Origin: Acidicapsa acidisoli
GTDB taxonomy: Bacteria > Acidobacteriota > Terriglobia > Terriglobales > Acidobacteriaceae
Reading direction: 5' to 3'
NCBI RefSeq assembly: GCF_025685625.1
Contig: NZ_JAGSYI010000005.1
Coordinates: 124,001-188,000, forward strand
Length of the DNA: 64,000 nucleotides
Shown: one piece after another, positions 1 through 64,000 of the stretch
Layout: each line of letters begins with the position of its first letter
Position numbering within the stretch: position 1 is the first letter of the stretch
Notes under the pieces: model-generated
Database searches by the model: none
Told to the model about the DNA's origin: nothing
The model's input: only the letters and a program-made list of their open reading frames with translations
Made by a program: the position numbers and the translations under genes

Positions 1-625
1 AACCAATGTAACTGACGGACAATGCCTGATCTGGCCAGTGGTATTCGGGGCCTTTGCCCTGATGAGAATGCAGCAGGGACACAATCAGACTGACGATCGA
101 ATAGAAGCCGAGGCCAGTTGCGATTTGCAATTCGCGGTCGCGCCAGCCGATCGAAAGCAACTGGCTAAAGCTGGCCATTATCAGGAAGCATGCTACGCGC
201 AGGATGGCGACAGTCTCCTGCATTTGAAAGAGAACTACATTCAAGCCGGTAAAATTCTGCGGCAGGGCCATGCCTGCCAGAGGCCAAATCGCAAGACCTG
301 CGAGAGCAATCAACAGATTCAGAACAACCAACGACCCTCGCGGTAGAGAGGGTCGTACCGGGCTTAAAACCGACCAAGCCAATTCCACGAGCACGGTAAA
401 TTGCAGAAGCGAATCAACGATTGCCTGGCCTATATAGTACCGGCCATACACAAACGGAGACATCTTCCAAAGAATCAGGGACGATGCCAGATCGCTGGCC
501 AGCGTCCAAATCACATACGTACAGAAACACGGCAGCGTACGCCATGTCTTGCGGCGCAGAAGCAGGCCGCTGACAACAGCTTCTCCGACGATTGACACGA
601 TGAGAATCGTGGAGTCGAGAGTCAC
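1..625 (-). CDS. Integral membrane protein, C-terminus cut by window edge
   Basis: The minus strand is open from a GTG at 625 to the window edge, giving 208 codons with no stop. A strong AGGAGG Shine-Dalgarno sequence (complement of 632-637) lies 6 bases before the GTG, which decides the start. The translated protein is rich in hydrophobic stretches separated by short polar loops (an early VSIVGEAVVSGLLL segment, later LVVLNLLIALAGLAIWPLAG and GLGFYSIVSLIVSLL), so I read it as a polytopic inner-membrane protein with perhaps five or six spans in the visible part. I recognise no family motif and assign no function. It is transcribed towards the left edge, away from the small repeat protein at 775-1062, which lies on the same strand upstream. 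Confidence 0.75.
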   Translation of the reverse strand, partial: MTLDSTILIVSIVGEAVVSGLLLRRKTWRTLPCFCTYVIWTLASDLASSLILWKMSPFVYGRYYIGQAIVDSLLQFTVLVELAWSVLSPVRPSLPRGSLVVLNLLIALAGLAIWPLAGMALPQNFTGLNVVLFQMQETVAILRVACFLIMASFSQLLSIGWRDRELQIATGLGFYSIVSLIVSLLHSHQGKGPEYHWPDQALSVSYIG

Positions 626-774
626 TGTTTACCTCCTGGACAGAATTGCGTATGCAACCTTCCAAACAGAGTTTAGCAGTCTTGGCATTTTGTCAATCTA
701 CAACTAAAGCGTTTCTCAAGTTACCAATGTGGCGCAGCCGGGACCGACCCAGCAAAAAGCGGCCACTAATACTG

Positions 775-1062
775 TTACGAGAGAGAAGTTACGGCCGTTG
801 CGGCAAATTGAATCGAACCACCAGCAGGTGCGGGCGAACCAGGGCCAGCTACGAGCGTGTTAGAGGTCGGGGCAAATTGAATCGAGCCACCAGCAGGTGC
901 GGGCGAACCAGGGCCAGCTACGAGCGTGTTAGAAGTCGGGGCAAATTGAATCGAGCCACCAGCAGGTGCGGGCGAACCAGGGCCGGCAAAGGCGGTGGCG
1001 GCGCTTGCAATAAGGACTACGGTAGCTAATACACACGAATTGGAAACAAATACATTCTTCAT
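775..1062 (-). CDS. Small secreted protein built of 23-residue tandem repeats
   Basis: This 95-residue protein starts with a classical Sec signal peptide (positive MKN start, then a hydrophobic stretch of about 18 residues ending in ATAFA) and would be cleaved near residue 26. The mature part is almost entirely repeats of a 23-residue unit beginning GPGSPAPAGGSIQFAPTSN and ending TLVA: two full copies, then a third that degenerates into a short AATAVTSLS tail. The mature region has no Cys and no Asp, Glu, Lys or Arg, so it is a neutral, probably flexible Pro/Gly/Ser peptide. The ATG at 1062 is preceded by GGAG (complement of 1071-1074) with 8 bases of spacing. It is divergent from the ATP-grasp-like gene at 1246, with 183 bp between them. 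I do not recognise the family. A non-coding role for the repeats is possible, but the intact signal peptide and SD favour a gene. Confidence 0.72.
   Translation of the reverse strand: MKNVFVSNSCVLATVVLIASAATAFAGPGSPAPAGGSIQFAPTSNTLVAGPGSPAPAGGSIQFAPTSNTLVAGPGSPAPAGGSIQFAATAVTSLS
814..984. repeat. 69-bp tandem repeat, about 2.5 copies
   Basis: Three head-to-tail units begin at 814, 883 and 952, each starting CGA(A/G)CCACCAGCAGGTGCGG. Units 1 and 2 differ at only two positions visible to me. Unit 3 matches through 984 and then diverges. The unit length is a multiple of three and the array lies inside the 775-1062 reading frame, so copy number can change without a frameshift. Confidence 0.9.
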
Positions 1063-1245
1063 TGGAAAATCTCCTTGTAAATTTCAAGCTAGGGAAAGAG
1101 TAACCTAAATGATGTGTTCGGGATACCACCAAAGTCGCAATTTTGTAAAAAAAGCCCTAAATCGGCTTCCCTTTCCCGCCAAAGCGTGGTAATACACTTG
1201 CGCGCAACAAAACATTGGTACTTTTGAAGATTTGAGGAGTTACCC

Positions 1246-2520
1246 GTGATCCACGATCTAAGAGACGAGTTCAACGAAAAGTACCGGCCTGAGAGGTACC
1301 AATCTCTGTTACGTCACCTGGACGAAAGGGCCGGTACAAGGGTGGAGTTTCGCGTGGCAGAAACGCCTGTCTTTCTCCCGCAGGGAATGCTGGAGGAGAT
1401 GGCGTCCGCAGGGATGCGGTTGACGCAACGGCTGCTGCGCTGGCCTGAATATCTGGCCGCTGCACGGAACTCGATCCCGAGGAACTTTCTGGTTGCAGGC
1501 GAATCAGGCAGCGCGGTTTTTCCGCATCCGAACTTTCTGACAGCGGACTTTGCGCTGGTCGAGACTGGGTCGGCAGAATTGGCGCCTCGCCTGGTGGAGA
1601 TTCAGGCCTTCCCATCGGTGTTTGCCTACCAGGCGATGCTGACCGAGGAATACAGGCAGGTCTTCGGGCTTCCGGACGATCTTGGCGTCTTTCTCGGAGG
1701 GATGGACAAGGACAGCTTCTGGGATCAATTCGGCAAGACTGTGCTGGGCAATCACGCGCCGGAAAGTGTGGTGTTGACGGAGGTCGACCCGCGGCACCAG
1801 AAGACGCTCCCCGATTTTCTGTTGACTGCTCGACAGCTCGGAATCTCAGTGGTGGATATCGCCACGCTCGTGCCGATTGGAAATAAGCTGCATTACAGAA
1901 ATGACCGAGATCAGTTGATTCCTATCCATCGCATCTATAACCGGGCGATCGCGGATGAGATGATCGGGCGCAACGTGGAACTGCCGTTCGATCTCACGGC
2001 GCCGTGGGATGTGGAATGGGCGGGCCATCCCAACTGGTATTTCTTGATCAGTAAGTATTCGGTGCCCTGGCTTTCGGCGGCAGGCGAATCTGTGGTACCG
2101 CCGGCGGCGTTTCTGGATGACTTTTTGCGAGGAGATGGATTCGGCCGATTGGAAGCGGCTGGTGTAAAGCTGCCCGGCGGCAACCAGGGCGAAACGGTGT
2201 ATGAGGACCTGCTGCTCAAGCCGCTCTTCTCGTTTGCCGGGAAGGGCATCCAATTTGCACCGACGCGAGCTGAACTCGAAGCCATTCCGGAACGGGAAAG
2301 GGGGAACTACCTGCTCCAGCAACGGATGCACTTCGTGCCGACCATTCGAACGCCGCACGGACTGACCCAGGCTGAGATTCGCATCCTTTATATATGGCCG
2401 GATAGAGGCGAACTGACGCCAGTGCTTCCCCTGGTGCGCCTTGGCCGAGGAAAAATGATGGGGGTGGACCATAACCGTAATCAGGAGTGGGTGGGAGCTT
2501 CAGCGGCATTTTGGCGATAA
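1246..2520 (+). CDS. ATP-grasp-like protein of unknown function
   Basis: This 424-residue soluble protein has no signal peptide or membrane segment. Its C-terminal third looks like an ATP-grasp fold: LLKPLFSFAGKGI around Lys325 resembles the nucleotide-binding lysine plus glycine-rich loop, EIRILYIW follows, and the end (VDHNRNQEWVGASAAFW) resembles the late Mg-binding region of such ligases. The middle contains LVEIQAFPSVFAYQ, an acidic-aromatic motif. ATP-grasp enzymes join a carboxylate to an amine or thiol through an acyl phosphate, but I cannot name the substrate. The start is a GTG preceded by GAGGAG (1234-1239), 6 bases upstream. It has its own promoter region and is divergent from the repeat protein. 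It could instead be a glutathionylspermidine-synthase-like or circularly arranged ligase. The fold call is inference. Confidence 0.7.
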   Translation: MIHDLRDEFNEKYRPERYQSLLRHLDERAGTRVEFRVAETPVFLPQGMLEEMASAGMRLTQRLLRWPEYLAAARNSIPRNFLVAGESGSAVFPHPNFLTADFALVETGSAELAPRLVEIQAFPSVFAYQAMLTEEYRQVFGLPDDLGVFLGGMDKDSFWDQFGKTVLGNHAPESVVLTEVDPRHQKTLPDFLLTARQLGISVVDIATLVPIGNKLHYRNDRDQLIPIHRIYNRAIADEMIGRNVELPFDLTAPWDVEWAGHPNWYFLISKYSVPWLSAAGESVVPPAAFLDDFLRGDGFGRLEAAGVKLPGGNQGETVYEDLLLKPLFSFAGKGIQFAPTRAELEAIPERERGNYLLQQRMHFVPTIRTPHGLTQAEIRILYIWPDRGELTPVLPLVRLGRGKMMGVDHNRNQEWVGASAAFWR

Positions 2521-2871
2521 ATGGCCGAACTCCCTGATTTGCAGGTACCCGATGAACCGAATTGGATATAGACAAGTCCATTCCGATCTTATATAGCAAG
2601 TAATAAACATAGCGGGTACTGTTGGCATATTTACCGTTTCTCCGAGGAAAGGCCGCACTCCCTGGGTCAGTTGTGCTGTCTTTTTAGGGGTGGAAGTGAG
2701 GGGTCTGGGTACGGGATTAGCCAGGCGGGTAACCCGGAAGGGGTATTTTCCTCTTTAAAAGTGCGCGGTAGAGTGACCCTAAGTGAAAGAAACTTTGGTA
2801 TTTCTGGTTCCTGTCCGAGGTCTCTCAATTGAAGTAGAGTAGGGTTTAGCCACCAGGAAGGATTTCGGATC
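2521..2871. other. Intergenic region, no gene seen
   Basis: This 351-bp gap separates the ATP-grasp-like gene from the PilZ gene. The reading frames here are short, lack ribosome binding sites, and overlap the start of pilZ on the opposite strand. Its 3' end carries the AGGAAGG Shine-Dalgarno of the PilZ gene. It probably holds that gene's promoter, but I see no convincing -35/-10 pair. Confidence 0.5.
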
Positions 2872-3231
2872 ATGAACCCATCGGTCCCAGAGTTACCTGT
2901 TTCACTCAGAGGCATCGACGGTGCGCTTCGGCAAGAGGTTCGCTGTGCGGTGCGGTTTCCTTTAAGCCTACCCGTGGTTCTCTCGACGGACGAAGAAGTA
3001 TTCTCAGCGGAGACGGTGAATGTATCCGCAAGCGGAGTACTTTTTGTCACGGATCGAAAAGTCCTAACGGGAACGCAGATCGGATTCTCATTGCGTATGC
3101 CAGGGGAGATCCTGGGAACGCCACGCGATGTACTGGTTCAGTGTCGTGGACGTGTGGTACGCTGTTACCCAAGCCAAAATGGGTACCATACCGCTGCGAC
3201 TATTGATGAGTACAGATTTTCAGATCAGTAA
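2872..3231 (+). CDS. PilZ domain protein, putative c-di-GMP receptor
   Basis: The protein is 119 residues long, the size of a stand-alone PilZ domain. Both halves of the c-di-GMP binding signature are present: an RxxxR motif (RCAVR, residues 24-28) and a D/NxSxxG motif (NVSASG, residues 50-55), followed by alternating hydrophobic strands and an RGRVVRCYP strand. PilZ proteins bind cyclic di-GMP and pass the signal to partners controlling motility, exopolysaccharide or transcription. The ATG is preceded by AGGAAGG. The stop is only 14 bases before the start of the LuxR-type regulator at 3246, so the two are very likely one transcript and the regulator is the natural candidate partner. Confidence 0.88.
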   Translation: MNPSVPELPVSLRGIDGALRQEVRCAVRFPLSLPVVLSTDEEVFSAETVNVSASGVLFVTDRKVLTGTQIGFSLRMPGEILGTPRDVLVQCRGRVVRCYPSQNGYHTAATIDEYRFSDQ

Positions 3232-3245
3232 CCAGACGGGCGCAT

Positions 3246-4007
3246 ATGGCAGTCATTAAGATGGACTTTCTGGAAGATTCTCCAGAAGGAGAAGTGCAAG
3301 ATTCCGTTGCCAAACCTGGCGCGATCCGTGTCATCCTCGCGGATTCGCAGGCTATTTATCGCGTCGGGATTCGAAAGGTCTTCGCGCTGGAAGACGATGT
3401 CCGGGTGGTTGCGCAGGCTGATTCGATCGAGAACCTGCATGCTGCGGTTCAGCGCTACCCAACCGACGTTGTGCTGCTTGAAGGCGGCATGTTGACTGGC
3501 ACAGCCAATGCCATTCCTGAACTGCTCCGATTGGCTCCCAACATCAAGATCATCGTACAGGCTTCCTATTCAGACGAGAGCCACACGGTCGAGCTCTACC
3601 GCCGTGGTGTGCGCGGGATCATATCCAGGGCAATTTCGCCGGATCTGCTGGTCAAATGTGTGCGCAAGATTGCCGGCGGTGAAACCTGGATCGACAATCA
3701 GTCGATCAATCTGGTGATTGAAGCTTACCGCTCTCAGGCGGCTGCTCTGGTAAGCCCGCGCACTCAGCCCCGTCTCTCACCCAAAGAGATGGCCATTATC
3801 ACCTGCATAACCCAGGGTAAGCGCAATAAGGAAATTGCCTACCAATTGGGAACGACAGAACAGGTGATCAAGAACTATCTGCGCAAGATCTACGATAAGC
3901 TGGGCGTATCAGACCGGCTCGAACTTGCCCTCTATTGCCTGCATCACAAGATTATTCATGGTGAGGGGGAAGAAGAGTCGATCGTGGCGAAGGTAGCTTC
4001 CCGCTAA
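3246..4007 (+). CDS. NarL/FixJ-type regulator with a degenerate receiver domain
   Basis: This 253-residue protein has an N-terminal CheY-like fold (about residues 27-145) and a C-terminal LuxR/GerE helix-turn-helix (about 178-235; LSPKEMAIITCITQGKRNKEIA then KLGVSDRLELALY). The receiver lacks its chemistry. The usual paired acidic residues are DS (Asp33), the phosphoacceptor aspartate is replaced by Glu79 (VVLLEGGM), the strand-4 Ser/Thr position reads VQASYSD, and the conserved lysine is Arg (GIISRAI). It is therefore expected to work without phosphorylation, perhaps constitutively on or gated by another signal. It follows the PilZ gene at 14 bases. Its last 56 bases overlap the 3' end of the convergent MarR gene. 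Family assignment is secure, targets unknown. Confidence 0.88.
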   Translation: MAVIKMDFLEDSPEGEVQDSVAKPGAIRVILADSQAIYRVGIRKVFALEDDVRVVAQADSIENLHAAVQRYPTDVVLLEGGMLTGTANAIPELLRLAPNIKIIVQASYSDESHTVELYRRGVRGIISRAISPDLLVKCVRKIAGGETWIDNQSINLVIEAYRSQAAALVSPRTQPRLSPKEMAIITCITQGKRNKEIAYQLGTTEQVIKNYLRKIYDKLGVSDRLELALYCLHHKIIHGEGEEESIVAKVASR

Positions 4008-4503
4008 CGGGCGACTGCAGTTCGGTCGAGCTTCCACCAGCCGCGCAACATCGGGCCTTTCTTAGTAATCGGGTCAATGAATAGAGTTCTTCCCGGGTGA
4101 GCTCCTGAAGGAGTTCCCTGGGACCCTGTTCCACCAAGCTGTCCAGTTTCCCCAACACTTCCAGACCAAGATCTGTGATACGGGACCATACGACTCTGCG
4201 GTCCTGAAGGTCGCGCTGCTGGCAGAGAAGCGATTGCGCCTTCAACCGGGCGAGCAGCCGGGTGATATCCGGCTCGGGCGTAATCATCATGCGTCCGATC
4301 GAGGAACAGGTCAGACCGGCGGGTCGGGCAGATCTCAGAATTCGCAGTACGTTGTATTGCGTCAGGGTGAGTCCGGAGGGCTTGAGGCGTTGCTGCATTG
4401 CGCGATGCAGACAGTCGGCGGAACGCATTAAGTTAAGCAGCGCCTCTTCGTGGGGACTGGAGAAGCTAGGGGCTTGCTCGGATCCCTGAGAATTTGCCGC
4501 CAT
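3952..4503 (-). CDS. MarR family transcriptional regulator
   Basis: The protein has 183 residues with a winged helix-turn-helix in the middle: SGLTLTQYNVLRILR, then GLTCSSIGRMM and ITRLLARLKAQSLL as recognition helix, and the wing RDLQDRRVVWSRITDLG. MarR proteins bind short palindromes as dimers and usually repress adjacent transport or redox genes until a small ligand or oxidant releases them. An AGGAG sequence lies 6 bases before the ATG at 4503. The C-terminal 30 residues (rich in Ser and Pro) are longer than usual and come from the overlap with the regulator at 3246-4007. It lies upstream of nothing on its own strand. The nearest plausible targets are yceI and the MFS gene, with the palindrome at 5421-5448 as a candidate operator. 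Confidence 0.88.
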   Translation of the reverse strand: MAANSQGSEQAPSFSSPHEEALLNLMRSADCLHRAMQQRLKPSGLTLTQYNVLRILRSARPAGLTCSSIGRMMITPEPDITRLLARLKAQSLLCQQRDLQDRRVVWSRITDLGLEVLGKLDSLVEQGPRELLQELTREELYSLTRLLRKARCCAAGGSSTELQSPVSGKLPSPRSTLLPPHHE

Positions 4504-4671
4504 TTCTTCTCCTGACGGAGTTTGGATGCTCCACGCCGGGGGTTCGAATCAAAAGCTGAAATAAGTCAGGTGGGAAGCAGATCAATCGTGCATGACCGCT
4601 TCCCCACCCTGCAGAAGTTCTTCCCAGTACGACAAGCGCACCGGACGAGGCTTCAACGAACCGAAGGCTGC

Positions 4672-5247
4672 TTACTGCTTGGCGGCGTCGAGCTCGATGG
4701 TGAGCTGAACTGCGTCGCTCAGGATCGCCTCCGGGACTTTGGCTCCAATACCGAAGTCAAGACGATGAATGGTCGTTGTCGCCTCGAAGCCGGCATGTGG
4801 CTTCTTGTCCATCCCGGTAATCGGACCGGTGGGGCCGGAGACGTCCAGAACCACTGGCTTGGTTACGCCATGCAAGGTGAGGTTGCCGCTGACCTGCAAA
4901 CCGGAGCCACCCTTGGCCACGCTGGTGCTGGTAAAGGTGGCGGTCGCGTACTTCTCAACGTCGAAGTAGTTGTCGCTCTTCAAATCGTTGTCGCGAGGGG
5001 ATATGCCGGTATCCACACCCGTCACATCGATGGTGGCATTGACGCTGGACTTGGTAATGTCCTTATCGTCATAAATGATGGTGGCGTCTATCTTGCCAAA
5101 GCGGCCATGAACGTTGGAGATGGCCAGATGCTTGATGGAGAAGTCAACTTCGCTGTGTGCGGAGTCGGCCTTCCAGGAAGAGGTCTGCGCAAAGGCGACA
5201 GGAGCGATGAGGGCGAGGGCGGCCGAAGCCAGCTTGAGAACTTTCAT
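4672..5247 (-). CDS. YceI-like periplasmic lipocalin-fold protein
   Basis: The protein has 191 residues with a Sec signal peptide (MKVLKLASAALALIAPVAFA, cleaved before QTSSW). The mature protein matches the YceI family: WKADSAHSEVDFSIKHL at the start, HGRFGKIDATI, the F-T-S-T-S-V strand, and LTLHGVTKPVVLDV. YceI proteins form an extended beta-barrel that binds long isoprenoid lipids such as polyprenyl quinones in the periplasm. The length is normal for the family. AAAGGA precedes the ATG at suitable spacing. It is divergent from the MFS gene at 5475, sharing a 227-bp region with a long palindrome, and lies next to the marR gene. The physiological ligand here is unknown. Confidence 0.93.
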   Translation of the reverse strand: MKVLKLASAALALIAPVAFAQTSSWKADSAHSEVDFSIKHLAISNVHGRFGKIDATIIYDDKDITKSSVNATIDVTGVDTGISPRDNDLKSDNYFDVEKYATATFTSTSVAKGGSGLQVSGNLTLHGVTKPVVLDVSGPTGPITGMDKKPHAGFEATTTIHRLDFGIGAKVPEAILSDAVQLTIELDAAKQ

Positions 5248-5420
5248 AGAGCGATCCTTTCGTGCGAATCAATCAATTGGGGTTAAGCTGCCGATCCAGA
5301 ATCTCTGGTTCGGCGAGAACGGGCCTTAGGCGATGCATCAAGGAAACCGGGGGAAACCGACGAAATCCTGCGCATTCGTGTAGCGGCACTACAAGAAGTC
5401 GCGGATATAGGATGCGCTAA

Positions 5421-5448
5421 GAAAATAGTTGTTGCAACAAATATTTTC
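5421..5448. promoter_or_regulatory. 28-bp near-perfect palindrome upstream of the MFS gene
   Basis: The core TTGTTGCAACAA (5429-5440) is a perfect 12-bp palindrome. The flanks GAAAATAG and ATATTTTC extend it to 28 bp with only one mismatched pair (G5428 against A5441). It ends 6 bases before the AAGGAG ribosome binding site of the MFS gene, where a bound dimer would block transcription or translation. Such symmetry is typical of MarR or TetR family operators. The marR gene at 3952-4503 is the nearest candidate binder. Confidence 0.6.
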
Positions 5449-5474
5449 GGATAAGGAGATTTTCTGATGCACGA

Positions 5475-6758
5475 GTGGCGTCTGGTATGCTCCGGCGTAT
5501 GTCTGCTGGTTCCTTCCGCTCTATTGGAGAGCACTTTGGCCGCCTTACACGCCCGCAGCGTCACGCATTTCTGGCTTCCTTTTTGAGCTGGTCGCTGGAC
5601 GCGCTGGATTTCTTCCTGCTGATCATGTGCATTCCGGCGATTGCCGGGGAGTTCCATGCGCAGGTCTCGGCGGTTGCCGATGCGGTGTTTCTGACGCTGA
5701 TCTTTCGTCCCGTGGGTGCGTTTCTCTTCGGGGCAATGGCGGACCGATTTGGGCGCAAGCGAACTCTGATCGTCAACATTCTGTGCTACTCGGTTATCGA
5801 GCTGAGCTGCGCCTTTGCGCCTTCGCTGCCGTGGCTGCTGGTGCTGCGGGCGCTGTTTGGTGTGGCAATGGGCGGGGTTTGGGGGGTAGGAGCAGCGCTG
5901 ACCTTTGAGAGTTTGCCGAAAGAGGGCCGGGGAGTATTCTCTGGGATTCTGCAAGAAGGCTACGCGTTGGGATATCTGCTGGCGGCTGCGGCTTTCGGGC
6001 TGCTTTTCCCGTGGATTCACTGGCGTGGACTATTTGTTGTTGGAGCGGCCCCGGCGCTGCTGGTGTTTTTTGTGGAATCGAAGGTCGAGGAATCTCCCGT
6101 GTGGATCGCGGCCCGGCAGGAAGCGCGCAAGCGAAAGGCGGACGGAGTTGCGAGACCACCTCTGCTTGGCAAGCTGCTTACTTATGCGCCGACTTTTCTC
6201 TTTCTGATTGTTCTGATGTCTGCGTTTACCAGCTTTTCGCACGGAACGCAGGATATTTACCCGACGTTTTTGTTGAAAGGCCGAGGTTTTACGCCGGGGA
6301 TGGTGGGGCTGCTGGCGGTGATCTACAACGTTGGCTCGCTGGCAGGCGGATTTGTCTTCGGCACGCTCTCAGAGCGATGGGGACGGAAGCGAGCGATCAT
6401 TACGGCTGCGCTGCTGGCGATCCCGATTGTGCCGCTATTCGCTTATGGGCACTCGCCGCTGGTGCTGGGAGTGGGCGCATTTCTGATGCAGTTCATGGTG
6501 CAGGGAGCGTGGGGCGTGGTGCCGGCGTATCTCACGGAGCTTTCGCCGGGGCCGGTGCGGGCGATCTTTCCCGGGCTGGCTTACCAGCTCGGCAATCTGC
6601 TGACCTCGAGGAACCTGGTGATTCAGAACAAGCTGGCGGAGCGGTTTCACAACTTTTCGCCTGTGCTGGCGGGGACGGTGATCTTGGTTGCGCTGGCTCT
6701 GGCGCTGGTGACGGCTTGCGGACGGGAGAGCCGCGGCGTGGAGTTGGAGGCTGGGTGA
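5475..6758 (+). CDS. MFS transporter, metabolite:H+ symporter type
   Basis: This protein of about 427 residues has roughly twelve hydrophobic spans. The MFS loop motif occurs twice: MADRFGRKRTLIVN after span 2 and GTLSERWGRKRAII after span 8, typical of the sugar/metabolite:proton symporter group related to NanT and lactate/pyruvate carriers. The substrate is probably a monocarboxylate or acidic sugar, which is inference. The start is uncertain. GTG 5475 is 16 bases from AAGGAG (5454-5458), and in-frame ATGs follow at 5487 and 5499. Another ATG at 5467 is ideally spaced from that SD but opens a different, short frame that overlaps the gene. Expression is likely controlled through the palindrome at 5421-5448. 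Confidence 0.88.
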   Translation: MASGMLRRMSAGSFRSIGEHFGRLTRPQRHAFLASFLSWSLDALDFFLLIMCIPAIAGEFHAQVSAVADAVFLTLIFRPVGAFLFGAMADRFGRKRTLIVNILCYSVIELSCAFAPSLPWLLVLRALFGVAMGGVWGVGAALTFESLPKEGRGVFSGILQEGYALGYLLAAAAFGLLFPWIHWRGLFVVGAAPALLVFFVESKVEESPVWIAARQEARKRKADGVARPPLLGKLLTYAPTFLFLIVLMSAFTSFSHGTQDIYPTFLLKGRGFTPGMVGLLAVIYNVGSLAGGFVFGTLSERWGRKRAIITAALLAIPIVPLFAYGHSPLVLGVGAFLMQFMVQGAWGVVPAYLTELSPGPVRAIFPGLAYQLGNLLTSRNLVIQNKLAERFHNFSPVLAGTVILVALALALVTACGRESRGVELEAG

Positions 6759-6972
6759 TTGGGAAGAAACTCACCAAGGGGAAAACCCAATGCTGCGGGA
6801 GCCGTTGATCACTTCTCTCATCCTGACATATTCAGGACTTATCTAGACTTATTCTGGGCAGCATTTCTTTTCTCTCAACCATGGCTCGCCAGGGTCTACC
6901 TCGGCAGCATCGATTTGACATTTGAAGGTTGCGGGCTATCATCGGGGGGGTGTTCGTCGAGGCGGGTGGTAG

Positions 6973-8361
6973 ATGGCGTACCCATGCAGAACGCGCGAAA
7001 ATCGCATCTCTAGCTCGTGGCTGGGCCATGTTCGCCGCTTTGCGCCCGGAGGGGTTTGTCTCCTCGTCTGCCTGGTGATGCAAGCCTGCCATAAGACTAG
7101 CCCGTCTGCACCTCCGGTCACGCTTACTCTCATTGACCAGGGCTGGCTTAGAAGCAACTATCAGGGTCGCCTCGGCGAGATAGCAGAGTTCACACGGCAG
7201 ACTGGAATTCGAGTGGAGTTCCTGCCTGGACCCGAGACAGCAGCGGAGCAGCTGGCGGCCTATCGCAAAATGCTGGAGAACGGAGCAAAAGTACCAGATG
7301 TTTACACGATCGATGTGATCTGGCCTGGGATTCTCGCAGAGAACCTTCTCGACCTCAGGGCGTATATTCCGGAGCAAGAGATCCACGCACACTTTCCAGA
7401 GCTCATTGCCGCCAACACGGTCAACGGCAAACTTGTAGCACTGCCGTCCTTCTTGAACGAAGGCTCGTTGTTTTATCGCTCTGACCTGCTGCGGAAATAC
7501 GGATATCGGGCGCCGCCGAAGGCATGGGAAGAGCTGGAAGCCATGGCGAGGCGGATTCAATCGGGCGAGCGTGCGAGCGGGAACAAAGATTTCTGGGGTT
7601 TCGTTTGGGAAGGAGCAGCTTCCGAGGCTCTGACCTGCAACGCGCTGGAATGGCAGGTGTCGGAGGGTGGCGGAACAATACTCGACAAGAACGGCAAGGT
7701 CACGGTCAACAACCCGCAGACCATTCGTGCATGGGATAGAGCCGCCCGCTGGGTAGGCTCCATTTCACCCCCCGGAGTGGTCGCGTTTAAAGAGTCGGAT
7801 GCGGGTAACATGTGGCAAGCCGGAAAAGCAGCGTTCCTGCGCAATTGGTCAAGTGGATATATCGCCGCCCACGCTCCGGACTCCATGCTAAGGGACCGCT
7901 TTGACATCGCTCCCCTTCCGAGCGGCGCTGCCGGGGCAGCCGCAACCTTGGGTGGAGCTGGTTACGGGGTTTCGGCACATTCGCTCCATCCACGTGAGGC
8001 AGCAATGTTGGTCGGTTTTCTCTGCAGCCGCAACCTGCAAGTAACAAGACTTGGGAAAACAAGTGACGCGCCTACTATTTCTGCGCTATATGAAGAGCCC
8101 CAGGTCTTGGCGAACAACCCGCATTGGCCGCGCGTTTTAGAAATATTTCGCAAAGGAATCGCCTTGCGTCCCTCCCCGCAGGCTGGAAAAATGTATCCGG
8201 AGGTGTCGCGCGCCTATTGGGAAGCCGTACACACGGTTCTAACTCGAAAAAAATCTGCGACACAAGCGGCAGACGAATTGCAAGCCGAATTGGAGCGGAT
8301 GCTAAAAACACCTGTTGTTCGCGCGAACGCGGAATTTGATAAAACGGCTGCGCAACGGTAG
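6973..8361 (+). CDS. Extracellular solute-binding lipoprotein, family 1 (sugar type)
   Basis: The protein has 462 residues. A hydrophobic segment ends at VMQAC, so Cys39 is a likely lipidation site. The rest matches family 1 sugar-binding proteins: a TLIDQGW first strand, PDVYTIDVIWPGILAENLLDL, the hinge region LPSFLNEGSLFYRSDLLRKYG and an AWEELEAMARRIQ helix, as in trehalose or maltose binding proteins. These normally deliver sugar to an ABC permease, but no permease or ATPase gene is near. Instead a histidine kinase gene follows within about 45 bases (or overlaps it, depending on the kinase start). The sensible reading is a ligand-sensing co-receptor rather than a transporter component. The N-terminal extension before the lipobox is long (about 25 residues), so a later start is possible. 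Confidence 0.88.
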   Translation: MAYPCRTRENRISSSWLGHVRRFAPGGVCLLVCLVMQACHKTSPSAPPVTLTLIDQGWLRSNYQGRLGEIAEFTRQTGIRVEFLPGPETAAEQLAAYRKMLENGAKVPDVYTIDVIWPGILAENLLDLRAYIPEQEIHAHFPELIAANTVNGKLVALPSFLNEGSLFYRSDLLRKYGYRAPPKAWEELEAMARRIQSGERASGNKDFWGFVWEGAASEALTCNALEWQVSEGGGTILDKNGKVTVNNPQTIRAWDRAARWVGSISPPGVVAFKESDAGNMWQAGKAAFLRNWSSGYIAAHAPDSMLRDRFDIAPLPSGAAGAAATLGGAGYGVSAHSLHPREAAMLVGFLCSRNLQVTRLGKTSDAPTISALYEEPQVLANNPHWPRVLEIFRKGIALRPSPQAGKMYPEVSRAYWEAVHTVLTRKKSATQAADELQAELERMLKTPVVRANAEFDKTAAQR

Positions 8362-8404
8362 AGTAGTCGGACGACACGGCTCATCGTCGCACGAGAATGT
8401 CAAC

Positions 8405-10381
8405 ATGGAGACGAATGCGACCAAGATGGGCCAGGCAATGCGCGGTGGAATTCGAAATGCGTTTCGGCCAAGTGACCTGAGCATTCGCTCACGTCTGATC
8501 GCATGTTTCGTATTGATCGTCGTGTTAATGATCGCTGCGGATGCAGTAGCTGGATGGCAATACTGGCAAATAGAGGCTTCAGCTCAGCGCGTAAGTAAGA
8601 CGGATCAGATATCTGACGCGGTTGTTCGCGTTCACCTCGACGTCGACTCCTTCCGGGATAGTACGACTGCACTGGCCGACAGTCACGATACTCGCCAATT
8701 TTCCGGCGAAGCGGCCTCGATCCGGCAGACTTTTCTGCAGCACGTCGATCACGCCGAGCAGATGCTCAGGGCAAACCCCGACATTGAGGAAGACACACGC
8801 ATCTCCAGCGCACTCGAAAGTCTGCGACTGACACTGCTTTCGCAACTCGACACAGCGGTCCAACTGGCCACTGTTGGTGAATGGAACGCCGTTCAGTTCC
8901 GGCTGGCAAATCAGATCCCCGCTCTGATCGAATTCAGTTCATCGCTGGTACAGCGAGTCGACCAGCAAGCACTGGAGAAGCGCAACGAAGCCAGCGAAAA
9001 CGCCCAGAAAGCACGCCAACGCCTATTCATCATCGTTCCGGTTGCCGCATTGCTGACTCTTCTCGCTGCCGCTGCACTTGGCTGGTATCTCACTCAGACC
9101 GTCACGGGCCCGCTTTCCCTACTCACTGCGTCCGCCGAGGCACTGGCCCGGGGCGACTTTCAGCACAAGGTCCAATTACGAGGGAACAACGAACTGGCTG
9201 TCCTGGGAAATGCCTTCAACGATGCCGCCCAACAGCTTCAGAAGCTCTACGAAGATCTCCGGCTGAGCGAACGTGAGCTTCGTGGCGCCATCAACACCGT
9301 TCCGGCCCACGTCTGGAGTGCGTCGCCTGATGGCACTGTCGATTTCGTTAATGAACGGTTACTGGAGTTTGCAGGTTTATCTTCAGACGACTTATTGGGA
9401 TGGAAATGGGAATCCGTAATTCATTCCGATGACCGTGCCAGGTTCATCAGGGATTGGTGTGCGGCTGTTGAGGATGGGCATCCGATTGAGAATGAGATAA
9501 GGGTGCGGCGGGCGGACGGGCTGTATCGCTGGTTTCTAGTCCGCAGCGTGCCGCTGCGGGACGACGCGGGAAAGGTCGTCAAGTGGTATGGCAGCAGTAT
9601 CGAAATCGAGGACCTCAAGCGCGCGGAAGAAGAGCGAGAGAGATTACGCCTACTACAATCGGACCTTGCTCATATACAGCGGGTGACAACGATGGGCGAA
9701 TTTGCTGCTTCCATAGCGCACGAAATCAGGCAGCCGATCACAGCCGCTTCCATAAACGCGAATGCCTGTTTGCGATGGTTATGGCGCGAGCAGCCCAACA
9801 TCGAGAAGGCACACGAATCCGCATCGAGAATTATTCAGAACGTAACCCTCGCTTCCGACATCATCAGTCGGATTCGCGTTTTGTACAAGAAGGGGGAGCA
9901 GCTACGGGAGTGTGTCGACGTAAATGAAGTGATCGGGGAAATCATCAGCCTGGCGCGCAGTGAAGCGAGGCGACATGCGATTTCCATCCACACCGATCTC
10001 GCGCCTGAGTTGCCCCATGTAATGGCGGATCGCGTGCAGCTGCAGCAAGTTATTATGAACCTCGTGCGCAACGGGATCGATGCCATTTGTGAAGCGGATA
10101 TGGCAGGAGACCTCACAATCAGATCGCAACGAAGCTCTGTTGACCAGCTGCTGATCTCGATCCGCGATACAGGGATAGGTTTGCCTCCCGAGCGGGCAGA
10201 CAAGATTTTTGAAGCATTTTTCACGACGAAGTCTCAGGGTACCGGCATGGGCCTGTCCATTAGCCGGTCGATCATTGAGTCGCACGGAGGCCGCTTATGG
10301 GCCACCGGAAATCCCGATCGGGGAACGACGTTTCAGTTCACGCTACCCATCGAACCTGCCGCGTCGACGGTGGTGGCGTAA
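8405..10381 (+). CDS. Membrane PAS sensor histidine kinase
   Basis: With the ATG at 8405 the protein has 658 residues. Order: short cytoplasmic tail; TM1 (RLIACFVLIVVLMIAADAVAG); a helical periplasmic domain of about 150 residues like a four-helix-bundle sensor; TM2 (LFIIVPVAALLTLLAAAALGW); a HAMP linker; a PAS domain (RELRGAINTVPAHVWSASPDG onward) with PAC end; HisKA with phospho-acceptor His439 in IAHEIRQPITAAS; and an HATPase domain with N, G1 and G2 boxes (MNLVRNGIDAI, DTGIGL, GTGMGLSIS). No response regulator is encoded nearby, so it is an orphan kinase. Its only partner in the operon is the solute-binding lipoprotein upstream. The reading frame is open further upstream to 8315, overlapping that gene, but no good ribosome site supports it. 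Confidence 0.9.
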   Translation: METNATKMGQAMRGGIRNAFRPSDLSIRSRLIACFVLIVVLMIAADAVAGWQYWQIEASAQRVSKTDQISDAVVRVHLDVDSFRDSTTALADSHDTRQFSGEAASIRQTFLQHVDHAEQMLRANPDIEEDTRISSALESLRLTLLSQLDTAVQLATVGEWNAVQFRLANQIPALIEFSSSLVQRVDQQALEKRNEASENAQKARQRLFIIVPVAALLTLLAAAALGWYLTQTVTGPLSLLTASAEALARGDFQHKVQLRGNNELAVLGNAFNDAAQQLQKLYEDLRLSERELRGAINTVPAHVWSASPDGTVDFVNERLLEFAGLSSDDLLGWKWESVIHSDDRARFIRDWCAAVEDGHPIENEIRVRRADGLYRWFLVRSVPLRDDAGKVVKWYGSSIEIEDLKRAEEERERLRLLQSDLAHIQRVTTMGEFAASIAHEIRQPITAASINANACLRWLWREQPNIEKAHESASRIIQNVTLASDIISRIRVLYKKGEQLRECVDVNEVIGEIISLARSEARRHAISIHTDLAPELPHVMADRVQLQQVIMNLVRNGIDAICEADMAGDLTIRSQRSSVDQLLISIRDTGIGLPPERADKIFEAFFTTKSQGTGMGLSISRSIIESHGGRLWATGNPDRGTTFQFTLPIEPAASTVVA

Positions 10382-10403
10382 ACATCAGCCTTTCGTTGTC
10401 GAC

Positions 10404-11078
10404 CTACTTGGGCCGCTCCAGTTCGAAGCGTTCGCGGGTGTGGACCCAGGTGTTGCCAGCCATGCGGCCGACGGCGTCTAATTTGGCGGGATCGATGCGG
10501 AAGTTCTGTTCGAGATCGGCGTTAACGTGGAATCGAACGATCTGGCCGAGGACGATGACGCCGCCGCCAGGCGCATGATTGGTAATAACGACCTGCAGCA
10601 GTTTGCACTCCATCTGGGCCGGCGATTCGGCGACCCTGGGCGGACGGACGACTTCGCTGGGGATGGCGGTCAGGCCGGCGAGCTGAAATTCATCTACTTC
10701 GGGGCCAACTTCGGCGGAGGTAGCATTTGCGGCGGCGGCGATAGTATCGGAGACGATGTTGATAACGAATTCGCCGGTTTGTTCGACGTTGCGCAGGGTG
10801 TCTTTTCTGTCGTCGGGACGGTTTCCGATGGCGCGCAGGGATGGGCAGAAAAGGACGGTGGGGGGATTGGAGCCGACTCCGCAGAAAAAGCTGAAGGGAG
10901 CGACGTTGGGAACGCCGTCGCTGTCGACGGTGGAGACGAGGGCGACCGGGCGCGGAACGATGAGCCCGGTCATGAGCTTGTAGACTTCAAGGACTGAGTG
11001 GTCTGCGGGATTGATGGTGAGCGTTCTGGCGTGCGTGTTGGAGGATGGATGCAAGGACGGGTTGGAGGGCACGGACAT
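10404..11078 (-). CDS. Flavin reductase-like FMN-binding split-barrel protein
   Basis: The protein has 224 residues and matches the flavoredoxin/flavin reductase-like group: VYKLMTGLIVPRPVALVSTVD at the start, NVAPFSFFCGVGSNPPTVLF, then DTLRNVEQTGEFVINIV and a C-terminal ECKLLQVV and VILGQIVRFHV-type barrel strand. These proteins bind FMN and reduce it or use it in electron transfer. Partners here are unknown. The ATG at 11078 is only one base from AAGGA. The in-frame GTG at 11072 is 6 bases from it and may be the true start. The gene converges on the histidine kinase with 22 bases between stops and stands alone. Confidence 0.9.
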   Translation of the reverse strand: MSVPSNPSLHPSSNTHARTLTINPADHSVLEVYKLMTGLIVPRPVALVSTVDSDGVPNVAPFSFFCGVGSNPPTVLFCPSLRAIGNRPDDRKDTLRNVEQTGEFVINIVSDTIAAAANATSAEVGPEVDEFQLAGLTAIPSEVVRPPRVAESPAQMECKLLQVVITNHAPGGGVIVLGQIVRFHVNADLEQNFRIDPAKLDAVGRMAGNTWVHTRERFELERPK

Positions 11079-11265
11079 TCCTTCAGCTTAACTGTGCGGA
11101 GGCACACGCAGGAAGGCGGATCATGATGCCATTTCCGGAAAGTTGTTCATCCTATGACAGTCTTGATGCACGAATAGGAAAGCCTTACAGGAAATTTGCG
11201 AGATGGTAACAACGCTTCATGCACAATCGTAGTTGCATTGTTTGGACCTACAGGGAGACACCGCC

Positions 11266-11937
11266 GTGCCGCGAATTCACTTTCAACTACAACTCGCCGA
11301 ACTGAAGGATAAAATTCTGGCGATGGCGGCGCTTGCGCAGCAGGCCGTGGAGGCCTCGGTGGACGCTTATCTGAATCGCGACGCGGGGCTGTGCCAGTAT
11401 GTGCGAGAAAATGAGACGGCGATCAACACCGCGCAGCGTGCTCTGGACGAGATGGCTTACGAACTGCTCGCAAAGGAGCAGCCGATGGCCATCGATCTGC
11501 GCTTCATCCTGGCGGTGATCAAGATCAACGGCGATCTGGAGCGCATTGGCGACCAGTCCATGAGCATTGCGGTGCGCACCCGCGATGTGCTGGACCTACC
11601 GGACGTAAATCTGCCGGTGGACCTGTTTGCCATGGGCGAGTATGCCAGCCGCATGATCCGGACGGCTCTGCAGGCGCTGCTGGATGGCGACGCGCAGGTT
11701 GCCGACACGGTGCGTCTGATGGACGACGAGATTGACCGCATGAATCACCAGGCGCAGGCGGATCTGCTGGCTCGCATCCAGCGCAATCCGGAGGAGACAC
11801 ATCAGGCGTTGAATGCCCTGCTGATTGCGCGCAACCTGGAGCGGATCGCCGACCACGCGACGAACATCGCGACGGATGTAATCTTCTGGATTCGTGGCGC
11901 GGATGTGCGCCATGAGCTGAGCCTGGCTACGGATTAA
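11266..11937 (+). CDS. phoU: Phosphate transport system regulator PhoU
   Basis: The protein has 223 residues made of two repeats of a three-helix bundle. Each repeat carries the acidic metal-binding signature (EQPMAIDLRFILAVIKINGDLERIGDQ in the first half, with cut; LNALLIARNLERIADHATNIA in the second). PhoU down-regulates the Pst phosphate importer and the PhoR kinase. I chose GTG 11266 because GGGAG (11253-11257) lies 8 bases upstream. The frame stays open to a TTG at 11233 that has no ribosome site. No pst or pho genes flank it, so it is encoded alone, which is unusual because phoU is commonly last in a pst operon. It ends facing the xylulokinase gene with a stem-loop between them. Confidence 0.93.
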   Translation: MPRIHFQLQLAELKDKILAMAALAQQAVEASVDAYLNRDAGLCQYVRENETAINTAQRALDEMAYELLAKEQPMAIDLRFILAVIKINGDLERIGDQSMSIAVRTRDVLDLPDVNLPVDLFAMGEYASRMIRTALQALLDGDAQVADTVRLMDDEIDRMNHQAQADLLARIQRNPEETHQALNALLIARNLERIADHATNIATDVIFWIRGADVRHELSLATD

Positions 11938-11948
11938 GGCCGGTGCTC

Positions 11949-11975
11949 CGGTTCAGCCCAGATATGGGAGAACCG
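11949..11975. terminator. Stem-loop between convergent phoU and xylulokinase genes
   Basis: CGGTTC (11949-11954) pairs with GAACCG (11970-11975), and inside it CCCA pairs with TGGG around a GATA loop, separated by a small bulge. It sits in the 47-bp space between two facing stop codons, as expected of a bidirectional terminator. There is no T-tract on either side, so the call is tentative. Confidence 0.4.
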
Positions 11976-11984
11976 AAGCGCACG

Positions 11985-13460
11985 CTATCTCAACGTTGCC
12001 AGAGCCGGATAGAGTTTTCGCCAGTGGTTGTATCCGGCAGCGTAGGCCGCTTGCCACGCTGGGTCGGGCGCGATGCGCTCGGCTACGGTGATGGCCTGAG
12101 CGCAGGCTGCGTCAAGATCGGACCAGGCACCGGCTCCGACCCCGGCCATCAGGGCTGCGCCGAAGGCTCCGCCTTCTTCGGCAGTTAGTACTTCGACGGC
12201 GTGGCCGTAGACGCCAGCCTGAATCTGCCGCCAGAGCGGGCCTCGTGCGCCGCCGCCTCCTAGCCGGATGCCGCTTACCGGGATGCCCAATTGGGCAAAG
12301 AGCGAAAAGGTATCCTGCAACGAATACGCAACACCTTCGAGGACGGAGCGGACGAAGTGCGAGGCGTTGTGCGTGGTTGAAATGCCTGTGAAGGCGGCGC
12401 GGACCTCGGGGTCGAGATGCGGTGTGCGCTCGCCGAGCAGGTAGGGAGCCCATTCGAGGCCGTCGCTACCTGGCGCGACTGCGGCGGCTCCGGCTGTGAG
12501 CTTGTCGTAGTCCTGGCCGGAGAAAAAGGTCTCTTTGAGCCAGCGGAAGCTGAGTCCCGCGGATTGGGTGACACCCATGACGTGCCAGCGGCCGGGGACG
12601 GCGTGACAGAAGGTGTGCAGGCGGCCTTTTGGATCTTTGATCGGGCTGGCGGTGGCCGCGAAGACGACGCCTGAGGTTCCGATGGTGGCGGAGACGGAAC
12701 CGGGTTGGAGGATGCCCATTCCGACTGCGCCTGCCCCCTGATCGCCTGCTCCCGCGACAACGGGGATTCCGGCTGTTATGCCTGTCAGTTCGGCGGCATC
12801 GGGCGAGATATTTGCGCACACTTCGGGCGATTCGAAGAGTTCGGGGAGCCAGCTTTCGGGGATTCCGGCGGCGGAGGCGACTTCGGAGGACCAGCGGCGG
12901 TTCGTGACGTCAAGCAGCAACGTTCCGCTGGCTTCCTGGACGTCGATGGCGTAAGCGCCGGTAAGGCGGAAGCGGACGTAGTCCTTGGGGCAGAGGATGT
13001 GCGCGGTGCGCGCGAAGATCTCGGGCTCGTGCTCTTTGACCCAGAGGAGCTTGGTCAGGGTGAAGTTGGGCAGGGCCGGATTGCACGTCAGTTCGATGAG
13101 GCGGTCGTAGCCGATTTCGGCGGTGAGCCAGTCGCACTGGGGCTGGGTGCGGGTATCGCACCAGATCAGCGATGGGCGCAGGACGATGCCGTCTTTATCG
13201 AGCAGGACGGCTCCGTGCATCTGGCCGGTGAGGCCGACGCCGTAGATTTGCTGCTTTGGCTCAGGGGCGGCGGCAATTGCGGCGCGGATGGCGATGAGCG
13301 CGGCACGCCACCAGTCTTCGGGGTCCTGCTCGGCCCAGCCGGGGTGTGGTGTGCGGAAGGGTGCGTGTTCTTCGGAAGCGGAGCTGACGACGCGCCCCTG
13401 TTCATCGATCAGCACTGCTCGTGTGCCGCTTGTTCCCACATCCATACCCAGAAACCACAT
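11985..13460 (-). CDS. xylB: Xylulokinase (FGGY carbohydrate kinase)
   Basis: The protein has 491 residues, normal for the FGGY family. It opens with the phosphate-binding loop FLGMDVGTSGTRAVL, then GWAEQDPEDWW, GLTGQMHGAVLLD and SLIWCDTRT, which are the substrate-binding segments typical of xylulokinases. The second domain has the ATP site GTSGVVFAA and LGGGGARGPLWRQIQA. It phosphorylates D-xylulose to D-xylulose 5-phosphate in the cytoplasm. It is the last of three minus-strand genes after a tartrate/malate-type dehydrogenase and an MFS transporter. The mix is unusual because xylulokinase is normally beside xylose isomerase. Its product could feed the phosphoketolase at 33436-35859. A related kinase specificity (for instance another ketopentose) cannot be excluded. 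Confidence 0.88.
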   Translation of the reverse strand: MWFLGMDVGTSGTRAVLIDEQGRVVSSASEEHAPFRTPHPGWAEQDPEDWWRAALIAIRAAIAAAPEPKQQIYGVGLTGQMHGAVLLDKDGIVLRPSLIWCDTRTQPQCDWLTAEIGYDRLIELTCNPALPNFTLTKLLWVKEHEPEIFARTAHILCPKDYVRFRLTGAYAIDVQEASGTLLLDVTNRRWSSEVASAAGIPESWLPELFESPEVCANISPDAAELTGITAGIPVVAGAGDQGAGAVGMGILQPGSVSATIGTSGVVFAATASPIKDPKGRLHTFCHAVPGRWHVMGVTQSAGLSFRWLKETFFSGQDYDKLTAGAAAVAPGSDGLEWAPYLLGERTPHLDPEVRAAFTGISTTHNASHFVRSVLEGVAYSLQDTFSLFAQLGIPVSGIRLGGGGARGPLWRQIQAGVYGHAVEVLTAEEGGAFGAALMAGVGAGAWSDLDAACAQAITVAERIAPDPAWQAAYAAGYNHWRKLYPALATLR

Positions 13461-13567
13461 TGCTCGACCGCCTTCCTAAATCGCTTTTCTCAATCGTTTT
13501 GGAATGATTGTATCGCCGCGCTGGCCAGCATAACAGGGTTTGCCCGGAGTGGGAAAGTCTGCGCGGC

Positions 13568-14866
13568 TCAGGATTTGCGGTGGCGCAGTTGATGGCTGAG
13601 GGCGAGCATGACTGCGGCGGAGACGGCGAGCATGGCTCCGACGGCATAGAGGCCGCCGGCGTAGCTACCCGATTTGTCTTTGAGCCAGCCGATGAGGAAT
13701 GGACCGGCGAAACCGCCGAGGTTTCCGATGGAGTTGATCAGGGCGATGCCTGCGGCTGCCTCCGCTCCGGTGAGAAAGGCGCTGGGCATGGCCCAGAGCG
13801 GGGCTTTGGCTGCGCTGATGCCGATGTTGACCAGCATGAGCGCGAGGATCACCCCGACAGCGGTGTGCGTAGTTCCGGCCCATACAAATCCAAGACATGC
13901 TACGACGCAGGGGATCACGACATGCCAGGTGCGCTCAAGCGTCCGGTCGGAGTGACGCGCCCAGGCTATCATGACCGCGATGGCGACGAAGCTGGGTGCA
14001 GAGTTGAGCCAGCCGGTGGCGAGCGGGGAAAAGCCGAATTGGCGGAGGATGAGAGGCGACCAGAGGCCGAGGGTGTAGAGTCCGGCGGATGTGCCGAGGT
14101 AAACGAGGGAAAGCGCAAGGATGCGGGGATCGGACAGGGTCTTCCAGATTCCTGTGGTGTGCGCTGCATGGGTATCGCTGCCGGTGCGCTCGGCTTGCAG
14201 GGTATCGACGAGCCAGGCCCGTTCCTCGGGTGCGAGCCAGCGTGCTTGTTCCGGGCTGTCGGTCAGGAAGTAGAGGACGACAAAGCCCAGAAGGATTGCG
14301 GGCAGCGCTTCGAGAATGTAGAGCCACTGCCAGTTGTTGAGACCGGCGAAGGCCGGAAGCTGCATGAGCGCTCCGGAGATGGGCGAGCCGATGGCGGTAG
14401 ATAACGGCGCAGCGGCCATGAATGCGGCGGCGGCCACGGCTCGGTGACGGGCTGGAAACCAGAGGCTCAGGTAGAGGATGATGCCGGGGAAGAATCCGGC
14501 TTCGGCTACACCGAGCAGGAAGCGCAAGGCGTAAAAGCTATGTGGCCCGGTTGCAAAGGCTGATGTTGCGGAAACAAGACCCCACGAGACCATGACGCGG
14601 GCGATCCACCGTCTTGCGCCGACGCGATAGAGGATGAGATTGGACGGCACTTCGAAGAGGAAATAGCTCACGAAGAAGATGCCGCCGCCAAAGCCGAACA
14701 TGGCCGAGGTCAGGCCGATGGCCTTGTTCATGCTGAAGGCGGCGAATCCGACGTTGACGCGGTCGAGAAAGCTGACGAAGTACAGCAGCATCACGAACGG
14801 AAGGATGCGTCGGCTTATCTTGCGGACAACACGGGTTTCAAGGCTGGTTTTCTGATCGAGAGCCAT
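13568..14866 (-). CDS. MFS transporter, anion:cation symporter (tartrate/phthalate type)
   Basis: The protein has 432 residues with about twelve membrane spans. It has the features of the ACS group: RRILPFVMLLYFVSFLDRVNVGFAA in span 1, the GVAEAGFFPGIILYLSLWFP segment in span 4 (cut here), and WLAPEERAWLVDTLQAER in the central loop. The group imports organic anions such as tartrate, galactonate, glucarate and phthalate. ATG 14866 is preferred, with GAGG just before it; a TTG three codons upstream is possible. It starts 13 bases after the stop of the tartrate/malate-type dehydrogenase, so the two form a transport and oxidation pair resembling ttuB and ttuC of tartrate utilisation. Substrate inferred from context. 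Confidence 0.88.
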   Translation of the reverse strand: MALDQKTSLETRVVRKISRRILPFVMLLYFVSFLDRVNVGFAAFSMNKAIGLTSAMFGFGGGIFFVSYFLFEVPSNLILYRVGARRWIARVMVSWGLVSATSAFATGPHSFYALRFLLGVAEAGFFPGIILYLSLWFPARHRAVAAAAFMAAAPLSTAIGSPISGALMQLPAFAGLNNWQWLYILEALPAILLGFVVLYFLTDSPEQARWLAPEERAWLVDTLQAERTGSDTHAAHTTGIWKTLSDPRILALSLVYLGTSAGLYTLGLWSPLILRQFGFSPLATGWLNSAPSFVAIAVMIAWARHSDRTLERTWHVVIPCVVACLGFVWAGTTHTAVGVILALMLVNIGISAAKAPLWAMPSAFLTGAEAAAGIALINSIGNLGGFAGPFLIGWLKDKSGSYAGGLYAVGAMLAVSAAVMLALSHQLRHRKS

Positions 14867-14879
14867 GGACCTCAACTGT

Positions 14880-15974
14880 TCAGGCTGTAGCGAGATGACT
14901 CCTGGAGGCCGCGGTGATTTGAGTGCAAACTGCCTCGGTGACCTGCGTTGTTGTGGCTGTTCCGCCGAGGTCGCGGGTGTGCAGCGATGGATTGGCCGTG
15001 ACGTCTTCGATGGCTCGCATGACGAGCTTTGCGGCAGCGGATTCGCCGAGGTGCTCGAGGAGCATGACTACGGACCAGAAGGTGCCGATGGGATTGGCCA
15101 GGCCTTTGCCCATAATGTCGAAGGCTGAACCGTGGATGGGTTCGAACATGGAGGGGTAGATGCGCTCGGGATTGATATTGCCGGTCGGCGCGATGCCCAG
15201 ACTCCCTGCTAACGCAGCGGCGAGATCGCTGAGGATGTCGGCGTGGAGATTGGTGGCGACGATGGTGTCGAGCGAGGCCGGACGGTTGACCATGCGGGCT
15301 GTGGCGGCGTCGACTAACTCCTTGTCCCAGGTGACGTCGGGGAAGTCCTTGGCGACTTCGGCGGCGATTTCGTCCCACATGACCATGGCGTGGCGCTGGG
15401 CATTGCTCTTGGTGATGACGGTAAGCAGCTTGCGCGGGCGGGATTGGGCGAGGCGGAAGGCGAAGCGATGGATGCGCTCCACGCCAGCGCGGGTCATCAG
15501 GGACAGGTCGGTTGCGACTTCGATGGGGTGACCCTGATGCATGCGGCCGCCGACGCCGGAGTATTCGCCTTCGGTGTTTTCGCGCACGATGACCCAGTTG
15601 AGGTCTTCGGGCCGGCAGCGCTTGAGGGGCCCATCGATGCCGGGAAGAATGCGCGTGGGGCGCACGTTAGCGTACTGATCGAGGCCCTGGCAGATTTTGA
15701 GACGCAGTCCCCACAGCGTGATGTGGTCGGGGATGTGTGGATCGCCGGCGGAGCCGAAGAGGATTGCGTCCTTGCTGCGGAGTGCGTCGAGGCCGTTGTC
15801 GGGCATCATCTTGCCATGCTGGCGGTAATAATCTCCGCCCCAGTCAAAGTCTTCGAATTCAAAGGTAAAGGAGTTATCAGACGCAGCGAGCACTTCCAGA
15901 AGCTGGCGGCCAGCCGGGATCACTTCTTTACCGATGCCATCGCCGGGAATGGTGGCGATGCGATATGTTTTCAT
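14880..15974 (-). CDS. Tartrate/D-malate dehydrogenase (isocitrate dehydrogenase family)
   Basis: The protein has 364 residues with the decarboxylating dehydrogenase fold. It begins YRIATIPGDGIGKEV, has the substrate loop VRPTRILPGIDGPLK, VRENTEGEYSGVGGR, and the family signature NLHADILSDLAAALAGSLG followed by APTGNI. The AGSLGIAPTGNINP and FEPIHGSAFDI segments match the tartrate dehydrogenase/D-malate dehydrogenase branch rather than LeuB. It oxidises D-malate or tartrate with NAD and a divalent metal. ATG 15974 is preceded by AGGAG at about 8 bases. The open frame extends upstream to 16022 without a ribosome site. It is first in the set with the ACS transporter and xylulokinase. Confidence 0.88.
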   Translation of the reverse strand: MKTYRIATIPGDGIGKEVIPAGRQLLEVLAASDNSFTFEFEDFDWGGDYYRQHGKMMPDNGLDALRSKDAILFGSAGDPHIPDHITLWGLRLKICQGLDQYANVRPTRILPGIDGPLKRCRPEDLNWVIVRENTEGEYSGVGGRMHQGHPIEVATDLSLMTRAGVERIHRFAFRLAQSRPRKLLTVITKSNAQRHAMVMWDEIAAEVAKDFPDVTWDKELVDAATARMVNRPASLDTIVATNLHADILSDLAAALAGSLGIAPTGNINPERIYPSMFEPIHGSAFDIMGKGLANPIGTFWSVVMLLEHLGESAAAKLVMRAIEDVTANPSLHTRDLGGTATTTQVTEAVCTQITAASRSHLATA

Positions 15975-16122
15975 CTTTCGACTCCTGAACGAACATCTCG
16001 CCCGTTTCATTGGACGAGTCACGACCTAATCGCGACGCAGCAGGAGCCCGCTTACTCCTGCATGCAACTCCACATCGGAACAATAAATCAGCGATGGGGT
16101 GTGCGGGCTTGGCGAACTGGCA

Positions 16123-17055
16123 TTATTGCCAATCGGAAGCGATGCGGATGTTCTTTCTGGTGGTGAAAAAGCGGGCGAGGCAGTGTTTTTGATCGAAGCT
16201 CACGACGAAATCCTGGAGCGTGCCCGAGCCTACGTCGGCGACCGGGAAGTTGGGGATGATTTCGATGAAGGGCTTGTCGAAGGTGTGTCCCGCAAATTCG
16301 ACATCCTCATCGATCTTCCCGCCGAGAATGGGAAAGGTGCTGACCTGGGTGTGTCCACGAGCGACGACGTCGAGGCTTCCCTGGAACTTGAGGCTCTCCG
16401 CGACGCTCTCAGGAACGCATATTCCCTGACCGCCGGAGTCGATCTGGGCTTCGACTGGCTCGTTACCAATCTCCAATATGACGGTGGGGACGAGTCGCGA
16501 CATGTGGAGTGGGAGCACGTTTGGATCGCCGCTCTGCAGGGAGTCTCCAACGCTCAGGACGAGACGGTGCCGCGGATAGTCCAGGGTCATGAGCTCGTTC
16601 CGAAAGAGCCGGAAGCCGAGGATGCCGTCGTATGGTCCGACAGTGGTCAGCGCTGCATGAACGTCCGCATGTACGGATGGGAAGTCGACGCCAGCTACGG
16701 TGAGCTTCTGGATCGCTACGACATTGACGCCTTGGACATTCTGACCGCCCAGGTCGGTGAGGTGGCGGCGTTCGACGACCTGCAGGCCGAGCGTGGCGGC
16801 AAGAGCGGGCGTCACGATGGCGTCGGAGCTGGTTCCGGTGTCGATGATGAAGGTGAACGGTCCCTTGCCGTTGATCATGACTTTGACAAATGGGACTCCG
16901 TGCCGTAGTTCGAGCGGAGCGGAGGTGGCTCCTTTCGCGGGCGCGTAGGAATGCGGTGATGAGGATTGAGTTGACGGTTCCCCGGCGCCGCAGATCACGG
17001 AGGAAACTGCGATCGTCGCCCAGGCAAAGAAATCCCGCAAGCGCGGATGCTTCAT
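16123..17055 (-). CDS. Secreted retropepsin-like aspartyl protease family protein
   Basis: The protein has 310 residues, with a signal peptide (LRDFFAWATIAVSSVICGAG) at the N-terminus. Two aspartyl active-site-like motifs are seen: FIIDTGTSSDAIV near residue 75 and AQIDSGGQGICV near residue 195. This is the double-domain arrangement of bacterial pepsin/retropepsin-like proteins. The repeated VKVMINGKGPFTFIIDTG and VILEIGNEPVEAQIDSG layout supports an internal duplication. It would act in the periplasm or outside the cell as a peptidase, though the second site is DSG rather than DTG. AGGAA precedes the ATG at 17055. It is a single gene with its own promoter region, upstream of the dehydrogenase-transporter-kinase set on the same strand. 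Confidence 0.85.
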   Translation of the reverse strand: MKHPRLRDFFAWATIAVSSVICGAGEPSTQSSSPHSYAPAKGATSAPLELRHGVPFVKVMINGKGPFTFIIDTGTSSDAIVTPALAATLGLQVVERRHLTDLGGQNVQGVNVVAIQKLTVAGVDFPSVHADVHAALTTVGPYDGILGFRLFRNELMTLDYPRHRLVLSVGDSLQSGDPNVLPLHMSRLVPTVILEIGNEPVEAQIDSGGQGICVPESVAESLKFQGSLDVVARGHTQVSTFPILGGKIDEDVEFAGHTFDKPFIEIIPNFPVADVGSGTLQDFVVSFDQKHCLARFFTTRKNIRIASDWQ

Positions 17056-17111
17056 CGCGTTCCTTTCACGACATGATTTATGAGATTTTCTTTATACGTA
17101 CTCTTCACCAT

Positions 17112-17139
17112 TTTGTACTTCTTCATACAACTCCGTCAA
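17112..17139 (-). promoter_or_regulatory. Putative sigma-70-type promoter of the aspartyl protease gene
   Basis: On the minus strand TTGACG (complement of 17134-17139) and TACAAA (complement of 17112-17117) are separated by 16 bases, about 55 bases upstream of the ATG at 17055. The surrounding 150 bp are much richer in A+T than the neighbours. A nearby TATAAA closer to the gene is an alternative -10. Confidence 0.35.
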
Positions 17140-17261
17140 TTTTTATTTACATAACGATGTATTCATTGAACTTATTTTTATTTATTTCTGCACTTTTCTG
17201 AAGTTTGTTTGCAAATGCAACTATGCCGTTTTGGACGCGAGGATATCTCCGGAAAACAGAA

Positions 17262-17290
17262 CGGCCTGCCGAGGGATGCCCGGCAGGCCG
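17262..17290 (-). terminator. Intrinsic terminator of the GH3 gene
   Basis: A perfect 10-bp stem (CGGCCTGCCG at 17262-17271 against CGGCAGGCCG at 17281-17290) with a 9-base loop lies 28 bases after the stop of the GH3 gene. In the minus-strand direction the stem is followed by TTCTGTTTTCC, a fair U-tract. Confidence 0.75.
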
Positions 17291-17318
17291 TTGCGCTTGC
17301 TTGTTTTCGATTGGATTT

Positions 17319-19880
17319 CTACTCGACCGCGGTGAGACTGCCCTCCAGAGGCGTCGACTCGGAGGAGTCTCCGACGTGGATCAGGAACTTGCCGGGGTCC
17401 ATCTTCCAGTTCTTCGCGGACTCATCCCAGTAGGAGAAGGATCGCGCATCTAGATTGAGCGTGACATGTTTTGTTTCTCCGGGCGCGAGCCTGACTTTCT
17501 CGAAACCCTTCAATTCACGCTCGGGACGCTTCACTTTTGCGCCAGGTTCGGAGACATATAGTTGCGCAACTTCCGCGCCAGCCACGCTGCCGGTGTTGGT
17601 CACATCGAAGCTGACGGAGGCCGTGCCGCCGACCTTCACCGTTTGGGGTACGACAAGGTTTGCAAACGAAAACGTCGTGTAGCTTAGGCCGTATCCGAAG
17701 GGATAGAGCGCGTGTTTGCCGGTGGTTGTCCAATAGCGGTAGCCCACCATCAGACCGTCTTTGTAGTGGACGTGCTGCAGGCCGTCGGCTTCCTTGTGCG
17801 AGTAGTAATAGTCGTACGAGGGATTTTCCTTCCAGTCGCGGTCGAAGGTGACGGGGAGTTTGCCTTCGGGGTTTTGTTTACCGAGCAGGACTTCGGCGAT
17901 CGCGGTTCCGCCCTCCTGACCAGGGTAGTAAGTCATGAGCAAAGCTGGAACCTTGTCGAGCCAGCGGTGTGTATCGACTGCGCCGCCGCCGGTCAGTGTG
18001 ACCACAGTCTTCGGATTGGCCGCGGCGATGGCTTCAATGAGAGCATCCTGGCCCCAGGGCAACTCGAAGGTGCGATCATAGCCTTCGCTCTCCGTGTCGG
18101 CATCGAAGCCGATGGAGAGCACGACCGCGTCCGCTGTCTTCGCAAGGCGGAGTGCGTCGTCGGAGACAAGGCTGGACTCGGGAGCGAGACCCAAGGCGAG
18201 GCGCACGCCGGGAGTAAACGGCACGTAGTCGGCCACGATGTGAATGGGTTGACCAGCGGTAAGGTCGATGGTTGTGGAGAGCGGAATCTGGCCCTCGCGA
18301 TGGGGTTGATCGAGGAGTTGCTTGCCATCGACTTTGACGGTGAAGGAGTCTTCGCCGGATGCGGCGGCTAAGAGGAGATATCTGCCACTCTTCTCTGGCT
18401 TGTAAGTTGCGGTGTAGCGCAGGCTGCGTGGATTAGGATCTGTTGCATCCCACATTGCCTGCTTCAGATCATTGATCTGTCTCTGATGGCTTTCTTCTGC
18501 TTTACCGGAAAACTCGTGATTGGCGAAGGTTTCCACGCGTACATCGCCATCGAAGTTTGTGTTGCCGAAGATATCCGCTACGGTCGGCAGACCGCGCGCG
18601 TAGACAACGTTGGCACCTGACTGCGCAGCGAGATTGCTCAGGCCGGTGAGGATACTGACCGGATCAAATGCCTGCGCCTGCGACGAACCACCGCCGCCGG
18701 TAACTGCCGGCCAGGCGTCAGGTCCGATGACTGCAATGGTCTTGACCTTGCCCGGATCGAGCGGGAGGATATGTCCCTCGTTTTTGAGCAGGGTGAGGCT
18801 TTCGCGCGCGCCTGCGAGAGCCGCTGCGCGATCGGCGATCGAGTAAGTGGAAAGCGAGTCGACGTACTGAGAATGTGCGTCGGGGCCAATCCAGTTATAA
18901 CGCAGAGCTACGCGGAGCAGGCGCAGTATCTTGTCGTCGATGGTCGATTCTTTCACCTTGCCGGACTGCACCGCGGGCAGCAGTTCTTTCTTGTTCATGA
19001 ACTTGGCATAGGGCATTTCTAGATCGAGGCCGTTATTGGCTGCGCCGACGCCATCGTAAGTCGCGTCCCAGTCGGACATAAGAAGGCCTTGAAAGTTCCA
19101 TTCACCTTTGAGGACCTTGAGATTCAGGAACTCATTCTGCGTGGCGTGAACGCCGTTGAGCAGATTGTAGGAGTCCATGACCGCTGTGACCTTGGCTACT
19201 TTGACGGCGGCCTCAAATGCCGGGAGATACAGCTCGCGCAGAGTGCGTTCATCCACATCGGAACTTACATTGTGGCGATCGTACTCTTGATTGTTCGCGG
19301 CGAAGTGCTTCACAGTTGCGCTCACGCCCTGGGACTGCACGCCTTCGATGTAAGGAACCGCAAGGTGAGCATTGAGAAACGGGTCTTCGGATAAGTACTC
19401 GAAGTTGCGGCCGTTGACAGGCGAGCGCGCGATGTTGACACCGAGGGCCAGCAGGAAATGCACGCCGCGAGCACGGGCGTCGCGGCCGAGTCCTTCGCCT
19501 ACCTGGCGGGCGACGTCCGGGTCCCAGGTAGCGGCGAGTGCAGCACCACCGGCGTAGGCCGTGGTCGGCCCAAAGGTCCGGACGCCGAGCGGTCCATCCG
19601 ACATTTTGAGGCGCGGCAGGTCGACAGACGGGATCGCCTGGGTGTACATGCCGTCCGTTCCGCCGAGCAGATCGATTTTCTGTTCGAGGGTAAGTTTGGC
19701 CAGGATGGCGTGGGCGCGGGCTTCGATCTCCGGCGAGTCTGGAACCGGCCCGGAGATGGTTGATTGTGCAAGCAGCATGGAGCCGCGTTGTCCGGCTGGA
19801 AACAGACTCGAAGCCAGCAGCACAACGGCGAGAACCATTCGAAAAATCGTTTGAGTAGAGGTGTTACGTGATATCCGCAT
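17319..19880 (-). CDS. Exported GH3 beta-glycosidase with PA14 insert
   Basis: The protein has 853 residues from ATG 19880, beginning with a signal-type N-terminus (IFRMVLAVVLLASSLFPAG). The GH3 N-terminal barrel has KMSDGPLGVR, VKHFAANNQEYDRH and the nucleophile region LLMSDWDATYDG (the Asp of SDW). The second domain contains a PA14-like insert (SLRYTATYKPEKSGRYLLLAA, cut) and the C-terminus is a fibronectin-III-like domain ending LARSFSYWD-type (here DARSFSYWDESAKNW). This is the architecture of BglX-like beta-glucosidases and xylosidases that act on oligosaccharides in the periplasm. A start further upstream at 19991 is open but lacks a ribosome site and puts the signal peptide internal. 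It is divergent from TonB-dependent receptor 1, so uptake and hydrolysis are probably co-regulated. Confidence 0.92.
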   Translation of the reverse strand: MRISRNTSTQTIFRMVLAVVLLASSLFPAGQRGSMLLAQSTISGPVPDSPEIEARAHAILAKLTLEQKIDLLGGTDGMYTQAIPSVDLPRLKMSDGPLGVRTFGPTTAYAGGAALAATWDPDVARQVGEGLGRDARARGVHFLLALGVNIARSPVNGRNFEYLSEDPFLNAHLAVPYIEGVQSQGVSATVKHFAANNQEYDRHNVSSDVDERTLRELYLPAFEAAVKVAKVTAVMDSYNLLNGVHATQNEFLNLKVLKGEWNFQGLLMSDWDATYDGVGAANNGLDLEMPYAKFMNKKELLPAVQSGKVKESTIDDKILRLLRVALRYNWIGPDAHSQYVDSLSTYSIADRAAALAGARESLTLLKNEGHILPLDPGKVKTIAVIGPDAWPAVTGGGGSSQAQAFDPVSILTGLSNLAAQSGANVVYARGLPTVADIFGNTNFDGDVRVETFANHEFSGKAEESHQRQINDLKQAMWDATDPNPRSLRYTATYKPEKSGRYLLLAAASGEDSFTVKVDGKQLLDQPHREGQIPLSTTIDLTAGQPIHIVADYVPFTPGVRLALGLAPESSLVSDDALRLAKTADAVVLSIGFDADTESEGYDRTFELPWGQDALIEAIAAANPKTVVTLTGGGAVDTHRWLDKVPALLMTYYPGQEGGTAIAEVLLGKQNPEGKLPVTFDRDWKENPSYDYYYSHKEADGLQHVHYKDGLMVGYRYWTTTGKHALYPFGYGLSYTTFSFANLVVPQTVKVGGTASVSFDVTNTGSVAGAEVAQLYVSEPGAKVKRPERELKGFEKVRLAPGETKHVTLNLDARSFSYWDESAKNWKMDPGKFLIHVGDSSESTPLEGSLTAVE

Positions 19881-20210
19881 GTCCGCAAGAAGCGTAAACC
19901 TCTGGGCCGTCGGTTGGCAAAGATTTCCGGAGGAAAACAGTCTTGTGAAATTGGGATGAGAAGGATCCAGGTATCTGCACTTTCGCCGCATTCGGTCCCA
20001 TATCTACGCTTTGACTTCGCATTTGATTCGGCTGTCTAAGCCCCAGGTTCGAGTACGGCTGACATAGCCGGAATATAACGCGGAGCCTTCGTCTGTATTT
20101 CCCTTCTGAATTCCCTGGATAAGTGGTCTGTTTTGAGTAGTCCTGATAAAGGAGGGTTATCCAGCGATGCTGGAATTGCGCTATATATGCTGTTTCGCGA
20201 GGCTTTTTCC

Positions 20211-20229
20211 ATTGCATTTTTAATGCAAT
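20211..20229. promoter_or_regulatory. Perfect inverted repeat, candidate operator
   Basis: ATTGCATT (20211-20218) and AATGCAAT (20222-20229) are perfect complements around a TTT spacer. The position, about 180 bases before the TonB receptor start and 330 before the GH3 start, suits a shared regulator site. No cognate regulator is encoded next to it. Confidence 0.45.
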
Positions 20230-20312
20230 TGTCACTATGCTTACGAATGGAACCCACCAAACCAGCATTCTGTCGTAGCGGTAAATACCCAGAAAAGTAT
20301 TAATCCCGCTAT

Positions 20313-20328
20313 GTGCGCGCTTGCGCAC
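20313..20328. promoter_or_regulatory. Short GC-rich inverted repeat
   Basis: GTGCGC (20313-20318) and GCGCAC (20323-20328) flank a GCTT spacer about 85 bases upstream of the receptor start. It could be an operator half of the same control region or a small 5' leader hairpin. Confidence 0.3.
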
Positions 20329-20411
20329 TGGCAGTATCGCATCCGATTACCACTCTTTTCCGGAACGCGAACAGGAGCTACACACCCTGAAGTTTTTTGG
20401 AGGAAGCACGC

Positions 20412-23400
20412 ATGAAGCTAAGTGGTTTTCGCAGTTTCCGCAGTTCCCCTGGCATAGCAACTATGTTGCTTGCCTTGTTGTCGGCACTTCCAATCAGTGC
20501 CGGGGCTCAGACGTTTCGCGGCGCCATCAACGGCACGGTAACAGATCCGTCAGGCGCGGTCGTGGCCGGTGCGACGGTGGAAGCTGTGGAGACAGCTACC
20601 AACGCATCGCACAAATCCATCACCTCAAGCGCAGGTGAGTTTGCCTTCCCCGATATGCCGGTCGGCAGCTATACCGTCTCTGTCACCGCTTCCGGATTCA
20701 AACCCGAAAAGATCGACCAGGTACCTGTATCCGCAGGCGCTACTTATGCCCTTCCTGTAAAACTTGGCGTGGCTTCCGCTGGCGAAACGGTGGAAGTTAC
20801 GGCCAATTCACTTGCGGTCGATACGGTCACGGATACGCAATCGACGACGCTACCTGAGACAGTTGTGCAGAACTTACCCAACAGCGGTCGCGACTTTACG
20901 CAGATGCTGGCTCAGACTCCTGGATTTGCAGGACTTTCGACCGGCGGCGGCGGGGGCTACGCCAGCGTCAACGGAACCCGCACCAACTCAGTGAACTGGC
21001 AAATTGAGGGCACGGACAACAACGATCTCTGGTGGAATATCCCTGCTGTCAACCAGGGCGGAGTTTCGGCGATCGCAGGCGTCATTCTTCCTATCGACGC
21101 CATCGAGAACTTCTCCTTTGTGACTGCCGGTACGACCGATCTTGGCCGTAACTCGGGCGGCACAGCTAACCTTACGATCAAGTCCGGCACCAACGGCCTG
21201 CATGGATCGGCCTACTATTACAACCACAACGAGTTCTTCCAGCACTCCAATCCGTTTACCGGAGCGACAACGGAAACTCGCAATCAGCATTACGGTTTTT
21301 CGGTTGGTGGTCCAATTGTCAAAGATAGGCTGTTCTTCTTTCTGGCTGGGGAACATCAAGCGTTTCTGATCGGTGCGCAAGCAAAGGCGACTGAGCCTTC
21401 GGCCGCTTATCAAACCGAGGCTTATGCGATTCTGGATGCCTACGGCGTGCCGCACAATGCTGTCGCAGCAAATCTTTTGAACGGTAACGGCAGCCTGCCT
21501 GCACTATGGCCGGCGGTTGCATTGACCGGATCTGCGAATACCGATAACTACACGTCCACCGGCAATCTCACCGGGCACAGCTTCAACGGAATCGCCAAGC
21601 TCGACTATCAGCTCTCCCCGAGGGACCACATCGCGGCGAACTGGTTTGTCGGCCAGGGAACTCAGACGGCTCCGACTTCGTCTGAGCTGTACTACTACTT
21701 TGAAAATGCGCCTATTCATGTACAGAACTACTCTCTGGTAGAGAACCACGTCTTTTCGCCAAGCATCACTAACCAGATTTCTGCCGGTGTCAGCTACTTC
21801 AATCAGGCCTTCAGCGATGCCAATACAGCCCTCGATCCAATCGGGCTGGGATTGAATACCGGAGTTACCGATCCGGCACTGGGAGGCGCTCCGCATCTGA
21901 TCATCGGTCCAACGGGCGCAAGCTCTGGACTGACCGCGGGCGGAAGCGGGTTCGATCCACTTGGCGTGACTCCGCCCGAAGGTAGAAACGACATTACCGG
22001 GCATCTCGATGAAAACCTGAGCTGGATCAAGGGGGCTCACCAGATGCACTTTGGCGGCGAGTTCCGTCAGGCGCAGGTCGACGACTTTTACCAAACAGGC
22101 GAACGCGGCACGATTTACTTTGATGGAACGCAGGGACCATGGAATGCTACCGGTACAGCGTGCGCAAATCTACAGACCGTCACTCCGAGTGCAACTACGC
22201 TGGCAGCGCTTACCTCGGACCCGAATGCGTACTTTCTGGCGGACTTCCTAGCCGGATGTTTTGACCCGACTAACTCCGAAAACGTAGTCGGTGATCCTAA
22301 GCGTCAGGTCTTCGTCAACACTTTCTCGCTCTCCGGACAGGATCAATGGGAAGTGGCGAAGAACCTGAGCCTGAACTTTGGCGTCCGGTACGACTATGAA
22401 GGTCCGGTGCACTCGGACGAACCGAATCTTTCCATCTTCGATCCATCTCTTCCCTCTGGCCTTGCCGTGGCCGGTAAGGATGTGGCGAATATCTATCCGA
22501 AGTTCTGGGGCGGCGTGAGCCCTCGGATCGGATTCGCCTATCAGCCTTACAGGAACGACAGGACGGTGATCCGAGGCGGTTACGGCCTGTATTACGACTC
22601 CATCTACATGAAGTCGATTCTGGAGAACAATGGCGCACAGAACATCTCGGTCTTCGGTCCTGGACAAAACCCGGCCGGATCGGAACAGGTTGTACAGGCA
22701 CCCGGTCTTGCGAACACAGTGATCCAATCGGGTACTCCGATCTTCGAATCCTATGCCGATGCGCTCAACGGGCAGGGCGTGGTGAAGATCTCCACCTTCG
22801 ATCCCCACTTCCGTCCCGCCTACACACAGGAGTTTGACTTTAATATTCAGCAGAGCCTGACTCCTTCGGTCATCTTCCAGCTTGGGTATGTAGGAACCAA
22901 GGGAACCCATCTGCTCGGATTGTTCGACATCAACCCGGCGCTCCCAGGCTCCGCTGTTCAGGCGAACCCGAACCTGACGCGCCCTTACTACAGCCAGTTC
23001 CCTAACTTCTCGGTGATTGACGAGGCCCGCAGTAACCTGGGCTCGATTTACAGCTCCTTGCAAAGTTCGCTGCGTATTCAGAACTATCACCATCTGACTG
23101 CGCAACTGGCTTATACCTGGGGTCACGCGTTGGACTATGAGACTGGCTTCCTGCCATATGTTCCGCAGGACCCCGCAAACGAGAAGGGGGAATACGGCAA
23201 TTCCGACTTTGATGTGAGAAACACGGTAACCGGCTATCTGGATTACAGCATTCCGACATTCGGTCACACGAACCGGCTGGTGAAGGGTTGGGAGATCAAC
23301 TCCGGATTCTCCTTCCACGGTGGCGAGCCCTTCACGGTTGTATCTGCCTCCAACCCGAGCAACAACGGAGAAGGCGCCGACCGTGCGGTTCAGGTGATTG

Positions 23401-23795
23401 CCAATCCGACTGCCGGCGTCTCCCACTCCATCGTGAACGGCGTCGTTCAGTGGTTTCAACCCAACGCGTTTGTCGATGAACCGGAGACAACCACGGTAGG
23501 TCCTGCGGGCCCGAATACTTATTCGCCTACACGCCGAGGCCAGAACTACAACCCCGGCTACAACTCCGTGGATGTTTCGTTTATCAAGACGACGCAGATC
23601 AAGGAGCGGGTCAGCGCGCAGTTCCGCGCTGATGTATTCAATATCTTCAATCGCACCAACTACGAGCCGGTTGGCCTTCCAAGCGCTGGAGAATCCGGCG
23701 CGATTGGTTCAACCATCGGGGTGTACCTTGGCAACCCGGGAATCGGACCCGGCGAACCTTTGAATGCTGAGTTTGCCTTGAAGATTCTCTTCTAG
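20412..23795 (+). CDS. TonB-dependent receptor with carboxypeptidase-like N-domain (receptor 1)
   Basis: The protein has 1127 residues. A signal peptide (MLLALLSALPISAGAQ) is followed by a carboxypeptidase-regulatory-like beta-sandwich (AINGTVTDPSGAVVAGATVE, then GEFAFPDMPVGSYTVSVTA), then a plug region with VNGTRTNSVNWQIEGTDNND and a long outer-membrane barrel ending GEPLNAEFALKILF with the terminal aromatic residue. This Oar-like type is expanded in acidobacteria and is thought to import oligosaccharides or other bulky ligands with TonB energy. The start at ATG 20412 has GGAGGAAG 5 bases upstream. It is divergent from the GH3 gene, so a beta-linked oligosaccharide is the likely ligand, which is inference. 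Related to receptor 2 at 56285 but clearly distinct. Confidence 0.93.
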   Translation: MKLSGFRSFRSSPGIATMLLALLSALPISAGAQTFRGAINGTVTDPSGAVVAGATVEAVETATNASHKSITSSAGEFAFPDMPVGSYTVSVTASGFKPEKIDQVPVSAGATYALPVKLGVASAGETVEVTANSLAVDTVTDTQSTTLPETVVQNLPNSGRDFTQMLAQTPGFAGLSTGGGGGYASVNGTRTNSVNWQIEGTDNNDLWWNIPAVNQGGVSAIAGVILPIDAIENFSFVTAGTTDLGRNSGGTANLTIKSGTNGLHGSAYYYNHNEFFQHSNPFTGATTETRNQHYGFSVGGPIVKDRLFFFLAGEHQAFLIGAQAKATEPSAAYQTEAYAILDAYGVPHNAVAANLLNGNGSLPALWPAVALTGSANTDNYTSTGNLTGHSFNGIAKLDYQLSPRDHIAANWFVGQGTQTAPTSSELYYYFENAPIHVQNYSLVENHVFSPSITNQISAGVSYFNQAFSDANTALDPIGLGLNTGVTDPALGGAPHLIIGPTGASSGLTAGGSGFDPLGVTPPEGRNDITGHLDENLSWIKGAHQMHFGGEFRQAQVDDFYQTGERGTIYFDGTQGPWNATGTACANLQTVTPSATTLAALTSDPNAYFLADFLAGCFDPTNSENVVGDPKRQVFVNTFSLSGQDQWEVAKNLSLNFGVRYDYEGPVHSDEPNLSIFDPSLPSGLAVAGKDVANIYPKFWGGVSPRIGFAYQPYRNDRTVIRGGYGLYYDSIYMKSILENNGAQNISVFGPGQNPAGSEQVVQAPGLANTVIQSGTPIFESYADALNGQGVVKISTFDPHFRPAYTQEFDFNIQQSLTPSVIFQLGYVGTKGTHLLGLFDINPALPGSAVQANPNLTRPYYSQFPNFSVIDEARSNLGSIYSSLQSSLRIQNYHHLTAQLAYTWGHALDYETGFLPYVPQDPANEKGEYGNSDFDVRNTVTGYLDYSIPTFGHTNRLVKGWEINSGFSFHGGEPFTVVSASNPSNNGEGADRAVQVIANPTAGVSHSIVNGVVQWFQPNAFVDEPETTTVGPAGPNTYSPTRRGQNYNPGYNSVDVSFIKTTQIKERVSAQFRADVFNIFNRTNYEPVGLPSAGESGAIGSTIGVYLGNPGIGPGEPLNAEFALKILF

Positions 23796-23823
23796 CCAGC
23801 CGGGATAATCCGGTAATCAACGA

Positions 23824-23857
23824 GCGGTGTCCGGCGAACCGGACGCCGCTTTGTTTT
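23824..23857 (+). terminator. Intrinsic terminator of TonB receptor 1
   Basis: An 11-bp stem (GCGGTGTCCGG at 23824-23834 with CCGGACGCCGC at 23839-23849, one U-G pair) and a CGAA tetraloop are followed by TTTGTTTT. It lies 28 bases after the receptor stop. Confidence 0.85.
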
Positions 23858-23890
23858 GTCTTATGTCCGTAACTCGCCAGATGAAACAAG

Positions 23891-23917
23891 AAGGCCCTGC
23901 CACGATAGCAGGGCCTT
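23891..23917. terminator. Terminator between receptor 1 and the aminotransferase
   Basis: A perfect 10-bp stem AAGGCCCTGC / GCAGGGCCTT encloses a 7-base loop and has TTTTC on the plus side and TTCTTGTTTC on the minus side. It lies 19 bases past the stop of the minus-strand aminotransferase gene, so it mainly ends that transcript and also backs up the terminator at 23824. Confidence 0.8.
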
Positions 23918-23936
23918 TTCCGTGCTTGCTGAGCAG

Positions 23937-25157
23937 TTACGAGAGGTAGGCGAAGGGCGTTTCCCTCATGCGCTCGTGGATCGGTTGAGGTTCCAGGCCG
24001 GCGGTTGATCCGCTCATCACTTCCTTGAAGGTCTTCTGGAAGACGGCCATCTCTTCGCGGGAGCCGACGGTGACGCGAACGCAGTTGGGCCATGCCGGCC
24101 AGATGCGCCCTATGTAGACATCCTTCTGGGCCATGGCGGCGTAGACCTCTTTACCGGGGCGGCGAACGTCGAGCATGAAGCAGTTGCTCACGGACGGCGT
24201 GGCATGGTAGCCCTCGCTCTTGAGCCACGCGAGATTTTCGGCGCGAATTTCGCCGATGAGCTTCTTGCGGGTGGGCACCAGATCGGTATCGATGAGACTG
24301 GCTTTGGCTGCGGCAATGGCGGTGATGGGCATGGAGTTCTGGCCTCCGAAGGTGGCGATCTGCTTCAGCAGGTCGGGGCGTCCGATGGCGAAGCCCATGC
24401 GAATGCCAGCCATTCCGTAGAGCTTCGAGAAGGTGCGCAGAACAATCACATCCTTGCCGTCCTTGACGAAATCAAGCGACGGTTGGGCATCGGAGAGGTG
24501 AATATAGGCCTCGTCGATCAGGATGACAGTTCCCTTCGGAGCTTTGGAGACCAGATACTCGACATCCTCGCGACTGGTGACCGTGCCGGTCGGATTGTTG
24601 GGATTGCAGAGGTAGATAACACCCGGTGTGGTCGATGCGGCCAGCATGGCCTTCACATCGTGCGTGGCGGCGCCTTTGGGATCGAGCAGCGGAACTTTGA
24701 TGATGGGAGCGCCGGAGATATTCGCAGCCCACATCGGAGCTTCATAGCCTGGATCAGCGATTACGAGTGGCTTGTCCTTGGAGGTAAAGGCCAGCACGGT
24801 GAAATGCAACGGCTCACTGGAGCCGGCATAGACATCGACATAGCTGGGATCGAAGCCTTCCATTTTGGCGAAGGTCTCGCCGAGTTCCATCTGCATGGGG
24901 AACTCGTAGCGGCCGCCTTTGGGGATAATCTCGGCAATCGCCTTGCGCGCGGACTCCGATGGGCCGAGGGGATTCTCGTTGGCGTCGATGTGGATGCCTT
25001 TGTTCGGATCGGCAAATTTAGGACGCTGGGCGAAAGCGAGGCGGGATTCAGTTAGGACGGGGACCGAGGCGAGAGCCGAAGTGGCTGCGGCGATACGCAG
25101 GAAGTTACGGCGAGACAGGCCGCTACAGGCGACAGGATCGAGAATGGGAGTTTGCAT
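23937..25157 (-). CDS. Tat-exported aminotransferase, HisC-like fold type I
   Basis: The protein has 406 residues with a twin-arginine signal (LSRRNFLRIAAATSALA, Arg16-Arg17) followed by a full PLP aminotransferase like histidinol-phosphate aminotransferase: IHIDANENPLGPSESARKAI, YLCNPNNPTGTV, ILIDEAYIHL, and the PLP-lysine region VLRTFSKLYGMAGIRMGF. The PLP-binding residues expected of the family are present, so it should be active. Export in folded form with cofactor is what Tat is for, so a periplasmic role is implied, unlike cytoplasmic HisC. A non-biosynthetic role, perhaps in peptidoglycan or exogenous amino acid turnover, is possible. It is divergent from the SSS symporter with 413 bp between. 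No histidine genes are near. Confidence 0.88.
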   Translation of the reverse strand: MQTPILDPVACSGLSRRNFLRIAAATSALASVPVLTESRLAFAQRPKFADPNKGIHIDANENPLGPSESARKAIAEIIPKGGRYEFPMQMELGETFAKMEGFDPSYVDVYAGSSEPLHFTVLAFTSKDKPLVIADPGYEAPMWAANISGAPIIKVPLLDPKGAATHDVKAMLAASTTPGVIYLCNPNNPTGTVTSREDVEYLVSKAPKGTVILIDEAYIHLSDAQPSLDFVKDGKDVIVLRTFSKLYGMAGIRMGFAIGRPDLLKQIATFGGQNSMPITAIAAAKASLIDTDLVPTRKKLIGEIRAENLAWLKSEGYHATPSVSNCFMLDVRRPGKEVYAAMAQKDVYIGRIWPAWPNCVRVTVGSREEMAVFQKTFKEVMSGSTAGLEPQPIHERMRETPFAYLS

Positions 25158-25570
25158 CGATGTGACTCCTGAAAGACAAGATAGGTGAAATAGAGCGCAG
25201 AGGGGGCGCGGAGGCGTGGCCTGACAGAAAGGACGGAACAGGTTGGACTGGTTCCATACTTCAAGGTAGCGTTAGATGGCAAGTATGACAAGAAGGAAAT
25301 CGGAAAGAACTTCCAAGCGGCGGAATCTCGTGCTAGTCTTGGTGCGGTAAACGATTTCCCGAACAGAAACGGGCCTCGAAATGGCCCTCCAGGGGAGCGA
25401 TCATCCGCAAGTTCTTTCTCTCGTCGCAAGTTGGAAATGGTTTTCGCGGGGGCCGAGGCACGGATACGCGATCGGCACCTCATTTCGCTTGACAGGTATG
25501 CAGGTAAACCCATTTACTAAGACGGCGTCTCCGGCTATCCGGAACAAATCGCTCCCACGCAGGTGATCGA
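25158..25570. promoter_or_regulatory. Divergent promoter region, aminotransferase and SSS operon
   Basis: No gene is seen in these 413 bp. A candidate promoter for the symporter is TTGACA (25489-25494) with TTTACT (25513-25518) at 18 bases. The spacer and -10 contain the inverted repeat GTAAA-CCCA-TTTAC (25504-25517), a possible operator overlapping the -10 element. The ribosome site AGGTG is just before the ATG at 25571. Confidence 0.4.
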
Positions 25571-27370
25571 ATGCTTCAGTTCGGAATGACCTCAAACCTC
25601 GCCAGCGGCGTGCTGTCTCAGGCAGCAGCCGTTTTCCTGGCAAACGGTGCGCCTTCGCTGGCCCACCTGGGCCTGCTCGACATCGCGGTGATCGCGATTT
25701 ACTTCGTGATGGTCATCTGGATCGGCTATTACCTGAAATCGAAGGCAAGTACCAGCGAAGAATTCTTCATGGCCGGCCGCGAAATGACGGCATGGATCGC
25801 CGGGTTGAGCTTCGTCTCCGCCAACCTGGGCTCGCTGGAACTGATGGGCTGGGCCGGCTCGGCGTACCAGTACGGCATTCTGGCTGCGCACTGGTACTGG
25901 ATCGGCGCGATTCCCGCCATGCTGTTTCTGGGCATGGTGATGATGCCCTTCTACTACGTCTGTAAGACCCACTCGGTGCCGGGGTATCTCAAGATGCGCT
26001 TCGGGCAGGCGTCGAGCGTGGTGGCGGCTTTCTCGTTCGCGTTCATGACCGTCCTGATGAGCGGGGTGAACATGTTCGCCATGGCCGAGGTGATGAAGGT
26101 CGTGTTGGGCTGGGACCTGAACTTTTCGATCATCGTCTCTTCAGTGGCCGTCGCGGCTTATGTGGCCCTGGGAGGGTTGCGCTCGGCGATCTTCAACGAG
26201 GTGCTGCAGTTTGTGCTTATCTGGGGCGGGGCGCTGCTGGTGCCGATCCTGGGCCTGATCGAAGCAGGCGGCTGGACAGGGCTGAAGACGAAGATCGCGC
26301 ACAATATCGCGACGGGCGCGATCCCGATGGGCGACTACACACACATGTGGCGCAGCATGGGCCACTTTCAGGACAATCCGATGGGCGTGCACTGGACGGG
26401 CATCGTCTTCGGTCTCGGATTTGCCATCAGCTTCGGTTACTGGACCACCGATTTTCTTGTCGTCCAGCGCGTTCTTGCCGCTAACAGCCTGCGCTCAGCG
26501 CGGATGGCTCCGATTATCGGCTCCTTTTTCAAGATGGCCGTGCCCTTTATCGTGATTCTGCCCGGCCTGCTTGGCCTGGTCGTCCTGCAGAACCCGGACG
26601 GCAGCCTGATGAAGTTGGTTGGCGAAGACATAGTGAAGGCTAATCCGGCTGCGGGCCTGCACAGTTACAACGAAGTATTGCCGCTGATGCTGGTGCGCTA
26701 TTGCAGCCCCGGCCTGCTAGGACTTGGAATCACAGCGCTGATTGCCGGATTCATGAGCGGCATGGCAGGCAATGTAAGCGCCTTTTCCGCGGTATGGACC
26801 TACGATATCTACCAGCCGCTGATCAACAAGAGAGCGAAGGACGAGCACTATGTCGCCGTCGGACGCTGGGCAACGATTCTTGGCGTGATCATTTCGATCT
26901 TTGCGGCCTACATGGTGATGAATGCCAAGGGCATTATGGACTACGTGCAGGCGCTCTTCAGCTTCTTTATTGCGCCGCTGCTGGGCGCTGTGCTGATGGG
27001 CATGTTCTGGAAGCGGGCCACGGCGGCAGGCGGTTTCTGGGGGCTGCTGACAGGCACGCTAACTTCGATTGGGCTGTTTGCGTGGGTGAAGGCAGACCCT
27101 TCGGCTCTGCGTTATGTGGCCTTATCGCCCTATGCGAAGGACATGGCAGAGAATATGTACCGCGCGCTTTGGTCGATCAGCGTGACCTTCATCGTGATCT
27201 TTGTCGTCAGTATGTTTGGCAAGGCGCGTCCGGTCGCGGAGTTGGATGGCCTTGTATACGGCGCTACCAAGATTCCGAAAGAAGAGCCGGTTCCCTTCTA
27301 TAAGAATGAGTGGTACTGGGCAGCCGTGGCCATCGTGGCGTTTGTCGGTCTTCAAATCATGTTCTGGTAA
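25571..27370 (+). CDS. Sodium:solute symporter (SSS family)
   Basis: The protein has 599 residues and about thirteen to fourteen membrane spans. SSS features include IAIYFVMVIWIGYYLKSKAS with EEFFMAGREMTAWIAG after span 1, LGLIEAGGW, ALIAGFMSGMAGNVSAFSAVWTYDIY (cut) and the C-terminal span before the stop. The arrangement resembles SglT and related sodium/sugar symporters. It imports a solute, probably a sugar or sugar derivative, with sodium. It is first in an apparent operon with a mini-membrane protein (11 bases downstream), a fucose-isomerase-like enzyme and an M24-fold protein, which suggests a deoxy or rare sugar substrate. That assignment rests on neighbours only. Confidence 0.92.
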   Translation: MLQFGMTSNLASGVLSQAAAVFLANGAPSLAHLGLLDIAVIAIYFVMVIWIGYYLKSKASTSEEFFMAGREMTAWIAGLSFVSANLGSLELMGWAGSAYQYGILAAHWYWIGAIPAMLFLGMVMMPFYYVCKTHSVPGYLKMRFGQASSVVAAFSFAFMTVLMSGVNMFAMAEVMKVVLGWDLNFSIIVSSVAVAAYVALGGLRSAIFNEVLQFVLIWGGALLVPILGLIEAGGWTGLKTKIAHNIATGAIPMGDYTHMWRSMGHFQDNPMGVHWTGIVFGLGFAISFGYWTTDFLVVQRVLAANSLRSARMAPIIGSFFKMAVPFIVILPGLLGLVVLQNPDGSLMKLVGEDIVKANPAAGLHSYNEVLPLMLVRYCSPGLLGLGITALIAGFMSGMAGNVSAFSAVWTYDIYQPLINKRAKDEHYVAVGRWATILGVIISIFAAYMVMNAKGIMDYVQALFSFFIAPLLGAVLMGMFWKRATAAGGFWGLLTGTLTSIGLFAWVKADPSALRYVALSPYAKDMAENMYRALWSISVTFIVIFVVSMFGKARPVAELDGLVYGATKIPKEEPVPFYKNEWYWAAVAIVAFVGLQIMFW

Positions 27371-27381
27371 GGAGAGAAAAG

Positions 27382-27597
27382 ATGAAATCTACGGATATCT
27401 CAATCTGGTTTTTTATCGGCGTGCTCCTGACCATCTACGGGGTACTGATCCTGGGCTATGGGCTGTGGGAACTGATTACGGGCAACGTTGCTAATGTGGT
27501 TCTGGCCAATCTTCATGCGCCTGTGTGGTGGGGAGCTATCATGCTTGCGCTCGGGATCTTTTATTCGGTGCGGTTTCGTCCGGGCAAGGAGATTTGA
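27382..27597 (+). CDS. Small two-span membrane protein downstream of the symporter
   Basis: The protein has 71 residues with two hydrophobic segments (IWFFIGVLLTIYGVLILGYG and APVWWGAIMLALGIFYSV) joined by a short loop. ATG 27382 is preceded by AAGGAGAG, which overlaps the stop of the symporter gene, indicating translational coupling. An upstream start would put most of the protein inside the symporter gene and is not credible. The closeness suggests an accessory subunit of the symporter or a stabilising partner. I do not recognise a named family. Confidence 0.85.
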   Translation: MKSTDISIWFFIGVLLTIYGVLILGYGLWELITGNVANVVLANLHAPVWWGAIMLALGIFYSVRFRPGKEI

Positions 27598-27733
27598 CCG
27601 GGTACTTTAGCGGAGAGTGAGACTCGGCCAGCGCTGACGGCTCATCGATCCGAAACGATCAGTAATCACTCCTCAACAAGTAATCAAACAATCAGATCGA
27701 ATGAGACAGTCTCAATGACAAGGAGCAATTGAA

Positions 27734-29161
27734 ATGGCAGCGCAAAGGACAATGACCTACGGTGTGGTGGTAGGCAATCGCGGATTCTTCCCGGACCATC
27801 TTGCGAAGACGGGACGTGAAGAGATTATTACGGCGATTGAAGCGGCAGGAGCCAAGGCAATCGTGCTGACGGCACAGGAATCGAAGTTTGGCGCGGTTGA
27901 GACGTTTGCCGAAGCACAGCGCTGCGCTGAGCTTTTCAAGAAACACGCCGAGGAGATCGATGGCATCATCATCACGCTGCCCAACTTTGGCGACGAGCGC
28001 GGAGTAGCGGATGCGTTGCGTCTCTCCGGCCTCAAGGTACCCGTGCTGGTGCAGGCTACGCCCGATAAGAGCGATGCGATGACCATCGCTACGCGGCGGG
28101 ACAGCTTCTGCGGAAAGATGAGCGCCTGCAACAACCTGATGCAGTACGGGATTCCCTACTCGCTGACTACGCTGCACACAGAGGCTCCGGCTTCGCCTGA
28201 GTTCAAGGCGGATCTGGAGTGGTTTGGCGCGGTCTGCCGCGTTGTGAAAGGGCTCAAGAACCTGCGCATCGGCTCCATAGGCGCGCGTCCCCAGGCATTC
28301 AACACCGTCCGCTACTCCGAACGCATTCTGGAAACCAGCGGCATCTCGGTCATTCCGATCGATCTTTCTGAAATCCTAGGCCGCATCAACAAGATGGGCG
28401 ATATGGACGATGCCGCGCAAGCCAAGCTGGCGGCGATCAAGAGCTATGTCACGACCTCCGGCATTCCCGATGCCGCGCTGCTCAAGATGTCCAAGCTGGG
28501 CGCGGTGATCGATGGCTGGATGAAGGAAGTCGCGGTGACGATCTCCGCGGTGCAGTGCTGGACTTCGCTGGAGGAGTATTTCGGCGTTGTGCCCTGCACC
28601 ATCATGAGCATGATGTCCAACGACCTGATTCCATCGGCATGCGAGGTGGACGTGCCCGGCACGCTGAGCATGTACATGCTGGCGCTGGCTTCGGGCACAC
28701 CTTCTGCCCTGCTTGACTGGAACAACAACTACGGCAGCCATCCGGATAAGTGCGTGTGCTTCCATTGCTCTAACCTGCCGAAGCACTTCTTCAAGGAGGT
28801 CCGGATGGACTTCCAGGAGATCATCGCCGGGACGGTGGGCAAGGAGAACACATTCGGAACCTGCGTGGGCCGCGTCAAGAGCGGAGCGATGAGCTATGCA
28901 CGCTACTCGACGGACGACCGCCGGGGTGTTATTCGCGGGTATGTCGGGCCGGGCCAGTTCACGGACGATCCGCTGACGACCTTCGGCGGAGCCGGCGTTG
29001 CGGAGATTCCCAAGCTGCAGAAGCTGCTGAAGTATATCTGCCGCGAGGGCTTCGAGCATCATGTGGCTGCGAACTTCAGTGATGTGTCGAAGGCTGTGCA
29101 TGAGGCTGCCAGCCGCTATCTGGGTTGGGAGAGCTATTACCATCCCGGGCTTGAGGATTAA
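27734..29161 (+). CDS. L-fucose/L-arabinose isomerase family protein
   Basis: The protein has 475 residues and matches the two-domain fucose/arabinose isomerase fold. The N-terminal half has sugar-binding Rossmann-like segments (DGIIITLPNFGDERGVADAL) and the C-terminal half has the metal site region: ACEVDVPGTLSMYMLAL with a Glu, then LLDWNNNYG with an Asp, and CFHCSN. These enzymes convert an aldose to a ketose with Mn or Mg. The exact sugar cannot be told from sequence, and members of this family also include sugar-phosphate and uronate-type enzymes. AAGGAG lies before the ATG. It sits in the operon after the symporter and before the M24 protein and is followed by an intrinsic terminator. 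Confidence 0.87.
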   Translation: MAAQRTMTYGVVVGNRGFFPDHLAKTGREEIITAIEAAGAKAIVLTAQESKFGAVETFAEAQRCAELFKKHAEEIDGIIITLPNFGDERGVADALRLSGLKVPVLVQATPDKSDAMTIATRRDSFCGKMSACNNLMQYGIPYSLTTLHTEAPASPEFKADLEWFGAVCRVVKGLKNLRIGSIGARPQAFNTVRYSERILETSGISVIPIDLSEILGRINKMGDMDDAAQAKLAAIKSYVTTSGIPDAALLKMSKLGAVIDGWMKEVAVTISAVQCWTSLEEYFGVVPCTIMSMMSNDLIPSACEVDVPGTLSMYMLALASGTPSALLDWNNNYGSHPDKCVCFHCSNLPKHFFKEVRMDFQEIIAGTVGKENTFGTCVGRVKSGAMSYARYSTDDRRGVIRGYVGPGQFTDDPLTTFGGAGVAEIPKLQKLLKYICREGFEHHVAANFSDVSKAVHEAASRYLGWESYYHPGLED

Positions 29162-29177
29162 GTTGCGGTACGTCTCC

Positions 29178-29216
29178 CAGGGCGCTGGCGAAATCTGTCA
29201 GCGCCCTGTTTTCTTT
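29178..29216 (+). terminator. Intrinsic terminator after the isomerase gene
   Basis: A perfect 10-bp stem CAGGGCGCTG / CAGCGCCCTG (29178-29187 and 29199-29208) with an 11-base loop is followed by TTTTCTTT. It begins 17 bases after the isomerase stop and would reduce or block read-through into the M24 gene. Confidence 0.88.
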
Positions 29217-29269
29217 GTGGGAGATGGAACTGATAGATTGAAGAATATTTGAAGAGGGGAAAGCACTGG

Positions 29270-30424
29270 ATGAGTACGCGAATTCGCAGGAGCCTGGTTG
29301 TCAACGACGCTACGCTGGTCACAGAAGAAGCATGGAACGCTGAACTGGAGGCGAAACATAACCAGGTGGTTGAGTGGCTTCGCGCTGAGCGGCTTGATGG
29401 GCTTCTGCTCAGACGAAATGAGAATATCGCCTGGCTGACTGGCGGCGCAGTAGAGTTGCGCGTGCTCACTCCAAGCGAGACCGGTGTGGGCGCGTTGCTG
29501 GTGACTGACGAGGGCGCGCGCTACTACTTCACCACGGCCAACGAGGCTCCGCGGCTGCATGACGAAGAGTTCGGCTATCTCGACTTTGAGCCGGTGATCT
29601 TTCCCTGGTATGACAACGACACCGAAGACAAAGCGCTGCAACTCACGCGCGGCAAGCTCGCTTCGGACGTGCCTTTTCCTGGCAGCTTTCCTGCGCATAT
29701 CGCTCCGCTCCGGGCTGGATTGCAGGAGACGGAGATTGCCCGCTTTCGCTGGCTAGGCGCGCAGACCGCCGATGCGGTGACCGCGGTTTTGCAGCAGCTT
29801 GAGCCGGGACTGACCGAGTATGCGATGGAGGGTCAAGTGGCCGCCGCGCTGCTTAGCCGGGGGATTCTGCCGTCGGTCTACCTGATGGCCGTGGATGAAC
29901 GAATCTACAAGTACAAACATGCGGTTGCGCGTGGCAAGCATCTGGAGAAGTACGCCATGCTCAATCTTTGCGCGCGCAAATGGGGACTGACTGTTTCTAT
30001 CACCCGTTTTGCGCACTTCGGGGCACTCCCGGCAGAGCTGGCGGACCGCTTCCACGCCTCGGCGCAGGTCAATGCGGCGCTGCTCGACGCCAGCCGCGTT
30101 GGAGCCACCTCGGCGGAGCTGTTTCGCGTGGCGGCGGATGCTTATGCCCGCGAAGGCTTCGCCGGAGATGAGCAGTTGCATCACCAGGGCGGCGCGACGG
30201 GCTATGGGGAGCGCGAGTGGATCGCCACCCCCGATGGCCGGGAGACGGTGGTCAATCATCAGGCGTTTGCGTGGAATCCCAGCATTCGCGGCGGCAAGGT
30301 TGAAGACACGGTGCTGCTGCGCGACGGGCAGATTGAGTTGCTGACGCCTACGCCGGAGCTGCCGGCACTGGAGTCGAGCGCGAATGGGAACAGTTATCCG
30401 GCTACCGGGGTGTTGATACTCTAA
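29270..30424 (+). CDS. M24-fold (Xaa-Pro peptidase/creatinase-like) protein lacking metal ligands
   Basis: The protein has 384 residues. The N-terminal creatinase-like domain (ELEAKHNQVVEWLRAERLD, then NIAWLTGGAVELRVLT) and the pita-bread C-terminal domain are recognisable (FRWLGAQTADAVTAVLQQLEPG, ARGKHLEKYAMLNLC). In true M24 peptidases the metal is held by D, D, H, E and E. Here the first aspartate position reads LNLC, the second reads SITRF instead of SDITRT, and the glutamate of IEPG reads WNPS. Only the final glutamate (VEDTVLL) is clearly kept. Creatinase and related hydrolases use the fold without metal, so it may be one of those or a non-catalytic relative. ATG 29270 is preceded by GAGGGGA. 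A terminator precedes it. Confidence 0.8.
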   Translation: MSTRIRRSLVVNDATLVTEEAWNAELEAKHNQVVEWLRAERLDGLLLRRNENIAWLTGGAVELRVLTPSETGVGALLVTDEGARYYFTTANEAPRLHDEEFGYLDFEPVIFPWYDNDTEDKALQLTRGKLASDVPFPGSFPAHIAPLRAGLQETEIARFRWLGAQTADAVTAVLQQLEPGLTEYAMEGQVAAALLSRGILPSVYLMAVDERIYKYKHAVARGKHLEKYAMLNLCARKWGLTVSITRFAHFGALPAELADRFHASAQVNAALLDASRVGATSAELFRVAADAYAREGFAGDEQLHHQGGATGYGEREWIATPDGRETVVNHQAFAWNPSIRGGKVEDTVLLRDGQIELLTPTPELPALESSANGNSYPATGVLIL

Positions 30425-30455
30425 GTGGCTTTGGAGATTTTGGAGACGCTGTAGC

Positions 30456-31415
30456 CTAAGCCCTTGCAGACTTTGGCAGCAGCGTCAGCCTTGCTGTGAG
30501 CACGACCAGCGCCGTCCAGAGCACGTCTGCGCCCAGCAGGTGAATTACCTGCATCCAGACCGGCGCAAGCAGCCAGACGTCGAGCGCTCCAAGCAGATAC
30601 TGCACGGCAAGCAGAGCGACAACCAATGCGGAAAGACTGCGGTTGTCCCATGGCCCGCCACGGCGGGAGGCGCGAATCAGCACCCAGATGAGAAAGATGC
30701 TGGCCATGATTGCCACCGTGGGATGCGTCCAGCGCCAGCGTAGCAGCCAACTGCTTTCGGCAGAAAAATCCTGTTGGAGCGAGTTACCGAAGGAGGTCGC
30801 GGGGAACAAGGTGTCGCCGAGCGCGGCCATCGATCCGGTGACACCGACGATCATCACCGAGATCATGCCGACCGTAGTCCCGATGGGATGGTTAATGCGA
30901 ACGTCGCGCCAGCGAAGGCCGGTTTTACGCGCGAGAAAATGGGCGGCCATGGCGAGGGCAGCGACCAACAGTAGAGTATTCGAGAGATGCAGCGCCAGCA
31001 TGGGAGCGCGAAGCGGGGACTGGCTTTGTGCCGTGAGTCCAAGCTTCACAAGCAGCGCGCCGAGCAAACCCTCCGTCAACGTAAAGAAGACCGCAGCTCC
31101 TGCGGCCCACCGCGCCAGATGGCCTGAGATCGTCTTGCGCCAGGTCCAGGCGAGCAGGCCGAGGACAAAGATCAGGTCCAGAGCGGCAGTCACGCGGTGG
31201 GTGAATTCGATCATGGTTTGGATGGTGGGAGACTGCTGCAAAACAGTGCCGTTGCAAAGCGGCCAGTGATCGCCGCAACCCGCGCCTGAGCCGGTGGCGC
31301 GGACGATTGTGCCCCACAGGATGGTGGCGACAAAATATGCGAGAACGCCCCAGGCGAAGCGGCGCAGAGCGACCGGAGGCGTCCGGTCAGAGATGCTGAT
31401 GGCTGCGATGGTCAT
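30456..31415 (-). CDS. ctaA: Heme A synthase (COX15/CtaA family)
   Basis: The protein has 319 residues with about eight spans. The family features are GTIVRATGSGAGCGDHWPLCNG near the start (cut), IEFTHRVTAALDLI with its heme-ligand histidine, MLALHLSNTLLL, and WTHPTVAIM and VIHLLGADVLWTALVVL in the second half. The enzyme oxidises heme O to heme A for cytochrome oxidase in the inner membrane. AGGAGG lies 9 bases upstream of the ATG at 31415. Cytochrome oxidase and heme O synthase genes are not in this window, so it is an isolated copy. It converges with the M24 gene. Confidence 0.93.
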   Translation of the reverse strand: MTIAAISISDRTPPVALRRFAWGVLAYFVATILWGTIVRATGSGAGCGDHWPLCNGTVLQQSPTIQTMIEFTHRVTAALDLIFVLGLLAWTWRKTISGHLARWAAGAAVFFTLTEGLLGALLVKLGLTAQSQSPLRAPMLALHLSNTLLLVAALAMAAHFLARKTGLRWRDVRINHPIGTTVGMISVMIVGVTGSMAALGDTLFPATSFGNSLQQDFSAESSWLLRWRWTHPTVAIMASIFLIWVLIRASRRGGPWDNRSLSALVVALLAVQYLLGALDVWLLAPVWMQVIHLLGADVLWTALVVLTARLTLLPKSARA

Positions 31416-31672
31416 GGTGCAACGCCTCCTGCGCTTCTCTCCAGTTTAGACGACAAGCGGCCTGGGTTGCTGGAAAGCACTTTCCTCATGTGAGTTCCAA
31501 GTGAGTTGAATGAATCGCAAATCGGACCAACGCGATAAGTCCCGTAACTCCTCTTGTCTGCACCTACGACAAGAGTGGTATTTGCGTCCCGGGATTTCCT
31601 GCTACTACTAGGTGGGTATTCATTTCCAACTCCCAATCCATTTATGTCGGGCAATCGAAGAGGAGAAACTGG

Positions 31673-32083
31673 ATGTCCATGTTACTTCAGATCACGTGGA
31701 CGGGCATTCTGAGTCTGTATCTCGTGGAGTGCCGCGCATATTTTCGTGAGCGGAATCTGAGGAGTTGGGAAGGCATCGTTGGCCAGATTCATTTCGAGGC
31801 GAACGATCAGCGCCGCGACGATCTATCCTTCTGGGCTGAGTTCCTCGCCACGACGGAGGATCAGATGCACGAGCATTCGCGCAATTTCGGGCGCCTCTGG
31901 AGCCTGTTTCGAGACGCTCGCATCGTGCTCGAAATGACTGACTATGCGGAGCGCAACAACAATTTGGGGCCCGCGGCTGTTGAGCCTGCGGAGATTGCAT
32001 CGCTACGGGAGGATGCCATGCGCGTTCGCATTTCCACGGTCAGGACGCTTGCCGGATCGGTCTTACCCAGGTCACGCCACTAA
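31673..32083 (+). CDS. Hypothetical protein with N-terminal hydrophobic segment
   Basis: The protein has 136 residues. A GAGGAG sequence is placed 7 bases before ATG 31673, which supports the start. A short hydrophobic N-terminus (LLQITWTGILSLYLVE) could be a membrane anchor or signal. The rest is soluble, acidic and helical (HFEANDQRRDDLSFWAEFLA, EHSRNFGRLWSLFRDARIVL). No family is recognised. It converges with acetate kinase, and a 257-bp region separates it from heme A synthase on its left. Confidence 0.7.
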   Translation: MSMLLQITWTGILSLYLVECRAYFRERNLRSWEGIVGQIHFEANDQRRDDLSFWAEFLATTEDQMHEHSRNFGRLWSLFRDARIVLEMTDYAERNNNLGPAAVEPAEIASLREDAMRVRISTVRTLAGSVLPRSRH

Positions 32084-32168
32084 GTCGCAAGTAACTGAGC
32101 GGTGGCTTCCGAGTCAACTGGAAAGACTTATTTAGACAATTTCGGTTGAGAGCGCGTTTCACTCTGAC

Positions 32169-33407
32169 TTATTGCTGCGTCTCCAGCTGTTCTTTCAAGA
32201 GCCGGCAGACGTGATTGACGATCATCAGATCTTCTGCCGGAGGGATTACCAGCACGGTCGCCGATGAACCGCTGGCGGAGATTTTGGCTTCTCCGCGAGC
32301 CTGGTTCAACGTCGGATCGAGCAGAATGCCAAGCGGTTCAAGTCCCGCACATATCTCGGCCCGTGTGGCGGAATCATTCTCGCCGATGCCACCAGTGAAA
32401 ACGAGCATATCTAGGCCACCGAGAACGGCGACGTAGCTGCCGATGAACTTGCGAATGCTGTAGGTGAACTCATCGACTGCAAGACGGGCATCGGCGTTGC
32501 CCTCGGCGATAGCCCGGCGCAGTGAACGCATATCGTTTGTAAGTTTGCTTACGCCGAGCAGGCCCGATTGCTTGTTAACGATCTTTTCCAACTGATTCGC
32601 GGCGTCGACGGTGCTTGTAGCCCTACCGGCAAGGTCGCGCAGAATGTAGAGGAGGACGCCGGGATCGATGTCGCCTGTGCGGGAGCCGGAGATGATTCCG
32701 CCGGTGGGCGTGAGCCCCATGGAGGTATCAATGCTCTGCCCATCGAGAATGGCGGAGATCGAAGCGCCGTTGCCGAGATGCGCGACGATCAGGCGTGCGG
32801 GGACATATGGTTGTAAGTGGGCCACGATGGACTCACACGATAGTCCGTGCGCGCCAAAGCGGCGAATGCCCATCGCGCTGTATGCCTCCGGAATCGGCAA
32901 CTGGCGCGCGACTGGCCGCAGATTGCGATGAAAATAGCTGTCGAGACAGACGAAGTTGGGGACATCGGGAAATTCGCGCAGGACCTGCCGCATGATGTAG
33001 ATTGCGACCGGCGTATGCAGCGGCGCAAAGGCTGTGTACCGCTCCATTTCGTCAATCAGTTCCGGAGTGAGGCGTTGATTTTCAGTGACTGTCGGGCCGC
33101 CGCAGACCATGCGATGCCCGATCGCTGCCGGAGGCGGGAACGGCGGTTGCTTGAGCGCCTTCGCTATGAGCGCAAAGCCAGCATCCAGGTCAGGCACGAC
33201 CGGCGCTTCATCCACCAGCTTTGTGCCGTTGGCATCCTGAGCGTACGACTTGATCCAGAACTTGCCGCGATTCTCTCGCGCGTTTGCTCCGATATCTTCA
33301 ACTTCGCCTTCGAAGAGCTTCCGGCGCTCGCTTCCTGCTGCTTCATAGACAGAAAATTTGATCGAAGAGGAACCGCTGTTCAGCACCAGTACCGGCAAGG
33401 TCGCCAT
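32169..33407 (-). CDS. ackA: Acetate kinase
   Basis: The protein has 412 residues. Both family signatures are present: VLVLNSGSSSIKFSV at residues 6-20 and RRFGAHGLSCE with LIVAHLGNGASISAI further on. MGLTPTGGIISGSRTGDIDP and FTGGIGENDSA complete the acetate/phosphate site. It converts acetyl phosphate and ADP to acetate and ATP. The correct start is ATG 33407, with AGGAG just upstream. The frame stays open to 33584 but that part overlaps the end of phosphoketolase. It lies 28 bases after the phosphoketolase stop, a classic pair in which the acetyl phosphate made by phosphoketolase is used for ATP. Confidence 0.95.
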   Translation of the reverse strand: MATLPVLVLNSGSSSIKFSVYEAAGSERRKLFEGEVEDIGANARENRGKFWIKSYAQDANGTKLVDEAPVVPDLDAGFALIAKALKQPPFPPPAAIGHRMVCGGPTVTENQRLTPELIDEMERYTAFAPLHTPVAIYIMRQVLREFPDVPNFVCLDSYFHRNLRPVARQLPIPEAYSAMGIRRFGAHGLSCESIVAHLQPYVPARLIVAHLGNGASISAILDGQSIDTSMGLTPTGGIISGSRTGDIDPGVLLYILRDLAGRATSTVDAANQLEKIVNKQSGLLGVSKLTNDMRSLRRAIAEGNADARLAVDEFTYSIRKFIGSYVAVLGGLDMLVFTGGIGENDSATRAEICAGLEPLGILLDPTLNQARGEAKISASGSSATVLVIPPAEDLMIVNHVCRLLKEQLETQQ

Positions 33408-33435
33408 GAAAGCTCCTCGAAAGAAGAATGGATTA

Positions 33436-35859
33436 CTAGCGGGCTGACCACTTCCAGTTCCGAATCTCGGGCAGATCCTGTCCGTTTTCCGCGACATAGA
33501 GCCGGTGCTTCTGAATCTGCTCCGAGTAACGCTGCCGGGCGGCATCGGCGAGATGCGCGAGGCGGGGAATATGCCGGATGGCATCCTGTGTGAGCTGGTA
33601 GCGATCGATGTTGTTCCTAACGCACATGTCGAAGGGAGTCGTGGTCGTTCCCTCTTCCTTGTAGCCGCGAACGTGGAAATTGTCGTGACCGTGACGCCGG
33701 TATGTCAGGCGATGGATGCACCAGGGATAGCCGTGGAAGGCGAAAATTACGGGCTTGTCGGCGGTGAACGCCAGATCGAACTCCTCATCCGGAAGTCCGT
33801 GGGGATGCTCGGAACTGGGCTGTAGGGTCATCAGATCCACGACGTTGACGACGCGGATCTTGATATCGGGAACCTCTTCGCGGAGCAGCATGACCGCAGC
33901 CAGGGTCTCAAGGGTCGGCACGTCGCCGCAGCAGGCCATCACCACGTCCGGCTCTCCGGGATCGGAAGCCCATTGCCACACGCCGAGACCGGTGGTGCAG
34001 TGCTGCACAGCCTCGTCCATGGTGAGCCACTGCGGGGCGGGCTGCTTGCCAGCGACGATGAGATTGATGTAGTTGCGGCTGCGCAGGCAGTGGTCGCCGA
34101 CGGAGAGCAATGTGTTCGCGTCCGGAGGAAGATAGATGCGAGCGATATCTGCCTTTTTGTTCAACAGATGGTCGATGAAGCCAGGGTCCTGGTGCGAAAA
34201 GCCGTTATGGTCCTGCCGCCAGACGTGGGAGGTAAGCAGGTAATTGAGCGAGGCGATGGGCTTGCGCCAAGGAATCTCGCGGGTGACTTTGAGCCACTTG
34301 GCGTGCTGGTTGACCATCGAATCCACGATGTGGATGAAGGCCTCGTAGCAGGAGAAGAATCCGTGGCGGCCGGTGAGCAGATAGCCTTCCAGCCAGCCCT
34401 GGCAGAGATGCTCGCTAAGCACCTCCATCACGCGGCCTGTCTCGGAGAGGTTTTCGTCGACCGGCAATGTCTCGGCCATCCAGGCTTTGCCAACGCCAGT
34501 GATCACGTCCTGAATACGGTTGGAAGCGGTCTCGTCGGGGCCGAAGACGCGGAAGTTCTTGTCGGCGAGGTTGGCCTGCATGACGGCGTGCAGCAGTTTG
34601 CCGAGAATGCGCGTGGATTCGACGTCTTCCTGCCCGCGCGCATTGGTGTCGATCTTTACTTCGAAATCGCGGAAGTTGGGTACGATGAGCGGCTTCATCA
34701 GCAGGCCGCCGTTGGCGTGAGGATTCATGCCCATGCGCCGCAGTCCCTTAGGTGCAAGATCGGCCAGATCGTTGCGGAAACGGCCTTTTTCGTCGAACAG
34801 CTCTTGCGGCTTGTAGGAGCGCATCCATTCGTCAAGCAGCCGCAGGTGATCCGGTTTTTCGAAGATTTCAGAGAATGGGACCTGGTGGGCGCGCCAAGTG
34901 CCCTCGACCGGCTTGCCATCAACAAATTTCGGGCCGGTCCAGCCCTTGAGAGTGCGCAGAATCAGCATGGGCCAGCGCGGGCGTTCGAGTTTGGTCGCGT
35001 CCTGTCCCGGTTCGCGGGCTGCTTTCTGGATTGCCGCGATGCGGTCGAGCATGATGTCGAGAACGGCGGCCATCTGCTGGTGCATCGTCTCGGGATCGTG
35101 CCCCTCCAGCGTGAAGGGCTCGTAGCCGTAGCCGCGCATCAGGTCTTCCAACTCGAAGTGTGGAATGCGAGCGAGAACCGTAGGATTGGCGATCTTGAAG
35201 CCGTTAAGATGCAGGATGGGCAGCACCGCGCCGTCCGTTGCCGGATTGAGGAATTTGTTGGAGTGCCAGCTTGCGGCCAACGGGCCGGTTTCGGCCTCGC
35301 CGTCGCCTACGACGCAGGCGACGAGCAGGTCCGGATTGTCATAGGCTGCGCCGTAGGCGTGCACCAGCGAGTATCCGAGTTCGCCGCCCTCGTGGATTGA
35401 CCCCGGCGTCTCGGGTGCGACGTGGCTGGGAATACCCAGCGGCCAACTGAACTGGCGGAAGAGCCGCTTGATGCCGTCCGCATTCTGCTCGACGGCGGGA
35501 TAAAGCTCGGTATAGGAGCCTTCGAGGTAGGTATTGGCCACGATCCCCGGGCCGCCGTGGCCGGGGCCGATGATATAGATCATGTTCAGGTTGCGCTCGT
35601 TGATAGCGCGATTGAGATGGACATAGAGAAAATTCAGTCCGGGAGTGGTGCCCCAGTGGCCGAGCAGGCGCGGCTTTATGTCGTCCAGCGTGAGCGGCTG
35701 CTGTAACAGCGGATTGTCTTTGAGGTAGATCTGGCCCACGGAGAGATAGTTGGCGGCACGCCAGTAGGCGTCCATTTTGGCCAGGATCTCGGGGCTGAGT
35801 GTTGCTCTAGTTTCGGGGGTGATTTGCGCCTCGTCTGTGAGAATTGTCTCTTCCGCCAT
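33436..35859 (-). CDS. xfp: Xylulose-5-phosphate/fructose-6-phosphate phosphoketolase
   Basis: The protein has 807 residues, the normal length. Thiamine-diphosphate signatures are seen: [39 protein letters not shown] (cut), and [21 protein letters not shown]. The second half has the [11 protein letters not shown] and [11 protein letters not shown] segments. It splits xylulose 5-phosphate or fructose 6-phosphate with phosphate into acetyl phosphate plus glyceraldehyde 3-phosphate or erythrose 4-phosphate. The start is ATG 35859 with GAGG upstream. It heads the two-gene operon with acetate kinase. Xylulokinase at 11985 could supply its substrate. Confidence 0.95.
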
Positions 35860-36046
35860 GCTGCACCTCGCTGGAGCGGCTGATGGATTACCGGGGAGAT
35901 TTCCATCAACGCCCGTTCACAGCGATGCTAGCAGCCCTATAGGAAAGGTCTGTGTGATTCGGGACACATTCTAAGTGGAGGCGCTTTGAATGGGAGATTG
36001 CGTCGTCGGCGGCTGATAATTTCATCTCCCGTTCATATTTTGGGCT

Positions 36047-36880
36047 CTATTTTCCTGGCTTCGCGACGTTGCGTTTCTCCCAAATCTTGGCGTCGATCAG
36101 GAAGCGGAACCAGAAGGTTTGCAGGACCCAGAAGATAAAGCCTTCGGTGCCGTCGAGGAAGCCGAGTTTGAAGAAGAATCGGTAGCCAAAAAGGGCAAAA
36201 GGCCGCACGAAGAGCGGGAGATTGTTGTATTTCTCGCGCAGGGCGCGTTTGCGCTGCGCCGGATTTCCTTTGGAGTCGGCGACAAGACGGCCGGCCTCAT
36301 GCGCGGCATCCATTTCGGCGACTTCGCCATCGGCCCAGCGATTGTGGCGCGCGGTCCACTCCGAAAGGCTCATGGCGATGTCGTCTACCATTACGCCGGG
36401 AAGTTGGCCGTTGGTTCCGCTAAGGAGGAGAAAATGCTGATCGTACTTGCGGTCTTCGCATCGGCCAATGCCGCTGCGAAAGAGACGCAGGTGCCAGGTG
36501 GGGCTCATGCCTCCGTGACGCAGAACACGGCCGAGAAACTTGACGTAGCGGGGGACGAAGTAACCCGAGTGCTCCGGGTCGTCGGGCAGGGCGAGGATGG
36601 CGGCGACCAGTTCGTCATCCATGACCTCATCGGCGTCGAGGTGAAGCTGCCATTTGCGGGTAATAGGAAGGTTGTCGATGGCCCAGTTGCGCTGAGCGCC
36701 ATAGTTTTCAAAAGCATGTTGCACGACCTTTGCGCCGTGCGACTCGGCCAGCGCCACGGTGCCGTCGGAGCTAAAGGAGTCCACTACGAATATTTCGTTT
36801 GAAACCTGGCGGGCGCGGGTCAGGGTTGTGCCCAGAGTGTCCTCGGAGTTGAAAGAAAGCAGAATAACGGTGGGCTGCAT
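36047..36880 (-). CDS. Family 2 glycosyltransferase
   Basis: The protein has 277 residues with a GT-A fold: VILLSFNSEDTLGTTL, FVVDSFSSDGTVALAESHGA, and the metal-binding DAD motif in LHLDADEVMDDELVAAI. The C-terminus (FFFKLGFLDGTEGFIFWVLQT) is hydrophobic, typical of membrane-associated LPS-core glucosyltransferases such as the WaaE/KdtX group. ATG 36880 has GAGGT close upstream. It is downstream of the acyltransferase (108 bases) and ProC on the same strand. A role in cell-envelope glycan synthesis is inferred; the sugar donor is unknown. Confidence 0.88.
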   Translation of the reverse strand: MQPTVILLSFNSEDTLGTTLTRARQVSNEIFVVDSFSSDGTVALAESHGAKVVQHAFENYGAQRNWAIDNLPITRKWQLHLDADEVMDDELVAAILALPDDPEHSGYFVPRYVKFLGRVLRHGGMSPTWHLRLFRSGIGRCEDRKYDQHFLLLSGTNGQLPGVMVDDIAMSLSEWTARHNRWADGEVAEMDAAHEAGRLVADSKGNPAQRKRALREKYNNLPLFVRPFALFGYRFFFKLGFLDGTEGFIFWVLQTFWFRFLIDAKIWEKRNVAKPGK

Positions 36881-36988
36881 ATACCTCGATGCTATTCGAT
36901 CCCCGCCTTGAAGCCGAAGCAAAAGCGCTTTGCAGGGTGAGGCTGGATGATGTCTTCCCGCACTTTAAGACGACTCGAAATACGTGAC

Positions 36989-38110
36989 TTAAGTGCTCTT
37001 GAAATATCGCTTGAGCTTCAGAATCTGCGATTCGAAGCCGTACCAGAGCGCTGTCGCGACTGCCGTCGAAGCCACTAGGCGCAGGGCGACGATGGCCAGA
37101 TTCCCTGCGATTCCGATGTGGTACTTGTCATCCAAACGGGCATCGAAGTTCCCGAAATACACGAAGACCAGGATGTGGGTCATATACATGCCGTAGCTGA
37201 TCTGTCCGTAGAAGGCCAGCGGGCCGCGCCTGAGAACGACGGCGAACGGGTTTCGCGAACCGGTTCCGGCGATGGCTGCGAGAACTACCCCGGCAAATGC
37301 GAGGGCCAGCGCGGAATCGAGGAACGACGTGCCGCCTGCGATGGTCGCGGTCGCCCAGAAGCCGGCGACAGCAGCGGTCAGGCCGATCCAGAGCCAGACG
37401 CGGCGCGAGAGATTCAGCCGATCGAGACCGAGCGCAAGCAGGCTGCCTAGGGCGATTCCATCGAGATGGATTGCGGTGTGGGTGCCATTCAGCCAGTGCG
37501 GGTGAAGATAGCGCACCAGCGGCGAGACGGCAAGCATCGCCAGCAGGATTCCCGGCAGAAGCCAACGCTGTAATCGTCCTTTGACGAAGCGAGCGGAGCC
37601 CAGCAAAACTAGTGGCGCCCAGACGAAGTAGTACTGCTCTTCGATTGCCAGCGACCAGGTGGGGCCGAGTGTGCCGGGGAGCGGGGTGTGGCGCAGGTTT
37701 TGGAGAAAGAGCACATAGGCCACCAGCGTCTTCCAGTGGCTCTGATGCGCCAGCGTATCGCCCAGAAACCATTCCGGCACTGCATAGCAGACGGCAAGCA
37801 GCAGAAAATACACCGGCCAGATGCGCAGCGCCCGCCGCGCGTAGAAATTGCGGAAATAATGCGGCTTGTCACGCGACTCGATCAGGATGGAAGTGATCAG
37901 AAAGCCTGAAAGCACGAAGAAGAGATTCACGCCTGCCCATCCCCAGAGAGAGGCGTAGTGAATCCAGGTGCCCTCAAGCCGCGTATGGCAGTGATAGACA
38001 ACCACCGCCAGCACCGCCAGCCCGCGCAGGCCCTGCAACTCGGGGATGTAGGCTGGCAGCCACTGGGGGCGCTGACTGGTTCGGGACGGGATCTGGATGG
38101 AATTGCTCAA
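36989..38110 (-). CDS. OafA-type membrane acyltransferase
   Basis: The protein has about 373 residues and ten spans of acyltransferase family 3: IPELQGLRGLAVLAVVVYHCH at the start (cut), GVNLFFVLSGFLITSIL, FYARRALRIWPVYFL and ISYGMYMTHILVFVYF. These enzymes O-acylate surface or exported sugars. The start is probably TTG 38110, 14 bases after the proC stop. The first 16 codons have no ATG or GTG, and the frame continues far upstream across proC, where its Arg/His-rich composition shows it is not coding. It may be coupled to proC and precedes the glycosyltransferase, so envelope polysaccharide decoration is a reasonable inference. Confidence 0.85.
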   Translation of the reverse strand: MSNSIQIPSRTSQRPQWLPAYIPELQGLRGLAVLAVVVYHCHTRLEGTWIHYASLWGWAGVNLFFVLSGFLITSILIESRDKPHYFRNFYARRALRIWPVYFLLLAVCYAVPEWFLGDTLAHQSHWKTLVAYVLFLQNLRHTPLPGTLGPTWSLAIEEQYYFVWAPLVLLGSARFVKGRLQRWLLPGILLAMLAVSPLVRYLHPHWLNGTHTAIHLDGIALGSLLALGLDRLNLSRRVWLWIGLTAAVAGFWATATIAGGTSFLDSALALAFAGVVLAAIAGTGSRNPFAVVLRRGPLAFYGQISYGMYMTHILVFVYFGNFDARLDDKYHIGIAGNLAIVALRLVASTAVATALWYGFESQILKLKRYFKST

Positions 38111-38124
38111 GCGAGTGAAGGCTC

Positions 38125-38979
38125 TTAACCCGCGGCCAGTTCTTTGGCTCGCTGCGTGGCGCGCATGACGGCTTTGATGAGCGTGACGCGCAGGCCGCCT
38201 TCTTCGAGTTCCAGAATGCCGTCGATGGTGCAACCGGCTGGAGTGGTGACGGCATCTTTGAGCAGCGCCGGATGGTAGCCGGTGTCGAGCACCATCTTGG
38301 CTGCGCCAAAGGTGGTCTGCGCGGCGAGCAGCGTTGCGGTATCGCGCGGCAGGCCGACCTTGACGCCGGCCTCGGCCAACGACTCCAGGATGATGTAGAT
38401 ATATGCCGGACCGGAGCCGGATAGCCCCGTAACTGCGTCCATGTGCTTTTCGTCCACGGTGACGGTGCGGCCGACGGTTTCGAAGATGCGCCGGGCCAGA
38501 TCCATCTGCGCGTCGGTCACGAAACGGCCGCGGCACAGCCCGGCGATGCCTGCTCCCAGCGCAGAAGGCGTGTTGGGCATGGCGCGAATGACGCCGATTT
38601 CGATCCCGGCGGCTTCTTCGATCGAATCCGTCTTCACGGAAGCGGCGAAGGAAACGATCGTTTTCTGCGGCGTGAGCGCCGGACGAATCTGCTTCACAAG
38701 GTCCGCAACCTGTAAGGGCTTTACACCCAGCAGGATCAGATCGGCCTGCTGCGCGGCGGCCAGATTATCGGTTGAAACATCGACGCCCCATTGCGTGGAG
38801 ATCGCCAGGGCACGCTCGGCGTGCGCGACGGTGGCATGAATCTGATCGGGAGCGAAGAGGTTCTGCTTCAGAAATGCCTGAAGCAAAATGCCGCCTATCT
38901 TGCCGGCTCCGAGCACGGCGACGCGGACGTTGGGCAACTGCGCGGGAATTTCGACTGCCGGTACGGCGATTTCAGACAC
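38125..38979 (-). CDS. proC: Pyrroline-5-carboxylate reductase
   Basis: The protein has 284 residues. The Rossmann dinucleotide loop is VAVLGAGKIGG, the centre has VIRAMPNTPSALGAG, and the C-terminal signature is VTGLSGSGPAYIY with PAGCTIDGILELEEGG. It makes proline from pyrroline-5-carboxylate with NAD(P)H. GTG 38979 is preceded by AAAGGA at 7 bases. The frame extends to 39066 without a ribosome site. It lies just upstream of the acyltransferase gene, possibly cotranscribed. Confidence 0.93.
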   Translation of the reverse strand: MSEIAVPAVEIPAQLPNVRVAVLGAGKIGGILLQAFLKQNLFAPDQIHATVAHAERALAISTQWGVDVSTDNLAAAQQADLILLGVKPLQVADLVKQIRPALTPQKTIVSFAASVKTDSIEEAAGIEIGVIRAMPNTPSALGAGIAGLCRGRFVTDAQMDLARRIFETVGRTVTVDEKHMDAVTGLSGSGPAYIYIILESLAEAGVKVGLPRDTATLLAAQTTFGAAKMVLDTGYHPALLKDAVTTPAGCTIDGILELEEGGLRVTLIKAVMRATQRAKELAAG

Positions 38980-39148
38980 GGTGTATTCCTTTTGCCGAAA
39001 AGAGTTGCGAATTGACTTCTTTTCAGAATAACCTTTCGCCGCGCTCCGAGGCTGCGTCCAAGGCAAAAGCCTGGGCTTGCGACTCGCACATTGGTTTTCC
39101 GACCGGCTAGTATGGATGACGCGATTGATTTGCAGAAAGGGGTTCGGG

Positions 39149-39481
39149 ATGGCGACCCAGGATACCGTCCAGTTAAATCAGGTCAACCAGCGGCTCGAGG
39201 TCACGCAATCCTGCTTGTCCTATTCCACGTTCAAGGACGTCAACCTATCCAATGCGAGCTTTGACGACATCAATTTCTCAGGGGCATCGATCCGGAACGC
39301 GAACCTTTCCGGATGGCGCGTCCGGGATGTCAGCTTTTCGGGGCTTCAGATTACGCAGGCCGATCTGCGCGGCGCTTCTATTTCGGAGTGCCTTCTGGAG
39401 GGAATGACCATCGACGGGATCGTTGTTTCAGAGATGATCGCCACGTACCGCAACCTGCATCCGGATACCCGCTTGAAGTAG
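39149..39481 (+). CDS. Pentapeptide repeat protein
   Basis: The protein has 110 residues and its centre has clear A(D/N)LXX-type steps: STFKDVNLSNASFDDINFSG, IRNANLSGWRV, and QADLRGASISECLLEG. These form a right-handed quadrilateral beta-helix. Such proteins have diverse roles, including DNA mimicry, and none can be inferred here. ATG 39149 is preceded by AAGGGG. An upstream ATG at 39116 is possible but less favoured. It converges with the amino acid permease. Confidence 0.85.
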   Translation: MATQDTVQLNQVNQRLEVTQSCLSYSTFKDVNLSNASFDDINFSGASIRNANLSGWRVRDVSFSGLQITQADLRGASISECLLEGMTIDGIVVSEMIATYRNLHPDTRLK

Positions 39482-39503
39482 TAAATGCCTCAAGATTTGC
39501 CGG

Positions 39504-40991
39504 TCAAGGTTTGCCGGTGTCGGATTGCCCGGCGCTCACAAACGGCCAGTCTCCACGGCCTCGCGCGCGAATCATATAAATCACGGTCCCGCTGGCGGCA
39601 ATCGCGGCGGCTGCTCCCAACTCCCGCAGCGGGTTAGGCCGATACGCGAGAATGAAAAGAAATCCGGCGATTGCGGCGAGCGGCGGCAACGGGTACAGCG
39701 GAATTCGAAATGGCCGGGGCAGGTTGGGCTGTTTGAAACGCAGCCAGATGACTCCGGCCTGCTGCAATAGAAACTGCAGCACGATGCGAATGACGACCAG
39801 CAGCGTGATCACCTGGCTCAGCGAGAAAAAGCAGAAGCACGTCGCCACCAGGCCGAGCGCGATCAGCGAACGGTGAGGAAATCCGTGACGGGCGTGCACT
39901 GCGGCAAGTCCTGAGAAGTAGTTCCCGTCGCGGGCGGCGGCGTAGGGCACGCGCGAGTAGCCGAGCAGCAGCGAAAAGACCGACGCAAAGGCGCTCCACA
40001 GGATAAGCGCGGCAAGCGTTTGCCCAGCGACGCGTCCGAAGGCGGATTGGGCGATTTCCGCGACCAGCGAGAGGCGCGATTGCACGCTCGCTTTGGCTGC
40101 AGCCGAGGAAACAGCACCCAGCGACGGCAGCACGGCCAGATTCATCGTGACATATAAGGTAGCGACCACTGCGATGGAGATGAGGATTGCGCGGGGAATG
40201 GTCTTCTCGGGCCGCTTCACCTCCGAGCCGAGAAAACAGATGTTGTAGTAGCCCCAATAGTCGTAGCAGGTGATCATCGTCGCCTGCGCCAGTGCCGACA
40301 GAAGCGTGCCCGATGGCCCCGCGGCCAGGTGGGAGAATGGCCACACCCCGACGCTGCCGGAATCGATGAGGCCGTGGCGCGCACCGTTGACGAAGCCGGA
40401 AACGATGACGCCGGCCAGGGTGAGCAGCACACCGGCGAAGAGCACCCACGCCATCCTGGTGATTGAGGTGAGGTTGCGATAGAGCAGCGAGGTGACCAAA
40501 ATACAGGTTGCGGCGGCAACGAGGTTTGTCCCGTGCAACTGGGGCAGGGCGGCGAATGGCTGAGCGGCCAGCGGCGGCCAGATGTAAGCCAGAAAGGTCG
40601 CCAGGCCAATGCAGCCGGAGGCGATGGATAGCGGCGCGGAAAAGCTGAGCTGCCAGACATACAAAAAGGAGATCCACCGGCCCGCGCCATCTTCGCCGTA
40701 AATCTGGCGCAGGAAGGCGTAGGAACCGCCGGCACGCGGAAATGCCGCGCCCAGTTCGGCGCAGACTAGGCCGTCGCAAACGGCGATGAAGGCCCCGAGC
40801 AGCCATGCCCAGACGGCGAATCGGCTGCCTGCAGCAGCTATGACAAGCGGCAGGGTCAGAAACGGACCCACCCCGATCATGTCCATCATGTTGAGAGCTA
40901 CGGCGGAAGACAGGCCGATGCGGCGCGACAGACCGCCAGAGTGCGACTGCGCTTCGGAGCTCGATCCTGAGGGGACTGCGGATAGGGTCAT
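39504..40991 (-). CDS. APC family amino acid permease
   Basis: The protein has 495 residues with about twelve spans. APC features include LSSAVALNMMDMIGVGPFLTLP in span 1 (cut), AELGAAFPRAGGSYAFLRQIYG, GSEVKRPEKTIPRAILISI, and PFRIPLYPLPPL near the end. The GSEVKRPEKTIPRA motif is typical of amino acid transporters. The start is not certain: ATG 40991 leaves 89 bp before the divergent PIG-L gene. A GTG at 41069 is open but leaves almost no promoter. Substrate unknown. Confidence 0.88.
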   Translation of the reverse strand: MTLSAVPSGSSSEAQSHSGGLSRRIGLSSAVALNMMDMIGVGPFLTLPLVIAAAGSRFAVWAWLLGAFIAVCDGLVCAELGAAFPRAGGSYAFLRQIYGEDGAGRWISFLYVWQLSFSAPLSIASGCIGLATFLAYIWPPLAAQPFAALPQLHGTNLVAAATCILVTSLLYRNLTSITRMAWVLFAGVLLTLAGVIVSGFVNGARHGLIDSGSVGVWPFSHLAAGPSGTLLSALAQATMITCYDYWGYYNICFLGSEVKRPEKTIPRAILISIAVVATLYVTMNLAVLPSLGAVSSAAAKASVQSRLSLVAEIAQSAFGRVAGQTLAALILWSAFASVFSLLLGYSRVPYAAARDGNYFSGLAAVHARHGFPHRSLIALGLVATCFCFFSLSQVITLLVVIRIVLQFLLQQAGVIWLRFKQPNLPRPFRIPLYPLPPLAAIAGFLFILAYRPNPLRELGAAAAIAASGTVIYMIRARGRGDWPFVSAGQSDTGKP

Positions 40992-41080
40992 CAGTTGAGA
41001 AGATTCAGCTAACGGAAAGACGTCGCTACCGGCGTGCAAGGATTCGTACAGGCTGCCCGGATTGTACACTGGCGCTAGAG

Positions 41081-43909
41081 ATGAAATACGCCCACACGAC
41101 TCAGCAGGCAGTCACCTGGCTGGCCCTGGCCAGCATGATTTCGTCCACCGTAATCGCACAGCAGCCCGTACCGCCCGTGCCGCGCGCCGAAGCTACAGAG
41201 ATCGCGCTGCCGCTGCCGGAAGATCGCGGGGCCGCTGCGCTGGAGCAGAGCCTGAAGCGTCTCGGCACGTGGGCCAGCCTGATGATCATCATTGCTCATC
41301 CGGATGACGAGGACGGCTCGATGCTCACCTACGAAACGCGCGGCCACGGCGTGCGCGCCTCGCAACTGACGCTGACGCGCGGCGAAGGCGGCCAGAACGC
41401 GATTTCCGCCGACGCTTACGACGCGCTGGGCATCATTCGCACCAATGAATTGTTGCGGGCTGACCAGTTCTACGGCGTAAAGCAGTACTGGGGCACGGAG
41501 GCCGACTTCGGATTTTCCAAGACCAAGGAAGAGGCTTTTGCGCAGTGGGGACACGACCGCGTGCTTTACGACGCCGTGCTGGCGATTCGCCGCGAACGTC
41601 CATTGGTGCTGGTCTCGACTTTCGTCGGCGGCGTGACCGATGGCCACGGTCAGCATCAGGTTTCGGCGGCCATTGAACAGGAAGCATACCGCGCCGCAGG
41701 TGATCCCAAGGTATTTCCCGAGCAATTTGCCCTGGGCGTGAGACCATGGTCGCCCCGCGCAGTCTTTTCCAGGATGCCCTTCGCGCCTGTCTCTTCCAAG
41801 GGCATGTTCGACTACGCCACAGGCAAGTGGGCCCCGATGAAGTTCTACAACTACGTCACGCAGGAGTGGTCGGACAAGGAACTCTCGACCGATGTGGAGA
41901 TACCCACAGGATCGTATGACCCGGTGCTCGGCCGCAGCTATACGCAGATCGCACGCGAGGGGTGGGGCGAGCAGAAATCGCAGAATGGCGGCGGCAATCC
42001 TACGCTCTCCGACGGCGGCGAATCCGAATATCACCGCTGGGCGACGAGCGTGCAGGGGCTGAGCGGCGTTCAGAAGAGCTTTTTCGCCGGGATGCCGACC
42101 GGCATTGAGGGCCTTGCCTCGCTGGTCTCCGCGCCGCCCGATTGGCTGAAGAGCGGCCTCGCCGGTATCGCGACCCAGGTTGACGCGGCACAGAAGCAAT
42201 ATGTTGCCGCAAACCCCGAGGCGATAGCGCCAGTGCTCAAGGCAGGCTACCAGGCGACGCTTGCTCTGCGGCAGCGCGTCACGTCAAGTCAGATCCCTGG
42301 TCGCGAGCGCGATGACCTCATCGCCGAGTTGAACCTGAAGATGGAGCAATTCCAGCAGGCTCTCACCCAGTCCCTCGGACTGGACCTGCAAGCATTTACC
42401 ACCCGATCCACGAGCATCGGCGGAGGGCCATTCGGCGGCGGAATCGACGAAACCTCTCGCAGCGTCTCGCCGGGAGATCGCCTGGAAGTTCGCATTCACA
42501 CCGGGAATGCCACCAAGGCTGCCAAGCTGGAACGAGTCTGGCTCGAAAGCAGCGACGGCCATGGATGGACTTCGAAAGAGTCGGCGGCAAATGGCGTGGC
42601 GAATCCGGGCAGCGACGTGACTCTTGAAGCGCGCGTGCCGGAGGACGCAACGCCTACGGAGCCATATTTCACCCGGCCCAGCATTGAGCAGCCTTATTAC
42701 GACGTTTCGCGGCCAGAGTGGCGCGGGCGGTCTTTCGCTCCTTATCCGCTGACGGCGTGGGCCGAGTTCCGTTACGAAGGCGTTCCCATCCGGCTGGGGG
42801 AAGTGGTGCAGACCATGCAGCGCCAAGTGAGCGTGGGCGGCATCTTTGAACCGCTCGTCGTGACCCCGAAAATTGGAGTTCGAGTCTCTCCTGAGTCCCG
42901 GATTTTGCCTCTCGACGGCAGTCCGCTGCCAGTCCGGGTGACGGTGCATACCGAAGGCCCGGCTGACGGCGAGGTGCGTCTGAAAGTGCCGGAGGGCTGG
43001 ACCGCAACCCCGGCTGAGGCCGAGTTTCATCGCAAGGTCTTTGGCGATACGGCAGCGATGCTCTTTGAGGTCAAGCCTCCTGCGGGTTTGCAGGACTCCT
43101 CCTTCATGATTCAGGCGGAAGCCGAGTCCGACGGTCGCAAATACGAGAGCGGCTGGCAGTGGACGGGTCATGCCGGCCTGCGTCCCTACAATATGTACCG
43201 CAAGGCCGAGATCAAGACCCGCGCTGTCGATGTCAAGGTGGCTCCGGGACTGCGCGTCGGCTATGTCATGGGCACCGGTGACACCGTTCCGGAAGCGATG
43301 GAGGGGCTAGGAGTTACGCCGCATCTGCTGACCAGCAGCGATCTAATGTCAAGCGACCTGTCTGCGTGGGACGTCATCGTGCTGGGGATTCGCGCCTACT
43401 CGGCGCGCCCCGAACTTGGGATGGTTCAAAACCGGCTCGATGCATTCGTCGAAGGCGGCGGGACTTTGATCGTTCAATATCAGAGCGGCACCTTCCCTGC
43501 CCCGTTTTCGCTGGCCATGGGCCGCACTCCGGAGCGTGTTGTGGAGGAATCCGCACCGGTGAAGATCCTCGACCCGCAGAACAAGCTGCTGAGCTGGCCG
43601 AACCAGATCACCTCGCACGACTTCGATGGCTGGGTCGAAGAGCGCGGCCACTCCTTCCTCGATTCCTGGGATGCAGCCTACACACCGCTCACTGAGACCG
43701 CAGACGCAGGCCAGGATCCGCAGCGCGGAGGATTGCTCGTCGCACATCCGGGAAAAGGGACGTATGTCTACATGGCCTACGCGGTCTACCGCCAGCTTCC
43801 TGAACTGGTGCCTGGAGCGTACCGCCTGCTCGCTAATCTGTTAAGCGCGCCGAAGGCAGGCGCAACGGCATCGGGGTCTGTTCCCGCGACTGGCACCAAC
43901 GGACGTTGA
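41081..43909 (+). CDS. Exported PIG-L deacetylase fused to a C-terminal GATase1-like domain
   Basis: The protein has 942 residues with a signal peptide (QAVTWLALASMISSTVIAQ). Near the start is a PIG-L/LmbE deacetylase domain with the signature AHPDDEDGSM (His73, then PDDE), LTRGEGGQNAI and RTNELLRADQFY. These are zinc-dependent N-deacetylases of GlcNAc-type substrates. The middle (about residues 400-690) contains beta-sandwich segments with an EVRIHTGNA strand. The C-terminus (about 710-930) looks like a class I glutamine-amidotransferase/ThuA-like fold (VIVLGIRAYSARPEL, GGGTLIVQYQSG). It is secreted. The function could be deacetylation of extracellular amino sugars, which is inference. The ATG has only a weak ribosome site. 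Confidence 0.88.
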   Translation: MKYAHTTQQAVTWLALASMISSTVIAQQPVPPVPRAEATEIALPLPEDRGAAALEQSLKRLGTWASLMIIIAHPDDEDGSMLTYETRGHGVRASQLTLTRGEGGQNAISADAYDALGIIRTNELLRADQFYGVKQYWGTEADFGFSKTKEEAFAQWGHDRVLYDAVLAIRRERPLVLVSTFVGGVTDGHGQHQVSAAIEQEAYRAAGDPKVFPEQFALGVRPWSPRAVFSRMPFAPVSSKGMFDYATGKWAPMKFYNYVTQEWSDKELSTDVEIPTGSYDPVLGRSYTQIAREGWGEQKSQNGGGNPTLSDGGESEYHRWATSVQGLSGVQKSFFAGMPTGIEGLASLVSAPPDWLKSGLAGIATQVDAAQKQYVAANPEAIAPVLKAGYQATLALRQRVTSSQIPGRERDDLIAELNLKMEQFQQALTQSLGLDLQAFTTRSTSIGGGPFGGGIDETSRSVSPGDRLEVRIHTGNATKAAKLERVWLESSDGHGWTSKESAANGVANPGSDVTLEARVPEDATPTEPYFTRPSIEQPYYDVSRPEWRGRSFAPYPLTAWAEFRYEGVPIRLGEVVQTMQRQVSVGGIFEPLVVTPKIGVRVSPESRILPLDGSPLPVRVTVHTEGPADGEVRLKVPEGWTATPAEAEFHRKVFGDTAAMLFEVKPPAGLQDSSFMIQAEAESDGRKYESGWQWTGHAGLRPYNMYRKAEIKTRAVDVKVAPGLRVGYVMGTGDTVPEAMEGLGVTPHLLTSSDLMSSDLSAWDVIVLGIRAYSARPELGMVQNRLDAFVEGGGTLIVQYQSGTFPAPFSLAMGRTPERVVEESAPVKILDPQNKLLSWPNQITSHDFDGWVEERGHSFLDSWDAAYTPLTETADAGQDPQRGGLLVAHPGKGTYVYMAYAVYRQLPELVPGAYRLLANLLSAPKAGATASGSVPATGTNGR

Positions 43910-43915
43910 ATCAAA

Positions 43916-43952
43916 TCGATGAATTATCGCTTTATTCGCGATAATTCATCGA
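43916..43952. terminator. Perfect 15-bp stem-loop after the PIG-L gene
   Basis: TCGATGAATTATCGC (43916-43930) and its exact complement (43938-43952) are separated by TTTATTC. It starts 7 bases after the stop codon. No T-tract follows, so it may be a processing or stability element or an operator as much as a terminator. Confidence 0.6.
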
Positions 43953-44293
43953 ACTGCAACATTCAGTACTTCCAAGCCACAAATTAACGCAAATGAAATA
44001 CGCGTTCGACCGTGATTCGTTAAATATTCATACAACTCTGACATCCTCAATTGGGATTCCGCACTTGGAACGGGAAAGTAATTCTGCTTCTCGCTCGGCA
44101 CAAGTCGAGAACTCGTGCCCGGGAAATCAGAACTCTTTAGTTTTTAGTAGGTTATGCGTCCTCATCCCCCGGATGGCGCCGAAAAGGGCAGGAAAACAGA
44201 CATGGAGCGAGGCTTCCTCATCTCTTCCACGAACTCGTTTACTCAGGCGTGCACCTTGCCGATTTCATCACGCATTCAATTCAGAGAGGCTCA
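43953..44293. other. Intergenic region upstream of the porin, no gene seen
   Basis: This 341-bp stretch has only short frames without ribosome sites. It ends with AGAGAGG just before ATG 44294 and probably holds the porin promoter. No strong element stands out. Confidence 0.4.
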
Positions 44294-46150
44294 ATGAACA
44301 TCAAGACAAAAGCAATCGCTGCGGTAATCCTGGCAGCGGGATTCACTTCGTTTTACGCCAATGCGGCTGACCCCGCGCCAGCTCCGGCCGATAAGAAACA
44401 TGCGAAGCACGTGGCCAAACCTAAGCCGGTTCCTCCAGCAACTGCGGCAGAGTTGGAAGAACTGAAGCGGGAGATGGAGACACAGATCAACACGCTCAAA
44501 GAGCAGCTCTCCGACCGCGACGCGCAGCTGAAGCAGGCGCAGGATGCGGCCGCTGCCGCACAGGCAACTGCGGCTCGCGCCGAGGCAGCAGCCAATTCGC
44601 AGCAGCAGGCGGTGACAGAGAATGCTAACGCAGTTTCGACGCTCAATTCGACCGTAACCGATCTCAAGTCGAACCAGGCCAGCCTTGTCACCACCGTCCA
44701 GGACGGTCAGGCCCAGGTCAAGAAGGCAATTGAGAATCCAGACACACTGCATTTCAAGGGCATCACGATTTCGCCCACGGGCAGCTTCGTGGCGGCCGAA
44801 ACCGTGTGGCGTCAGGGAGCCACGGGCGGTGATATCAACACTCCGTTCACCGGTGTTCCGCTTCAATATTCCGACGATGCGCAGATGAGTGAGTTCCAGG
44901 GTACGGGCCGTCAGTCGCGTATCGCACTCCGTGCAACCGGCAAGCTCGACTCCATGACGATGACCGGCTACTACGAAGCGGACTGGCTCGGCACAGGCAT
45001 CACCTCGAACAACAACCAGTCCAACAGCTACGTACTACGCCAGCGGCAGCTCTGGGCGGATGCTCTCCTGAAGAACGGTTGGGATTTCTCTGGCGGTCAG
45101 GGTTGGTCCCTGGCGACTGAGACCACCCAGGGCCTGACGAGAGGAAGCGAAATTCTTCCGGCGACGATCGACCCCCAGTACGAAGCTGGCTTCGTATGGA
45201 CCCGCCAGTACAGCTTCCGCGTGAGCAAGGACTTCAACCACAAGTTCTTCATCGGCGCCTCGGCTGAAAATGCAGAAACCCTGAACCCCGCAGGCAGCGG
45301 CCTCCCGACGAACCTGCTCATCGGCTCCGCCGGTGTCAGCGGCGGCCTCTACAACGCCACGGCAAACTACTCCTTCAACTTCGCTCCCGACTTTGTCGGC
45401 AAGATCGCCTTTGAGCCCGGCTGGGGTCACTGGGAAGTCTTCGGCATCAGCCGCTTCTTCCGCGACCGCATCTATCCGAACGAAACCTGCACCACCTCCG
45501 CCAGCGGCACCACGACGTGCACCAACGCGACTGGCGCCTTTAACGACGTTGTTCCCGGCGGCGGCATCGGCGGCGGCTTCCGCGCTCCGCTGGCCAACAA
45601 GAAGATCTCCATCGGCCTCAAGGGTCTGTATGGCAAGGGCGTAGGCCGCTATGGCTCCTCCACCATTGCCGACATCACCCTGCGGCCGGATGCCATCATC
45701 GATCCGCTGAAGGCCTTCTCGGCCCTCAGCACCGTGGAGCTGACCCCCACGCCGCGCCTGATGATTTATCTGAACTACGGCGGCGATTACGTCTATCGCG
45801 ACTACTACGGCAAAGAGGGTTATGGTTCGCCCCTCACCAGCATGACCGGTTGCAACGTGGAACCAACGCCCACCACGGCGGCGGCGGGAGCCTACGGCGG
45901 CGGCGGCACCGGGTTCGACCCGTCTACCCCAGCCAGCTGCGGCAATCAGAACAAGGACGTGCAGGAGTTCACCGCAGGCACGTGGTACGACATCTACCGC
46001 GGACCCATGGGCCGTATGCGCTATGGCCTTCAGTACAGCCGCTTTGAGCGCGACCTCTGGTCTGGCGCGGGCGGAACAACCAACCCCGGCGGCGGAGCGA
46101 ACGGCATCGACAACATGTTCTGGACCAGCTTCCGCTACTACCTGCCGTAA
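44294..46150 (+). CDS. Outer-membrane porin with N-terminal coiled coil
   Basis: The protein has 618 residues. A Sec signal (MNIKTKAIAAVILAAGFTSF, cleaved after ANA) is followed by a Pro/Lys-rich linker, then a coiled coil of about 80 residues (ELKREMETQINTLKEQLSDR, then Ala-rich heptads to about residue 125), then a long beta-rich region of amphipathic strands ending in aromatic SFRYYLP. The layout resembles periplasm-spanning coiled coil plus outer-membrane barrel proteins. Its transported solute is unknown. It has an own ATG with AGAGAGG upstream and a clear terminator downstream. It is flanked by PIG-L and GH9 genes, but is on the plus strand and separately transcribed. Confidence 0.8.
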   Translation: MNIKTKAIAAVILAAGFTSFYANAADPAPAPADKKHAKHVAKPKPVPPATAAELEELKREMETQINTLKEQLSDRDAQLKQAQDAAAAAQATAARAEAAANSQQQAVTENANAVSTLNSTVTDLKSNQASLVTTVQDGQAQVKKAIENPDTLHFKGITISPTGSFVAAETVWRQGATGGDINTPFTGVPLQYSDDAQMSEFQGTGRQSRIALRATGKLDSMTMTGYYEADWLGTGITSNNNQSNSYVLRQRQLWADALLKNGWDFSGGQGWSLATETTQGLTRGSEILPATIDPQYEAGFVWTRQYSFRVSKDFNHKFFIGASAENAETLNPAGSGLPTNLLIGSAGVSGGLYNATANYSFNFAPDFVGKIAFEPGWGHWEVFGISRFFRDRIYPNETCTTSASGTTTCTNATGAFNDVVPGGGIGGGFRAPLANKKISIGLKGLYGKGVGRYGSSTIADITLRPDAIIDPLKAFSALSTVELTPTPRLMIYLNYGGDYVYRDYYGKEGYGSPLTSMTGCNVEPTPTTAAAGAYGGGGTGFDPSTPASCGNQNKDVQEFTAGTWYDIYRGPMGRMRYGLQYSRFERDLWSGAGGTTNPGGGANGIDNMFWTSFRYYLP

Positions 46151-46173
46151 GCTGCTTCCAACCCAAACTCGAA

Positions 46174-46207
46174 AGGGGCGCTCGATACAGAGCGCCCCTC
46201 CTCTTTT
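46174..46207 (+). terminator. Intrinsic terminator of the porin gene
   Basis: A perfect 10-bp stem AGGGGCGCTC / GAGCGCCCCT (46174-46183 and 46190-46199) with a 6-base loop is followed by CCTCTTTT. It lies 23 bases after the stop. Confidence 0.85.
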
Positions 46208-46264
46208 GTGCGCGAAAACAAAGCCCCCGGTCAACGATCTTCAGCCGAACTCGCCTCCGAATCC

Positions 46265-48049
46265 TCAGCTTACCTGCGCATTCGCGCCCGCGAGGAGAAA
46301 TACCAGCGGAGCATTCCAGTTGATGGCGACTTCGTTGAGTGAGTAAGCCCGTTGATCGTCCATCCACATCCGCATCGGCGGCAGGGTCGGCAGGGTCTTC
46401 GCCGCCTCGTCTCCTGGCCGGGCGTTGGGTCCGCCGGACATCAGTCCCGGCCACGGCGCTGTAATATCGTCGGCCGCGCTGGGACGATGATGCGGATGTT
46501 GAAACGGATTGGTTCCGACCTGGGTGACCCACGAGACGGCGAAGCAGTTGCGACCGAGCACGTAATGCACATTACCGAGCGCTGCCTCCACCGCTGCAGG
46601 TTCGTGCTGAAAATGATCCGCGATGAGCAACAGGAGCGACTGGTTGGCAGCCACGGAGTTTGAGCCCCAAATATAGTCGGTCAGCGCCATAGTATTTCCG
46701 TAACCGCTGAGCTTCCTCCGCTCGACGAGTTCCTGCGCTGCCTTTGCCGTCTGCTTACGGATACGCTCTTTCAGCGGCTCCGAACCTTTCCGATCCGCGA
46801 GAGCGTAGGTCCAGTAGGCCATCGGAGCGACGTAAACCCAATATGGCGCTTTGATGGCGCTCTCGGGTGCTTGCGCCGCAACTCCGTCAAGAAAGGCCAG
46901 CTCATATTGCCGCTCACCGGTCGTCCGCCACAGCTCGGCAGAGGCCCAGAATATCTCGTCATGACAGTGCTCGTCGCCATACTCACCGGTGCCAACCCCT
47001 GGAGGATTGGTAAACGTCACATCCGGGTTTGCGACAGCCCAGCTCCAGGCTCGTTTGGAAGCCGCGAGGCAGCGGGCCGAAAAAGATGCGTCATACTCCG
47101 AGTAGCAGCGGGCTGCAATGGCCATCACCGCCGCGAGGTCAGCGGTAGCGCATGTATTTTTGTACGGGGACGCCCCGGTGCCGATGATGTAGCTGGTCAG
47201 ATCGTCGCGCTCCGGCATGATGAAGGCGCAGAACTGCTCACTCGTCTGTTTATGCCAGACTCCGCCATCGTCATCCTGCAGGGATAGCATCCACTCCAGG
47301 TTCCAACGCACCTCGGCGAGGTAATCGGGCAACTTGACGCCGTATTGCTTGACGGAATTCGGAAGATCGAGAGAAAGGTTGCGTAGGATTTGCGGATAAA
47401 GCTCCCAGGCCCAGAGAAGCGTGCCGCAGGTGATGCCGCTGTTGACGATGTACCGGCCATAGTCGCCTGCGTCGTGCCATCCGCCGTGATTCACGACGGT
47501 GCCCTTGCGTCCGGAACTCGGGTGGTACGCGCCGGACAGGTGGCAAGCCGGATGACTGTACCCACCACCAAGATCGACAGCGCACCCGCATCGCTGCCCA
47601 TAAAAAGCCCGCATGGAGAGCCTCAGCGGCTCACGATAAATATCTTTTCCTATGGAAAATGGGTCGCTACGCTGGCCTTGCGCCACCAGCCGGTATATGC
47701 CTGGCGTAGTCAGCCGGGAGAAATCGGCGCGCACCACCCGATCGCTTGAGGCCGCATCTAAAATCGGCGCGGAGAGAGTGCCATTCAATACGGGAGACGC
47801 GACCTGCGCTGGCATATTCTCGGGCACAATCTGAAAGGAACTGTCGCCGCCGTGTTGGACGGGCAGAGTCGCAACTTTTTCAGCTCCGGGCAGATAGCCG
47901 GCCTGGTTCAATGCAAACAGCCGTGGGGATGCTCCGCCCTGCGCGGAGAAGCTTGATGGACACGCAAATGCGTCCTTTTCGGAAACTTTGTCAAAAGCCG
48001 CCGCAACAGCAGAAAGGCTCGCAAATTTCAAGACAGCTCGGCGATTCAT
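46265..48049 (-). CDS. GH9 family glycoside hydrolase, Tat-type signal
   Basis: The protein has 594 residues. The N-terminus (MNRRAVLKFASLSAVAAAF) is a likely twin-arginine signal. An N-terminal Ig-like domain (about 42-130; FALNQAGYLPGAEKVATLPV) precedes the catalytic barrel: the Asp pair in GGWHDAGDYGRYIVN (Asp193, Asp196) and the acid Glu573 in YSLNEVAINWNAPL, with HPHHRPSAAD before it. GH9 members are mostly endo-glucanases, but one branch consists of exo-beta-D-glucosaminidases. Because glucosamine-6-phosphate deaminase lies directly upstream, I favour the glucosaminidase role. It is the last gene of the 13.6-kb minus-strand locus. Confidence 0.9.
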   Translation of the reverse strand: MNRRAVLKFASLSAVAAAFDKVSEKDAFACPSSFSAQGGASPRLFALNQAGYLPGAEKVATLPVQHGGDSSFQIVPENMPAQVASPVLNGTLSAPILDAASSDRVVRADFSRLTTPGIYRLVAQGQRSDPFSIGKDIYREPLRLSMRAFYGQRCGCAVDLGGGYSHPACHLSGAYHPSSGRKGTVVNHGGWHDAGDYGRYIVNSGITCGTLLWAWELYPQILRNLSLDLPNSVKQYGVKLPDYLAEVRWNLEWMLSLQDDDGGVWHKQTSEQFCAFIMPERDDLTSYIIGTGASPYKNTCATADLAAVMAIAARCYSEYDASFSARCLAASKRAWSWAVANPDVTFTNPPGVGTGEYGDEHCHDEIFWASAELWRTTGERQYELAFLDGVAAQAPESAIKAPYWVYVAPMAYWTYALADRKGSEPLKERIRKQTAKAAQELVERRKLSGYGNTMALTDYIWGSNSVAANQSLLLLIADHFQHEPAAVEAALGNVHYVLGRNCFAVSWVTQVGTNPFQHPHHRPSAADDITAPWPGLMSGGPNARPGDEAAKTLPTLPPMRMWMDDQRAYSLNEVAINWNAPLVFLLAGANAQVS

Positions 48050-48163
48050 CGCCTCATCTTACGATATCCCGCACTTACCTTTCAGGAGGCCCATGCAAGA
48101 ACTCCAATGCTTCTCAATTCGGGAGAAAGAGTTTGGTAGGCATACTGCGGTCCTATCCCCCTG

Positions 48164-48955
48164 TCACTCTGCTTCCTCAAATTCCAGAAGTCCATTCAAT
48201 TCTGCTGCGGACTCCTTGTCCAGATACACGGTGGCATCAGGATGAGTGCGCAGAATGGAAGCTGGACAATCCGTTGAGATTGGGCCTTCGAGAGCTAACC
48301 GCATGATTTTAGCTTTCCGGCTACCAGGTACAGACCCTATCAAGGTGGGAACTCGAAACAATGCTGGAATTGTGAGAGTCATGGCGACCGTCGGAACCTC
48401 GTCAAGGCTCCTGAACCATCCTTCCGCGAACTGCTGTTCCCGGCATAACTCGTCAAGATGTACTACTTTCATATCGACTGGATCGTCAAAGCGCGCCTCG
48501 GCAGGATCGTTAAACGCCAAATGACCATTCTCTCCAACACCCATCAGACATAAACTTGGATTGGTTGATTGAATGTTGCCTATATACTCCCGGCACACAT
48601 CTTGAATATCCGGCGCAGTGCCATCTATCTCGAGGAACTCCTTCATTTGCACCTTGCTCGTCAAATTCTCCCGCAGATAGCGGCGAAACGAAGCTGGGTG
48701 ATCCGAAGACATCCCAACATACTCATCCAAATGGAAGCCTTTGATTTGCGACCAGGGCACATCAGCCATGGTCAGTGCATGGAGAGTATCGAGCTGGGAT
48801 GCCCCTGTGGCAAAGATAACTCCGATCGTTGCTTCGAGACGCCTTAGCTCGTTCAGCTTCTCGGCTGCAGCCTGGGCCGCGGCCTCACCTGCGGCTCGAC
48901 CGTTTTCGTGGACCTCTAGCTTCAAGTTCCCAACCTTAAAACGCTTCGTTTTCAC
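48164..48955 (-). CDS. nagB: Glucosamine-6-phosphate deaminase
   Basis: The protein has 263 residues, close to the normal 266. The signature HLDEYVGM (His75, Asp77) and the catalytic loop GVGENGHLAFNDP are intact, as are TGASQLDTLHAL (phosphate loop). It converts glucosamine 6-phosphate to fructose 6-phosphate and ammonia in the cytoplasm. GTG 48955 is preceded by AAGGAAA. The longer frame to 49030 overlaps the MFS gene end and has no ribosome site. It follows the MFS gene by 71 bases and precedes GH9 by 114, anchoring the locus to amino-sugar metabolism. No nagA or glucosamine kinase is present. Confidence 0.93.
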   Translation of the reverse strand: MKTKRFKVGNLKLEVHENGRAAGEAAAQAAAEKLNELRRLEATIGVIFATGASQLDTLHALTMADVPWSQIKGFHLDEYVGMSSDHPASFRRYLRENLTSKVQMKEFLEIDGTAPDIQDVCREYIGNIQSTNPSLCLMGVGENGHLAFNDPAEARFDDPVDMKVVHLDELCREQQFAEGWFRSLDEVPTVAMTLTIPALFRVPTLIGSVPGSRKAKIMRLALEGPISTDCPASILRTHPDATVYLDKESAAELNGLLEFEEAE

Positions 48956-49026
48956 GTGAGTTTCCTTCGTATGCCCTTCTTGGAATTTGATATCAGTTAC
49001 TTCTCGCTTACTGCGACCTACAACCC

Positions 49027-50331
49027 TCATTGGACCGTTTCTTTATATGGGCGAATCAAGAGAAAGATACAGACCGTTGCCAAGACAGGCAGCAGGCCTG
49101 CAACCAGGAATGCGGGGCCATACGATACCTTGTCCACCAGGATTCCAACGGCGAAAGTGAACCCCGCACCGACGAGACCTGCCGCAAAACCGCTAAAGCC
49201 TGTCACGGTAGCGACAAGATCCTGCGGGAAAAGATCCGATGGTAAGGTCAGGCCCATCGTGGACCAGCTCGCGTAACCCCACAAGGCAAAGCAAATCAGC
49301 GCTAATGCTGAATACACATTATGAACATGAGCGGCAGGGATGCCAGCGAGAACCGGCAAGCAACTAATCGCGCATACCCATTTCCTGGCGCTTACTACAG
49401 ACATGCCACGGCGAATGCAGTAACCCGAGATTAGCCCCCCAGTAAAGTTTCCAAGATCGGCCGCAACAAACGGTATCCACGCAAATAACGCGATTCGCTG
49501 CAGACTGAAACCGCGAGCATCGCTTAAATACTGCGGAAGCCAAAAGACATAAAACCACCAGATTGGATCGGTAAGTGCGCGACCCAAAACGACACCCCAA
49601 CAATTCGGATTCTTTGCCAGGGAAATCCACCTTGCAAGGCCCTGGTGTTCAGACTTGATAGGTGTATCCTGACCGGCGCGGATAAGGGAAACTTCCTCCT
49701 CTGTCACCCGCGTATGACGATCAAGCGGCTGATAGATGCGCAGCCATACGATCAGCCACACAAGCCCGAGGACACCGGAAAAGACAAATGACCATCGCCA
49801 CCCAAACATAATGGCAATCCAGGGAATAATCAGGGCTGCCAACGCCCCTCCGACGCTGGAACCGCTGTCGAAAATAGCAACCGCTGTGCTGCGCTCCGCG
49901 CTCGGAAACCATTCGGCTACGGTCTTGCTAGCCCCCGGCCAGTTGAGCCCCTCACCTATCCCGAGGGCAAAGCGAAAAATACTGAAACTGAAAACAGAAT
50001 GCGCAAAGCCCGTAAAGATATTCACCAGAGACCACAGGCCAGCGGCCAGCGCGAGGCCAAGCCGTGTTCCTATCTTGTCGAGGAAAATGCCGCCGAGGAG
50101 CCATGTAACCGCATACGAGATTTGAAACGCACCAAGGATTTTCCCGATATCCGTATGAGTAAGGTGATACTCGCTCGCGATCATCGGCGATAACACGGAA
50201 AAAGTCTGGCGGCTAAGGTAATTTGTAACGGTCGAAAAAAACAAAGTCCAGACAATCCACCAGCGCGTCTTGCTCTGTTTACGATCTTTCTTTACTAACT
50301 GCGGACTCGACGTGGACACATTTGTAAACAA
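49027..50331 (-). CDS. MFS transporter, ExuT/hexuronate-glucarate-like
   Basis: The protein has 434 residues with about twelve spans. ACS-type signals include WWIVWTLFFSTVTNYLSRQTF, the GIGEGLNWPGASKTVAEWFP segment (span 4, cut) and VTEEEVSLIRAGQ in the central loop, as in hexuronate and N-acetylhexosamine-type transporters. The start is TTG 50331, preceded by AGGAG at 8 bases. There is no usable ATG near. It lies between the TIM-barrel gene and nagB and would import the sugar released in the periplasm, probably glucosamine or an oxidised derivative, which is inference. Confidence 0.88.
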   Translation of the reverse strand: MFTNVSTSSPQLVKKDRKQSKTRWWIVWTLFFSTVTNYLSRQTFSVLSPMIASEYHLTHTDIGKILGAFQISYAVTWLLGGIFLDKIGTRLGLALAAGLWSLVNIFTGFAHSVFSFSIFRFALGIGEGLNWPGASKTVAEWFPSAERSTAVAIFDSGSSVGGALAALIIPWIAIMFGWRWSFVFSGVLGLVWLIVWLRIYQPLDRHTRVTEEEVSLIRAGQDTPIKSEHQGLARWISLAKNPNCWGVVLGRALTDPIWWFYVFWLPQYLSDARGFSLQRIALFAWIPFVAADLGNFTGGLISGYCIRRGMSVVSARKWVCAISCLPVLAGIPAAHVHNVYSALALICFALWGYASWSTMGLTLPSDLFPQDLVATVTGFSGFAAGLVGAGFTFAVGILVDKVSYGPAFLVAGLLPVLATVCIFLLIRPYKETVQ

Positions 50332-50431
50332 AGGCCATTCTCCTGAACGACTGAGCAGAGGCTCCCTAATGATAGATTGCGGTGACTCCTATAGCTACTG
50401 CGGAAGCTGGTTGCGACACCACATCTTTCCG

Positions 50432-50471
50432 CCGGCAGATGTTCAGCACTTTCGCGCCAGACATCTGCCGG
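50432..50471. promoter_or_regulatory. Inverted repeat between the TIM-barrel and MFS genes
   Basis: CCGGCAGATGT (50432-50442) pairs perfectly with ACATCTGCCGG (50461-50471) across an 18-base loop. Flanking bases extend the pairing imperfectly (ATCTTTCC against GGAAGGTGAT). It lies between the stop of the TIM-barrel gene and the MFS start, and could be an intercistronic stabiliser or an attenuator. Confidence 0.5.
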
Positions 50472-50569
50472 TTGGAAGGTGATATCTCTCCATCAGATGC
50501 ATACATCTTGCATCCAATCAAGACCTGTCCAGCGAAAGAACGGCCCTCGAACGCAATCATATGAATTGC

Positions 50570-51514
50570 TTAGACGCTTGAATACTTCTTACAGAGAGTC
50601 TTGATTTCATCCATCAGTTTCGGCACACCCGTAGAGGCGGGTAGACTGTCGGAAAAACTGGCTTCATACTCGGCCGAAACATAACCCTGGTGACCCGCTT
50701 GCGCGAGCATCTTCCACACGCGATCCATATCCACAGGAGTGTGATCGTAGAAGTGATCGCGTATGTGGATATTGCCGGTAGCGTAAGGAATGCATGCCGC
50801 AATCTGCGCATAAGCATCTTGTGTTGGCGTAGCAATAAAATTTGTAATATCGAGGTTGATACCGGCATAAGGGGTATCGAGGCGGTGCATAATCTCCAAA
50901 CATACATCAGAGGTCTGCGTCACCCCTTCGTGGTCTTCAAGTCCAAGCGTGACGCCCTTTTTGCCGGAATAGTCAGATGCTGCCTTCATCGCTTCAACCA
51001 CCCAATCGATGGCGTCCTTCATGTTCGCGCCGTTTGGCAGCTTACCGGCGAAGATCCTGAGATGGGAAGCTCCAAGCTCGTCTGTAACATCGACCCACTT
51101 CTTGATTTCGTTCAGAGTATCGGCGCGCTTCGCCGCGGAGGCCTGGACCATGCTGGCTCCGCATGACGCTCCCGAAAAAGCGATGCAATGCTTATAAGCG
51201 AGGTGGCGAAGACCGTGAAGATAATCAGGGTCCGTGGACTTGAGATAGTACACCGTCATATCCACGGCCGGTATTTGGAGTTCCACTGCCCTAAGGATGA
51301 AATCTTCCAAGGTCATCTTGCCATGCCTGAGATCCTTATCGTAGGAATAGGCGCAGCATCCCGGAATTAACCTGGCTACATTGGACTTGTCTGCGCCAGC
51401 ATCTGATTGCGCTGCGGCAGCTGTTCGCGCCTCGGCTATTCCCATACCTGCAGCCGCCAAAGCGCCCAGGCCAACGGTTTTCACAAACTGACGACGATCT
51501 ACAAAAGAACGCAT
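50570..51514 (-). CDS. Tat-exported sugar isomerase/epimerase-like TIM barrel
   Basis: The protein has 314 residues. The twin-arginine signal is VDRRQFVKTVGLGALAAAG (Arg7-Arg8). The mature part matches the xylose-isomerase-like TIM barrel group: a metal site of four residues is visible as Glu193 (LGLEDHEG), Asp222 (INLDITNF), His250 (NIHIRDH) and Glu282 (SAEYEAS). Family members isomerise or epimerise sugars and also act on 3-keto sugars made by Gfo/Idh oxidoreductases. With two such oxidoreductases upstream in the same locus, acting on an oxidised glycoside in the periplasm is the leading hypothesis. It stands 56 codons or more from LacI with a 376-bp gap. Function inferred. Confidence 0.88.
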   Translation of the reverse strand: MRSFVDRRQFVKTVGLGALAAAGMGIAEARTAAAAQSDAGADKSNVARLIPGCCAYSYDKDLRHGKMTLEDFILRAVELQIPAVDMTVYYLKSTDPDYLHGLRHLAYKHCIAFSGASCGASMVQASAAKRADTLNEIKKWVDVTDELGASHLRIFAGKLPNGANMKDAIDWVVEAMKAASDYSGKKGVTLGLEDHEGVTQTSDVCLEIMHRLDTPYAGINLDITNFIATPTQDAYAQIAACIPYATGNIHIRDHFYDHTPVDMDRVWKMLAQAGHQGYVSAEYEASFSDSLPASTGVPKLMDEIKTLCKKYSSV

Positions 51515-51890
51515 CCTGTCTCCCGCACCTTGAGTTATGAAGATCTCTAGAGCACACCACTTACGACATTCGCCAGTGACGCCTGATAGTTAGACCAGAG
51601 TAGCCATCCGCCAATGCATTGTCAATAGAAAATTTCCTCATAATATTAAGAATATTTTCGCATGAAAGATGAGCACTTCCAGCATCGAGATGTATAAGCG
51701 TTCAGGACGGGAGTCTATGGTTCAAAGAGATGCCTCTTGCCTTTTTAAGAGAAATTGAACCAATAGCAGAGGCAGGTGGTCGCGCGTAGATCCCGGCGTC
51801 CGGCAGCACACTCTACTTCGAAGAAGAAATGCGCTGTCGCGAATGCCCGTGCCGCAAAAGGCTTCGCAATACCGCTGCAGAATTGCGATT
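51515..51890. promoter_or_regulatory. Intergenic region upstream of the TIM-barrel gene
   Basis: No gene is seen in these 376 bp between lacI-type regulator and TIM-barrel gene. CAATGCATTG (51612-51621) is a perfect 10-bp palindrome about 100 bases upstream of the TIM-barrel start, and the neighbouring stretch 51620-51660 is AT-rich, so a promoter with operator is likely here. It is a candidate target of the LacI regulator, untested. Confidence 0.4.
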
Positions 51891-52994
51891 CTACGTTCGG
51901 CTTCGGTGCCCAGCACTTAATACTTCTTCGGCCACGGCCTGAATCGGGGCGCACGAATCCCTCTTGATAAATTCGGTCGGAATGGTTACGCGCTGAGGGT
52001 CCTGGCCAGGATTGGCGATTCGATTGAGAATCAGTTCCACCATGTGTTTTCCCAGTTCCTCCGGAAATTCCCGGATGGTCGTCAACCCCGGATACAACAA
52101 TGACCCGACCGTGTCATTACAGCCTGCAACACTGATATCTTCAGGAATTCTCAGGCCGCTCTCCCGAAGAGCTTTATACACTCCGGCCGCAGTGGAATCA
52201 TTTCCAGCAAAGATAGCCGTGATAGGTTCTCCGCTGGAGAGTAAAGACTTCGTGCCAAGATATCCAATTTGCGTGTCGTTCTCAGAGTCGATACTGCTTT
52301 GATGTCGCTCCAGGCCAGCCTCTTCCATTGCCCGGCGATAACCAGAAAAGCAGCGTGCAAACCACGGCAGACGAGTATTTCCCACGAACCAGATGTGACG
52401 ATGGCCCGCGCCAATCAAATATTTCGTTATGTCGTACCCGCCTTGAATGTCATCGGAAAAGATCACGTCATTCTGCAAACTTTGAGGTTGGCCGATAAGA
52501 TTATTGCCAAGAAGCACGAACGGGATGTCTTTGCTATTTAACAGCTCGATCAGGTTATTCGAGTTGGTTCCCGCCAGGATAAGCCCTCGGACCACGTCTC
52601 GGCGCTGCACCACTTTAGGCATGGTCAGGTCTTTCGAGGAAACGTTCGGCGAGTAATTGAAGGACAAGAACACCATGTCCCAGCCGTGGGTTGCGCAGCA
52701 CGCTTCCGCTCCCGTCAAAATACGCAAATGAAAGTCATGCAACATCGTACGGTTGCAAACCAGAAATGCCAGCGCCTTGGGCTTGTGCCGCTCGGAGAGA
52801 TCAATTTCGAGCTTCGCAGCCGCCTCCAGGACCAACTTGCGAATGGCCGGATCGACCCGATTATTTCCATTGAGAACTCGAGAAACGGAGGTGATGCTTA
52901 CGTTTGCGAGAGACGCGATTTCTTTCAAGCCAGACTTAGGCTTTTTAGGGCTTGGGCTAGTGTCCTTGGTACGTTTGGTAGAGGTCGATCTCAA
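51891..52994 (-). CDS. LacI family transcriptional regulator
   Basis: The protein has 367 residues from TTG 52994. The LacI helix-turn-helix is LKEIASLANVSITSVSRVLN with the hinge helix NNRVDPAIRKLVLEAAAKL after it. The C-terminal effector domain has IWFVGNTRLPWFARCFSGYR, ITAIFAGNDSTAAGVYKAL and EDISVAGCNDTVGSLL. The TTG is chosen because GGAG lies 8 bases upstream. An ATG at 53042 would add 16 residues of hydrophobic sequence and lacks a ribosome site. It sits in the middle of the amino-sugar locus, transcribed with it, and probably represses it until a sugar binds. Confidence 0.9.
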   Translation of the reverse strand: MRSTSTKRTKDTSPSPKKPKSGLKEIASLANVSITSVSRVLNGNNRVDPAIRKLVLEAAAKLEIDLSERHKPKALAFLVCNRTMLHDFHLRILTGAEACCATHGWDMVFLSFNYSPNVSSKDLTMPKVVQRRDVVRGLILAGTNSNNLIELLNSKDIPFVLLGNNLIGQPQSLQNDVIFSDDIQGGYDITKYLIGAGHRHIWFVGNTRLPWFARCFSGYRRAMEEAGLERHQSSIDSENDTQIGYLGTKSLLSSGEPITAIFAGNDSTAAGVYKALRESGLRIPEDISVAGCNDTVGSLLYPGLTTIREFPEELGKHMVELILNRIANPGQDPQRVTIPTEFIKRDSCAPIQAVAEEVLSAGHRSRT

Positions 52995-53203
52995 TTCGCT
53001 TTCTCCAACAACCTGAGCAAAGAAAATCAGGCTCAATTTCATGACCATAGCGACAGACACGCAGAGATGCTGTCGGGACTGGCCCCTAAACTCCAACGCA
53101 TAAGAATACAGAAATTTTTCTGAAGCTACAAGGAACATTCTTTCCGCAGAAACTACGGCTTGTTGAGTCCCCCATACAAGTCGTTTACAACTGATCCCGG
53201 AAA

Positions 53204-54610
53204 CTAGACCTCTTCCGGCACCACGAACGGCGTACGATATCCGCGATCTCCATCGCGCAGCAGATGGTTGGCCTCGTCGTCATTCTTCACCAGTTGCGTC
53301 TCGGGATCGAAAGTCAGTGTTCTCCCAAGCCGATAAGATACGTTCGCCAAATGCGCCAAACTGGAAGAGATGTGACCTTCCTCAATGGGTGCGCGCAGAT
53401 CCTCCTTCTTTCGACTGATCACGCAAGCAATAAAATTTGCAAAGTGATCTTCGGGTCCTTGCGGCGCGGATGGGCCCGGTTGCTGCTCTTTACCCATCGA
53501 AGTGCGGTAGCCGCCGGCAAAGTCATCCAGCGCAAGGTATCCCTTCGAACCGTAAAAAATATTTCCAATTGTGTTGTAGTCTCCCTCTAACGGACCCACG
53601 CCTCCTTGAACGGTTTCATCCAATCGTATGGAAGCGTCAAAGCGGGTTCCAACTCCGGCTTCGTGGTTCGATATCCAATGTCGAACCTCGAACTCCAGCA
53701 TCTTGTGTTTTCCGCCAGGCAAGTCATATTGAAACGAACAATGCAGCGTGTTAGGAGTCTGCTGGTCATCGTCAAACATGAAGTGGCCGCCCATCGCTGA
53801 AATCTTATTAGGAAAGCCAACACCCAGTCCCCATCTAGCGATATCCAGTTCATGGACACCTTCATTGCCCACATCGCCGTTTCCATAATTCCAAAACCAA
53901 TGCCAATTGTAATGAAAACGATTCTTAGTGAAGGGCAGGTAAGGAGCCGGGCCGGTCCACAGATCGTAATCAACGCCAGAGGGGATCGGCGATGCAGGCG
54001 TGTGGCCGATCGTGTCGCGCCACTTCAAACAAAGACCGCGAGACATATAGACATCGCCCAAAAGCCCGCTCTGAATCTCTTTGATGGCTTGCATGACTGT
54101 GGCATTGGAGCGATACTGCGTCCCATGCTGTACGATGCGGTTGTATTTCACGGCCGCGCGCACCAGTTGCCCGCCTTCCCATAAATTATGCGAGCAGGGC
54201 TTCTCCACATACACGTCCTTGCCCGCCTGGCACGCCCAGATGGCCATCAGCGCATGCCAGTGGTTGGGCGTATTGATCGAAACGGCATCAATCGATTTAT
54301 CTTCGAGAAGCTTGCGGATATCGACATAAGTCTTCGGCTGAAAGCCCATCTTCTGCACCGTTTGCAGATGCTCCCGCATCACGCCGTCATCGATATCGCA
54401 GAGCGCTGCAATTTCAACATTCGGTAGTGCACCAAATCTACGAATGTGCTCCGCTCCGGAACCTCGTAGTCCGACAATTGCCACCCTTACTCTGTCGCTG
54501 GCGCCTAGAACACTCCGCGATGTTCTCCACTCCTGTAGCCGCTCGGCTGCCGCAGCCACCACAAGCACTTCAGCTCCCGTCTTCAGAAGCTCTTTCTGTT
54601 TTTCATCCAT
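53204..54610 (-). CDS. Gfo/Idh/MocA family oxidoreductase 1 (twin-arginine lost)
   Basis: The protein has 468 residues, with NAD(P) loop VAIVGLRGSGAEHIRRFG, the YVEKPCSHNLWEG catalytic-lysine motif, and the C-domain NEGVHELDIARWGLGVG and RDGDRGYRTPFVVPEEV tail. The family oxidises or reduces sugar carbons, often to 3-keto forms. It is a tandem paralog of the next gene (54733-56193), with nearly the same C-terminus. The N-terminus KQKELLKTGAE aligns with the twin-arginine signal RREFLKTGAK of the paralog but has no arginine pair, so export by Tat is not expected. ATG 54610 matches the paralog start. ATG 54628 is an alternative. It overlaps a TTTACA-CT-TGTAAA repeat at its 5' end. Confidence 0.9.
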   Translation of the reverse strand: MDEKQKELLKTGAEVLVVAAAAERLQEWRTSRSVLGASDRVRVAIVGLRGSGAEHIRRFGALPNVEIAALCDIDDGVMREHLQTVQKMGFQPKTYVDIRKLLEDKSIDAVSINTPNHWHALMAIWACQAGKDVYVEKPCSHNLWEGGQLVRAAVKYNRIVQHGTQYRSNATVMQAIKEIQSGLLGDVYMSRGLCLKWRDTIGHTPASPIPSGVDYDLWTGPAPYLPFTKNRFHYNWHWFWNYGNGDVGNEGVHELDIARWGLGVGFPNKISAMGGHFMFDDDQQTPNTLHCSFQYDLPGGKHKMLEFEVRHWISNHEAGVGTRFDASIRLDETVQGGVGPLEGDYNTIGNIFYGSKGYLALDDFAGGYRTSMGKEQQPGPSAPQGPEDHFANFIACVISRKKEDLRAPIEEGHISSSLAHLANVSYRLGRTLTFDPETQLVKNDDEANHLLRDGDRGYRTPFVVPEEV

Positions 54611-54631
54611 CCTAGTGAAACCATCCATTCC

Positions 54632-54645
54632 TTTACACTTGTAAA
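54632..54645. promoter_or_regulatory. 14-bp inverted repeat at the oxidoreductase 1 start
   Basis: TTTACA and TGTAAA flank a CT spacer directly upstream of the coding start. GTTTACAA half sites also occur at 50322-50329 and 53183-53190 in the locus. This could be a LacI-type operator. Evidence is weak. Confidence 0.3.
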
Positions 54646-54697
54646 AGACACCCTCTTCGGAACGTCGGACAGGTTCGACTGCCGATCGGTTGAGTGT

Positions 54698-54716
54698 CAT
54701 AAGTCTTTGACTTATG
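54698..54716. promoter_or_regulatory. 19-bp inverted repeat between the oxidoreductase paralogs
   Basis: CATAAGTC (54698-54705) and GACTTATG (54709-54716) are perfect complements around TTT. It lies 17 bases after the stop of oxidoreductase 2 and upstream of oxidoreductase 1. It could be an operator, an mRNA processing hairpin or a weak attenuator. Confidence 0.45.
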
Positions 54717-54732
54717 TGAGAGACGCGAAAGT

Positions 54733-56193
54733 CTAGACCTCTTCCGGCACGACAAACGGCGCTCGATATCCACGGTCTCCGTCGCGCAGCAGGTAGTTGG
54801 CCTCATCGTCATCCTTGACCAATTGCGTCTCGGGATCGAAGGTCAGAGTTCGCCCGAGCCGGTACGAGGCGTTGGCCAAATGCACCAATCCGGCAGAAAT
54901 GTGACCTTCGGTTATCGGTGCTCGAAGCTCCTCTTGTTTCCGGCTGATCACGCAGGCAATGAAATTTCCAAAGTGATCCTGATCTTCCGGCCTGTGAGGC
55001 ATGGACGGGCCGGCCTTCTGCTCTCTTCCCATCCAGGTCCGGTAACCGCCTAGCACGCTGTCGACAGCCAGGTAACCCTTCGATCCATAGAAGATATCTC
55101 CGACAGTGTTCTCATGTCCGCTGCCGCCATAACTCGGATACAGATCCTGCGCGCCGCAACCGCCATGTGGACAGTTTGGAACGGCGGCTGCCTGGGCCGT
55201 TTTGGGCCTCGCATCGGCATTCGCTCGGGCTCCGATTTCAGCTTCGTGGTTGGTCATCCAATGGCGAACCTCGAATTCGATCATCTTGCGCTTTCCGTCA
55301 GGCAGATCATACTGGAAAGCGCAGCTCAGTGTATTCGGGGTCTGCTGGTCATCCTCAAACACGAAGTGTCCACCTATGGCGGAGATCTTATTGGGAAAGC
55401 CCAGACCCAATCCCCAGCGGGCGATATCTACCTCATGAACACCCTGATTTCCAATATCTCCGTTGCCATAGTTCCAAAACCAATGCCAGTTGTAATGAAA
55501 ATGATTCTTGGTAAAAGGCTGGTAAGGAGCCGGTCCAGTCCAGAGATCGTAATCGACGCCGGCAGGAACTTCCGATACCGGCGTGCGACCGATCGTATCT
55601 CGCCATTTGTAGCAAAGGCCGCGAGCCATATAGACATCGCCTAACAGCCCGTCTTGCATCTGCTTCACGGCCTGCATGACCGACGGAATCGAGCGGCTCT
55701 GCGTTCCATGCTGCACCATTCGGCCATATTTCGCTGCCGCGCGCACCAATTGCCTGCCTTCCCATAAGTTATGCGAGCATGGCTTCTCTACATAGACGTC
55801 CTTGCCCGCCTGGCACGCCCAGATCGACATAAGAGTATGCCAGTGGTTAGGCGTCGCAATCGAAACAGCATCAATCGACTTGTCTTCGAGCAGCTTGCGA
55901 ACATCGGTATACGTCTTCGGTCGAAAGCCCATCTTCTGCACCACTTGAAGATGCTCGCGCAGCACACTGTCGTCGATATCGCAGAGCGCCGCAATCTCAA
56001 CATTCGGAAGCGTTCCAAATCTCTGAATATGCTCCTGACCGCGTCCGCGTAATCCAATAATTCCCAGCCTGACCCGGTCGCTGGCTCCCAGTACGGTCCG
56101 CGGCGTGCGCCACGCCTCAAGACGTTCGGCTGCTGTAACCAACGCGAGCGTTTTTGCTCCCGTCTTTAGGAACTCTCTTCTAGTCTTGTCCAT
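54733..56193 (-). CDS. Gfo/Idh/MocA family oxidoreductase 2, Tat-exported
   Basis: The protein has 486 residues with twin-arginine signal KTRREFLKTGAKTLALVTAA (Arg5-Arg6). NAD loop LGIIGLRGRGQEHIQRFG, EKPCSHNLWEG and the EVDIARWGLG segment match the paralog at 53204. Unlike the paralog it has an insertion after the NHEAE region containing CPHGGC, with two Cys four residues apart, where the paralog has a shorter loop. This loop usually lies near the substrate pocket. Oxidation of the C3 hydroxyl of a glycoside in the periplasm is the family's common role. The ATG has GGTGG upstream. It follows TonB receptor 2 after a 91-bp gap with a hairpin. Confidence 0.92.
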   Translation of the reverse strand: MDKTRREFLKTGAKTLALVTAAERLEAWRTPRTVLGASDRVRLGIIGLRGRGQEHIQRFGTLPNVEIAALCDIDDSVLREHLQVVQKMGFRPKTYTDVRKLLEDKSIDAVSIATPNHWHTLMSIWACQAGKDVYVEKPCSHNLWEGRQLVRAAAKYGRMVQHGTQSRSIPSVMQAVKQMQDGLLGDVYMARGLCYKWRDTIGRTPVSEVPAGVDYDLWTGPAPYQPFTKNHFHYNWHWFWNYGNGDIGNQGVHEVDIARWGLGLGFPNKISAIGGHFVFEDDQQTPNTLSCAFQYDLPDGKRKMIEFEVRHWMTNHEAEIGARANADARPKTAQAAAVPNCPHGGCGAQDLYPSYGGSGHENTVGDIFYGSKGYLAVDSVLGGYRTWMGREQKAGPSMPHRPEDQDHFGNFIACVISRKQEELRAPITEGHISAGLVHLANASYRLGRTLTFDPETQLVKDDDEANYLLRDGDRGYRAPFVVPEEV

Positions 56194-56232
56194 GTCGGCA
56201 CCACCATTTGTTTTTTTTGGGCGCTCTCGTCG

Positions 56233-56265
56233 AAGGGACAACCGGAAAACTTCCGGTTGCCCCTT
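56233..56265 (-). terminator. Hairpin between TonB receptor 2 and oxidoreductase 2
   Basis: A 15-bp stem (56233-56247 with 56251-56265) with a 3-base loop and one pair that is A-C on the plus strand but U-G in minus-strand RNA. It starts about 20 bases after the receptor stop, but no U-tract follows. It may attenuate or stabilise, so downstream genes could be made at a lower level than the receptor. Confidence 0.5.
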
Positions 56266-56284
56266 GTCCTCCAGAATTCTGCTA

Positions 56285-59200
56285 CTAGAACACAAACTTC
56301 CCGGCAAATTGCAAGATGCGTGGGTTATGTGCGCTCGTTGCTGTCAGGAAGGCGTTGTTCGAACAGTTCTCCGCGCCATAACAGGAATTGGCGTTGATCG
56401 CGCTCCATTGAGTATGGTTAAAGATGTTAAAGGCCTCCGCTCGAAATTCGAAGTGCATGGTGTCGCGCACTGCAAAGTTCTTGAACAGGCCCATGTCGTA
56501 CTCCGTGCGAGTAGGTATTCTGAGTATGTCACGACCAGCATTGCCATATGTCAGACCCTGTGGATCGACAAACGCATCGCTGTTGTATAGCCGCGGACCT
56601 GGCTGCCCGATCGGATGCCGGATCGCTGCAGGACCATGAATATTCCCTATGACATCCGGATACGACGTTACAGTACTTACGGAATTTCCAGTGCCTGCGT
56701 TATCTACGTAATTCGTGTTAACAACGCTGAATGGCGCGCCGGTCTGGAAGGTTGTCAGGTCGGATACCTGCCATCCACCAAACACCGGGCGCAATAGTTT
56801 TTGCTCCTTCAGTTTCGGAAGGTCGTAGACGGCGCTTGCTTCCAGCACATGCTTCTCATCAAAGGTGGAACTCGCCATGGTGGCGCGGGGATTGTTGCTA
56901 TTGACAACTTCCGTCGACCCTCCATCCGAGCCATCGTCGATCGAGTGGCCGTAGGTATAAGCAACGCTTCCATTGAGCTTTCCAAAGTAACGCGAGATGC
57001 CGACCTGAAGAGCATTGTAGTTAGACTGACCCGCGTTATGGATATAAGTTATCCCGTTCAGCCCCATGTAGGGGCGATAGGGCGCCGCAGAATTTCCGCA
57101 AGCAATGACCAGATGATTCAATACATTTCCGGTTACCGCCTGGCCATTGACAGTTCCGGTGTAGTTTCCGTTCACATTCTCCGAGAGGCTATTGCAATCG
57201 TTGGCGGAAATCGCCTGGCCGGGCCCATAGGGATTCTCGGAAGCCGAGAGCGGCTGTAGCTGGTTTAGGTCCGTTCGGATCGGCAGGTGCATACCTAAGC
57301 TGCCAACATAAGAGGCCTGCATCGTGACATGGCGAGGCAGCTCTCCCTGTACAGTCAGATTGTATTGCTGAACATAGGGCCAGACAGCCTTGGTGGGAAT
57401 GGCGATCGTAGCAAGCGGGAACTCCAGTCCTCCGCCGCCTACGTTGTTAAAGCCCGTAAAGTCGAACTCCTGAGGATTGGTCACTACCGGCGCCGTGCCC
57501 TCCAGGCTTTCCGAATTACTCTCGTTACCGTTCGTATGCTCAAAGAAGATGCCGTAGCCTCCGCGAACTGACAGCTTACCAGACCCGAAGACGTCATAGG
57601 CAAAGCCAACACGCGGCGCCGGATTGAAAAGATGTCCCGACATACAACCGTCGGACACTCCATTGAGACCGCAACTGACGATCCCGTTGAAGATATTGCC
57701 AGTGCCCGGGATGAGCGCGCCCGGTTGACCTGTGATGTTTCCGGAGACATCGATCGTCGGCGCATTCGCCGCGCTCCACGCTGCCGATTCAAAATTTCCG
57801 GACTGCTTGCTGATGTCTTCATAAGCTCCGTAGAGACTCAGACGAAGGCCAACATTCAACGTGAGTTTCTGGTTCACGCGCCAGTTGTCCTGAAGATACG
57901 GTTCTACAATCTTGTAGCGGTTGTAGTACACCGGCGTAGAGGAAAACTGTGAAAACTTGGCCACCTGTCCGGTTAGAAAATCGGCGAAGCCGTTATGCGA
58001 TCTCAACTCTGGACTGGCAATAAAGGTAAAGGAGCCCTGAGTGTTTCCCGGGTTCTGCGCCTCGTTCTTCTGAGCAGCGATCAAGCTTACCCCGAAGATC
58101 AGCGTGTGGTTCTTCAAAGTCTTGGTCAGCATATCGCTGTAGCTATAAGTCGGATTTGAATTCTTCCACGGAAAGAATCCCGTATTCACAACGAATCCAC
58201 CACCATAGGCAGGGTCGGTGACAAACAGACTCGGCAGAGTATTGCCGTCATATCCATTATTGAAAAATCCGTTGCCCGTGAAACCTTGCCGGCTGATATC
58301 GGTGGTGATGTTCTTCATATTATTCTTATCGGTTGTATAATCAGCCACGAACTCGTTGACCAGTGATGGCGAGACAGTATAGGTAAGATTCGCCACCATA
58401 TCTACGCCTGGCACCTGGTAGGAGTTCTGCACCGTGGGAAATGAGTTGTTTTGCCAGGTCGGCGAGGTTTCAGTTGTGTTCCACGATTCATAGATAAAGC
58501 GATAGAATGCCCGCAGCTTTTCGTTGATCACCTGATCGACGCGGAAGACCTCGGTAGCACTCGTGGTCAGCTGTGCCGGTGACGACTGATAGAAAGATGA
58601 GGTCCCAGATCCTACGTTCGCCTCTGGAATCAGGGCATTCATCATGACTGCGGCATTTGGGTCGATAGGCACCCGGTTGTTGGGGTAATACGTTCCGGTT
58701 GTCGAGTCTACCGGACAACTGGGGTAGTCGGCTGTATCGAGCGGGCTTCCGGCGACAGGGCAAAGGTCTGAAAAATCTCCCGTGCGCTCTGCGTTTGAAG
58801 GTACCTGCTGGTTATAAACATTGCTCGGCACAAGTTCGTTCCGAAACTCCTGCGAATAGAAAAAGAACGTCTTTCTCAGCGCAGGATTGTAGAACTTCGG
58901 GATGGCGAAAGGTCCTCCCAGGGTAAATCCATAATCGTGCTTCTTGTAAACCGGAACCGTTTGCTCAAAGTAGTTTCGCGAATTGAAGGCATTATTGCGC
59001 AAGAATTCAAAGACATCGCCGTGGTATTGCTCAGTGCCGGACTTAGTCTGTGCCAGCACGGTGCCAGAGGCGTTCCGACCGTACTGCGCTCCATAGTTTG
59101 AAGTCAGCACTTCAGTTTCCGCAATCGCGTCAATACCGGGATAGACGTTGAGATTATTGTTGCTGCCGTTATCCATGATGGTAGCGCCGTCCAGCTCCCA

Positions 59201-59872
59201 GTTGTTGTACTCCACGCGACCGCCATTCATACTGAACTGTACGTTGCCAACATGGCCGCCTGCGCCCTCATCCCTCCCGGTCTGGTTGACTACTCCGGGC
59301 GTGAGGGTGACCAACTGGCTGAAGTCGCGGCCATTCAACACCAACTGCGTAATCTGCGTCGCAGTAATGGTCCCGGAAAGCTCAGCCGACTCTGTCTGTA
59401 CCGTACCCATCTCGTTGGCTTCAACCTCGACTGCCGAGGTCACCGCACCGACCGTCATTTTTACGTCCACGCGTTCAGTTTGTGAGACGCGCAAAATAAT
59501 ATCCTTCGCCTCATACGTTTCAAATCCGGGGGCCGTCACCTGGAGCATGTAGGTACCCGCCTGTAAGGCAGGGAAATCATAGTCCCCTGTCGTATTGGCG
59601 ATGGCCTTGATGACGGTTCCCTGAAGGGTTTCCGTCAATGTCACCTCTGCATTAGGAATGGCCGCACCACTTCCATCCGTAATACTCCCGTTAATCGCGC
59701 CGGATTGCTGGGCTGACAGGCGGCTCGGAATCCATAGAAACAAACACGAGAAAAGAACACAAAATGCGATTGCTTGCATTCGATAGGCAACTGTCCGACA
59801 CATGCTCTGCCGCATGGAATCACAGCCCAAAGGACGAGGAACCTTCAGAGAAAAGAGTGCCTGGCTCAACAT
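56285..59872 (-). CDS. TonB-dependent receptor with carboxypeptidase-like N-domain (receptor 2)
   Basis: The protein has about 1195 residues. A signal segment (AIAFCVLFSCLFLWIPSRL, cleaved near SAQQ) is followed by a carboxypeptidase-like domain (AINGSITDGSGAAIPNAEVT, GDYDFPALQAGTYMLQVTA), a plug (FSMNGGRVEYNNWELDGATI), and a long barrel ending RILQFAGKFVF with a terminal aromatic. It would bring large ligands through the outer membrane with TonB energy. ATG 59872 has GGAGG 11 bases upstream; ATG 59815 and GTG 59890 are possible. It is the first gene of the amino-sugar locus, so its ligand is probably the oligosaccharide handled downstream. This link is by position. Confidence 0.92.
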   Translation of the reverse strand: MLSQALFSLKVPRPLGCDSMRQSMCRTVAYRMQAIAFCVLFSCLFLWIPSRLSAQQSGAINGSITDGSGAAIPNAEVTLTETLQGTVIKAIANTTGDYDFPALQAGTYMLQVTAPGFETYEAKDIILRVSQTERVDVKMTVGAVTSAVEVEANEMGTVQTESAELSGTITATQITQLVLNGRDFSQLVTLTPGVVNQTGRDEGAGGHVGNVQFSMNGGRVEYNNWELDGATIMDNGSNNNLNVYPGIDAIAETEVLTSNYGAQYGRNASGTVLAQTKSGTEQYHGDVFEFLRNNAFNSRNYFEQTVPVYKKHDYGFTLGGPFAIPKFYNPALRKTFFFYSQEFRNELVPSNVYNQQVPSNAERTGDFSDLCPVAGSPLDTADYPSCPVDSTTGTYYPNNRVPIDPNAAVMMNALIPEANVGSGTSSFYQSSPAQLTTSATEVFRVDQVINEKLRAFYRFIYESWNTTETSPTWQNNSFPTVQNSYQVPGVDMVANLTYTVSPSLVNEFVADYTTDKNNMKNITTDISRQGFTGNGFFNNGYDGNTLPSLFVTDPAYGGGFVVNTGFFPWKNSNPTYSYSDMLTKTLKNHTLIFGVSLIAAQKNEAQNPGNTQGSFTFIASPELRSHNGFADFLTGQVAKFSQFSSTPVYYNRYKIVEPYLQDNWRVNQKLTLNVGLRLSLYGAYEDISKQSGNFESAAWSAANAPTIDVSGNITGQPGALIPGTGNIFNGIVSCGLNGVSDGCMSGHLFNPAPRVGFAYDVFGSGKLSVRGGYGIFFEHTNGNESNSESLEGTAPVVTNPQEFDFTGFNNVGGGGLEFPLATIAIPTKAVWPYVQQYNLTVQGELPRHVTMQASYVGSLGMHLPIRTDLNQLQPLSASENPYGPGQAISANDCNSLSENVNGNYTGTVNGQAVTGNVLNHLVIACGNSAAPYRPYMGLNGITYIHNAGQSNYNALQVGISRYFGKLNGSVAYTYGHSIDDGSDGGSTEVVNSNNPRATMASSTFDEKHVLEASAVYDLPKLKEQKLLRPVFGGWQVSDLTTFQTGAPFSVVNTNYVDNAGTGNSVSTVTSYPDVIGNIHGPAAIRHPIGQPGPRLYNSDAFVDPQGLTYGNAGRDILRIPTRTEYDMGLFKNFAVRDTMHFEFRAEAFNIFNHTQWSAINANSCYGAENCSNNAFLTATSAHNPRILQFAGKFVF

Positions 59873-60427
59873 TCGGTAGAAGACCTCCACAGAGAAGCAT
59901 TATTTTTCTGCTATTTGAAATAGAAGTTGCGATTTCGTGTTGAACCGTAGATTGAAGCAAATCAATTATGGAAGTCAAGGAAAAAAATTAAATAATAAAG
60001 AAAATTTCCCCAACATCCACCAAATCTTCCCCGAACATTCGACGTTTTCCCCTCGCAATGCATCTGAACGCTTGTGTTTACCGTGATTTACTTCACGCCC
60101 AAAATCTGTTCAAAGGGTTGATTTCCGCCGCACCAATAGGACAATCTTGGCTGCTATCCCAAACCAGATTCCGGTCATCGATTGCGCGCGTCAAGCGCTC
60201 TCGGATGAGATTCGATAAAAAACGCTTGAATCGAAAGCAGTACCGGATTATTGTGTCCCACAGATGTCCATCTCAGGTTTTTGCCGGGCGTTTGGGACAA
60301 AAAGACAACATAGAGAGCTGCCCCCACTGGACAACTGGGGTTCATTCGCAGCTTACCTTGAGCGTTTCATTGAGATTTTTTCCTTAAAGCGGTGCAGCCG
60401 TCCCCTGGAGTTCGCCAGGAGCTATCC
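59873..60427. promoter_or_regulatory. Divergent promoter region, receptor 2 and TPR protein
   Basis: No gene is seen in these 555 bp. The first part (59900-60050) is very AT-rich, with A-tracts, and is the likely promoter of the receptor-led locus. CTATTTGAAATAG near 59912 is a small palindrome. The segment 60060-60090 has two TTTAC repeats. No regulator target can be fixed. Confidence 0.4.
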
Positions 60428-61771
60428 TTGCTAACTAACAAAATGAGTTATAAGACCTATAACAGCTCGCAGCTGATCTCCCGATCATGTCGGACGGACG
60501 GTAGCCGAGCTTTAAAACTGCGCTGCAGGTTTCGCTTTCTCCTGGCATTTTTTCTCGTCCAGGGAATTCTGCTCCCCATCTTCGCCGCTATGCTAGAGAG
60601 CGAAGCTTCGGCCGCCACACCTTTACGAACACCTCTACTCGCGGCAGACGCCGGACAAACTCCTGATCAGACCGGAGCTAACCCTGCGGTCTTCTTTCAT
60701 CAAGGCAAGGAAGCCCTCCAAGACGGCAAACTGGCGCTCGCAGAAGAGGACTTCCAAAGGGTCATCGCCCTGGACCCACAATCGAGTGGTGCCCATGTCA
60801 ATCTGGCCGTCTCCTACATGCGCGAGAAGCGATGGGATAGCGCCCTGGCCGAACTGAAGAAGGCTGACGTGCTTTCTCCAAATGAACCTGGGATCCAATT
60901 AAACATTGGGCTTGCTTACTATAGAAAAAACGACTTTGCGTCAGCGATCGAGCCGTTCTCCGCGATCCTGCAGCGGACGCCGGACTCGCTTCAGGCAAGG
61001 TACCTCCTCGGACTTTGCTACTTTTTTACGAGCAGATATAAAGAAGCCTCTGAAACTCTTGCGCCACTGTGGCCAACTGAGTCGCATAACCTGAACTATC
61101 TATATGTGATCAGCATAGCGGCCAGTAAGTCAGACAACCCCGCCCTGCAACAACAGTCTTTCAATCAGATGCTTGCCATTGGCCAAGATAAGCCAGAGTT
61201 TCATTTGTATGTCGGCAAGGCATGGCTGGCGGAAGATAACACTATCAAAGCACTTGAAGAGTTCAAAGCTGCTGCGGCTGCGCAGCCAGATCTTCCCTTA
61301 GTGCACTACTTTCTTGGGCGTACCTATCTTGAACAGCACGCCGATCAACTGGCCGAGACAGAATTGCAAAAAGATACATTACTCAATCCAGACTTCGCCT
61401 ACGACTACGAAGATTTGGGTGTCTTGTATGCACGGCTGAATCAAACTGACAAAGCCGAACATAGCTTCCGCCAAGCGATCGAGCTCGATAAGACGCTCGT
61501 GAATTCCTACATCGGCCTGGCCAAGCTATACCGGCGATCCTCCCGTTTCCGGGAGGCGCTGGAGATGTTGGATCACGCCGTAGCCCTGGCGTCGCAGAGC
61601 GCCAGCGTGCATTATCTAAGGGCACAGGTGTTGACGCATCTAGGTGACACCGTAAATGCACAACTGGAATTTGATACTTCGGCAAAGTTACTCAAGTCGT
61701 TCAACGACCAAGTGCAACAGAACCTGTCAGGCGATCGAACAGCAGATGCACAGCATGCCGCGCAGCAATAG
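60428..61771 (+). CDS. Membrane-anchored TPR protein
   Basis: The protein has 447 residues from TTG 60428, which has AGGAG (60417-60421) 6 bases upstream. ATG 60443 is the alternative and a GTG at 60392 is unlikely. A single hydrophobic segment (FRFLLAFFLVQGILLPIFAA) acts as signal anchor, followed by at least seven tetratricopeptide repeats (EALQDGKLALAEEDFQRVIA with cut, AHVNLAVSYMREKRWDSALAE, YLLGLCYFFTSRYKEA, and later ones to KLLKS). TPR proteins act as docking scaffolds. It stands just before the VCBS/UnbV-type protein, a combination common in acidobacteria. Confidence 0.87.
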   Translation: MLTNKMSYKTYNSSQLISRSCRTDGSRALKLRCRFRFLLAFFLVQGILLPIFAAMLESEASAATPLRTPLLAADAGQTPDQTGANPAVFFHQGKEALQDGKLALAEEDFQRVIALDPQSSGAHVNLAVSYMREKRWDSALAELKKADVLSPNEPGIQLNIGLAYYRKNDFASAIEPFSAILQRTPDSLQARYLLGLCYFFTSRYKEASETLAPLWPTESHNLNYLYVISIAASKSDNPALQQQSFNQMLAIGQDKPEFHLYVGKAWLAEDNTIKALEEFKAAAAAQPDLPLVHYFLGRTYLEQHADQLAETELQKDTLLNPDFAYDYEDLGVLYARLNQTDKAEHSFRQAIELDKTLVNSYIGLAKLYRRSSRFREALEMLDHAVALASQSASVHYLRAQVLTHLGDTVNAQLEFDTSAKLLKSFNDQVQQNLSGDRTADAQHAAQQ

Positions 61772-61901
61772 AAATCGATGACGCAACCCGTTCAAACGAA
61801 TTTGGCGCCTCTGCTCACGATCCCATAGCTCATTGAACAAGCCAGAATTGCACCATGGAAACGTCTTTCTTTTCCTCTATGTTCTAACTGGAGTGTGCCG
61901 G

Positions 61902-63794
61902 TTGTCGGATTGCATAATCGCTCTTTTTCTAGCAGGGTTCCTTCTGCCTATCGCCTCGCCGGCTCAAGCCACCCCGGCTCACGAACAGTCGGCAATGGGG
62001 ATGGGTGGGGCGAGCACCGGAGGAGTGTATGAGGCCGTTCACGATTCCCAGAACCGTCCTATCACTGCGGGAGGTTTCGTAAAAGAAGGTCCGGTCGTGT
62101 TTGTCGACCGCACGCATCAAGCTGGTCTTGATGTCTGGAGTCATCGTGTAGGCACCGCCGAGAAGAAGTTCATTATTGAGATGAACGGCTCCGGGGTCGG
62201 CCTGATTGACTACGATAACGACGGATGGCTCGATATCTATCTGGTCAACGGCTCTACATATGATGCTCTAAGTGGCAAGACCACGCCTCCGCACGCCGCT
62301 CTCTTCCACAACAACCACGACGGCACCTTCAGCGACGTCGCGGAGAAGGCTGGAGTAACCAACGACCGCTGGGGTTTTGGCGTTGCCATCGGCGATTACA
62401 ACAACGACGGATGGCCTGACATCTTCGTCAGCAACTATGGCAAGAACCGTCTCTATCGCAACAACCACGACGGCACGTTTACTGATGTCGCTGCACACGC
62501 AGGCGTTGAGTTGGGAAATTGGTCCACTGGAGCCACCTTCGGCGACTACGACGGAGATGGGCGCCTCGACCTTTTTGTTGCGGGCTACGTTCACTACGAT
62601 ATGAACAATCAGCCAACACAGGGTTCGGCAGGCGTCGCTTCTGCCAGTTGCCAATTTCGCGGTGTCACCGTTGAGTGCGGACCCCGCGGTCTTCCCGGGG
62701 AGCACGATCACCTATTCCACAACAACGGCGACGGTACTTTCACCGACGTCAGCGTCAAGGCGGGAGTCAGCGATCCCAATGGCTACTACGGATTCACCGC
62801 TGTCTTCGTTGATCTGAACGGCGATGGCAAGTTAGATCTGGCTGTAGCGGACGACTCGACACCCAATTATCTCTATCTCAATAGAGGCGACGGCACCTTC
62901 AAGGACAATAGCTATGTCTCCGGCTTTGCTCTGAATGGCGATGGCCGTGAGATCGCCGGTATGGGACTCGGCGTCGGTGATTACGAGAACGACGGCCTTC
63001 TCGACCTTGTCGTGACTGATTTTTCCGACGACTACAAAGTTCTCTATCACAACGATGGCAATGCCACCTTCAGCGACGTCAGCTATGACGTCGGCGTCGC
63101 ACAGGATAGCATCCCATTCCTCGGCTGGGGCGTAGGCTTCCTTGATTATGACAACGATGGATGGAAAGACATCATGATGGTGAACGGCCATATATATCCG
63201 CAGGTCGATCACTCTGACTGGGGCACCAGCTTTGCACAACGGCCGTTGCTTTATCACAACCTGAAAGGTAAGAAGTTCCTGCTTATCCCGGCTGTCGAAG
63301 GCACTGGGCTGGCAGAAACCATGCCCGGGCGCGGAGCAGCCTTCGGCGATCTCTTCAACAACGGCAAGATCGACGTCGTCATCAATGTGATCGACCATCA
63401 TCCCGTTCTGCTCGGCAACGTGAGCGACGACAGCCATCACTGGATAGAGATGAAACTCATCGGCGGCCCCAGGAGTCCTCGGGATGCTATAGGCGCCACC
63501 GTTTATCTGAACGCAAATGGCATGCGCCAACGCGAAGATGTCCTTAGCGGCGGTAGTTACCTGTCCTCCAACGATCAGCGCGTGCATTTCGGTCTCGGCA
63601 ACGCAACCACGGTCGATGCGGTCGAGATTCACTGGCCTAGCGGCGGCGTCGAGAAGCTAAACATTTCCTCTGTCGACCGCATCTTCACAATCGAAGAGGG
63701 CAACGGAGTTACAAGCGAGCTCTGCGTCGCATGCAAAGTCGGTACAGTCGCTTCCCCGCACGCCCAGATGAAGTCCGCAACACGGAAGATGTAA
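61902..63794 (+). CDS. Secreted CRTAC1-type VCBS/FG-GAP and UnbV protein
   Basis: The protein has 630 residues. TTG 61902 is supported by GGAG (61890-61893) at 8 bases and produces a clean signal peptide (SDCIIALFLAGFLLPIASPAQA). A TTG at 61833 has no ribosome site. Seven or so FG-GAP-like repeats follow (GLIDYDNDGWLDIYLVNGST, cut; NNHDGTFSDVAEKAG; DYNNDGWPDIFVSNYGKNR; DLNGDGKLDLAVADDST), each with Asp-rich calcium sites, building a beta-propeller. The end is an ASPIC/UnbV domain (HFGLGNATTVDAVEIHWPSG). It lies 130 bases from the TPR gene and is probably cotranscribed with it. Extracellular adhesion or binding is the usual guess. Confidence 0.9.
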   Translation: MSDCIIALFLAGFLLPIASPAQATPAHEQSAMGMGGASTGGVYEAVHDSQNRPITAGGFVKEGPVVFVDRTHQAGLDVWSHRVGTAEKKFIIEMNGSGVGLIDYDNDGWLDIYLVNGSTYDALSGKTTPPHAALFHNNHDGTFSDVAEKAGVTNDRWGFGVAIGDYNNDGWPDIFVSNYGKNRLYRNNHDGTFTDVAAHAGVELGNWSTGATFGDYDGDGRLDLFVAGYVHYDMNNQPTQGSAGVASASCQFRGVTVECGPRGLPGEHDHLFHNNGDGTFTDVSVKAGVSDPNGYYGFTAVFVDLNGDGKLDLAVADDSTPNYLYLNRGDGTFKDNSYVSGFALNGDGREIAGMGLGVGDYENDGLLDLVVTDFSDDYKVLYHNDGNATFSDVSYDVGVAQDSIPFLGWGVGFLDYDNDGWKDIMMVNGHIYPQVDHSDWGTSFAQRPLLYHNLKGKKFLLIPAVEGTGLAETMPGRGAAFGDLFNNGKIDVVINVIDHHPVLLGNVSDDSHHWIEMKLIGGPRSPRDAIGATVYLNANGMRQREDVLSGGSYLSSNDQRVHFGLGNATTVDAVEIHWPSGGVEKLNISSVDRIFTIEEGNGVTSELCVACKVGTVASPHAQMKSATRKM

Positions 63795-63835
63795 TTGAAC
63801 ATTCTATAAGTCGAACAGATGGAGATGGCTTTCTC

Positions 63836-64000
63836 ATGACACAAAAGAATGTCGAATTTACTAGAAGAGATTTCCTCACGCAGGCCGCCGCACTCTCAGC
63901 TGCAACATCGATGTTAGGGATCGAACACATCGCCTCTGCGCAATCTGCGGCTGGAGCGCTCGATGCAGAATCGAGGCGGCGCGCGGATCTCGCGACATTC
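63836..64000 (+). CDS. Tat-exported protein, cut by window edge
   Basis: Fifty-five codons are visible, starting at ATG 63836 with a GGAG before it. The N-terminus has the twin-arginine signal EFTRRDFLTQAAALSAATS, cleaved around IASAQS. The first mature residues (AAGALDAESRRRADLATF) give no family. It is 41 bases after the UnbV-type gene and probably in the same operon. Confidence 0.78.
   Translation, partial: MTQKNVEFTRRDFLTQAAALSAATSMLGIEHIASAQSAAGALDAESRRRADLATF

Follow-up and report, generated by a model that had tools for sequence, protein, structure and literature searches.

We give an even chance to the reading that the locus described here is one of the three members of a LacI regulon grouped around a NagB-like protein (NagBL) in the genome of Acidicapsa acidisoli, and that it would serve TonB-dependent uptake, periplasmic oxidation, β-elimination, import and a NagBL step. 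A glycoside would enter through the TonB-dependent receptor (TBDR) and be oxidised in the periplasm, most likely at C3, by a Tat-exported Gfo/Idh oxidoreductase resembling glycoside 3-dehydrogenases; a metal-dependent TIM barrel, also Tat-exported, would then split the activated glycosidic bond by β-elimination, or else process the keto sugar. The MFS transporter would take the oxidised or acidic sugar into the cell, where cytosolic NagBL may perform an aldose-ketose isomerisation or a deamination. LacI would sense an intermediate and govern two units, TBDR-Gfo2-Gfo1-LacI and TIM-MFS-NagBL; GH9, read from the same end, probably stands apart as a gene of its own. The substrate could be a neutral, uronic or amino sugar. 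If this scheme is true, a wider range of glycans would be split by oxidation, not hydrolysis, in soil Acidobacteria.

The eight ORFs are all present in the order first proposed, and Pfam backs the family of each (Table 1; the window is the whole stretch of 64,000 nt that was analysed). The TBDR ORF extends to 59890, the probable start of Gfo2 is the ATG near 56193 and that of LacI probably lies at 53042-53048, since an operator-like site falls inside its longest ORF. The GC3 of GH9 was 0.667, against 0.52-0.62 in the other seven genes. By sequence, Tat-type RR motifs are borne by the TIM barrel, GH9 and Gfo2. Gfo1, which is 77% identical to Gfo2, reads QKELLK (RR replaced by QK): the possible export signal of the pair is kept in Gfo2 and lost in Gfo1.

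Table 1. Genes and operator-like palindromes of the locus, in window coordinates
Feature	Position	Strand	Pfam family, motif or score
TonB-dependent receptor-type (TBDR) outer membrane protein	56285..59890	-	CarboxypepD_reg, plug, OMP barrel
Gfo2, Gfo/Idh/MocA oxidoreductase	54733..56193	-	GFO_IDH_MocA; Tat-type motif TRREFLK
Gfo1, paralogue of Gfo2	53204..54700	-	GFO_IDH_MocA
LacI-family regulator	51891..53138 (longest ORF)	-	LacI
TIM barrel	50570..51514	-	AP_endonuc_2; Tat-type motif DRRQFVK
MFS transporter	49027..50331	-	MFS_1
NagB-like protein (NagBL clade)	48164..49030	-	Glucosamine_iso
GH9 with CelD_N domain	46265..48049	-	GH9; RR motif NRRAVLK
Operator-like palindrome before TBDR gene	59996..60013		PWM 17.3
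Operator-like palindrome before probable LacI start	53107..53124		PWM 23.8
Operator-like palindrome before TIM barrel, tandem copy 1	51646..51663		PWM 17.3
Operator-like palindrome before TIM barrel, tandem copy 2	51624..51641		PWM 18.3

A palindrome near TGAGAAAATTTTCTCA was found at all three NagBL loci of the genome; it precedes the TBDR, LacI and TIM barrel genes. With a matrix (PWM) built from relatives only, the four sites of the locus scored 17.3-23.8; for comparison, 2 Mb of simulated sequence yielded three matches of at least 17. A fifth operator-like site (score 19.0) stands elsewhere in the window, at 8136, and 9 of 29 relatives' loci were without a near-match to the motif. Genome-wide, 12 places had at most three mismatches to the consensus: the sole one-mismatch place and three others were at the three NagBL loci, and the remaining eight were close in number to the six given by a reversed-pattern control. 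These eight were not retained as regulon sites because of that count and because they mostly lack sugar genes nearby: one lies inside a TBDR-type gene and one about 1.5 kb before another, at six, nothing within 3.5 kb matched the sugar genes used as reference, and at one of these places (L199) a Gfo/Idh match is 3.8 kb away. The motif was first spotted by eye and then tested, a strict palindrome scan having returned five scattered sites and missed the shared motif. Its presence at all three NagBL loci suggests a single LacI regulon, which we consider probable, with LacI as the predicted ligand of the palindrome. With a single LacI protein, a single DNA motif and three loci in the same genome, the inducer is open to test, and through it the substrate.

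The protein initially called nagB does not qualify as a canonical NagB: it scored 123.6 bits with TIGR00502 (cut-off 236.9) and 132.2 bits with NF001684 (cut-off 326). The genome holds three NagBL copies (122-130 bits with TIGR00502), and no NagB above the curated cut-off was found in the whole genome, NagBL being the nearest thing to it there. NagBL forms a clade separate from canonical NagB (support 95/80), with at least 592 confirmed matches; the window protein (AlphaFold model, mean pLDDT 94.8) carries S-Q in the phosphate loop, ENGHLAFNDP and CREQQ. In E. coli NagB numbering, D72, H143 and K208 were retained in 91/91 NagBL sequences, 76 of which had been retrieved by search patterns encompassing D72 and H143. 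T44S, P45Q and E148D were fixed in the same 91, and neither Glu148 nor the TGGTP phosphate loop of NagB is matched; D148 was built in for loci retrieved by the NGH[LI]AFND pattern, S-Q was not. We take D72 and H143 to be the catalytic residues and Lys208 the phosphate residue of E. coli NagB, and Glu148 to be part of its His-Glu relay. The role of the lysine is given in PMC8369159. Two further changes were dropped as arguments: loss of Arg172 as a sign of a lost phosphate site, because the alignment of other acidobacterial NagB-like proteins is poor at this position and they too are without Arg172, and D141N, because the aligned B. subtilis NagB also has Asn. Plasmid records label members of the clade as glucosamine-6-phosphate deaminase or 6-phosphogluconolactonase, annotations carried despite the differing fixed active-site positions. 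Judged on its sequence, NagBL of the window is a member of an uncharacterised, widespread NagB-like subfamily with fixed active-site changes.

The pairing of Gfo/Idh oxidoreductases and a TIM barrel had been connected with 3-keto-glycoside breakdown, and the sequences of both partners support the connection. The best named family of Gfo1 and Gfo2 is the glycoside 3-dehydrogenase NF058561 (138.6 and 150.8 bits, well under the equivalog cut-off of 750), and the nearest PDB chain of Gfo2 is 8tdf ('Dehydrogenase'). The TIM barrel fits the metal-site pattern of 3-keto-glycoside β-eliminases (CGE/OGE/LgdB1), a sequence pattern that is not exclusive to lyases. According to PMC10628242, these enzymes have Glu-x-His plus Asp/His/Glu, with Glu/His, Asp, His and Glu on successive strands and the catalytic His two residues past the first. 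The putative counterparts are E193, D222, H250 and E282/E284, with E193-x-H195 as the motif. That the metal site is complete, as had been claimed, is in keeping with the alignment, where D222, E282 and E284 are invariant in 13/13 sequences and E193, H195 and H250 are each present in 12/13 (window included in both counts). Glu-x-His is likewise found in the uncharacterised TIM barrel 4ovx, and no solved eliminase structure was among the four PDB sequence matches of the TIM barrel.

The idea that GH9 is an exo-glucosaminidase belonging to the unit, and with it the chitosan part of the original prediction, found no support. The best of the 23 PDB matches of GH9 are endoglucanases (3x17, 4cj0 and 1clc), and the Vibrio exo-glucosaminidases 6gdt, 5dgr and 3h7l, which are of the same GH9 family, do not appear among the 23. 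The gene was found in none of the other 39 NagBL loci, and the GH9 homologues of the relatives stand elsewhere. By its sequence GH9 is of the endoglucanase type, and it is probably a neighbour gene, not a core member.

The survey of NagBL loci at 8 kb covered 40 of them in the window's subclade (the window and 39 others), of which 31, window included, had not been picked for linkage. The partners in these 31 were Gfo (16 loci), LacI (13), MFS (11) and TIM-type (7) genes, with Gfo at most 150 bp from NagBL in nine; this is at variance with the rarity of nagB beside oxidoreductases that would have told against the initial proposal. As a Gfo gene was present in three of 15 control stretches (not random), its presence alone is only moderately enriched, and adjacency within 150 bp is the stronger sign. 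No partner family was seen within 8 kb in five of the 40 loci, two of them at contig ends. In four genomes (G126, G194, G103 and G090), NagBL has a close homologue of Gfo2 at a distance of 38-1228 bp, and close homologues of LacI (52-73% identical) occur in many NagBL loci of relatives. Among genomes of the class with both genes, NagBL and Gfo2 were within 6 kb in 6 of 41, among the matches listed, and NagBL and the TIM barrel within about 16 kb in 5 of 37, four of the five in the window's own family; the tables, which contain many short contigs, were read by eye. The LacI/NagBL/MFS/Gfo association recurs in Acidobacteria, and the TIM barrel joins it mainly in the window's own family. A neighbour of 621-647 aa (L074 and L076) was rejected as a glycosidase, having no Pfam match; the L076 copy gave weak PDB matches (E 0.022, to an Fn3-like protein, and 0.39). 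The gene set of the window locus was undescribed in literature searches, a weak test given that slash-containing names are not searchable.

Among the alternatives, the amino-sugar route of the initial proposal survives best, although we regard it as unlikely. There, an oxidised glucosaminide would be cleaved in the periplasm, imported and phosphorylated, NagBL would be a GlcN-6-P deaminase, and nagA and a BadF-type kinase would act in trans. Such a role is favoured by the frequency of nagA-type neighbours outside the window's subclade (within 5 kb of NagBL in 25 of 71 loci, and in 6 of 8 plasmid loci); the single one compared with NCBIfam scores above the cut-off for nagA (245.5 versus 225.65), and a Spirosoma plasmid locus unites nagA, NagBL, a β-N-acetylhexosaminidase and Gfo/Idh. 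The retention of D72, H143 and K208 points the same way. As for the nagA and kinase genes reported missing, they are indeed absent from the locus, but the genome, where NagBL comes closest to NagB, has one nagA above the cut-off and BadF-family kinase candidates elsewhere. Within the window's subclade, however, none of 22 loci had a nagA-type gene at up to 5 kb and one of 40 had one at up to 8 kb, GH20 had no match in the 22 and none was counted in the 40, and the partners are AXE1-type esterases, GH28, Amidohydro_2 and DUF6807. The fixed T44S, P45Q and E148D changes also argue against it, as does the discarding of nagA as a regulon member: the 1.8 kb before the gene contains no operator-like match of score 8 or more, the nearest (score 8.9) being at position 5046 in L168 for a nagA start at 6860.

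The same subclade partners lend some weight to a route for acidic or esterified plant-type glycans, a slightly more doubtful proposition, in which Gfo/Idh would yield a keto sugar or lactone, MFS would import a sugar acid and NagBL would be an isomerase or lactonase-like. The best subfamily of MFS is the D-galactonate transporter TIGR00893 (254.8 bits, under its cut-off of 395), the 40 loci include AXE1-type esterases (nine), Amidohydro_2 (seven), DUF6807 (six) and one GH28, and in three relatives the protein adjoining the TIM barrel resembles GH79 by eye, the single scanned copy having no Pfam match. Against this, none of the eight window genes is uronate-specific, and a non-systematic scan of neighbours returned one FGGY kinase and no sugar-acid dehydratase or aldolase; in L179, the later genes look like a ketoacyl-synthase/methyltransferase cluster. 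It is less probable still that NagBL has a new activity, isomerising or deaminating a 3-keto or acid sugar delivered by periplasmic Gfo and TIM, that the three LacI loci form an undescribed oxidoreductive route, free of classical glycosidases, for an amino sugar or another glycoside and that the nagA-linked copies of other phyla perform the same chemistry. A chance neighbourhood of unrelated sugar genes pointing one way, which would fit the widely differing gene sets of NagBL loci, the close TIM and Gfo2 homologues lying mostly apart from NagBL, and GH9, which does resemble a chance neighbour, is very improbable in view of the recurrence of LacI, MFS, NagBL and Gfo together in many genomes and of the operator-like site common to all three NagBL loci.

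The favoured scheme, oxidation and β-elimination under LacI control with NagBL downstream, has relatives among known systems. The BT2156-2160 pathway was reportedly the subject of a 2024 paper. In this BT2158-type oxidoreductive disaccharide locus of Bacteroides thetaiotaomicron, BT2158 is a periplasmic Gfo/Idh glycoside 3-dehydrogenase, as stated in PMC11300592, and Gfo1 and Gfo2 match its family better than any other named one, albeit at 139 and 151 bits against the cut-off of 750. A PF06439 hydrolase is absent from the eight window genes (six are encoded elsewhere in the genome), and the window locus adds LacI, NagBL and MFS. In the levoglucosan system (LgdA/LgdB1/LgdB2/LgdC) and the Agrobacterium OGE operon, as described in PMC7676230 and PMC10628242, Gfo/Idh dehydrogenases likewise stand beside TIM-barrel 'sugar phosphate isomerase' lyases whose metal site of Asp, His and Glu is accompanied by a catalytic His. 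None of the four PDB sequence matches of the window TIM barrel is the OGE structure (8BVK) and, in contrast to these systems, the window locus has a TonB receptor and NagBL, as well as Tat-type motifs in its TIM barrel and Gfo2. NagB itself (PDB 2bkx and 1dea) belongs to the same superfamily as NagBL, the window protein being 28% identical to the E. coli enzyme over 239 residues; NagBL differs by its separate clade, its three fixed substitutions and its scores under the curated cut-offs, and shares with NagB D72, H143 and K208.

The eight consecutive minus-strand genes on which the original prediction rested are all present, with every family assignment confirmed by Pfam; the coordinates deviate solely at the end of the TonB-type receptor (TBDR) gene, through the choice of start codon, and the observation as such holds. 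The MFS and NagB-like (NagBL) genes overlap by 4 bases and the remaining gaps are of 32-376 bases; an overlap of TBDR with Gfo2 arises only with the longest ORF. Neither promoters (8 versus 9.4 in shuffled sequence) nor terminators (15 versus 14.3) were in excess in scans. Tat-type RR motifs are carried by the TIM-barrel protein, the GH9 and the Gfo/Idh oxidoreductase Gfo2; the other oxidoreductase, Gfo1, has none.

Features of the locus, its surroundings and related stretches (L handles designate stretches; positions without a handle are those of the window)
Feature	Position	Remarks
Eight-gene locus	46265-59890 (-)	TBDR, Gfo2, Gfo1, LacI, TIM barrel, MFS, NagBL, GH9
Operator-like sites in locus	before TBDR; before LacI; before TIM barrel (two)	matrix score >17
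Operator-like site outside locus	8136-8153	inside ORF 6973-8361, just before next ORF; score 19.0
Second NagBL locus of genome	L039 9357-17811	NagBL divergent from Gfo, TIM (71%) and TBDR; best operator-like match between
AHPDDE-motif protein	41081-43909 (+)	opposite strand to GH9, 2.4 kb away
TPR-like protein, then 653 aa protein	60392-63794 (+)	the latter resembling FG-GAP/UnbV_ASPIC by appearance
LarA-type (Lar_N) gene, relative	L043 14513-15805	near Gfo/Idh genes
LarA-type gene by clustering, window's genome	L058 7520-8788	about 11 kb from locus end
Genes downstream of NagBL genes	L179 1388-6686	FAD oxidoreductases, YceI, ketoacyl synthase, methyltransferase

The gene taken for nagB is, judging by profile scores, not a canonical one: NagBL reached 132.2 bits for NF001684, whose cut-off is 326, and 123.6 bits for TIGR00502, whose cut-off is 236.9. 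It belongs to a separate clade, new here, of which at least 592 members were confirmed in public genomes with the patterns NGH[LI]AFND and FH[ML]DEY[VIC][GD], 80 loci being kept. In an alignment of 91 sequences (76 from the pattern search and 15 from elsewhere), T44S, P45Q, Y85F, D141N and E148D are fixed relative to E. coli NagB, of which D72, H143 and K208 are retained; residues inside the patterns are partly fixed by construction, because the patterns selected them, T44S and P45Q lie outside them, and D141N is common to B. subtilis NagB. In a tree of 96 rows, a branch with 95/80 support, present in 92% of 200 bootstrap trees, separates 84 NagBL rows from E. coli NagB and from further acidobacterial proteins resembling NagB or 6PGL; the program warned of long branches for three rows, E. 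coli NagB among them. The AlphaFold model, made with 30 sequences, has a mean pLDDT of 94.8. Three NagBL genes are present in the window's genome, together with one nagA that passes its cut-off and lies far from the locus, BadF-family kinase candidates and, outside the locus, six 3-keto-disaccharide hydrolase genes; no NagB over the cut-off was found.

Of the 71 kept loci that fall outside the window's subclade, 25 have a nagA-type gene at most 5 kb from NagBL and 25 a Gfo/Idh gene; nagA-type genes are found in six of eight plasmid loci. The profile used for nagA-type genes came from a single neighbour cluster, one member of which had been tested against the cut-off for nagA. A Spirosoma plasmid locus unites nagA, NagBL, a beta-N-acetylhexosaminidase and a Gfo/Idh gene. 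This linkage and the Spirosoma locus favour a role of the clade as a whole in amino-sugar metabolism. Within the window's own subclade, none of 22 loci has a nagA-type gene at 5 kb or less, and 11 have a Gfo gene in that range; L042 and L084 being one contig, 21 of these loci are distinct. A cluster with one scanned member of the Nramp transporter family occurs near NagBL in 11 loci (L082, L085, L086, L093, L095, L098, L099, L101, L134, L137 and L147), and at 400 bp or less in 9/71, an arrangement suggestive of an unusual role for this Nramp homologue. Seven Nostocales cyanobacterial loci (L096, L102, L105, L106, L129, L145 and L151) have a gene of a single cluster opposite NagBL, the scanned member being a HAD-type hydrolase.

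When 250 genomes of the window's class were searched, close matches were found for NagBL in 59, for TIM in 89 and for Gfo2 in at least 108. Of the 59 genomes with NagBL, 19 supplied the twenty stretches examined, which cover the NagBL matches of at least 49% identity except those of G121, G083 and G131 and a partial second one of G282. Within 8 kb, 40 distinct NagBL loci, several on short-ended contigs and three (L056, L070, L071) from close relatives, showed Gfo in 23, TBDR in 21, MFS and LacI in 18 each, TIM-type and AXE1-type esterase genes in 9 each, Amidohydro_2 in 7, DUF6807 in 6, and GH9 (the window itself) and nagA-type genes in one each; five (L054, L055, L071, L081, L185) had no partner family. 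Nine of the 40 (L177-L181, L183, L184, L189, L195) had been picked partly for Gfo2 or TIM matches on the contig. The other 31, window included, gave Gfo in 16 (at 150 bases or less from NagBL in 9), LacI in 13, MFS in 11, TIM-type in 7 and GH9 in 1; Gfo occurred in 3 of 15 non-random control stretches. In tables read by eye, and among the matches listed, NagBL and Gfo2 are at most 6 kb apart in 6 of 41 genomes having both (G000, G126, G194, G103, G090, G259), and NagBL and TIM within about 16 kb in 5 of 37 (G000, G051, G169, G259, G282; four of these genomes belong to the family of the window), so that close Gfo2 and TIM homologues are mostly apart from NagBL. Its steadier partners are LacI, MFS and the Gfo/Idh enzymes as a whole. 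The most complete gene sets among relatives are those of G103 and G090 (stretches L179 and L180), which combine LacI, DUF6807, a Gfo2-like gene (58-59%), Amidohydro_2, NagBL (56%) and MFS (60%); Edaphobacter modestus (L076) has LacI (73%), NagBL (61%), MFS (76%) and a Gfo1-like gene (71%). The L179 genes that follow NagBL in G103, G090 and G143 are probably a separate biosynthetic cluster.

A palindrome near TGAGAAAATTTTCTCA is common to the upstream regions of NagBL loci. Near-matches numbered 42, part of them not before genes, in 29 loci of relatives and the window's genome, versus 5.9 in simple base shuffles; nine loci had none. With a matrix of 16 sites, all from other genomes, the 64 kb window gave five sites scoring at least 15, every one above 17. 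In 2 Mb of simulated first-order Markov sequence with the composition of the locus, 3 sites scored at least 17, and 147 kb of other stretches of the genome gave 3 of at least 15, two of them in stretches chosen for consensus matches. Genome-wide, 12 places had at most 3 mismatches to the consensus, versus 6 for a reversed control; among the 12, two are at the window locus (C5), one is at C2, and the best, with 1 mismatch, lies at C4, between NagBL and Gfo-TIM (C2, C4 and C5 being the genome's NagBL loci). The C2 site was among the 17 sites first used; those of C4 and C5 were not. The motif is not universal, since L186 and L187, with a similar LacI (62%), have no near-match and the sole one in L179 and L180 (LacI 52%) is not before LacI. 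The locus probably forms part of a LacI regulon, also new here.

The original interpretation holds in part; its link of GH9 to chitosan is not supported. The 23 PDB matches of GH9 are led by endoglucanases and do not include 6gdt, 5dgr and 3h7l, the exo-glucosaminidases named in PMC6096475. Homologues in relatives (49-66% identity; stretches examined for 5 of 6 genomes) had no NagBL, MFS or TIM match nearby, and a Gfo match in one of four longer stretches (L171). The GC3 of GH9 is 0.667, versus 0.52-0.62 in the other seven genes. GH9 is treated as a neighbour of the locus.

The AHPDDE motif of the protein near GH9 is typical of PIG-L/LmbE de-N-acetylases; in stretch L045, a PIG-L gene (PF02585) adjoins the TIM barrel. 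L043 has a Pfam-confirmed UnbV_ASPIC gene near its Gfo/TIM locus.

The metal site claimed for the TIM barrel stands: D222, E282 and E284 are identical in 13/13 aligned sequences, and E193, H195 and H250 are each kept in 12/13. As to substrate, the evidence from the NagBL clade as a whole points towards amino sugars, and that from the loci close to the window's towards esterified or acidic glycans. The best named family for both Gfo proteins is the BT2158-type glycoside 3-dehydrogenase, described in PMC11300592. From this family, the lyase-type metal pattern and the dehydrogenase/lyase precedents, we infer that a sugar compound would be oxidised in the periplasm, presumably at C3, and then undergo elimination; MFS would import the putative product, on which NagBL may act inside the cell. 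According to PMC7676230 and PMC10628242, the levoglucosan route and the Agrobacterium OGE operon pair a dehydrogenase with lyases of TIM-barrel type that carry the annotation sugar phosphate isomerase. In these lyases the metal ligands are Glu or His, Asp, His and Glu, and the catalytic His is two residues past the first ligand. The window's TIM barrel matches this pattern with E193-x-H195, D222, H250 and E282/E284.
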